Both the position numbers and the translations under genes were made by a program. The notes beneath the pieces are model-generated. The model did not search any database. It was not told the origin of the DNA and saw nothing but the letters and a program-made list of their open reading frames with translations. A stretch of DNA of 25,825 nucleotides from a virus: positions 1 to 25,825 of IMG/VR virus record IMGVR_UViG_3300020172_002340. One strand, 5' to 3'. Shown one piece after another: positions 1 to 25,825 of this stretch (positions within the stretch are counted from its first letter, which is position 1; each line of letters opens with the position of its first letter).

Positions 1-22
1 AACTAATCAATTTCACATTCAT
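1..22 (-). CDS. Start of the gene downstream of primase (partial; possibly thyX)
   Basis: An ATG at 22 to 20 overlaps the TGA of the primase gene (ATGA junction) and is preceded by a good ribosome binding site (GGAAG, 5 bases upstream). The visible codons read MNVKLIS and then leave the window. Phage flavin-dependent thymidylate synthases (ThyX) often start with a similar M-K-V-x-L-I-S peptide, so thyX is a guess. Seven residues cannot establish a family. Confidence 0.45.
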
Positions 23-1050
23 ATTTTCTTCCACATGTTGAATCTTAACTGCGCTTCGATACTTCTGAAGGAGTTACTACTTATAATTCTTTCTATCTCA
101 TCCACACTTTTTCCAGCAATAATCATTTCATTTATGTCTTTGCCTTGGGTGTTGCTTGGCCAAATTACGACATTGTGACCTGATTTGATCGCATCTTGCA
201 TCATCTTTACGATTTCTTTATTGCGTGGTTCATTATCAAAAATTAATAACTTTTCATCTGCTGAAATTTCATCTGATACAATGGACAAGTTGGCATCACC
301 ACTGGCCACACAATTGGCAAGAAACATTGAATCGATAGGGCCTTCTACAATCTTTACTGGTTGCTTAAGGTCTATACGATCCATACCATAAATCAACTTG
401 TTCTCATTCTCATTTGTGCGAAGCGTGACATATCGTAGTGTTTTGTCATTTGTTTCTAGCGCACGACCTGATACAGCAATTAAATCATCGTACTCATCAT
501 AGAAAGGAATTACAAGGCGAGCATCATCAACTAACTGCTTACCGTGATTTGGTATTAAAACATCTATGAATTGTTTGTAGTGCTGAGTGAATAATAATTT
601 ACTGTATAGTTTAGATGGTATCTGTCTTTTTATACAATAGTCTAAACAATAATGTCCACTTGGTAATTTGTCAACCCACTCTGCGTGTTCAAATACCTTT
701 GCTTTCTCAACTCGGCCAAATTTGGGCGGTTGTATGTTGAGGATTGTGTTTGCTGAATAGGAGTTATTGGATTCACCTGTCTTATACTTTTCCAGAGTGT
801 ATTCTCGGTATAATGAGGAATCAATATGCTTGAGGAAGTTACCAACATTTGCGCCTACTCCACAGTTATGGCATTTAAAGATGAGGTCGTTACCTTTTGA
901 AAAGACATAACCTCGGGCTTTGGATTTGTTCTTCTGACTATCGCCGCAATATGGGCAAGAGAAGTTGAACAAATTACTATTCTTCTGCTTGAAGTTACGC
1001 AAGCGAGAAGAAACTAATCGTAAATACTTTGTATCAATTGGTAGTGACAT
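19..1050 (-). CDS. 61: DNA primase, T4 gp61-like
   Basis: Makes RNA primers for lagging-strand synthesis together with the gp41 helicase. The 343-residue protein has an N-terminal zinc-binding domain with Cys pairs C32/C35 (CPYC) and C60/C63 (CHNC), then a TOPRIM catalytic core: the acidic residue E236 in IVEGPIDSMF and the metal-binding stretch LLIFDNEPR near 268-276. Length matches T4 gp61. It lies downstream of the lysis genes rather than next to gp41, and appears to have its own sigma70-like promoter in the 37-base gap just upstream. No ribosome binding site precedes the ATG, and the predicted transcription start falls on or next to it, so the mRNA may be leaderless. No other good start lies before the first zinc Cys pair. 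Its stop overlaps the start of the next gene. Confidence 0.93.
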   Translation of the reverse strand: MSLPIDTKYLRLVSSRLRNFKQKNSNLFNFSCPYCGDSQKNKSKARGYVFSKGNDLIFKCHNCGVGANVGNFLKHIDSSLYREYTLEKYKTGESNNSYSANTILNIQPPKFGRVEKAKVFEHAEWVDKLPSGHYCLDYCIKRQIPSKLYSKLLFTQHYKQFIDVLIPNHGKQLVDDARLVIPFYDEYDDLIAVSGRALETNDKTLRYVTLRTNENENKLIYGMDRIDLKQPVKIVEGPIDSMFLANCVASGDANLSIVSDEISADEKLLIFDNEPRNKEIVKMMQDAIKSGHNVVIWPSNTQGKDINEMIIAGKSVDEIERIISSNSFRSIEAQLRFNMWKKI

Positions 1051-1056
1051 AATATA

Positions 1057-1085
1057 ATCATAACATAAAACTCACAAAAAGTCAA
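1057..1085 (-). promoter_or_regulatory. Sigma70-type promoter for the primase gene
   Basis: Read on the minus strand, TTGACT (1085-1080) is separated by 17 bases from TATGAT (1062-1057). Each hexamer matches the sigma70 consensus at 5 of 6 positions, and the spacing is ideal. It lies in the short gap between the lysis-region genes and the primase, as expected for an early promoter that separates replication genes from upstream late genes. The expected start, about 7 bases after the -10, coincides with the primase ATG at 1050. Confidence 0.65.
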
Positions 1086-1087
1086 TA

Positions 1088-1528
1088 CTACTTGATTAGT
1101 GTGCCTAAAACACCTAAGTTGACATTACCAAGAATCCATCCAACACTTACAGCTACTGCCACAATGGCAAATTTATATTTGTCTATCTCTGACAATACTT
1201 GTGGCAGTTTTGTTCCTGCATCATCATTTTTATGTTTTATCAAATCAATACGAAGGGCATCAATTCTTTCGGAAATGTGCCTTTCTACTTGATCAATACG
1301 GTCGTGTAAATCTCTAATATCGTTTTTCACTTCTTCTTCTACTTTTTCGTGTTGTTCGTGTCTTTGTTCATGTAAAGTTATCATCCTCATTATGTTTACA
1401 TTTACTTCCTGTAACTTTTCAATTGATTCAGAAAGCTTTTCGCAAAGACGGTCGGTCTGCTCAACATCTTTGCCAAGCAGACCTATCTTTAATTCAACTT
1501 CATGTAACTTTTGTTCTTCGGGATACAT
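1088..1528 (-). CDS. Coiled-coil protein with a C-terminal membrane anchor
   Basis: A 146-residue protein. Residues about 5-105 are rich in Glu, Lys, Arg and Leu with heptad spacing (for example LCEKLSESIEKLQEV and IDQVERHISERIDALRIDL), so a long coiled coil is likely. Residues about 117-143 are hydrophobic (FAIVAVAVSVGWILG and onward) and form one membrane segment near the C-terminus. The plan, coiled coil then terminal anchor, is that of XhlA-type and other small proteins in phage lysis regions. Similar proteins occur in many T4-like aquatic phages, without a proven role. It follows the signal-peptide gene at once and is the last gene before the primase promoter. A lysis or envelope function is inferred from position and topology only. 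Confidence 0.75.
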   Translation of the reverse strand: MYPEEQKLHEVELKIGLLGKDVEQTDRLCEKLSESIEKLQEVNVNIMRMITLHEQRHEQHEKVEEEVKNDIRDLHDRIDQVERHISERIDALRIDLIKHKNDDAGTKLPQVLSEIDKYKFAIVAVAVSVGWILGNVNLGVLGTLIK

Positions 1529-1729
1529 TTACTTCTTTTCTGGAACCTTGGTGCCTTCTAATTTTTTATGGACTTTAATATCTTTACATTCTTGTACTGG
1601 TTTGCCATCTTTACCATTTACAACTTTACCTGCTTTGTCAACTTTGTCTTTACATACTCTTTTAATTTCGGCCTCAGCCGTTGCCGAAACTGCAAATACT
1701 AAGCCTGCGATAAAAATAAGTGATTTCAT
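1529..1729 (-). CDS. Small exported protein in the lysis cassette
   Basis: A 66-residue protein with a clear signal peptide: MKSL, a hydrophobic core (IFIAGLVFAVSA), then a likely cut after ATAEA near residue 20. The mature part is about 46 residues, Lys-rich, with two cysteines (C26 and C48) that could form a disulfide in the periplasm. The start overlaps the stop of the holin-like gene (ATGA), so the two are probably translationally coupled. T4 RI antiholin is also a small periplasmic protein with a signal sequence and a disulfide, so an antiholin role is conceivable. I see no sequence similarity that would prove it. Confidence 0.7.
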   Translation of the reverse strand: MKSLIFIAGLVFAVSATAEAEIKRVCKDKVDKAGKVVNGKDGKPVQECKDIKVHKKLEGTKVPEKK

Positions 1730-1950
1730 TTTTGTTCCTTTTTAGCAAATTTTTCTGATGCGGTAAAACCTAAACCTGCAATCGCAATATACATCATACC
1801 TTCATAGATGGTATCTTTCACATCTAAATTCCAAATTAAGTCACCAATAAAACCTGCAGCACACAATACAAATGCGAGTAGTGTAACAACTCTTTTGCTA
1901 CTGATACCTTCATCAGTACCATCTGTAAGCATGCTGTGATACCACTTCAT
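1726..1950 (-). CDS. Putative holin, two membrane segments
   Basis: A 74-residue protein with a short polar N-terminus, a hydrophobic segment at about 21-40 (VVTLLAFVLCAAGFIGDLIW), a short acidic loop (NLDVKD), a second hydrophobic segment at about 47-64 (TIYEGMMYIAIAGLGFTA) and a Lys-rich tail. This matches small class II-type holins. It starts on the TAATG junction with the endolysin stop, inside a cassette that also holds endolysin and spanins. Holins make the inner-membrane lesion that releases the endolysin. The call rests on topology and context. T4's own holin (gene t) is larger and of a different type, so this cassette is not T4-like in detail. Confidence 0.7.
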   Translation of the reverse strand: MKWYHSMLTDGTDEGISSKRVVTLLAFVLCAAGFIGDLIWNLDVKDTIYEGMMYIAIAGLGFTASEKFAKKEQK

Positions 1951-2579
1951 TAGTGACCACCCATTACATGAAGTGCATGTTCATAGTGTTTAATTCTATC
2001 TTCTAAACCAATATAACCACCATTGATTCTTCTTGTCAATTCTTTAATATCTCCTGTATCGGCCCACTTATTGAGATTGTTTGTTTCCCAGAACCAACAG
2101 GCAGATTGTGCAGCACCTTCAAATGTAGCAAGATACTCAGGAATCTGTTCAACAGGCGTTTCAATACTCATCGCAAAGTTTTCGTAATTGCTTTTACCTG
2201 TCAGCTGAATCAGACCACGGCCACAATATCTGAAACCATCACCTGAAGCTTCGTCACCATTTCCCATACGACTAGCGTAGATGCGGTTCGCAATTGCTTC
2301 TTGTTTGTTTGGTCTTGAAGCATAATCGTTTGCTAACTCATCGGTCGGAAAATACTTTGGAAATAGTTTACGCAACGATGCAGCACGATAATTTAAATTC
2401 TCTTTCAATGCCGTGAAACCACCAGATTCGTGAGCGCATTGTGCAATAAAGGCCGCAATACGATTTGGTGTATTGATCTCATAATCAGGTAATAGTTGAG
2501 CAAGGGCATTATGCCAATGCTGAACATATGGATTTTTAGGCAGTAATTGTTTTAATTGATCTAATGTAATCTCTGTCAT
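1950..2579 (-). CDS. Endolysin, glycoside hydrolase family 19 (chitinase/lysozyme fold)
   Basis: Degrades peptidoglycan at the end of infection. The 209-residue protein is a single GH19 catalytic domain. The family signature surrounds the catalytic acid E51 in QCAHESGGF, with a second candidate glutamate at E60 (ALKENLNY). The substrate-cleft motif YCGRGLIQLTGKSNYE follows at about 118-133, and the core ends with ACWFWE and a TRRINGG motif near 182-188. There is no signal peptide or membrane segment, so release needs the neighbouring holin. Length and domain content are usual for phage GH19 endolysins. T4 instead uses a GH24 lysozyme, so this lysis gene differs from the T4 paradigm. It overlaps both neighbours by a few bases. 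Confidence 0.93.
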   Translation of the reverse strand: MTEITLDQLKQLLPKNPYVQHWHNALAQLLPDYEINTPNRIAAFIAQCAHESGGFTALKENLNYRAASLRKLFPKYFPTDELANDYASRPNKQEAIANRIYASRMGNGDEASGDGFRYCGRGLIQLTGKSNYENFAMSIETPVEQIPEYLATFEGAAQSACWFWETNNLNKWADTGDIKELTRRINGGYIGLEDRIKHYEHALHVMGGH

Positions 2580-2785
2580 GCTAACACACTCGCTGCTGAA
2601 ATTGCGGCATTAATAGCCGTGTTTAATTGTTCTTTATATTGTAATTCTTCGGCATTCATTGATACTGCCTTTTCTACTTCTAAACCTTCCAATAAAGATT
2701 TATATTCTGCTGCATTTAATTGACCTGCACTATATGCGGCAGTGTAATCTTCGTATGATTGTGCTATTTGTTGTAAGTAATTCAT
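2576..2785 (-). CDS. Small helical conserved phage protein
   Basis: A 69-residue protein, predicted all-helical and soluble, ending in an Ala/Ser-rich stretch (LNTAINAAISAASVLA). No export signal is visible, and the C-terminal segment is too polar to be a sure membrane helix. It overlaps the endolysin start on one side (ATGA) and the lipoprotein stop on the other, so it belongs to the lysis transcript. Function unknown; a lysis accessory role is suggested only by position. Confidence 0.65.
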   Translation of the reverse strand: MNYLQQIAQSYEDYTAAYSAGQLNAAEYKSLLEGLEVEKAVSMNAEELQYKEQLNTAINAAISAASVLA

Positions 2786-3189
2786 CGTGGTTTCTTCCCT
2801 ATGACTTTTTGGGCCACTTCAGCAGAGCGACCAATTTGTTGTAACTTGAGTTTGCAAAAAGTTTCAGATACAGTAGGACTTTTAACATACAATTCCTTTC
2901 CTTGTTTAGCAAGTTCTACCAAATTACCTGCTAGTTTGGTAGTATCTTCATTACGAGGAATGTTTGTAGCAAAATTCTTCAGTTCAATTGTGGTAAAATA
3001 CAAACTATCTAAATTCTGTTTTGACTTACTATTATCTTTACAATCTTCAGCGTATAAATCTGCTTGGGTCTTAATACGATTGACCAATGCATATTCTGTG
3101 GTATCATAACCTGCCATCATATAAGCATCCCACAATGCACAACCTGATAATGAGGTTGAAATGATTGCAACTGCGATTAGTTTTCTCAT
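2782..3189 (-). CDS. Phage lipoprotein of the lysis cassette, function unknown
   Basis: A 135-residue protein with a type II signal peptide: MRKLIAVAIISTS then the lipobox LSGC with the lipidated Cys at 17. Alanine at +2 predicts delivery to the outer membrane. The mature part has two further cysteines in CKDN and CKLKLQQ and looks mostly helical. It follows the o-spanin-like gene with an ATGA overlap. The cassette therefore encodes two lipoproteins, and this one lacks the short Pro-rich form of Rz1. It could be an additional lysis factor or a superinfection/envelope protein; the sequence does not decide. Confidence 0.75.
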   Translation of the reverse strand: MRKLIAVAIISTSLSGCALWDAYMMAGYDTTEYALVNRIKTQADLYAEDCKDNSKSKQNLDSLYFTTIELKNFATNIPRNEDTTKLAGNLVELAKQGKELYVKSPTVSETFCKLKLQQIGRSAEVAQKVIGKKPR

Positions 3190-3449
3190 TTTACACTATC
3201 ACTTATTTGTTTTTGTTGTTTATGCCATTCAATCCATGCATCTAATTTATTTTTACATTCGTGATATGCACCATAATTAGCCGCAACCACTTGTAAAATA
3301 TCACTCATCTCCGCATTATCTTTTACTTCTTTTAAACTTGGACACGAAACCTTCATTTCGGCTGGCGCATCTGGAAAACTCATTTTAACTGGTATGGATT
3401 TAAAACAACCAGTCAACAACAAAGGCATTAATAGTATGGTATATTTCAT
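3186..3449 (-). CDS. Outer-membrane spanin lipoprotein, Rz1-like (o-spanin)
   Basis: An 87-residue protein with a type II signal peptide (MKYTILLMPLLLTGC, lipid Cys at 15). The mature part begins with a short Pro-containing stretch (SFPDAPAEMKVSCPSLKEV), followed by a helix with NYGAYHECKNKLDAWIEWHKQQK. That NY-x-x-Y-x-x-C ... W-x-x-x-Q pattern recurs in Rz1-like proteins of many phages. O-spanins pair with an i-spanin across the periplasm and fuse the two membranes in the last step of lysis. The gene starts in an ATGA overlap with the i-spanin-like gene just upstream, the usual order for separate spanin genes. Confidence 0.78.
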   Translation of the reverse strand: MKYTILLMPLLLTGCFKSIPVKMSFPDAPAEMKVSCPSLKEVKDNAEMSDILQVVAANYGAYHECKNKLDAWIEWHKQQKQISDSVK

Positions 3450-3877
3450 TTCACTTTTGCTGCATCGTTAAGTATTTTTACTACATCAGGTGAAATCTTG
3501 CACTCAGCATTTACTTTCACCTGAACTTCTTTAATTTTTTCTTGTATTACAACTTGTTGTTGCTTAATTGAATTGTTTTTATCTGTAAGTGCCTGACCTA
3601 ATTTGTCATTGGCATCTTTGGCTTTTTGTTCTGCAACTTTTACTTTTTCTTCAAACTTCTTGGCTTCTTCGATCCAAGATTTAGATGCGAACAAATAACC
3701 TTCAGCAAATATGGCAACGATAAGAAGTGGTAACGCAATTGTTTTAACAATTGCACCATAACCACTAATTACTGGAATTCTTGCGACTATTGAACCAAAG
3801 AAAGTACCAATGACACCTGCAATTAATGCAGCGTGAACAATGTAACTAATCCATGAGTTCAATAACCATAGTATCAT
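3446..3877 (-). CDS. Inner-membrane spanin, Rz-like (i-spanin)
   Basis: A 143-residue protein with two N-terminal hydrophobic segments (about 8-33 and 43-65), a periplasmic coiled coil from about 68 to 118 rich in Lys, Glu, Ala and Gln (EEKVKVAEQKAKDANDKLGQ), and a C-terminal tail with one Cys in NAECKISPDVVKILNDAAK. The ending C-x-x-x-P-x-x-V-x-x-L-N-x-A is typical of Rz-like i-spanins. The second membrane segment is unusual, since classical Rz has one, so topology could differ. It sits directly before the o-spanin-like gene with overlapping ends, which supports the pairing. Confidence 0.78.
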   Translation of the reverse strand: MILWLLNSWISYIVHAALIAGVIGTFFGSIVARIPVISGYGAIVKTIALPLLIVAIFAEGYLFASKSWIEEAKKFEEKVKVAEQKAKDANDKLGQALTDKNNSIKQQQVVIQEKIKEVQVKVNAECKISPDVVKILNDAAKVK

Positions 3878-4410
3878 TTATCTTGAGGCTTTCGAATAAA
3901 CACAGCAAAAGGAACAACCTTTTTCTTATTGCGGAGGCTTACACCTGGTTCGCCTTGTTTGCCAACACCTATGCCAGCAATTTCTCCATCACCAACATTA
4001 TTTACTGGTGATCCGCCAACCATACCTACATCTTCACCCATTGCTCTTTGTAGGCCACGAATAGCGAAATCGTGGTGCTGAACATGTTTTGGTCCTGCCC
4101 AATCTTGTTTATGTGAGCGTAGTGTATCTCTTTCTTTTTTCAAAGATGATACTACTGATTGTGTTTTTGCTACACCATGTTTTTTTACAAAATCACCATA
4201 AGAACCAAGACCTATAGCTCTTTTAAATTCATCGTGAGCCGGTGTATCTTCTTTTAATTTTCGTGCTTCAATATCTTTTGTAAGCTTTTCGTGTTCGGCT
4301 TTAAGTTTTTCTTGCTCAGCTTTCCAGTAGTTTTGACGCTCTGTAGCATCATAACCACCTTTTTTTAAACCACTTAGCAATCTTGTTCTAGCTGTATTGT
4401 TTTTCATCAT
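3874..4410 (-). CDS. Conserved phage protein with a C-terminal NNVGxGxIAG motif
   Basis: A 178-residue, strongly charged protein. Residues about 28-55 look coiled-coil (AEQEKLKAEHEKLTKDIE). The C-terminal third carries a Gly-rich motif, SPVNNVGDGEIAGIGVGKQG at 134-153, followed by EPGV and a basic/hydrophobic tail (KKKVVPFAVFIRK). Similar N-x-x-G-x-x-IAG motifs near C-termini recur, from memory, in unrelated proteins of T4-like phages, so this may be a shared short module. Two ATGs lie side by side at the start; the first overlaps the upstream stop. Function unknown; a virion or internal-protein role is possible. Confidence 0.7.
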   Translation of the reverse strand: MMKNNTARTRLLSGLKKGGYDATERQNYWKAEQEKLKAEHEKLTKDIEARKLKEDTPAHDEFKRAIGLGSYGDFVKKHGVAKTQSVVSSLKKERDTLRSHKQDWAGPKHVQHHDFAIRGLQRAMGEDVGMVGGSPVNNVGDGEIAGIGVGKQGEPGVSLRNKKKVVPFAVFIRKPQDK

Positions 4411-4799
4411 TTTATTTTTCTTAATTCCTGTGCTATGATCATATCTACTGGAATATCTGAAGAAAATATATCTTGCCCTTTAATACTTCTTATTACCTCA
4501 GGCATGCAACTCAAAAACAAAAGATATGTTTTGAGTGCTGAATAATCATCTTTCGCCATCTTAAAAAATAATAATCGTGTTGCAACTTCAGGACCAAAGA
4601 CATTGTTTAAAACCACCAAGTGATTAATAACTAACTGCTCTCTTAATTCACCTAGTTTACGGTACCGTTTAAATAACCTTTTGAGGTAATTAAATCGTTT
4701 CATATCTTCTCTGAATTCACTCATTATGCAATTTGGCTTATCATAAGCTTTCATCGCATACATCATTATGTTTTCATTCGTCAAATCTTCAAAAGACAT
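4407..4799 (-). CDS. Conserved T4-like phage protein, about 130 residues
   Basis: A 130-residue protein starting MSFEDLTNENIMMYAMKAYD. It is rich in aromatic and basic residues (MKRFNYLKRLFKRYRK) and has no export signal. The pattern, including DKPNCIMSEF, INHLVVLNNVFG, ATRLLFFKM and LKTYLLFLSCMPE, is one I recognise from a family widely conserved in aquatic T4-like phages, always of unknown function. It starts on a TAATG junction with the upstream gene and ends in an ATGA overlap with the next. Conservation and late-region position suggest a virion or assembly role, which is not proven. Confidence 0.75.
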   Translation of the reverse strand: MSFEDLTNENIMMYAMKAYDKPNCIMSEFREDMKRFNYLKRLFKRYRKLGELREQLVINHLVVLNNVFGPEVATRLLFFKMAKDDYSALKTYLLFLSCMPEVIRSIKGQDIFSSDIPVDMIIAQELRKIK

Positions 4800-5230
4800 T
4801 ATACTTGTTCTTCTTCGTCTTCCTCCTCACCATCTGATAAAAGTTCATCCATTCTCGCATCATCGCCTACTTCAGCAAAAAACTCATAATGACCTTCATC
4901 GGTGAGATAATATAAAATATAAATGTTTGATGCTAAATTTTCTTGGCCAAATTGCTCTATTTCAAAAGCAACTTCATCTCCTTCCGGGTTAGCATCGTAA
5001 AGTGCTGGCATGTCAAAACCAAAACGATGCAGCACTTTACGAATTGCTTGTATACCGCCTTCAGGAGAGAGAAAACTGCTATACAATTCATTTGTCAATC
5101 GATAGTTTATTTCCATACGAATTTTAGGGTTGTCAATAGCTGACGATCCTTCACCCGTAGGTTCATGTGCTTCGATTGCTTGACCAGATTCAATACTGGT
5201 CAATTCTTCCATGAATTGCTTAAAGCGCAT
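4799..5230 (-). CDS. Conserved phage protein with a capsid-targeting-like N-terminus
   Basis: A 143-residue acidic protein. It begins MRFKQFMEE, which resembles the N-terminal capsid-targeting peptide of T4 internal proteins (M-K-x-x-x-x-F-I-x-E), with MEE at 7-9 as a possible but imperfect protease site (T4 gp21 prefers L-x-E or I-x-E). The middle (INYRLTNELYSSFLSPEGG, IRKVLHRFGFDMPALYDANP) looks like a compact fold I recall as conserved in T4-like aquatic phages. The tail is almost all acidic (SDGEEEDEEE). It overlaps its neighbours through TAATG junctions. Function unknown; packaging inside the head is an inference from the N-terminus. Confidence 0.72.
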   Translation of the reverse strand: MRFKQFMEELTSIESGQAIEAHEPTGEGSSAIDNPKIRMEINYRLTNELYSSFLSPEGGIQAIRKVLHRFGFDMPALYDANPEGDEVAFEIEQFGQENLASNIYILYYLTDEGHYEFFAEVGDDARMDELLSDGEEEDEEEQV

Positions 5231-5574
5231 TAAGTATCACCCATAGTAGCATCATCAGATGCATCACCACGCATAGAACCCATAGCAACAAGTGTTTCAT
5301 TATGAATACGACCTGCACGACCACCTGTGCCTACTTTACGAAGTACCCAACCCGCATGACTTCCAGCTGTGTTTGCAGTTGAAGTTGCTGATTCTTCTGC
5401 AGCATCAACACCAAAAACACCAATGGCCATACCTGGAACACCAACTGTTGTTCTTGTTGTAGCAACTGTTGTGTTTCCAAAAAGTGCTTGGGTGTTTGCT
5501 GTTAAACCTAAACCGCCTGTAGGACCAAATTTTGGTGCATTATTTGCGGCATCTAAATTTCCCCAAAGTGACAT
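5230..5574 (-). CDS. Conserved structural-type phage protein
   Basis: A 114-residue protein rich in Gly, Thr and Ala, beginning MSLWGNLDAANNAPKFGPTG. The C-terminal part (SHAGWVLRKVGTGGRAGRIH, NETLVAMGSM, DASDDA) is a pattern I recognise from small virion-associated proteins of T4-like aquatic phages. It has few charged residues in the first half and no membrane or export signal. A strong ribosome binding site (AGGAGA) precedes the ATG, and a CATAAATA box lies 34-41 bases upstream, so high late expression is likely. This fits a structural protein, but the position in the particle is unknown. Confidence 0.75.
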   Translation of the reverse strand: MSLWGNLDAANNAPKFGPTGGLGLTANTQALFGNTTVATTRTTVGVPGMAIGVFGVDAAEESATSTANTAGSHAGWVLRKVGTGGRAGRIHNETLVAMGSMRGDASDDATMGDT

Positions 5575-5607
5575 TGTTTCTCTCCTAAGAATTAAAATTT
5601 GATAATG

Positions 5608-5615
5608 TATTTATG
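5608..5615 (-). promoter_or_regulatory. Late promoter box CATAAATA
   Basis: On the minus strand the octamer CATAAATA matches the T4-type late promoter consensus TATAAATA at 7 of 8 positions and the looser NATAAATA form exactly. It lies in the 51-base gap before the structural-type gene starting at 5574, at the right distance for a leader carrying the AGGAGA ribosome binding site. T4 late promoters consist of this -10 box alone. Confidence 0.55.
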
Positions 5616-5625
5616 CCTGCACTCA

Positions 5626-7338
5626 CTATTGTACTTTTGTTAATGTAGATGATAACTCCGGTTCTTTCTGAAAGGCATCTTCAGAACCCTTTTTCTTCTT
5701 CATAATATCTTTAACGATTGCAGCCTTTCGTGATTCTTCTTTGATAGGTGCTTTCTTCATCTTTTCTGCTTGTTTTTGCATGGCCGTACGAGCAAGATGG
5801 CGTGCTGTAGAATATTCTTTACCATATTTGCCAGCAACTACACTCTGTTTCTTTGGTTTATCTGGTGTAAATGGTAAATCTTCTTTTGCTTCTTTTGCAA
5901 GGCGTTTGATGGCACCTTTTACGCCTTCAATTCTTTTATCGGCCTTTACGCTCTTTTGCATACCTTTTGAAGAATAACCTTTCATCTGTGCGGCATAACT
6001 GGTCGCTGCATCTTTTTTGTTTTTTGCATCATCGGTAGCTTTTGTGGCATAAGAAGCAAGAGTAGATTTTTTTAACTCATCAATCTGCTCAACTTCTTCA
6101 TTCATTTCAGCAGTTAGGTAATTGGCAACAGTAGAAATATAATCTTCTGCTAAAGTAATTTTGTTCTGACACCATTCTGGAAGATTATCCGCATCTTCAA
6201 TCATGTCGTGTAATTTCTTTGAATTTGCCATAATTGAGCGCAAATCTGATTTGGCCATATCACCTTCTTGGTCATATTCACCAATATCAAATTTATCTTT
6301 AACTGCTTCACTTACAGATTTCCAACCACCACCCATGGCCTTGTATTTCTTTGCAGCCCAGCCATTAGCATATGCTGAAGGGTAAACATCAAACTTGGCC
6401 TTTGCTTGTGATTTTGCTTGTGCCCATTTCTCTGGTGATGTTGGTACATTCTTTTCATCAATTTGTTCTACTTCTTCTTTTTTCAGTTTTGTCATTGCGT
6501 TTGACATGGCTAAACCTTTCATTCGGCGATTTACGATGTTCTTAGCAATATCACCATACTCACCGTGAATATGCTTTAGATTTGCTTTAATGTCTTTTCT
6601 TGCAGCTGATTGATACTCTTTATGTGCTTGTGCTGAGATTTCAGCAATCTGTTCTGTTTCTTCTCTGGCCATTTTATATGACTGAGCAAAACTTCTCTCT
6701 TTGGTTGAAAGTGGCTTACCGAGTTTAGCTTTGCCTGCTATAAACTTATAGTAGGTTTCATGCTCACTCTCTTTTGGTTTTAGTGATTTAAAACCTTCAG
6801 GCTTTTTAGTAGTATCTTCCTCACTAAAACCTTTTTTCTTAAAATTATCAAACTGCTTAGTGGTTGCTTTAACTACACCAGAAAATCGTTTGTCGGCCTT
6901 TGTAGTATTACCTTCTTTATCGGCCTTAGCAGAATCAGCAGCCGCCTTTTCTTTATAACGGGCTAACAAGTTGGTAGATAACTCTGTGATATTTTTTTGT
7001 TTATATGTTTTCATAGGTTCTCTATTTGGTTTATCAGTTAATGTTGATTGCGCTGAACCGGCTACTTGTTCTGTAGTGCCATCAATATCTTCTTTTCTTA
7101 ATTCTTTACGGCGTTCTTCGTTACTTTTAGCTTTTGGATGATCAGGATTTTTGTAAGGAGTTTTCCTCATTCCTTCTTTATCATAATTACCAGATTTTTT
7201 CTTAGAAATGGCAGTAGCAGCTGCAATTGCGGTTGCATTTGCTTCTTTGACACAAGACCCTTTAGCATATGCTTTTTTACCTGGTGTTGGTTTGTAACCA
7301 GGCCAACACCGTTCACGCAATTGAAAAATGGTTTTCAT
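5626..7338 (-). CDS. Modular polyprotein with repeated prohead-protease-type sites
   Basis: A 570-residue, Lys/Ala/Glu-rich protein. The ATG at 7338, one base after the upstream stop, is preferred over an in-frame ATG at 7374 because it gives the N-terminus MKTIFQLRE, which ends in an L-x-E site. Modules, in order: a Cys-containing CWPGYKPTPGKKAYAKGSC unit (11-29); a helical unit at 119-172; a unit at 183-227; ISAQAHK... at 234-290; a DUF5872-like unit (KNVPTSPEKW ... FDVYPSAYANGWAAKKY, 296-341); EYDQEGDMAKSDLR ... LPEWCQNKIT (354-412); and ELKKSTLASYATKATDDA (421-484), which repeats the 119-160 unit (L-x-x-Y, KADKR-x-x-GV). Between modules lie IAE (231-233), IDE (293-295), LAE (397-399) and IDE (419-421), the last two IDE sites inside identical EEVEQIDE strings. 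T4 gp21 cuts after (L/I)xE, so maturation into separate internal peptides is likely, but inferred. Confidence 0.8.
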   Translation of the reverse strand: MKTIFQLRERCWPGYKPTPGKKAYAKGSCVKEANATAIAAATAISKKKSGNYDKEGMRKTPYKNPDHPKAKSNEERRKELRKEDIDGTTEQVAGSAQSTLTDKPNREPMKTYKQKNITELSTNLLARYKEKAAADSAKADKEGNTTKADKRFSGVVKATTKQFDNFKKKGFSEEDTTKKPEGFKSLKPKESEHETYYKFIAGKAKLGKPLSTKERSFAQSYKMAREETEQIAEISAQAHKEYQSAARKDIKANLKHIHGEYGDIAKNIVNRRMKGLAMSNAMTKLKKEEVEQIDEKNVPTSPEKWAQAKSQAKAKFDVYPSAYANGWAAKKYKAMGGGWKSVSEAVKDKFDIGEYDQEGDMAKSDLRSIMANSKKLHDMIEDADNLPEWCQNKITLAEDYISTVANYLTAEMNEEVEQIDELKKSTLASYATKATDDAKNKKDAATSYAAQMKGYSSKGMQKSVKADKRIEGVKGAIKRLAKEAKEDLPFTPDKPKKQSVVAGKYGKEYSTARHLARTAMQKQAEKMKKAPIKEESRKAAIVKDIMKKKKGSEDAFQKEPELSSTLTKVQ

Positions 7339-7339
7339 T

Positions 7340-7945
7340 TCAGTCTTTCTTTGCCATTTTTGTGGCAGTAGCATGCATTACATTTTTTGCACGCTCGCCA
7401 TAACGCTCTTTGAAACCAGACATTTTTTTCTTCATTGATTTAACAATTTCTTCTTTTTTCTTTGATTCTGGTTCTGTAAGTGTGCGCTCATCAATGGTAA
7501 CTTCTTCTACACCATTGATTACATCAGCATCAAGAACTTCAATTTCTTCTTGTTTTACTGCCTGAACTGAAGCTTTGGCAACATCAGCTTTATCTTTACC
7601 TTCAGATTTTGCCTGAGCCTTTTTAATTTCATCATTAAATTCTTCTTCTGTAGGCTCTTCAGCAATTACGGCAAGACCATGTTCCTTATATGCAGCAAGC
7701 ATTTCAGAAAAAGTCATTGATTTTTCTTCTTCTTGCTCAACTTCTTCTTTCTTTACTTCTTTTTTAGCACGAAGAAGTTTGAAGTCGTGAGCATCAACCT
7801 TGTTGTTTTTGTTGGCATCAATTTTGTGTTGATTGCCTTTTAATCCTTCTTCCAACATTTTTGGTTCCTGCTTTGCAGATTCGCCAGCCAAAATCTTGGC
7901 AACTACATCTGCGACATTTCTTGTTTTTTGGTTGTCAAATTGCAT
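7340..7945 (-). CDS. Modular internal-type protein with a dockerin/EF-hand-like loop
   Basis: A 201-residue, strongly charged protein with an AGGAGA ribosome binding site. Modules: MQFDNQKTRNVADVVAKILAG (1-21); GLKGNQHKIDANKNNKVDAHDF (34-55), where D-x-N-x-N-x-x-x-D resembles the calcium loop of dockerin or EF-hand repeats; SFSEMLAAYKEHGLAVIAEE-type unit (79-97) followed by PTEEEF; and a C-terminal unit TLTEPESKKKEEIVKSMKKK running to RYGERAKNVMHATATKMAKK (155-200), a string I recognise from many T4-like phages. (L/I)xE sites fall at LEE (31-33), IAE (94-96), IDE (151-153) and LTE (156-158), mostly at module borders. It ends one base before the next polyprotein. Probably another precursor cut by the prohead protease; function of the pieces unknown. 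Confidence 0.78.
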   Translation of the reverse strand: MQFDNQKTRNVADVVAKILAGESAKQEPKMLEEGLKGNQHKIDANKNNKVDAHDFKLLRAKKEVKKEEVEQEEEKSMTFSEMLAAYKEHGLAVIAEEPTEEEFNDEIKKAQAKSEGKDKADVAKASVQAVKQEEIEVLDADVINGVEEVTIDERTLTEPESKKKEEIVKSMKKKMSGFKERYGERAKNVMHATATKMAKKD

Positions 7946-7962
7946 TTTTTTCTCCTAGTGTT

Positions 7963-8223
7963 TTAATTTTTATACGCAATTGATACTGCTAAAACATCTG
8001 ATCCAGCATCCAATTGTAATGTTTCTGTTATTTTTTTTTCTAATATTATTTCTGAATTGTTTAACATTGTAAAGGTTCCTACATTTGATCCTGCGCCATC
8101 TGCAATAATAATTTTGTGTTCTTGTGCGCCAGTATGAACTAATCTAACCACAACAGCATTATTAACTGTTGTGTTAGAGGATGCTCTAAGAGGAAATTCA
8201 TTGCCTAAAACTTTTATTAACAT
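7963..8223 (-). CDS. Small beta-rich conserved phage protein
   Basis: An 86-residue protein starting MLIKVLGNEF. The ATG at 8223 shares its A with the stop of the upstream gene (TAATG), which is preferred over an in-frame GTG at 8235. The sequence alternates hydrophobic and polar residues (VVVRLVHTGAQEHKIIIADG, VGTFTMLNNSEIILEKKITE, VLAVSIAYKN), suggesting a small beta sandwich. I recall similar short proteins in many T4-like aquatic phages near virion genes. Function unknown; a capsid or tail accessory protein is plausible. Confidence 0.7.
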   Translation of the reverse strand: MLIKVLGNEFPLRASSNTTVNNAVVVRLVHTGAQEHKIIIADGAGSNVGTFTMLNNSEIILEKKITETLQLDAGSDVLAVSIAYKN

Positions 8224-8540
8224 TAACAATTCCACTTTCTTAATGCTTTGTTGATACGGCTATCTGGATCATTGGCAGTTTTTGCTGATGTTAAACGCTT
8301 CTTCATACCACCCATACGAGCGCAGAATGATTTACGGCGATTTGCTGCCTTTGAACCTGGCTTCAATTTGCTTGGCTTTGTTGTAACTGCCATAGAAAGT
8401 TTTGAACCTGGATTCTCACGGCGATATGATTCAATACCTTTACGATTCAAACCGCCAGATTCAGATTTACCTTCTTTGCGTTGCCATGCAGCAACTTCAT
8501 CTAAGGCTTCTTCTGTGATAAATGATTTAAAAGATTTCAT
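8223..8540 (-). CDS. Small basic protein with capsid-targeting-like N-terminus (DUF6321-like)
   Basis: A 105-residue, strongly basic protein. The N-terminus MKSFKSFITE closely resembles the capsid-targeting peptide of T4 internal proteins and ends in I-T-E, a gp21-type cleavage site. The rest (AAWQRKEGKSESGGLNRKGI, SYRRENPGSKL, RRKSFCARMGGMKKRL, DSRINKALRKWNC) matches the pattern I associate from memory with the DUF6321 family, found in phages and some eukaryotic viruses. After cleavage the mature protein would be a basic, possibly DNA-bound head protein. It begins in an ATGA overlap with the large polyprotein. Biochemical role unknown. Confidence 0.75.
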   Translation of the reverse strand: MKSFKSFITEEALDEVAAWQRKEGKSESGGLNRKGIESYRRENPGSKLSMAVTTKPSKLKPGSKAANRRKSFCARMGGMKKRLTSAKTANDPDSRINKALRKWNC

Positions 8541-11071
8541 CCTATTGGCCTTTTAGCTTTAAATGTTTTAATGTTGATACCTTTTTGTTTCAATACATTA
8601 TCATTAAAATCACTCATTGATGTAGCATCTTCACCACCAGCACCAATTGCTTCTTCAAATGGTTTTTTATTTTGTTTTGTTTTCAATGACGGCCTCTGTG
8701 CATTTTCTCCACCTGCCGACATTGATAAACCAGGTTCAATGCCTTTGTCAATTGATTCTTTTACTTTTTCTTTTTGGCGGGAGCGGATTTGCCCAAGCGT
8801 GATTTTTGTGGTTGGGGTTTCTTTGTTGGTGCCTTGGATTTCGGTGCCTGTGCCTTTGGCGTATTCGTTGGCGCTGGTAAGCTCGGTGTAACCTTCTGAG
8901 ATAAGTTGTCTGCTCTCTCCTGTGCTACTCTGGTTGATCCGTCTAGCGGATGAGTTTGACTCTCTGATTTGCCAAAAAGGTTTTTGATTAGGTTCAACAT
9001 CTTCATTCTCCTCATTTAATTTAATAACATAGCCATTTTTATAAGGCATGACTGTACCATTACTTGTATGTGCTTCTCTTGCAGCTGCAGCACGAAGCAT
9101 AAATGTTCTTACTTTACCACTTTTATCTTTTAGAAGTTTAATTTCTTTTTTCTTTTCTTCTTCTAATTCAATCTCATCGATTCGTGTACCAAGCAATAAG
9201 AGGTTTAATGATGAAGAATCGGACAACTGATATGATTCTGATAATTTACCTTTGCCAAAGTTAGATACATTAATTGGTGCACCTTTACGCTCTGGATTTG
9301 GATCATGTCGGCGTTTGGCAGAAACAGCAGATGCTCGTTCTTTCTTACTCAACTTAGCACGCTTTTCATTCGACATACATTTTGGTTTTGCTTCGCCTGG
9401 TTCACGAGCACATGGACCAATTGCTTCGCCTTTGCTGTTGATTCTTTTCCATCCACCTTTTGGATGTTTTGGATCAAACCATTGGCGCAAATCTTCGGTG
9501 AATACTTCTTCAAATTCTTCATTGACACCTTTCTTTGGTGCACCAGAAGAACTCGATACAGGAATATTTGGTTGCTGTGGTTCTTCTCTCTGTACCTCAA
9601 CAAGTTTATCATGGATAGAACGATATGTAACTTTACCATTTTTACCGTAGCGGCCAAATCCATAATAAGTTAATCCTAATTTTCTAGCTTCTTCAGCAGC
9701 TCCAGAACCTGGATGTGGTGGCATTTCAGCACCTTCTTTTGGTACAGGCAATTTATCTGACAAATCTAATTCATGTGCAACCCATAAAGATGCCGCTTCT
9801 GATTTTGGTGGATCTGCTACGAATTGTTGGATATTTTTAAACAACTCTGTCATTTCATCTTTTTTAGCTTTAACAACATCCGGTGCGGCCGCTCTTAAAT
9901 CTTCTGAGTTATCAAATTCAACATAACGATCACCAAACATTTTTGCTAATTCTGGTCTTGCGTTCTGAACTGCTTCCCATTTTTGACGGCGAATATCTTC
10001 TGGTACTGTTCTACCGCCACGTTGTCCTCTTTCAACATTTCTTTGTGCTGATACTTCATCATTTGTATTCACCATAATCATTGAAGTATCGTAACCAATT
10101 TCTTCTAAGCGGTCTTTAATGCGACCAATCTTTTCATGGTCATCACCTGTGCCGTTAATGATAAGACCATTACGACCCATCAATGCTAAACGCTGACGCA
10201 ACTCAGTCATATTTTTGGCTTTACCACGAACAACATCACGCTTTTCTTTTTCAGCTTCAGGCATTGTTTTGTCAAGACCTTCTTTGTCCATCAAAAACTC
10301 TAAAGCTTTATCTGAATTGATTTCTGTAAGACCGTGACCATCGAGTGTGTTGCTAAGAACATAATCTTTACCAGAACCAGGACCACCTGCTAAAAAAACT
10401 GCTTTGAAAATAGCCTTATCATGCACACCTTCAATAAGCAATTCTTGAAAATCTTCGTTTACATCTTCGTTCATTCCCATGCCTTTGCGAACATGGTTAA
10501 ACATTTCTTTTGCGTGAGCATCAGTCATCGCTGAAGGAACACCTTTGCGAAATTCTTTGTAATTGCCATTTGAAGCATGCTCACGCATTTTGCTTGCTGA
10601 CATACCTTCTACACCTTCGGCATCTGGATCACGCTCACCGGCAGAATGAACTTCAATGTGTTTAAAGTTATAAGAACCATGTGGTCCTTTTACGCCATTA
10701 TATTTGTGTAGAAGTTTATGATATTCATCGGCACGGTCTGAGCCGCCAACCATGTGGAAATTTGTTACACCTTGTTTGTGTAACTTTGCGGCTTGTGCTA
10801 AGAAATTTGGTGCAGATGCGTCAGATGAAGATACATTGACGCCAGGAAAAGCACGCTTAGCATGCTTGAGTTTTTGTGCGGGAGAAAGAGGATTTTTCTT
10901 TGGATCTTGTGAGTGCGAAACAACGATATGTGCAGAACCACCAACTTTTTTGGCAATTTCTTGTACTTTATTGACAAGTTTTTCATGGCCAACTGTAATT
11001 GGGTTCATACGCCCAAAGGCCATTACTGCATGTTTTTCTTTCTGCTCTAGCAGAAAATCGCTAAATTTCAT
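8537..11071 (-). CDS. Large modular precursor: adenylyltransferase-like, P-loop kinase and small modules
   Basis: An 844-residue protein with a strong GGGAGAGAT ribosome binding site behind a TATAAATA promoter. It starts MKFSDFLLE, a T4-like capsid-targeting peptide ending in L-L-E. Domain 1 (about 13-195) is a nucleotidyltransferase of the NMN/pantetheine-phosphate adenylyltransferase superfamily: FGRMNPITVGHEKL contains the T-x-G-H motif (26-29) and SASKMR (158-163) the second signature. LIE (212-214) separates it from domain 2 (about 219-400), a P-loop kinase of zeta-toxin type with Walker A GGPGSGKD (229-236). Further units: LGLTYYGFGRYGKNGKVTYR (465-484); after FTE (524-526), DLRQWFDPKHPKGGWKRINS ... 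C554 ... C565 ... RRHDPNPERKGAPINV (527-602); a segment at 640-690; ISE (724-726); and a tail with EAIGAGGEDATSMSD. It may be cut by the prohead protease into several packaged proteins; substrates of the two enzymes are unknown. Confidence 0.83.
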   Translation of the reverse strand: MKFSDFLLEQKEKHAVMAFGRMNPITVGHEKLVNKVQEIAKKVGGSAHIVVSHSQDPKKNPLSPAQKLKHAKRAFPGVNVSSSDASAPNFLAQAAKLHKQGVTNFHMVGGSDRADEYHKLLHKYNGVKGPHGSYNFKHIEVHSAGERDPDAEGVEGMSASKMREHASNGNYKEFRKGVPSAMTDAHAKEMFNHVRKGMGMNEDVNEDFQELLIEGVHDKAIFKAVFLAGGPGSGKDYVLSNTLDGHGLTEINSDKALEFLMDKEGLDKTMPEAEKEKRDVVRGKAKNMTELRQRLALMGRNGLIINGTGDDHEKIGRIKDRLEEIGYDTSMIMVNTNDEVSAQRNVERGQRGGRTVPEDIRRQKWEAVQNARPELAKMFGDRYVEFDNSEDLRAAAPDVVKAKKDEMTELFKNIQQFVADPPKSEAASLWVAHELDLSDKLPVPKEGAEMPPHPGSGAAEEARKLGLTYYGFGRYGKNGKVTYRSIHDKLVEVQREEPQQPNIPVSSSSGAPKKGVNEEFEEVFTEDLRQWFDPKHPKGGWKRINSKGEAIGPCAREPGEAKPKCMSNEKRAKLSKKERASAVSAKRRHDPNPERKGAPINVSNFGKGKLSESYQLSDSSSLNLLLLGTRIDEIELEEEKKKEIKLLKDKSGKVRTFMLRAAAAREAHTSNGTVMPYKNGYVIKLNEENEDVEPNQKPFWQIRESNSSARRINQSSTGESRQLISEGYTELTSANEYAKGTGTEIQGTNKETPTTKITLGQIRSRQKEKVKESIDKGIEPGLSMSAGGENAQRPSLKTKQNKKPFEEAIGAGGEDATSMSDFNDNVLKQKGINIKTFKAKRPIG
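8761..9000 (-). CDS. Candidate overlapping gene nested in the large precursor
   Basis: A second reading frame inside the large precursor encodes 79 residues starting MLNLIKNLFGKSESQTHPLD and ending in a Pro/Ala/Lys-rich tail (KAPTKKPQPQKSRLGK, then APAKKKK). GAGGAG lies exactly 7 bases before this ATG. Over the same bases the host frame uses many C-ending codons (GCC, AAC, GGC, ACC), unlike the A/T-ending codons elsewhere in this window, and its peptide there is Ser/Asn/Gln-rich. Those third positions are the second positions of the nested codons, so constraint from the nested frame would explain the bias. Two further in-frame ATGs lie at 9015 and 9006. Function unknown. Confidence 0.38.
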   Translation of the reverse strand: MLNLIKNLFGKSESQTHPLDGSTRVAQERADNLSQKVTPSLPAPTNTPKAQAPKSKAPTKKPQPQKSRLGKSAPAKKKK

Positions 11072-11106
11072 ATCTCTCCCGCCTCTACAGCGTTACATTG
11101 ATATGC

Positions 11107-11114
11107 TATTTATA
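11107..11114 (-). promoter_or_regulatory. T4-type late promoter TATAAATA
   Basis: The minus strand carries TATAAATA, an exact match to the T4 late promoter box, 36-43 bases before the ATG of the large precursor at 11071 and within the 47-base gap after the methyltransferase gene. It probably starts the late transcript covering the precursor proteins and the genes below. It separates the accessory sugar cassette from the internal-protein region. Confidence 0.75.
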
Positions 11115-11118
11115 CGGT

Positions 11119-11826
11119 TTAATCTGTTCTAAATGTAACAAAACCACCATGCATTTTAGGAACCGAGTCTGGTTGCATGACTGTTCTTGACATTCCTATC
11201 TCCATAGGAATCTTTTCGCCAATATTGCCTTTATCAAAAACAACGATAGAATCGTAAACAGACATGCACTTAACATTACGAGTGAAATAATCAGGCTCTT
11301 TCTGACCCCTAGCATGATCTGCATTAATACTATCGATCATTCCCTTTGCGACATTATTAATTGATTCCGGTTCTTTAATACTTCCACCATGAGAATCCCA
11401 ATATGCTGCATGAGTATCTTCAATAAAATAGATGCCGTTGTCTGCCATTTTTGGAAATAAAAATTGAAAGGTTTTATTTACATGAGCAACATGATGTGAT
11501 CCATCATCAATAATCAAATCAAACTCACCAAATTCTTCAATTAAACTTTGTAAAAATTTCTCATCTGTTTGATCGCCAATACGAATATTGATACGTTCTT
11601 GTTCGTGTTGTTTACATAATGGATTAATATCTATACCAACAATTATGGCTTCTGGAAAATAATAACGCCACATTTCTAAAGATCCTCCGTTTAAAATACC
11701 AATTTCTAATATCTTAATTGATTTATTACGGATTGGAGAAAAATGCTTCTCGTAAATTGGAAAATAATGTTTCCATTTTGTAATTTTTTTGCCTTTATTT
11801 GTTGTAAAATAATTCCACAATTCCAT
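11119..11826 (-). CDS. Class I SAM-dependent methyltransferase (sugar O-methyltransferase type)
   Basis: A 235-residue protein with a Rossmann methyltransferase core. Motif I is LEIGILNGG (40-48), followed by the acidic ribose-binding end of strand 2 (VGIDINPL, 63-70), DLIIDDGSHH (103-112) and FIEDTHAAYW (134-143). The DDGSHH and IEDTH acidic/His residues resemble the metal-binding site of the MycE/rhamnosyl O-methyltransferase and cephalosporin-hydroxylase-like family, which often methylates sugar hydroxyls in natural products and surface glycans. Its ATG shares an A with the upstream stop (TAATG), and its ribosome binding site (GGAGAG) lies inside the last codons of the upstream gene. Being last in the sugar cassette, it probably methylates the product. 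The substrate is not predictable. Confidence 0.8.
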   Translation of the reverse strand: MELWNYFTTNKGKKITKWKHYFPIYEKHFSPIRNKSIKILEIGILNGGSLEMWRYYFPEAIIVGIDINPLCKQHEQERINIRIGDQTDEKFLQSLIEEFGEFDLIIDDGSHHVAHVNKTFQFLFPKMADNGIYFIEDTHAAYWDSHGGSIKEPESINNVAKGMIDSINADHARGQKEPDYFTRNVKCMSVYDSIVVFDKGNIGEKIPMEIGMSRTVMQPDSVPKMHGGFVTFRTD

Positions 11827-12536
11827 TAATATCTCTCCTTTTCATATGTACCAGCAATAATGCCAAAACATTTTATTCTATCAAATTCAACAATATGTTT
11901 TTTGTCTAAACACAAATAATGAGCATGTTCTGTATCAATGCCATGTGACATAACATTACTTATCATTGGTCCTATTGTTTGTAAATAATTATCCAACAAA
12001 GATGGACAAAAAGAATACATCCGTGTGATGTACAGATGGTCCGTAATAGTTCTTTTTCTTTCTTCTGGCATCCATGATGGTAGTGATTTTTTAAAAACAT
12101 ATTTTCCAAATTTGTTATTATATTCAGTAATATCAAAATCATCTTCTAATAATGATCTTGCAGAAAACTTAAATATTCTTTTAACTCCGTGTAAAAAACC
12201 CATCAATTCAGGATTGTTTTTGAATTGTATAAGTGTGTTTAGTAACAATAAAAGTTCGGCTTCATTTTTTCTGCCGGCCAAAGCAAAAGATTTAATTTCT
12301 GGATGGCTGCTAAACCAAAGAGCTTCGCAATATTTATTGATCAGTTCTTTCGTTTCTTTTGGTACATTTTCTGGTGAACCGTCAACAAAAAGAACAGCTG
12401 CATCGGGAACTTTATCTCTAAGATTATCCAATGTTGCAATAGTTTGTTCCAATCGTTCTTTTTCTCCAATAGTGCCAATTTTAGCATTTAAAGCTGAAGT
12501 GATAATGAATAAATTTCTGGTTGGTATTATTGTCAT
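11826..12536 (-). CDS. Glycosyltransferase-like protein, paralogue B
   Basis: A 236-residue protein. The ATG at 12536, one base after the oxygenase stop, is preferred over an in-frame ATG at 12557 because it gives MTIIPTRNLFIITSALNAK, which aligns with the start of the neighbouring paralogue. Features: a beta-strand start (LFIITSALN), LFVDGSP (49-55), and RIFKFSARSLLEDDFD (120-135), reminiscent of K-x-S-x-R-Y/S ... D-x-D stretches in GT-A-like proteins of phage and capsule clusters. The C-terminal third (ITRMYSFCPSLLDNYLQ, CLDKKHIVEFDRIKC) is nearly identical to the copy at 13316-14029. Cytoplasmic. A transfer reaction in glycan assembly fits the context, but no characterised family member is recognised. 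Confidence 0.72.
   Translation of the reverse strand: MTIIPTRNLFIITSALNAKIGTIGEKERLEQTIATLDNLRDKVPDAAVLFVDGSPENVPKETKELINKYCEALWFSSHPEIKSFALAGRKNEAELLLLLNTLIQFKNNPELMGFLHGVKRIFKFSARSLLEDDFDITEYNNKFGKYVFKKSLPSWMPEERKRTITDHLYITRMYSFCPSLLDNYLQTIGPMISNVMSHGIDTEHAHYLCLDKKHIVEFDRIKCFGIIAGTYEKERY
11867..11909. repeat. 43-base direct repeat, copy 1 (in paralogue B)
   Basis: These 43 bases are identical to 13357-13399, exactly 1490 bases away in the same orientation. Flanking sequence continues to align without gaps, with scattered differences, through about 12020 (a 26-base identical block at 11995-12020 matches 13485-13510). The similarity covers the 3' halves of the two paralogous genes, while their 5' halves have diverged more. 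Recombination between copies would delete the 2OG-oxygenase gene and fuse the paralogues. Confidence 0.9.
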
Positions 12537-12537
12537 T

Positions 12538-13314
12538 TTATATACGATAAACTTCACTAGAGGTTTCAGAATTTGCTCTTTTTTTAATTAACTCTATTAT
12601 TTTTGAGTCGTTGATTTGCTCCTTGTGTGGAGCAAAAAGAGCTCTATCGTGTTTTTCAGCTTCTTCTCTTGGAGAAGAAACATAGTATATTGCTAAAGAT
12701 TTTCTATATATTCCTTCAGGACAATTAATTGAATCAGGAAGACCATGCCAAGAATTTTGAGTGGTATCAAAAATTACAGCTCGGTTAAATTCATTTGAAA
12801 TTCGTTTAATACAATTTTTTGGTAATTTTTTTTCTTCATCGTTTGACCAAAATTCTAATCCTCCACCCCATTCATTTTGCCAGTTGGGGGTCATATACAT
12901 AATAATATTAATTCTTCTCTCCATTTTTAACTTTGGATGAATTGAATAATCTTTGTGTATATTTAATTTACCATTTCGGCCGTGCATATGCCATCCTCCG
13001 CCATGTAAACCATAATCAGCAATTAGATTATTGATTCCTGTAATTTTTTTAATTTTTTCTAAAAATACATCGCTATTCATTAGAGAAAAAATTTGATAAG
13101 TTGTTTTTGGAAATAAATTCCAGTTAGAAGAAGCTCTTTTGTTTTCAATTGGGTTATCATAAATCGACCAAAGGGCATCATCATAATCAGGAAATTCCAA
13201 AGCTAATTTTAAAGCAATCTCTTTTTCAAAAAAATTATCAATTATACAATGTGAAAATGGTTCTGAATTTTTAAATGTTTTTTGTAAATTTTCATAATCA
13301 AATTCATTGATCAT
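12538..13314 (-). CDS. 2-oxoglutarate/Fe(II)-dependent oxygenase
   Basis: A 258-residue protein of the double-stranded beta-helix oxygenase superfamily. Iron ligands are visible as H120-x-D122 (KLNIHKDYS) and H190 (SWHGLP), with R204 (YRKSLAIYY) in place to bind 2-oxoglutarate. The core between them has RRINIIMYMTPNW and WGGGLEFW, as in prolyl-4-hydroxylase-like enzymes found in phages and polysaccharide clusters. The ATG at 13314 lies one base after the previous stop and 6-7 bases after GGAGAGAT; an in-frame ATG at 13350 would overlap the upstream gene by 35 bases and is not favoured. It sits between two duplicated glycosyltransferase-like genes, so hydroxylation of a sugar or cyclitol is a reasonable guess. 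Substrate unknown. Confidence 0.88.
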   Translation of the reverse strand: MINEFDYENLQKTFKNSEPFSHCIIDNFFEKEIALKLALEFPDYDDALWSIYDNPIENKRASSNWNLFPKTTYQIFSLMNSDVFLEKIKKITGINNLIADYGLHGGGWHMHGRNGKLNIHKDYSIHPKLKMERRINIIMYMTPNWQNEWGGGLEFWSNDEEKKLPKNCIKRISNEFNRAVIFDTTQNSWHGLPDSINCPEGIYRKSLAIYYVSSPREEAEKHDRALFAPHKEQINDSKIIELIKKRANSETSSEVYRI

Positions 13315-13315
13315 T

Positions 13316-14029
13316 TTAATATCTCTCCAATTGACCAGAATTTGAAACAATTCCAGAACATTTTATTCTATCAAATTCAACAATATGTTTTTTGTCTAAG
13401 CAAAGATGATGAGCATGTTCAAAATCGATTCCGTATTTTACAACACTATTTAACATTGGTTCAATTAATTGTAAATAATTATCTAACAAAGATGGACAAA
13501 AAGAATACATTCTTGTAATATAGAGGCAATCAGTTATATGTTTTTTTCTTTCTTCTGGCATCCATGATGGCAAAGGTTTTTTAAACACATATTTACCAAA
13601 AAGACCATTATATTCATCAACATCAAAATCATCTTCTAAAAAACTTCTTGCTGAAAATTTAAAAATTCTCTTAACTTCATATAAAAACTTCATAAATTCA
13701 ACATTTTGTTTAAATAAACAAAAAACATTAAATAACAAACAAAATTCAGCTTCACTTTGACGGCCAACCGAAGACATTGCATTTATATCTGGATGTTGAC
13801 CAAACCAAATACATTGGCAGTATTGACTAATTATTTTTTTAGTTTCTTCTGGTATTGGATCAGGAGAACCATCCACAAGAAGTAAAACTGCATTAGGTAC
13901 CTTTTGTTTTAAATTAAGTAATGATTCGACCGTTTGTTTTAATCTTTGATTACTGTTAACGACTCCTCTTTTTGAATTTAAAGCAGATGTTACAATAAAC
14001 AAATTTTTATCAGGAATTATTGATGCCAT
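13316..14029 (-). CDS. Glycosyltransferase-like protein, paralogue A
   Basis: A 237-residue protein paralogous over its whole length to the product of 11826-12536. It shares the start (IIPDKNLFIVTSALNSK), LLVDGSP, the RIFKFSARSFLEDDFD segment, SWMPEERK, RMYSFCPSLLDNYLQ and the C-terminal CLDKKHIVEFDRIKC. It has no export signal or membrane segment. The last codons (ER Y stop) include GGAGAGATATTAA, which also serves as the ribosome binding site of the following oxygenase gene; paralogue B is built the same way before the methyltransferase. It overlaps the dehydrogenase stop by 13 bases. Function by context: sugar transfer or a related step in the cassette. Confidence 0.72.
   Translation of the reverse strand: MASIIPDKNLFIVTSALNSKRGVVNSNQRLKQTVESLLNLKQKVPNAVLLLVDGSPDPIPEETKKIISQYCQCIWFGQHPDINAMSSVGRQSEAEFCLLFNVFCLFKQNVEFMKFLYEVKRIFKFSARSFLEDDFDVDEYNGLFGKYVFKKPLPSWMPEERKKHITDCLYITRMYSFCPSLLDNYLQLIEPMLNSVVKYGIDFEHAHHLCLDKKHIVEFDRIKCSGIVSNSGQLERY
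13357..13399. repeat. 43-base direct repeat, copy 2 (in paralogue A)
   Basis: Identical to 11867-11909 in the same orientation. It encodes the same C-terminal segment of the two duplicated glycosyltransferase-like proteins (LDKKHIVEFDRIKC). Confidence 0.9.
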
Positions 14030-14685
14030 TCTATATCCGGAAAAAGTTTAATTGTTTTATATTCTACATTTTGCTGACTATCACAAATAAATGCAATAAG
14101 TTTAGCAATTTCTTTTGGATCTAAAAGTTTTGTCAAATCATCGTGAAAATCAGAACCACTCCATAATGAAGTATTAATACCTCCAGGATGAATACTCGTA
14201 ACTTTTATTTTTCTTTTCTGTAATTCTTTACTTAACACACCAGCAAATCCTGTAAGGCCATGCTTTGAAGCACAGTAAATAGATTGATTTTCTAATTCTT
14301 CTAAACCTGCTACAGAATTGATAAAGATTATCCTACTTGGTTCTTTCATTAAAGGCAATAGATATTTGGTGACATAAATTGATCCTTTCAAATTGGTATC
14401 AATAATTCTATCGATTACATTTAATTCTGTATTCTCAAAATCAATATATTCAAAGTCAGCTGAGTTATTAATTAATAAATCAATTTCATCTTTAACGTCA
14501 TACTGAACCAATACTTTAATTAAATCAGCGTTAGTAATATCACATTCTAAATGACGATAGTAATGATGTTTAATAACTGAAGGAGTTCTAGACATACCAT
14601 AAACTTTCCAACCAATTTCGATTAGATGTTTTGCGATTTCTAGGCCTACACCACTCGTTGTTCCAGTTATAAATGCTGTTTTCAT
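14017..14685 (-). CDS. Short-chain dehydrogenase/reductase (SDR)
   Basis: A 222-residue classical SDR. The dinucleotide-binding motif is TGTTSGVG (7-14). The NNAG-type motif appears as NNSAD (73-77). The catalytic tetrad is N98 (DTNLKGS), S124 (FINSVAG), Y137 and K141 (YCASK), followed by HPGGINT, which helps close the cofactor site. R33 after the second strand (GMSRTP) suggests a preference for NADP(H). Such enzymes interconvert hydroxyl and keto groups of sugars and cyclitols. The gene starts in an ATGA overlap with the cyclase gene just upstream, so it probably acts on the cyclase product or a later keto intermediate; that link is inferred from position. Confidence 0.9.
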   Translation of the reverse strand: MKTAFITGTTSGVGLEIAKHLIEIGWKVYGMSRTPSVIKHHYYRHLECDITNADLIKVLVQYDVKDEIDLLINNSADFEYIDFENTELNVIDRIIDTNLKGSIYVTKYLLPLMKEPSRIIFINSVAGLEELENQSIYCASKHGLTGFAGVLSKELQKRKIKVTSIHPGGINTSLWSGSDFHDDLTKLLDPKEIAKLIAFICDSQQNVEYKTIKLFPDIEWHQ

Positions 14686-15815
14686 AATTCTTCAAAAATT
14701 GCTATTGCTTTTTCTATATCTTTGTCAGTCAAATCGTTTATAAATTTATAATTGCCAATATCAATCGGTATAGGAATATATTGATTACCGTTGCGATGCT
14801 TCATTGTATCAGATAATGACTTTTTAAGCAAGTCTATATTGGTAAAATCGTTATGAAAAGTAGGTAATCTTAACTTTCCTGCAACATTGAAAATGCGCTT
14901 GGCGATTTCTCTATTGATATGCCCACGGCTATATGAAATACAAGCAGAAAATAAACAATCTAGTACAACCGCTTCACCGTGTAATAAGTTTGGTATATTT
15001 GCCATTTCTATAATTGGACTAAAAGTGTGGCCATAATCTACACAGCGGTCTAACTTTTTCTCCCATAGATTTGGTGCCAACTCATCGATCATATCAGAAA
15101 TGGCAAGATTAATAACACGAACAGGAACAGCACCAAACTGAAACTTCTCATTGATAAGTTGATCATAATTTTCTTCCAATAACACAAATAATTCTTTAGA
15201 TTTGATAACTGCAAGTTTAAAAATTTCTGCAATGCCGTTTATGATTTCTCTTTCGTCTTGCGTTTTAATAAACTTTTTATCTATGAGAGTTGCAATTGGT
15301 GGATAATAAGCACCAATACGATTACGCCTTTCAAAATGATTCGCAGCTACTTTTACACCAACTGAGGCATCTACAATTGCTAAAAGAGTTGTTGGCACTT
15401 TGATATATGGAATGCCACGGCGATAGATACTGCAACAAAAACCAACCAAATCAAGTAAGACACCGCCACCAATTACAATTACTGGCTCTCGGCGTAAAAC
15501 GCCTTCATCTTCAAAAAACCGTAATATTTCATTGGTGTGTTGCCAATCTTTATTGGCTTCAGTTGCATCAATGATGTATAAACGACAATCAATTTTTAAA
15601 GTTTTAAAGTAGTTCGATATTTTTTCACAATATAATTTATATACATTCTTATCTACAACAACAATTCTACGATCACCTGTTCCATAGGATATCAAATCGT
15701 GATTGGCCGGATCAAATACATTGTTTGAATAATGTATTGTAAAAGATACAGGCAAAGTAGCATTAACTTGCCATGTTCTCTTTGAATTATTAAAATCAAT
15801 TAACAAATCGTTCAT
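14682..15815 (-). CDS. Sugar phosphate cyclase, 2-epi-5-epi-valiolone synthase type
   Basis: A 377-residue member of the dehydroquinate synthase-like superfamily, which cyclises sugar phosphates with NAD+ and a divalent metal. Seen: the NAD-binding GGGVLLDLVGF (116-126); VPTTLLAIVDASVGVKVAAN (140-159); metal ligands E197 (NGIAEIFK), H263 (YGHTF) and H279 (LLHGEAV). Several positions favour the EEVS branch (2-epi-5-epi-valiolone from sedoheptulose 7-phosphate) over AroB: RNRIGAYYPP where AroB has a KN-x-x-G-x-F-x-QP pattern, ELAPNLWE, RCVDYGHTFSPIIEMA where AroB has GHTFAHAIE, and YRRGIPYIKVPTTL. EEVS enzymes supply the C7-cyclitol core of acarbose, validamycin and related compounds. The neighbouring kinase and nucleotidyltransferase genes fit that route. 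The exact product (EEVS or a related cyclase) cannot be fixed by eye. Confidence 0.87.
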   Translation of the reverse strand: MNDLLIDFNNSKRTWQVNATLPVSFTIHYSNNVFDPANHDLISYGTGDRRIVVVDKNVYKLYCEKISNYFKTLKIDCRLYIIDATEANKDWQHTNEILRFFEDEGVLRREPVIVIGGGVLLDLVGFCCSIYRRGIPYIKVPTTLLAIVDASVGVKVAANHFERRNRIGAYYPPIATLIDKKFIKTQDEREIINGIAEIFKLAVIKSKELFVLLEENYDQLINEKFQFGAVPVRVINLAISDMIDELAPNLWEKKLDRCVDYGHTFSPIIEMANIPNLLHGEAVVLDCLFSACISYSRGHINREIAKRIFNVAGKLRLPTFHNDFTNIDLLKKSLSDTMKHRNGNQYIPIPIDIGNYKFINDLTDKDIEKAIAIFEEL

Positions 15816-16786
15816 ATAAAAATCTTACTGAATAGTTTACAGGCATGAAGATAGAAATACTTAGCGTGGTCGTAATTACCAGCTGCACACTTGAATGGCA
15901 ACATACGAATAAATTGTGTTGCTTCTAAAACATCTACAATTTTCTTTGTTCTTGATTCCACCAATTCAGAAGTAAATAACTCATTGAACTGTCTAAAATT
16001 ATCTGATGGTTGAATATCATTACACCAAACTTTGGAATTTTCTACATTGATTGGTTGATTATTGAAGTGTTCGTATAAGCTGTGTGAACTTTGTAACACC
16101 ATCGAATAATCTAAAAATCTACTGTCAATGATACTTTCTTCATATGGGTCAACAAACACAACCATATCGTCAACAAAAGAATATAATGTATTTTCTAATG
16201 TTGGATTGCCATGAATACATTCTTCGTTGATCAAATTCATTTCTGTAAAAAAGTTTCTCAATTCATCCATAAAATTGGTAATGCCATGAACAATTTCACC
16301 ATTTAATTCATATGTTCCATGAGAATAGAATTTATTAAACTCATCGAACTTATTTGCATCGATAAGTTTTTGTTCAATTTCTTCTTTGAAATAAAGTAAA
16401 GCTGCACCAGAATTTGGCACATAATCAATACGATGCAATTCTTTGAAAGCATTCCATAAAGCATGGTTAATTTTCTTTAACTCATGTTCAGACAAATCAC
16501 GACCAGAAAGAATGGTGTATAAGTCAGAATAACCATCCATGTATTGTAAATCAAAATATGCATCTTCTTTTTCATAAGATACATTTAATACTTTAGGAAA
16601 CAACCTAGGAAATTCTGTGTTATATCGTTGGAGTTTTTTTAATTGAGAGTACCAGCGAACATAACCATATTCTCTGTTCTCTGTTAGAGATACAGTTTTT
16701 CGTATGAATTTCTTATTGTCCTGTTCAATTAAGTATGTCGAACTTAATGAACCGCCTTTTAGTTTTGTCTGCCTACTATTGACCAT
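15812..16786 (-). CDS. APH/choline-kinase-fold phosphotransferase with an altered HxD motif
   Basis: A 324-residue protein of the aminoglycoside phosphotransferase-like fold. The N-lobe has a glycine loop (LKGGSLSSTYLIEQ) and a lysine in KKFIRK. The C-lobe catalytic loop reads IHGNPTLENTL (191-201), and the metal motif VFVDPYEES (210-218) is followed by DYSMVLQSSHSLYE. In active relatives the loop is H-x-D-x-x-x-x-N; here the Asp position is N194, clearly an AAT codon. The enzyme may use another base, act on a different substrate, or have lost activity. APH-like kinases often pair with nucleotidyltransferases in capsule clusters, as here, where the upstream gene overlaps by 28 bases. A cyclitol or sugar kinase role is inferred from the cassette. 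Confidence 0.78.
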   Translation of the reverse strand: MVNSRQTKLKGGSLSSTYLIEQDNKKFIRKTVSLTENREYGYVRWYSQLKKLQRYNTEFPRLFPKVLNVSYEKEDAYFDLQYMDGYSDLYTILSGRDLSEHELKKINHALWNAFKELHRIDYVPNSGAALLYFKEEIEQKLIDANKFDEFNKFYSHGTYELNGEIVHGITNFMDELRNFFTEMNLINEECIHGNPTLENTLYSFVDDMVVFVDPYEESIIDSRFLDYSMVLQSSHSLYEHFNNQPINVENSKVWCNDIQPSDNFRQFNELFTSELVESRTKKIVDVLEATQFIRMLPFKCAAGNYDHAKYFYLHACKLFSKIFI

Positions 16787-17499
16787 TTTGCTATTTCTAA
16801 TCCATATTCTTGTGGTGAACCAAGAACAATAGTTTCTTCTCGGTTGTTCAATTCATTTGTTACAATAAGTTTTCTATCATTCAACATGAGAGCTAAAACA
16901 TCGGCAATATACATCTCTGATTTGGTAAAATCTTTTTGTAATTTGTTAAAGTATTCTTGGTATAGTTCAGCCGTCTTAAAACAATACAAACCAGAACTTG
17001 CAAAAGGAGAAATAGGATTCTTTTCTACAATTTCTATGACCCTATCTCCCTCTTTCTTTACATATGAATACTTAGGATTATTTGCAACAAATACATCTAC
17101 AAAAGCATCCGCTGTTTTTAACATTTCTATAATGTGATTAAAATTTCTAAATGTTAAATGTGTATCTGCATTATGAACAAAAATTGGTTCATTACTTTTT
17201 GCAATAGTAGAACCAATGTATGCAGTATGCGCCTGACCGTTTGTATCTCCAATATAGTGAATATTAGTTTCATCTAAACCAATATGTTTAATTGCATCAA
17301 CTAAACTTTTTCTAAAATATAAGTCCCTTTTGTTTGCTAACAATATTATATTTGCAAATTTATGTCTTGTTTGAAATTCATTAATAATTGAATGAATGAT
17401 GCAGCTGCCACGCCAAGGTAACAAATACTTTGGCATATCAAAACCAACATCATGGAATCTGGTGTTTAGACCAGCCATGCAAATAATTAACGAGCCCAT
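16759..17499 (-). CDS. Sugar-1-phosphate nucleotidyltransferase-like protein
   Basis: A 246-residue GT-A-type nucleotidyltransferase. The nucleotide-binding signature is MAGLNTRF ... MPKYLLPWRG (8-31), a variant of G-x-G-x-R-x ... PK. Other motifs: DTNGQAHTA (85-93) for base and phosphate contacts, HNADTHL (109-115) with the metal-binding D112, VEKNP (157-161), ASSGLYCF (166-173) and SEMYIADVLALML. Length equals the catalytic domain alone. It would activate a phosphorylated sugar or cyclitol as an NDP derivative for the transferases next to it. It overlaps the kinase by 28 bases and the upstream transferase by 13. Nucleotide and sugar specificity cannot be read from the sequence. Confidence 0.87.
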   Translation of the reverse strand: MGSLIICMAGLNTRFHDVGFDMPKYLLPWRGSCIIHSIINEFQTRHKFANIILLANKRDLYFRKSLVDAIKHIGLDETNIHYIGDTNGQAHTAYIGSTIAKSNEPIFVHNADTHLTFRNFNHIIEMLKTADAFVDVFVANNPKYSYVKKEGDRVIEIVEKNPISPFASSGLYCFKTAELYQEYFNKLQKDFTKSEMYIADVLALMLNDRKLIVTNELNNREETIVLGSPQEYGLEIAKWSIVGRQN

Positions 17500-18197
17500 T
17501 GTTCAAAATCCTCACGCAGTAAAGAGTGCCATGTGCCATTGTATGGGCCTGGTGGAAATGGATGATTAATATTACAATAAACCAAGTTTTCTCCAACCAT
17601 ATTAAAATGTTTCCAATTTTCACTCATCAAATCTTCACACATCATCTGAGTACCACGATCATAGTGATAATCAATAAAATCAAAAGCCTTTGCATATTTG
17701 TTCATATTTTCTGACGATGAAAAGGCAAATTGATCGTTACCAAAATCTCTTTGTGGTGTCATGCGACAATTTGGAATATAAAGTTTACTATTGTCCAATT
17801 CAGTAAAAGGTATTGTAGCATTGATAGCAAAATCAAAACGAGAACGTATGACCCAATCGAAAATAATAGAGTTTTCTTCTTCATAAATGGTTTTTAATTC
17901 ATTACATTTTTTAATAGCATATAACTGTGCATATGTTGATAACGCTGGATTTTTTACTTTCCAATTAGGTTGCGGTGGAGGAACTCTTGTATATTTTGAT
18001 AAGTCTGGATTAATTGGTTCTTCAACCATCATCGCTTCAGGCTTATAAAGTTCAAAAGCTTTTTTTGTTTCTGGTGATTCCCATGTGTGTATAAAAACAG
18101 TTACATCATTATTGTTAATGATGTTTTGTTTATGGTATTCATATCCTTTTTCTACACAACGAGGTTGACCTGTAATACATAATGCAATTTTAGCCAT
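17487..18197 (-). CDS. Glycosyltransferase-like protein (virus/phage type)
   Basis: A 236-residue protein beginning MAKIALCITGQPRCVEKGYE, a start found in a family of putative glycosyltransferases of phages, large viruses and capsule clusters. VFIHTWES follows, then WVIRSRFDFA (115-124), where the R-x-R-x-D takes the place of a D-x-D-like metal/nucleotide motif. NDQFAFSSSENM (154-165) and a C-terminal acidic/aromatic end complete the fold. No signal peptide or membrane helix is visible. The gene overlaps both neighbours by 8-13 bases, in the same block as the nucleotidyltransferase. Donor and acceptor unknown. Confidence 0.75.
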   Translation of the reverse strand: MAKIALCITGQPRCVEKGYEYHKQNIINNNDVTVFIHTWESPETKKAFELYKPEAMMVEEPINPDLSKYTRVPPPQPNWKVKNPALSTYAQLYAIKKCNELKTIYEEENSIIFDWVIRSRFDFAINATIPFTELDNSKLYIPNCRMTPQRDFGNDQFAFSSSENMNKYAKAFDFIDYHYDRGTQMMCEDLMSENWKHFNMVGENLVYCNINHPFPPGPYNGTWHSLLREDFEQWAR

Positions 18198-19029
18198 ATT
18201 TTGCCTCTAATATTTTTTTCCAATTAGGAATTCTATCATATTGATGAACAATTGTAAAGGGTATCCCGGTAGATGTTGTAACAATATCATCATTTATTTT
18301 TGGCTCGGCTTCAATTAAAAATGGTCTGAATTGTTCAATCTTAGTTGGATCTCCAGTTGTGCCAAGTTGTGCAGCCCAAGCATCTTCTGACCGCAAATAC
18401 ACCGAGGTTTCTTTATATGGCGACATTGAAATCATAAAGTTAAATGTGGATTGGTCACAAATAGGAATTGGTTTGCCTTGTGTAGAAACAAAGATATTAC
18501 AAATCAAATCACGAACAGCATGACCACGACCAGCAAGAACACCCACATTATAAATTTCATTGTCTTTAAATTTACTGTAAATGAATTCACCAAAAGTTTG
18601 AAGCAGATTTTCGTTTCCCCATGGTTCATCTTTGTAATACATGCTTTCAGAAGCAAACATTAGATTTTTATCGTCTGTTAAAGCTTTTTCCATGTAATCA
18701 ATTGGATTTTGTTGAAAGACAACATCTTTCACATCGGTAGTAACAACATACCGATATTCGTTCTGTGATAGGAAGTTATAGATGTGCAGAAATCTTTCCA
18801 CATGTGGCGCCCGGCCAGTTTGTGGATAAGTTAAATTGCCTTGAGAGTCTTGTTGAAAACCTACGACTTTGAATCCCGCATCAGATACTTTTTTTACCGT
18901 ATCTTTGTCGCAGTTCATTAGAATCAGGACCTTGTCGCCTTGGAATCCTGATTTGTTGATTGAATTTACCCAATATTTTAGGATATTCCAATCATAGTTT
19001 GTTGCACCACCAATTATCAAATCTTTCAT
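18190..19029 (-). CDS. Glycosyltransferase-like protein, GT-A fold
   Basis: A 279-residue protein. The N-terminal half has a nucleotide-sugar-type fold: DLIIGGATNYDWNILKYWVN, GDKVLILMNCD and YRYVVTTDVKDVVFQQNP (92-109), in which D99-V-K-D102 is a D-x-x-D-type metal motif at the usual place. FASESMYY, GVLAGRG, ICDQSTFNFM and a C-terminal TIVHQYDR-x-P (His near the end) are also usual in such enzymes. A good GAGGT ribosome binding site precedes the ATG, and a 21-base gap separates it from the upstream gene, so it may be the first gene of the accessory cassette. Acceptor unknown; it could decorate virion protein, DNA or host surface glycan. Confidence 0.8.
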   Translation of the reverse strand: MKDLIIGGATNYDWNILKYWVNSINKSGFQGDKVLILMNCDKDTVKKVSDAGFKVVGFQQDSQGNLTYPQTGRAPHVERFLHIYNFLSQNEYRYVVTTDVKDVVFQQNPIDYMEKALTDDKNLMFASESMYYKDEPWGNENLLQTFGEFIYSKFKDNEIYNVGVLAGRGHAVRDLICNIFVSTQGKPIPICDQSTFNFMISMSPYKETSVYLRSEDAWAAQLGTTGDPTKIEQFRPFLIEAEPKINDDIVTTSTGIPFTIVHQYDRIPNWKKILEAKYG

Positions 19030-19050
19030 AACAACCTCATTGTGTATTAA

Positions 19051-19386
19051 TTACTTATGCTTGCTATAATCCTTAAATCGTTTAATTTCTTGGCCTGGAG
19101 TTCCGTTCTGATAATTTTGCCGTAATGTATCTGTTCCCCATTGACCTGCGCCAGCAACAGGCAATATATCTGGATTTGGTGATTTCTTTTCTTCACTTAC
19201 ACTTTTATGGAGTTTTACATTGGTAACAGACTGAATATGTTTCCAAGCGCCTTGTGTATCTTTATTCTTTAGATGCTGTTGAAGCTTCTTCTTTTGTTCT
19301 TCGTTGGCCTTTTGATGAAACTTAAACATTTCCATCGCACCAATATTGCCAACATAAGCGGCTTCATCTACCTTGCTTTTAAACAT
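19051..19386 (-). CDS. Conserved phage protein, GAMEMFKFHQKA family
   Basis: A 111-residue basic protein. The first half (VDEAAYVGNIGAMEMFKFHQ, EEQKKKLQQHLKNKDTQGAW) is helical and of a type I recognise from many T4-like aquatic phages. The second half (NPDILPVAGAGQWGTDTLRQ, NGTPGQEIKRFKDY) looks like an extended tail. No membrane or export signal. The ATG shares its A with the upstream stop (TAATG). It is the last gene before the sugar cassette. Function unknown. Confidence 0.7.
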   Translation of the reverse strand: MFKSKVDEAAYVGNIGAMEMFKFHQKANEEQKKKLQQHLKNKDTQGAWKHIQSVTNVKLHKSVSEEKKSPNPDILPVAGAGQWGTDTLRQNYQNGTPGQEIKRFKDYSKHK

Positions 19387-19658
19387 TAACCCCTCGTCAA
19401 CTTTAATATTTTTTGCATTTGTTTTTCAATGATTGGTCCACGATTTGGCCAATGAATGTATGGTTGACTAGCAGACTTATATAGATTGGTTAGAAAAGGC
19501 ATAATAATTTTTTCTACTTGATCTAGCCTTGCTTTGTATTCTTCTACTGTTTCATCTTTTTCTGCAATAACTGCTTGATATTCAGCTTCATCGACCGTAG
19601 TAAAGCCAAAATCGTCTTCACCATATTCTTTGAGAATGTCGTTGATATTGTAAGTCAT
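19386..19658 (-). CDS. Small conserved phage protein with a YIHWPNRGP motif
   Basis: A 90-residue protein. The ATG at 19658 shares its A with the upstream stop (TAATG) and has GGGA 6 bases before it; it is preferred over an in-frame TTG at 19670. The N-terminal half is acidic, the middle (EEYKARLDQVEKIIMPFLTN) is helical, and the C-terminus has YIHWPNRGPIIEKQMQKILK and ends LTRG. This C-terminal pattern recurs in short proteins of T4-like phages. Function unknown; it is coupled to the DUF6267-like gene before it. Confidence 0.7.
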   Translation of the reverse strand: MTYNINDILKEYGEDDFGFTTVDEAEYQAVIAEKDETVEEYKARLDQVEKIIMPFLTNLYKSASQPYIHWPNRGPIIEKQMQKILKLTRG

Positions 19659-20884
19659 TATTTGTCCCAATTCTTTGCTGCATTAAAGTTTGCTTGACTA
19701 AATTCTAAACGGTCAACCAATTTAACTGCATTACCTTTTAATCTATCTACCGCAACAAAACCTTCTGGTGCAGTAATTCTAAATCCATCATCTGTTTTTA
19801 CAAATGTACCAATTGATTTGACTGTTTCTAACTTACGAACAATCATCAGTTTTGCATCTACTAATAGATTCTGTAAATCAAAGATGGATCGTAATTGTGC
19901 TGCATTTTGACGGAAGAACCGCATGAGTTCTGTTTTAGCGGCAATTCGTTTTCTCTTTGTTTCTTCTTTCTTTACATCAGCAATATCTTTATTTAGCTTC
20001 GCCTCAACCCAGCGAATCAATTCTAATGTGTGCTGATTTGTATTACTAATCTTTTTACCTTCACGCACTTTAGCATTATTAAAAGTCTTAATGTAAGTTT
20101 TAATTATTTCGTTAGAGGCTATACGATTCAAAGTCATCGATGAAATGCTTTGAAATGTGCGACCTGCTAAAGAAAGTATTGTGGTAAGTTGTTTCGTTTC
20201 TTCTTCTGTGAATGTAGCAGAACCAGAAGTGTCTACAAATGAAGCATCACGGAACCAAACATCTTTGGTATTTGTAAGACCTCCAAGGTCAACATTGAAA
20301 GATGCCTTCATATCTTGCATCTTTTTACCTGTGTATGATGTGTGAAACACCACACCAATCTGTGCATCTAGCATTGAACGAGCCAATTTTATATCAGAAG
20401 GCACCGCATAAACAATCGTGTTTGGTTGAAATGTAATGTATGATTCACCACCAATAACTTGTTTCTTAATATCGCCTTTTGTGAACATCATATCACCTTG
20501 CAAGACACCTTTGATGCCAAGTTTTGGTAGATAACGCAAGGCTACTTTGAGTTTTTGATTGAGGCCTTCTGTTGGATGATTGTTGTCAATATCTTCATCT
20601 GTGTAGTTTAATTTTGGATTGACATTGAATACGCCTTTGGTGCCAACAAAGAATTTACCATTCTCAGGATTAACACCAGCAAAAATAGCAGGCGCACCAT
20701 CCCATTTGGTCGTAACATTTACTTTTGATTCGGCATTACCTGCCAACATATTGCGAAGTGATTGTAGAAAGTTAATGGCAGACCTGGCACCAGATATGCC
20801 AAAATTTAGAACTTCATCCTCAATATGCTCAAGGTGAACATTCTTACCTTCTTTACCTTCTGTTAAGTATTCTGTGAAATTCAT
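19658..20884 (-). CDS. DUF6267-like phage protein with ligase-like motifs and a head-targeting N-terminus
   Basis: A 408-residue protein. The start MNFTEYLTE resembles a T4 capsid-targeting peptide ending in L-T-E, so it may be packaged and trimmed. The following region (NVHLEHIEDEVLNFG, INFLQSLRNMLAG, TTKWDGAPAIFAG) matches the family I know from memory as DUF6267, widespread in T4-like phages. TKWDG at 59-63 has the K-x-D-G form of motif I in DNA/RNA ligases and mRNA-capping enzymes (K60 as the nucleophile). GVLQGDMMF (126-134), APEGFVAVDR (372-381) and AVKLVDR (386-392) stand where motifs III, IV and V of that superfamily would be. A nucleotidyltransferase role is therefore an inference, not an established function. 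It overlaps both neighbours by TAATG junctions. Confidence 0.8.
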   Translation of the reverse strand: MNFTEYLTEGKEGKNVHLEHIEDEVLNFGISGARSAINFLQSLRNMLAGNAESKVNVTTKWDGAPAIFAGVNPENGKFFVGTKGVFNVNPKLNYTDEDIDNNHPTEGLNQKLKVALRYLPKLGIKGVLQGDMMFTKGDIKKQVIGGESYITFQPNTIVYAVPSDIKLARSMLDAQIGVVFHTSYTGKKMQDMKASFNVDLGGLTNTKDVWFRDASFVDTSGSATFTEEETKQLTTILSLAGRTFQSISSMTLNRIASNEIIKTYIKTFNNAKVREGKKISNTNQHTLELIRWVEAKLNKDIADVKKEETKRKRIAAKTELMRFFRQNAAQLRSIFDLQNLLVDAKLMIVRKLETVKSIGTFVKTDDGFRITAPEGFVAVDRLKGNAVKLVDRLEFSQANFNAAKNWDK

Positions 20885-21990
20885 TAGCTATACTTTATAA
20901 AAATACTACTGTTTTTTGTAGCAGATGAAGCATATTCAAAAATGTATTTACAAAAATCATCTTCTTTTTTAGATTGCAATACTGCGTATACTAAACTAAT
21001 TCCAAGATATTTGGACATCCACCAAGTTTTATCTTTTCTATGACCAGCTTTTGCTTGCATTATTAAACTATCTAAACTGTCTTTAGATTTTGACAAGTAT
21101 TTAAACATTGTAGCAAATTCTTTGAAATCAGAATCTTTTGGTTTTTCAATTGGTACTTGATTGGGTTGTGTCAATTTCGTTCTAGGAACTCCAGATTCTA
21201 TAGCACCAGACATTATAACTCCGCCACCAATTTTTCCGCCTGCAGCACTTTTACCTTTAATTTCTCCTTGCCAAGAAGATGGTTGTGGTCTACTAGAAAA
21301 ATTACGAAATTGAATTTCGCCATCAACACCTTCTGATTTATATTGTATGTAAATATCTTTTGAATCAAACATATTTGCGCCGAGTTTTATCCCTCTAAAC
21401 TGTGCTATGAGTGGTTTACCATTATTAAAAATCTTAGAATGTGCTTCAGTTGCTTTTGGGTCTAACTTTTTTAAAGAAATGCCAATCAAATTGGTTTTTG
21501 CAAACTCATCATAAATGTAACGGTTATAATCTCTAAGTGTTGGCCATCCTTCTTTCAATCTAAAATCTTTTTTAGCCATCCAAATATCAGCAGGATTCCA
21601 TTTGTCATCACCAGAAATGCCACTATCTTTTTTAAATTGTCTCCATTGACCGTAAATGGAATCTACAAATCTACCACCACGATAAAATTTAAATCTTTTT
21701 CCTGTTTTAGCACTAGGTACTTCTTCAAAAATTTTATTTGCTGTTTTTACAATACTGAGAAACCATTTTTCATCGAGGCCTTTCATACATTGTTTTAGTG
21801 TTCTATCGCAATCAGCATCAGCGATTGTTCTTTCTGTAACCTGAGATATATCACCAAGAGGTTTACCATAATGTTGTCTAGTTGCACAAGCATATGCCTG
21901 CAAAGATTCTGCTAATGCGGTCACTTCTGCACCAGCACCAGATTGACTTGAATTATCAGTATTGACTTTAGTAGGAATTTTCATATTCAT
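20884..21990 (-). CDS. Conserved phage protein, possible nuclease-type fold
   Basis: A 368-residue protein with an N-terminal low-complexity stretch (NTDNSSQSGAGAEV) and a central segment KWNPADIWMAKK (130-141) followed by LIGISLKKL (168-176). The spacing of P-A-D and S-L-K recalls PD-(D/E)xK nuclease cores with a substituted acidic residue, seen in some restriction enzymes; this is tentative. A Gly-rich loop (GGKIGGGVIMSGAIESGV) follows, then a mainly helical C-terminus with HRKDKTWWMSKYLGISLVYA. AGGA lies 7 bases before the ATG at 21990. Proteins with NPADIW and GISLKK strings occur in T4-like aquatic phages beside the DUF6267 gene. Function not established. Confidence 0.75.
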   Translation of the reverse strand: MNMKIPTKVNTDNSSQSGAGAEVTALAESLQAYACATRQHYGKPLGDISQVTERTIADADCDRTLKQCMKGLDEKWFLSIVKTANKIFEEVPSAKTGKRFKFYRGGRFVDSIYGQWRQFKKDSGISGDDKWNPADIWMAKKDFRLKEGWPTLRDYNRYIYDEFAKTNLIGISLKKLDPKATEAHSKIFNNGKPLIAQFRGIKLGANMFDSKDIYIQYKSEGVDGEIQFRNFSSRPQPSSWQGEIKGKSAAGGKIGGGVIMSGAIESGVPRTKLTQPNQVPIEKPKDSDFKEFATMFKYLSKSKDSLDSLIMQAKAGHRKDKTWWMSKYLGISLVYAVLQSKKEDDFCKYIFEYASSATKNSSIFIKYS

Positions 21991-21991
21991 G

Positions 21992-21999
21992 TATTTATC
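21992..21999 (-). promoter_or_regulatory. Possible late promoter box GATAAATA
   Basis: GATAAATA on the minus strand fits the loose NATAAATA late box and lies at the change from replication genes to the next block. It ends 2 bases before the ATG at 21990, so transcripts would start inside the first codons, and its first bases overlap the AGGA ribosome binding site. It may be only part of the translation start. Confidence 0.25.
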
Positions 22000-22008
22000 C
22001 TACCACGA

Positions 22009-23124
22009 CTATCTGATAATGTCAATCTCCTTATCACCAGTCCAAACTTCTATCTCTGTTCTCAGTCGATTTTCTGTCTGAAGTGTTGTAAATCTACTAC
22101 AAGCCTTCTTTTTCCACCACTCTACGATGTTTTCTAAGTGGTGTTTATCGTAGTTTTCCTTGTCTGGTACAAGTTTATCTATCTTTCCTAGTACCACATC
22201 TTTAAAGTTGGAAAAGCCATAGTTTGAATAATAGTATCGTTTTCTTTCAGTCAAACCTTTGGCCTTTTCAATAGTGTTCATAAACAAGTCATAATCACTT
22301 TTATGATTCTTTAATGCTGATTTGGTCATAGCAATAATTGTGGTACTAATTTTAAGTTTACGACTACTTGCATCAGCAGGAACAAATTCGCCTACAATAT
22401 CTTCAACATAGTTCTTTAAATCTTCATAAGGTTTGCCGTGCATCATTGGTAGAAAATTGGATTCAGTTACACCACCAAATCGCAAATAAGGTTTCATACC
22501 ATCGTACTGTGATACGGCTTTTGTGGTGCCATATAAACTGGTCGTTTCAAACAAGCAAGTATTCATATTATATTTTTTGTCCAGCATCTCTCTTACTTCA
22601 TGTGAACAACAGATACCTGCAAGTAACTTTCCGCCAAGATAATTGAAACCAAAAGGCTGTGCTGGCACAATAACAAATCCCATAGCTGAAGCCCGATTGA
22701 AAGCTTTTGTTGTTTCTAGTTCGTTTGTCATTACACAACCAAGAAGTTCATTTCTTGGTTTCATCATAATCGTTGGAGAACCAAGACGAATAAAACCAAC
22801 CCACTTCTTCGTTTTCTTTTCCATTACAGCAAGGCGTATATTTCGGCCAGGACTACTAAGGTTGTTGTGTGATGAAATTATATCCAAATATAACTGCCAT
22901 CTTGCTGATTCTAATTCAACAACTTCAAACTCCATGTCTTGTGGGTTTATAGTGAAGTCATCAAATAAATCTGCTTCAGGTCCACAACCAGGTAGAGCAA
23001 AAGGCAACTCAGCAAGAGAGTTTAGTTTCTGCTCACGCATATATTCATCAATGCGATTGAAATCGCCAAAATAATCTTCAAAGACCTTAGCACAATGTAA
23101 GGCCTGATCATAATTCAAACTCAT
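22009..23124 (-). CDS. DUF4338-like conserved phage protein
   Basis: A 371-residue protein. The central region, RNELLGCVMTNELETTKAF, FVIVPAQPFGFNYLGGKLLA (151-170), GICCSHEVREMLDKKYNMNT, LFETTSLYG and YLRFGGVTESNFLP, follows the pattern I associate from memory with DUF4338, the family of Druantia component DruA and of other phage and mobile-element proteins. It has no membrane or export signal. The ATG overlaps the helicase stop (ATGA), so it is coupled to gp41, and in related phages this gene also follows gp41. That points to a role in DNA replication or processing. The biochemical activity is unknown. Confidence 0.72.
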   Translation of the reverse strand: MSLNYDQALHCAKVFEDYFGDFNRIDEYMREQKLNSLAELPFALPGCGPEADLFDDFTINPQDMEFEVVELESARWQLYLDIISSHNNLSSPGRNIRLAVMEKKTKKWVGFIRLGSPTIMMKPRNELLGCVMTNELETTKAFNRASAMGFVIVPAQPFGFNYLGGKLLAGICCSHEVREMLDKKYNMNTCLFETTSLYGTTKAVSQYDGMKPYLRFGGVTESNFLPMMHGKPYEDLKNYVEDIVGEFVPADASSRKLKISTTIIAMTKSALKNHKSDYDLFMNTIEKAKGLTERKRYYYSNYGFSNFKDVVLGKIDKLVPDKENYDKHHLENIVEWWKKKACSRFTTLQTENRLRTEIEVWTGDKEIDIIR

Positions 23125-24524
23125 ACTTTTAAGCCGCCAAAGTTACGATTAAATTTACCTTCACGATTACCAAATGTATTGATTGGGCCTGGATCTTCAT
23201 CTTGACCAGAATCAGTAATGCCTTGTTGTGCTGATTCTTCCACATCATACAATCTCATCTTAGACCTATCAACACCGACAACAAATCGTTTGAAGGCATT
23301 TGGATCAGAATAACGATTCTTTAATTGTTTGACAAGTATTTGATTCAGGCTTTCTAGTTCTTCATTTGTAATTAAAGCAAACATAAAGTCGGCAGTTGCA
23401 GGCAGACCAAATGATTCACTTGTATCTTCCAAACCAGGATCAGAATTGGTGAAACCACTTCTTGTCGTTTGTGTCGCAGAAACAATTGGTAGATTATTTT
23501 CTACAGCAAGACCACGCAGTTCTTCAGCAATCGATTTGATATAAGTGTAACTGTTCACATTACCGCCAGGTTTGATTCGAGCAGAGGCACAGATGTTCAA
23601 ATAATCAATAAAGATAATATCTGGTTTAAAACTCTTTTTCAAAGCCAACTCACTCAATAAAGCACGAAAGTGTAATGATGAAGCACTTGCAGTTGGATAT
23701 TCTTTGATGATTAGCTTGCCATGTGTTTTAACTTTAAGTGCTTCAAACTTGCGTTCATAATCATTCTTACTCATTGTATGTAGCTCATTGAAATCAACAT
23801 TCAATAAGTTTGCATCGATTCGTTCTGCAATCTTTTCTTCTGCCATTTCCAATGTGATATACAAAACATTATGGCCTTGTGACAAACAACTGCCAGCCAT
23901 ATGACACATAAACAATGATTTACCAACACCAGTACCAGCAAGTGCGATGTTCAAAGTTTTAACTGGTAGACCGCCTTTTGTAATTTTGTTGAAAATATCC
24001 AAATCAAAGCGAACACGGCTTTCTACACGATGATAGAAATCATATCGATCATCAAAGTCTTGCATATAATCGTGACCAACATTACTGTCAAATGAAACAC
24101 CAAGAGCATCACTCAATAACTTTGGTATTTCTCCTTTTGATTTTTTGGAGTTTTTGTCATCAAGGATATGCACAGACTCCATGATGGCATTGTAGATGGC
24201 TTTATCTTGGCAAAACTTTTCTGTTTGCTCAGAAATCCATGCCAACTCTACAGTTTCATCTTTTGTTTCTTTGATTACATTGAGAAGTTCAATCGCCGAC
24301 TTAACTTGAGGTTCAGTTAGCGATTTACTTTCGGTGAGATTAATTACAAGTGCTTCGTGTGATGGAAGGTTTTTGTATTTGTTGGTAAATTCAAAAACTT
24401 CTTTAAAAACAATTCTTTCTGCATCATCAGAAAAATAATCGGAACGAATGAACGGTATTACTTTGCGTGTAAATGCTTCATTGTAAATTAAATTCTTCAG
24501 TATCGTCTGTTCCAGCCTTGTCAT
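23121..24524 (-). CDS. 41: Replicative DNA helicase, T4 gp41-like (DnaB family)
   Basis: The ring helicase that unwinds DNA at the phage fork and recruits the primase. The 467-residue protein has an N-terminal helical domain (1-150) and a RecA-like motor. Walker A is GTGVGKS (197-203) and Walker B is IIFIDYLNI (303-311, D307). VLYITLEMAEEKIAERI (220-236) carries the DnaB-type catalytic Glu after strand 2, and IVSATQTTRSG is the sensor/H3 loop. Length is close to T4 gp41. It overlaps the preceding small gene by 47 bases. The order UvsX, small protein, gp41 parallels T4 uvsX, 40, 41. Confidence 0.95.
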   Translation of the reverse strand: MTRLEQTILKNLIYNEAFTRKVIPFIRSDYFSDDAERIVFKEVFEFTNKYKNLPSHEALVINLTESKSLTEPQVKSAIELLNVIKETKDETVELAWISEQTEKFCQDKAIYNAIMESVHILDDKNSKKSKGEIPKLLSDALGVSFDSNVGHDYMQDFDDRYDFYHRVESRVRFDLDIFNKITKGGLPVKTLNIALAGTGVGKSLFMCHMAGSCLSQGHNVLYITLEMAEEKIAERIDANLLNVDFNELHTMSKNDYERKFEALKVKTHGKLIIKEYPTASASSLHFRALLSELALKKSFKPDIIFIDYLNICASARIKPGGNVNSYTYIKSIAEELRGLAVENNLPIVSATQTTRSGFTNSDPGLEDTSESFGLPATADFMFALITNEELESLNQILVKQLKNRYSDPNAFKRFVVGVDRSKMRLYDVEESAQQGITDSGQDEDPGPINTFGNREGKFNRNFGGLKV

Positions 24525-24831
24525 CTAGTTCTTTCTTTTTCAGAAGGTTGTTATCAAAAATAGACACTAATATGTCACCCATCATTGTATCAAATTTTTT
24601 ATTTGATTGCAAGTCTTTAAATTCAAATTTACCTGGATTATCCAAGAAATAATCAAATTTAATTCTCGGAGGATCTTCTTCTACCACTTCAATCGTACCG
24701 TAGTGATAAACTACGCCTTCAAATTTACCTTTTAATATACGAATAGAAGTAACTTTATCGACACCATCCATGTCAATAAATCCATAATCCTCACCTTCAA
24801 CAGGCCACTTTTTCTCAGGCAGTAATTTCAT
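24478..24831 (-). CDS. Small conserved protein between UvsX and gp41
   Basis: A 117-residue protein. The ATG at 24831 (MKLLPEKKWPVEGEDYGFID) is preferred because it has GAAGAAG just upstream and overlaps uvsX by only 17 bases; an in-frame ATG at 24858 would add a Lys-rich leader. The sequence looks beta-rich at first (VTSIRILKGKFEGVVYHYGT), with an acidic C-terminus. Similar proteins sit at this place in other aquatic T4-like phages. T4 has gene 40 here, but I see no similarity that would justify that name. Function unknown. Confidence 0.75.
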   Translation of the reverse strand: MKLLPEKKWPVEGEDYGFIDMDGVDKVTSIRILKGKFEGVVYHYGTIEVVEEDPPRIKFDYFLDNPGKFEFKDLQSNKKFDTMMGDILVSIFDNNLLKKKELDDKAGTDDTEEFNLQ

Positions 24832-25825
24832 TTTCTTCTTCTTGTAAAATAGAACCAAACGAAATGGAATATTTTTGTTTAATAAATTCTTTAAACTTTT
24901 TATCGTCTAAAATATCTTTCCAAAAGTCTTTAGAGTTGGTGTCTGTTTCTCGTAATTTTGCGCCAAGTTCTCCTGTTTTTTGATCAACCTTTGAATACCA
25001 ACCTGGAGACGGTTTTTGAATAAAACCTCCTTCAATCGCAATCTCTAAAAGGCCAGAATATTTTTGAATTCCGCCTTCAAATGATACTGTAACAGGAATT
25101 TTAGATTTTTCTCTTACAAATCTAGATTTTTCTACATTAATAATAAAGTTATAGCCTGTTACTTCGCCAGCATTTTTATCTTGTTGGCGACCAAGAATCC
25201 AAATGGTATCTGCTGAGTAGTAAGAACCTGTGCCACCACCAACAATATCTTTAGGAAACATACCAATCTCTTTATATGTGTGATTTACTACAACCATTGG
25301 TACATCTTTAATTGTGAGGTGCGGCGTAATCATACGAAACAATGATTTGATTTGTTTAGCACGGGTCATATCTGCAACAGATTTGCCTTCGAGTGAATCT
25401 TCAACTTCTTTGCGTGATGCCAAATTACCAATGGAATCAATGATAACAATCACTTTGTCATTTTTATCCAAGCCTTGTAATTGATTCATCACATCGTGTT
25501 TTAATTCTTCAATGTCAGTAAGTGGTGTATGAAGAACACGATTCATGTCAATGTTAAAAGTTTCAAAATATTTTTGTGGTGTTCCAAATTCCGAATCATA
25601 AAATAAACAAACTGCATCTTTATATTTTTTTAGATAAGAAGATGCCAACAAAAGAGCAAATGCAGTTTTAAAGTGTTTAGAAGGTCCTGCCAACATGGTA
25701 AGGCCAGGAGTTAACCCGCCATCTAGTTGACCTGATAATGCCACATTGACCATTGGCACATCAGTTGGTATCATATCCTTTTCATTAAAGAATTTGGATT
25801 TAGCAAGAATAGACGAATCTTTAAT
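24815..25825 (-). CDS. uvsX: Recombinase UvsX, RecA-like (5' end outside the window)
   Basis: Strand-exchange ATPase for recombination-dependent replication and repair. The Walker A motif is AGPSKHFKT, very close to T4 UvsX GPSKSFKT. Other core parts are LFYDSEFGTP, VIVIIDSIGNLASR (Walker B), MVVVNHTY and GGGTGSYYSADTIW. The first ATG in the window frame is at 25774, but the reading frame stays open to 25825. The peptide before it (SSILAKSKFFNEKDMIPTDV) looks like true UvsX N-terminal sequence, so the gene starts upstream of the window and 336 residues are visible. The C-terminus is acidic (ILQEEENEITA), as in RecA proteins. Its end overlaps the next gene. Confidence 0.95.
   Translation of the reverse strand: MKDSSILAKSKFFNEKDMIPTDVPMVNVALSGQLDGGLTPGLTMLAGPSKHFKTAFALLLASSYLKKYKDAVCLFYDSEFGTPQKYFETFNIDMNRVLHTPLTDIEELKHDVMNQLQGLDKNDKVIVIIDSIGNLASRKEVEDSLEGKSVADMTRAKQIKSLFRMITPHLTIKDVPMVVVNHTYKEIGMFPKDIVGGGTGSYYSADTIWILGRQQDKNAGEVTGYNFIINVEKSRFVREKSKIPVTVSFEGGIQKYSGLLEIAIEGGFIQKPSPGWYSKVDQKTGELGAKLRETDTNSKDFWKDILDDKKFKEFIKQKYSISFGSILQEEENEITA

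What the first reader, a model, noticed from the sequence alone, without database searches (positions are those of the whole stretch)
19658..20884. DUF6267-like protein may be a ligase-superfamily nucleotidyltransferase
K60-W-D-G63 has the form of ligase motif I (K-x-D-G). LQGDMMF, EGFVAVDR and VKLVDR follow in the order of motifs III, IV and V, with a lysine in the last. The predicted head-targeting leader suggests a packaged enzyme that might seal or cap nucleic acid early in infection.
Basis: inference. Interest (0 to 1): 0.62.

Follow-up and report, generated by a model that had tools for sequence, protein, structure and literature searches.

The report
Divergent ligase-like enzyme of marine phages
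A protein of unknown function (DUF6267), common in T4-like water phages that mostly lack every recognisable DNA or RNA ligase, carries the invariant active-site signature and predicted core fold of the enzymes that join nucleic acid ends, and in this phage it also has a tag for packing into the virus head, so it may be their unrecognised ligase.

Summary
The 408-aa minus-strand ORF at 19658-20884 is DUF6267 (PF19782). In 111 diverse relatives K60, D62, G63, K83, D131 and H181 are invariant; E374, G375, V377 and K388 are invariant in all 110 rows that reach them. Motif order and predicted secondary structure fit the ligase nucleotidyltransferase domain. Foldseek with a compact homologue (pLDDT 90) returns ligases or capping enzymes in 37 of the top 50 PDB rows, including the first 14, though none is individually significant (E > 0.1). 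Motif IV-V spacing (11-15) matches T4 Rnl1 (mostly 13), not DNA ligases (22). Profile-profile scores alone are marginal. Seven of eight complete DUF6267 phage genomes checked lack PF01068, PF01653, PF09414 and PF09511; a 2010 review left an unrecognised cyanomyovirus ligase open. The head-targeting leader is real: it matches T4 IPIII, recurs on three more window proteins, and the adjacent HIGH-type cytidylyltransferase that bears it was found in two cyanophage virions. Differences from known ligases: Asp in motif III, one Lys in motif V, a helical insert, no recognised C-terminal domain. Substrate, cofactor and activity are untested. Verdict: new variant of a known kind, most like Rnl1/RLIG1.

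The parts
19658..20884 (-). DUF6267 protein, predicted ligase-superfamily nucleotidyltransferase (408 aa)
   Evidence: PF19782 387.5 bits; phrog_455; AlphaFold model pLDDT 84.9, pTM 0.80
20855..20884 (-). Leader MNFTEYLTEG, predicted head-targeting sequence with L-x-E type prohead-protease site
   Evidence: Pattern present in 70 of 106 relatives ahead of the first conserved motif against 3 matches in 40,649 body positions; T4 IPIII starts MKTYQEFIAEA; residues 1-13 low-confidence in the model
20696..20707 (-). Motif I, K60-W-D-G63; K60 predicted to form lysyl-nucleotide
   Evidence: K, D, G invariant in 111/111
20633..20644 (-). Motif Ia, G-T-K83-G; equivalent of T4 Rnl1 S-K119-G
   Evidence: K83 invariant 111/111; Rnl1 sequence
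20492..20500 (-). Motif III, Q129-G-D131
   Evidence: D131 invariant 111/111, Q 110/111; strand 127-135 in model
20408..20425 (-). P154-N-T-I-V-Y159 strand, equivalent of Rnl1 T-N165-R-I-V
   Evidence: P, N, T, Y invariant; aligned with the RNA ligase profile
20333..20347 (-). Motif IIIa candidate, F-H181-T-S-Y184
   Evidence: H, T, Y invariant; RLIG1 motif IIIa uses His195 (PMC11494293)
19829..20206 (-). All-helical insert (residues 227-352) between motifs IIIa and IV
   Evidence: DSSP of model; shorter in cyanophage homologues
19754..19765 (-). Motif IV, E374-G-F-V377
   Evidence: E, G, V invariant in all 110 rows that reach it; strand 375-380
19709..19723 (-). Motif V, K388-L-V-D-R392
   Evidence: K388 invariant 110/110, R392 109/110; IV-V spacing 14
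8537..11071 (-). Partner protein (844 aa): leader MKFSDFLLE, HIGH-superfamily (NMNAT/cytidylyltransferase-like) domain about residues 13-205, P-loop kinase domain about 220-440, two internal leader-like sites at 208 and 520
   Evidence: Pfam and PHROG; leader scan; relatives directly downstream of DUF6267 in 159 of 327 loci and fused to it in S-PM2
20884..21990 (-). Co-conserved upstream gene (phrog_1462, 368 aa), unknown; K-W-x-P-x-D-I ... G-x-S-L-K pattern suggests a PD-(D/E)XK-like nuclease (inference)
   Evidence: Directly upstream in 103 of 327 loci; invariant columns; no Pfam or PDB match

Best explanation
DUF6267 is a divergent, compact member of the covalent nucleotidyltransferase (ligase) superfamily, closest in motif spacing to the Rnl1/RLIG1 type of RNA ligase. 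Proposed mechanism: K60 attacks the alpha phosphate of a nucleotide cofactor (most likely ATP) to form a lysyl-AMP; K83, D131, H181, E374 and K388 hold the nucleotide and the metal; AMP passes to a 5'-phosphate end and a 3'-OH closes the break. Shown here: the motifs, their invariance, order and structural placement, the leader, the partner gene, the absence of other recognised ligases in most host phages. Inferred: catalysis, cofactor and substrate. The likeliest substrate is broken RNA (tRNA repair in the manner of T4 Rnl1), with DNA nick or end sealing the main alternative. In this phage the leader predicts that the enzyme is packed in the head with its HIGH-domain/P-loop-kinase partner, so it could act as soon as DNA enters the cell.
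For: Motif residues invariant across 111 relatives. AlphaFold models of the window protein and a compact homologue put motif I on a strand-loop-strand, motif III on a strand after two helices, IV and V on neighbouring strands. Foldseek against PDB with the compact homologue: 37 of the top 50 rows, including the first 14, are DNA ligases, RNA ligases or capping enzymes of many families; the viral library gives the family itself and then several RNA ligases. Profile alignment with a mixed RNA ligase profile puts motifs I, Ia and III and the N-x-I-V strand in register. IV-V spacing 11-15, as in Rnl1 (mostly 13), not 22 as in DNA ligases. RLIG1 shows that a single-domain enzyme without the Rnl1 C-terminal domain ligates RNA (PMC11494293). 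Seven of eight complete DUF6267 phages have no other recognisable ligase.
Against: No single Foldseek hit is significant (best E 0.12, probability at most 0.30), and no hmmscan or PDB sequence search finds a ligase. Profile-profile scores are marginal: E 0.0036-0.0086 against 0.013 for the best unrelated family and 0.0045 for the best of 150 block-shuffled profiles, and the score falls to 0.047 when the profile is trimmed to well-occupied columns. Motif III has Asp where known members have Glu; motif V lacks the second Lys. DLP6 has both DUF6267 and a DNA ligase.
Confidence: 0.72

Rival explanations
1. It is the missing DNA ligase of T4-like marine phages, sealing Okazaki fragments or DNA breaks rather than RNA.
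For: Homologues lie in the replication cluster, just after uvsX and gp41 and before gp61 in S-RSM4; 7 of 8 genomes have neither ATP- nor NAD-dependent DNA ligase; reviewers noted that g30 homologues are not found in cyanomyoviruses and might be unrecognised distant homologues (PMC2984593).
Against: IV-V spacing and the N-x-I-V strand are Rnl1-like, not DNA-ligase-like; no OB fold with motif VI is seen; head packaging is not needed for a replication enzyme; host ligase can substitute, as the same review says; DLP6 has a separate DNA ligase.
Confidence: 0.2
2. It is an NAD+-linked enzyme: it takes AMP from NAD+, and the adjacent or fused HIGH-domain protein (NMNAT-like) regenerates NAD+ from the released NMN.
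For: The HIGH domain is directly downstream in 159 of 327 loci and fused in S-PM2; an invariant H-x-x-H-x-x-D block precedes motif I; HIGH plus P-loop kinase is the NadR layout described in PMC9503650.
Against: No match to the NAD-ligase adenylation domain; the N-terminal block was not shown to be domain Ia; the HIGH domain's substrate is unknown and found no NMNAT in PDB by sequence.
Confidence: 0.1
3. It uses the ligase fold for another transfer, such as GMP capping of RNA 5' ends or nucleotidylation of a protein.
For: Capping enzymes are among the Foldseek hits; Asp in motif III and a single motif V lysine are unusual for ligases.
Against: IV-V spacing is Rnl1-like; I know of no phage capping system of this kind; no OB fold or triphosphatase seen nearby.
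Confidence: 0.1
4. The motifs are coincidental and DUF6267 has another fold, for example a head-internal structural protein.
For: No significant sequence or single structural match; leader suggests a virion component.
Against: About ten invariant polar positions in ligase order; none of 57 unrelated families shows the pattern; ligases dominate the structural hits; family members without a leader keep the motifs.
Confidence: 0.1

Closest known systems
T4 RNA ligase 1 (Rnl1, PF09511)
   Same: Motifs I-Ia (TKEDG...FKSKGS vs TKWDG...VGTKGV), N-R-I-V strand after motif III, EGYVAV...FK vs EGFVAV...VK, IV-V spacing 13 vs 14
   Different: No detectable PF09511 match; Asp for Glu in motif III; K-L-V-D-R for K-I-K in motif V; helical insert before motif IV instead of a C-terminal helical domain; longer I-Ia and I-III spacing
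RLIG1 (C12orf29) and viral homologues
   Same: Single-domain ligase without the Rnl1 RNA-binding domain; basic motif Ia residue; His in motif IIIa; IV-V spacing 13; Lys253 is the motif V lysine named (PMC11494293)
   Different: Motif III Glu, motif Ia Arg; no helical insert described; no leader. Sequence relation to DUF6267 was not tested
Rnl2 family and minimal bacterial RNA ligases (PF09414)
   Same: Profile alignment in register over motifs I, Ia, III
   Different: E 0.0086 only; T4 Rnl2 IV-V spacing 21 (invariant E204 and K225)
ATP-dependent DNA ligases (PF01068)
   Same: K-W-D-G also occurs as motif I in sampled bacterial members; several of the best Foldseek hits
   Different: IV-V spacing 22; OB domain with motif VI absent here; no profile match beyond motif I
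T4 internal proteins (IPIII leader)
   Same: N-terminal F/Y-x-x-F-L/I-x-E leader
   Different: Mature part is a predicted enzyme, not a small internal protein

Membership tests
DUF6267 (PF19782) | Match above the curated cut-off over the whole profile | tested here: met
   387.5 bits vs 27, profile 1-376 of 376
Covalent nucleotidyltransferase (ligase) superfamily | Invariant K-x-(D/N/H)-G motif I | tested here: met
   111/111
Covalent nucleotidyltransferase (ligase) superfamily | Motif III acidic residue, normally Glu | tested here: inconclusive
   Invariant but Asp
Covalent nucleotidyltransferase (ligase) superfamily | Motif IV E-G-x-V/I | tested here: met
   Invariant in all 110 rows that reach it
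Covalent nucleotidyltransferase (ligase) superfamily | Motif V, usually K-x-K | tested here: inconclusive
   First Lys invariant, second absent; R392 at +4
Covalent nucleotidyltransferase (ligase) superfamily | Nucleotidyltransferase fold | tested here: inconclusive
   37 of top 50 Foldseek rows are superfamily members but none significant
Covalent nucleotidyltransferase (ligase) superfamily | Lysyl-NMP adduct | not testable with these tools
   needs purified protein
Rnl1 (PF09511) | Match to the family profile | tested here: not met
   PF09511 found no match in 8 DUF6267 genomes while it finds T4 Rnl1
Rnl1 (PF09511) | Motif IV-V spacing near 13 | tested here: met
   11-15, mostly 14 and 13
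Rnl1 (PF09511) | C-terminal helical RNA-binding domain | tested here: not met
   Only about 16 residues follow motif V; helices are inserted before motif IV instead
ATP-dependent DNA ligase (PF01068) | Profile match | tested here: not met
   No PF01068 match at DUF6267 loci
NAD-dependent DNA ligase (PF01653) | Profile match | tested here: not met
T4-type head-targeted internal protein | N-terminal targeting leader ending in a prohead protease site | tested here: met
   (sequence only)
T4-type head-targeted internal protein | Protein found cleaved inside the virion | not testable with these tools
   Leader-bearing partner found in S-SM1 and S-SZBM1 virions; leaderless S-SZBM1_141 (DUF6267) not named anywhere in the paper's main text or tables

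The most novel reading that the evidence does not exclude
DUF6267 and its HIGH-domain/kinase partner form an end-sealing unit that is packed in the head and injected with the genome, possibly NAD+-fuelled with the partner restoring the cofactor, and DUF6267 is the unrecognised sole ligase of the abundant T4-like marine phages.
Probability: 0.15. Interest if true: 0.82.

Novelty: new variant of a known kind. Interest (0 to 1): 0.62.

Why it matters
T4-like phages of cyanobacteria, Pelagibacter and Methylophilales are among the commonest viruses in water, and a 2010 review left open whether cyanomyoviruses carry an unrecognised ligase. A specific, invariant candidate with a named nucleophile makes that question testable at the bench with one adduct assay and one sealing assay. 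If the enzyme is packaged it would also be an unusual case of a nucleic acid repair enzyme delivered with the phage genome, and it would give a function to a large family annotated as unknown.

Tried and rejected
Sequence searches for a ligase (Pfam, NCBIfam, PDB by phmmer and hmmsearch) gave nothing. hhalign with shallow profiles of T4 Rnl2 and T7 ligase failed, but so did the positive control Rnl2 against T7 ligase, so that result is uninformative. A strong hhalign hit to a downstream cyanophage protein (E 9e-18) was rejected as a low-complexity artefact with 7% identity. The NadR/NMNAT identity of the partner's HIGH domain could not be settled by sequence search of PDB. Searching T4, T7 and PA5oct for a DUF6267 relative found none. 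No held paper names DUF6267. PADLOC finds no defence family for DUF6267, the partner or phrog_1462.

Full report
What is there. The minus-strand ORF 19658-20884 encodes 408 aa and matches DUF6267 (PF19782) end to end and PHROG 455, unknown function. The window (G000) is a virus record of 25,825 bases with T4-like replication genes upstream: UvsX, DnaB-like helicase, then a DruA-domain protein, phrog_1462, and DUF6267.

Conservation. From 327 loci I took 77 representatives below 80% identity and added diverse relatives from genome assemblies, 111 in all. K60, D62, G63, P65, K83, D131, P154, N155, T156, Y159, H181, T182, Y184 and K345 are invariant in every one. E374, G375, V377 and K388 are invariant in the 110 rows that reach them. 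Among 58 families built from the same loci, the only one with conserved K-x-D/N/H-G, then E-G-x-V/I, then K is DUF6267 itself.

Fold. AlphaFold gives pLDDT 84.9 for the window protein and 90.0 (pTM 0.86) for a compact 298-aa homologue that has a shorter helical insert. The order is strand-KxDG-strand, strand with motif Ia, two helices, strand with motif III, strands with PNTIVY and FHTSY, a helical insert, then neighbouring strands with motifs IV and V. Foldseek with the compact model lists ligases or capping enzymes in 37 of the first 50 PDB rows (my count from the printed list), including human ligases I, III and IV, archaeal and NAD-dependent DNA ligases, Naegleria RNA ligase, an archaeal RNA ligase, a trypanosome editing ligase and capping enzymes. 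Every individual E-value is above 0.1, so the support is from consistency and not from any one hit. The long model gives five such rows in 50. In the viral library the family comes first and RNA ligases appear among the weak hits.

Profile comparison. Shallow profiles were uninformative, the positive control failing too. With broader ligase profiles, two positive controls work (RNA against DNA ligases E 1.3e-7, Rnl1 against RNA ligases E 1.5e-6), though Rnl1 against DNA ligases fails (E 0.21). DUF6267 scores E 0.0086 against RNA ligases, 0.11 against Rnl1 alone and 0.0036 against RNA ligases plus Rnl1, with motifs I, Ia and III in register. Apart from a low-complexity false hit, the best unrelated family scores 0.013; none of 200 column shuffles and 150 block shuffles reaches 0.0036, but the best block shuffle reaches 0.0045 and trimming the profile drops the real score to 0.047. 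I treat this as suggestive only.

Which ligase. The spacing from the motif IV Glu to the motif V Lys is 11-15 in DUF6267 (14 in 68 sequences, 13 in 21), 13 in most Rnl1 and 22 in the DNA ligases sampled. The local sequences resemble T4 Rnl1 at I-Ia and IV-V. RLIG1 offers a precedent for a ligase with the Rnl1 nucleotidyltransferase domain and no RNA-binding domain, using K73, R89, E174, H195, E240 and K253 in its viral homologue (PMC11494293). Departures from Rnl1: Asp in motif III, no second motif V Lys, helical insert before motif IV, no PF09511 match. It therefore works like an Rnl1-type ligase by prediction, but is not filed as a member of PF09511.

Genomic vacancy. In eight complete phage genomes with DUF6267, PF01068, PF01653, PF09414 and PF09511 match only in DLP6 (one DNA ligase); T4 carries three of the four families and T7 one, so the search works. 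The 2010 review of T4-like cyanophages reports no g30 homologue and leaves open an unrecognised distant one, while favouring host substitution (PMC2984593). A later cyanophage paper, on S-CREM2, does mention a ligase (PMC10665884), so absence is not universal.

Partner and packaging. A HIGH-domain protein is directly downstream of DUF6267 in 159 of 327 loci, overlaps it in S-SM1 and is fused to it in S-PM2 (PHROG 455 covers both). In the window this partner (8537-11071) also has a P-loop kinase domain and lies about 8.6 kb downstream, beyond an inserted sugar-type gene cassette. The leader pattern F/Y-x-x-hydrophobic-hydrophobic-x-E occurs at residues 3-4 of four window proteins (4799-5230, 8223-8540, 8537-11071, 19658-20884) and matches T4 IPIII; T4 internal proteins are packed by a conserved capsid targeting sequence (PMC3012670). 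In 106 relatives 70 have it ahead of the first conserved block against 3 matches in 40,649 other positions. The leader-bearing cytidylyltransferases of S-SM1 (T4-GC190; PMC3037559) and S-SZBM1 (S-SZBM1_140; PMC9146016) were found in virions. The adjacent DUF6267 proteins there lack the leader, and S-SZBM1_141 is not named in the main text or tables of that paper. So packaging is predicted for the window's DUF6267 by its leader but has not been observed. Contamination of virion preparations by abundant proteins is a caution the S-CREM2 authors raise.

Conclusion. A divergent ligase-superfamily nucleotidyltransferase is the best reading (0.72). RNA end sealing is my first choice of reaction, DNA sealing second; NAD+ use and capping are open. 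All steps after the motif and fold evidence need the bench.

Noticed in passing
window 22009-23124 (-): A 371-aa protein with a DruA (Druantia) domain match (Pfam E 5.5e-11, PADLOC E 1.3e-7) sits inside the phage replication cluster; phrog_19197 covers it whole.
   Followed up: partly
window 8537-11071 (-): The 844-aa partner has leader-like sites at residues 3, 208 and 520 at or near its domain borders, which could mean a polyprotein cut by the prohead protease.
   Followed up: partly
window 11119-19029 (-): Inserted cassette of methyltransferase, 2OG-Fe oxygenase, SDR, 3-dehydroquinate synthase, NTP transferase and glycosyltransferase-like genes separates DUF6267 from its usual partner.
   Followed up: no
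window 4799-5230 and 8223-8540 (-): Two small unknown proteins carry the same head-targeting leader (MRFKQFMEE, MKSFKSFITEE), so they may be packaged too.
   Followed up: no
window 20884-21990 (-): phrog_1462 family has invariant K-W-x-P-x-D-I and G-x-S-L-K columns reminiscent of a PD-(D/E)XK nuclease; no Pfam or PDB hit.
   Followed up: partly
L328 (S-PM2 LN828717) 3492-5267: DUF6267 and the HIGH domain are one ORF in this S-PM2 record, while the match in the original record (AJ630128) comes in two pieces over two annotated features.
   Followed up: no
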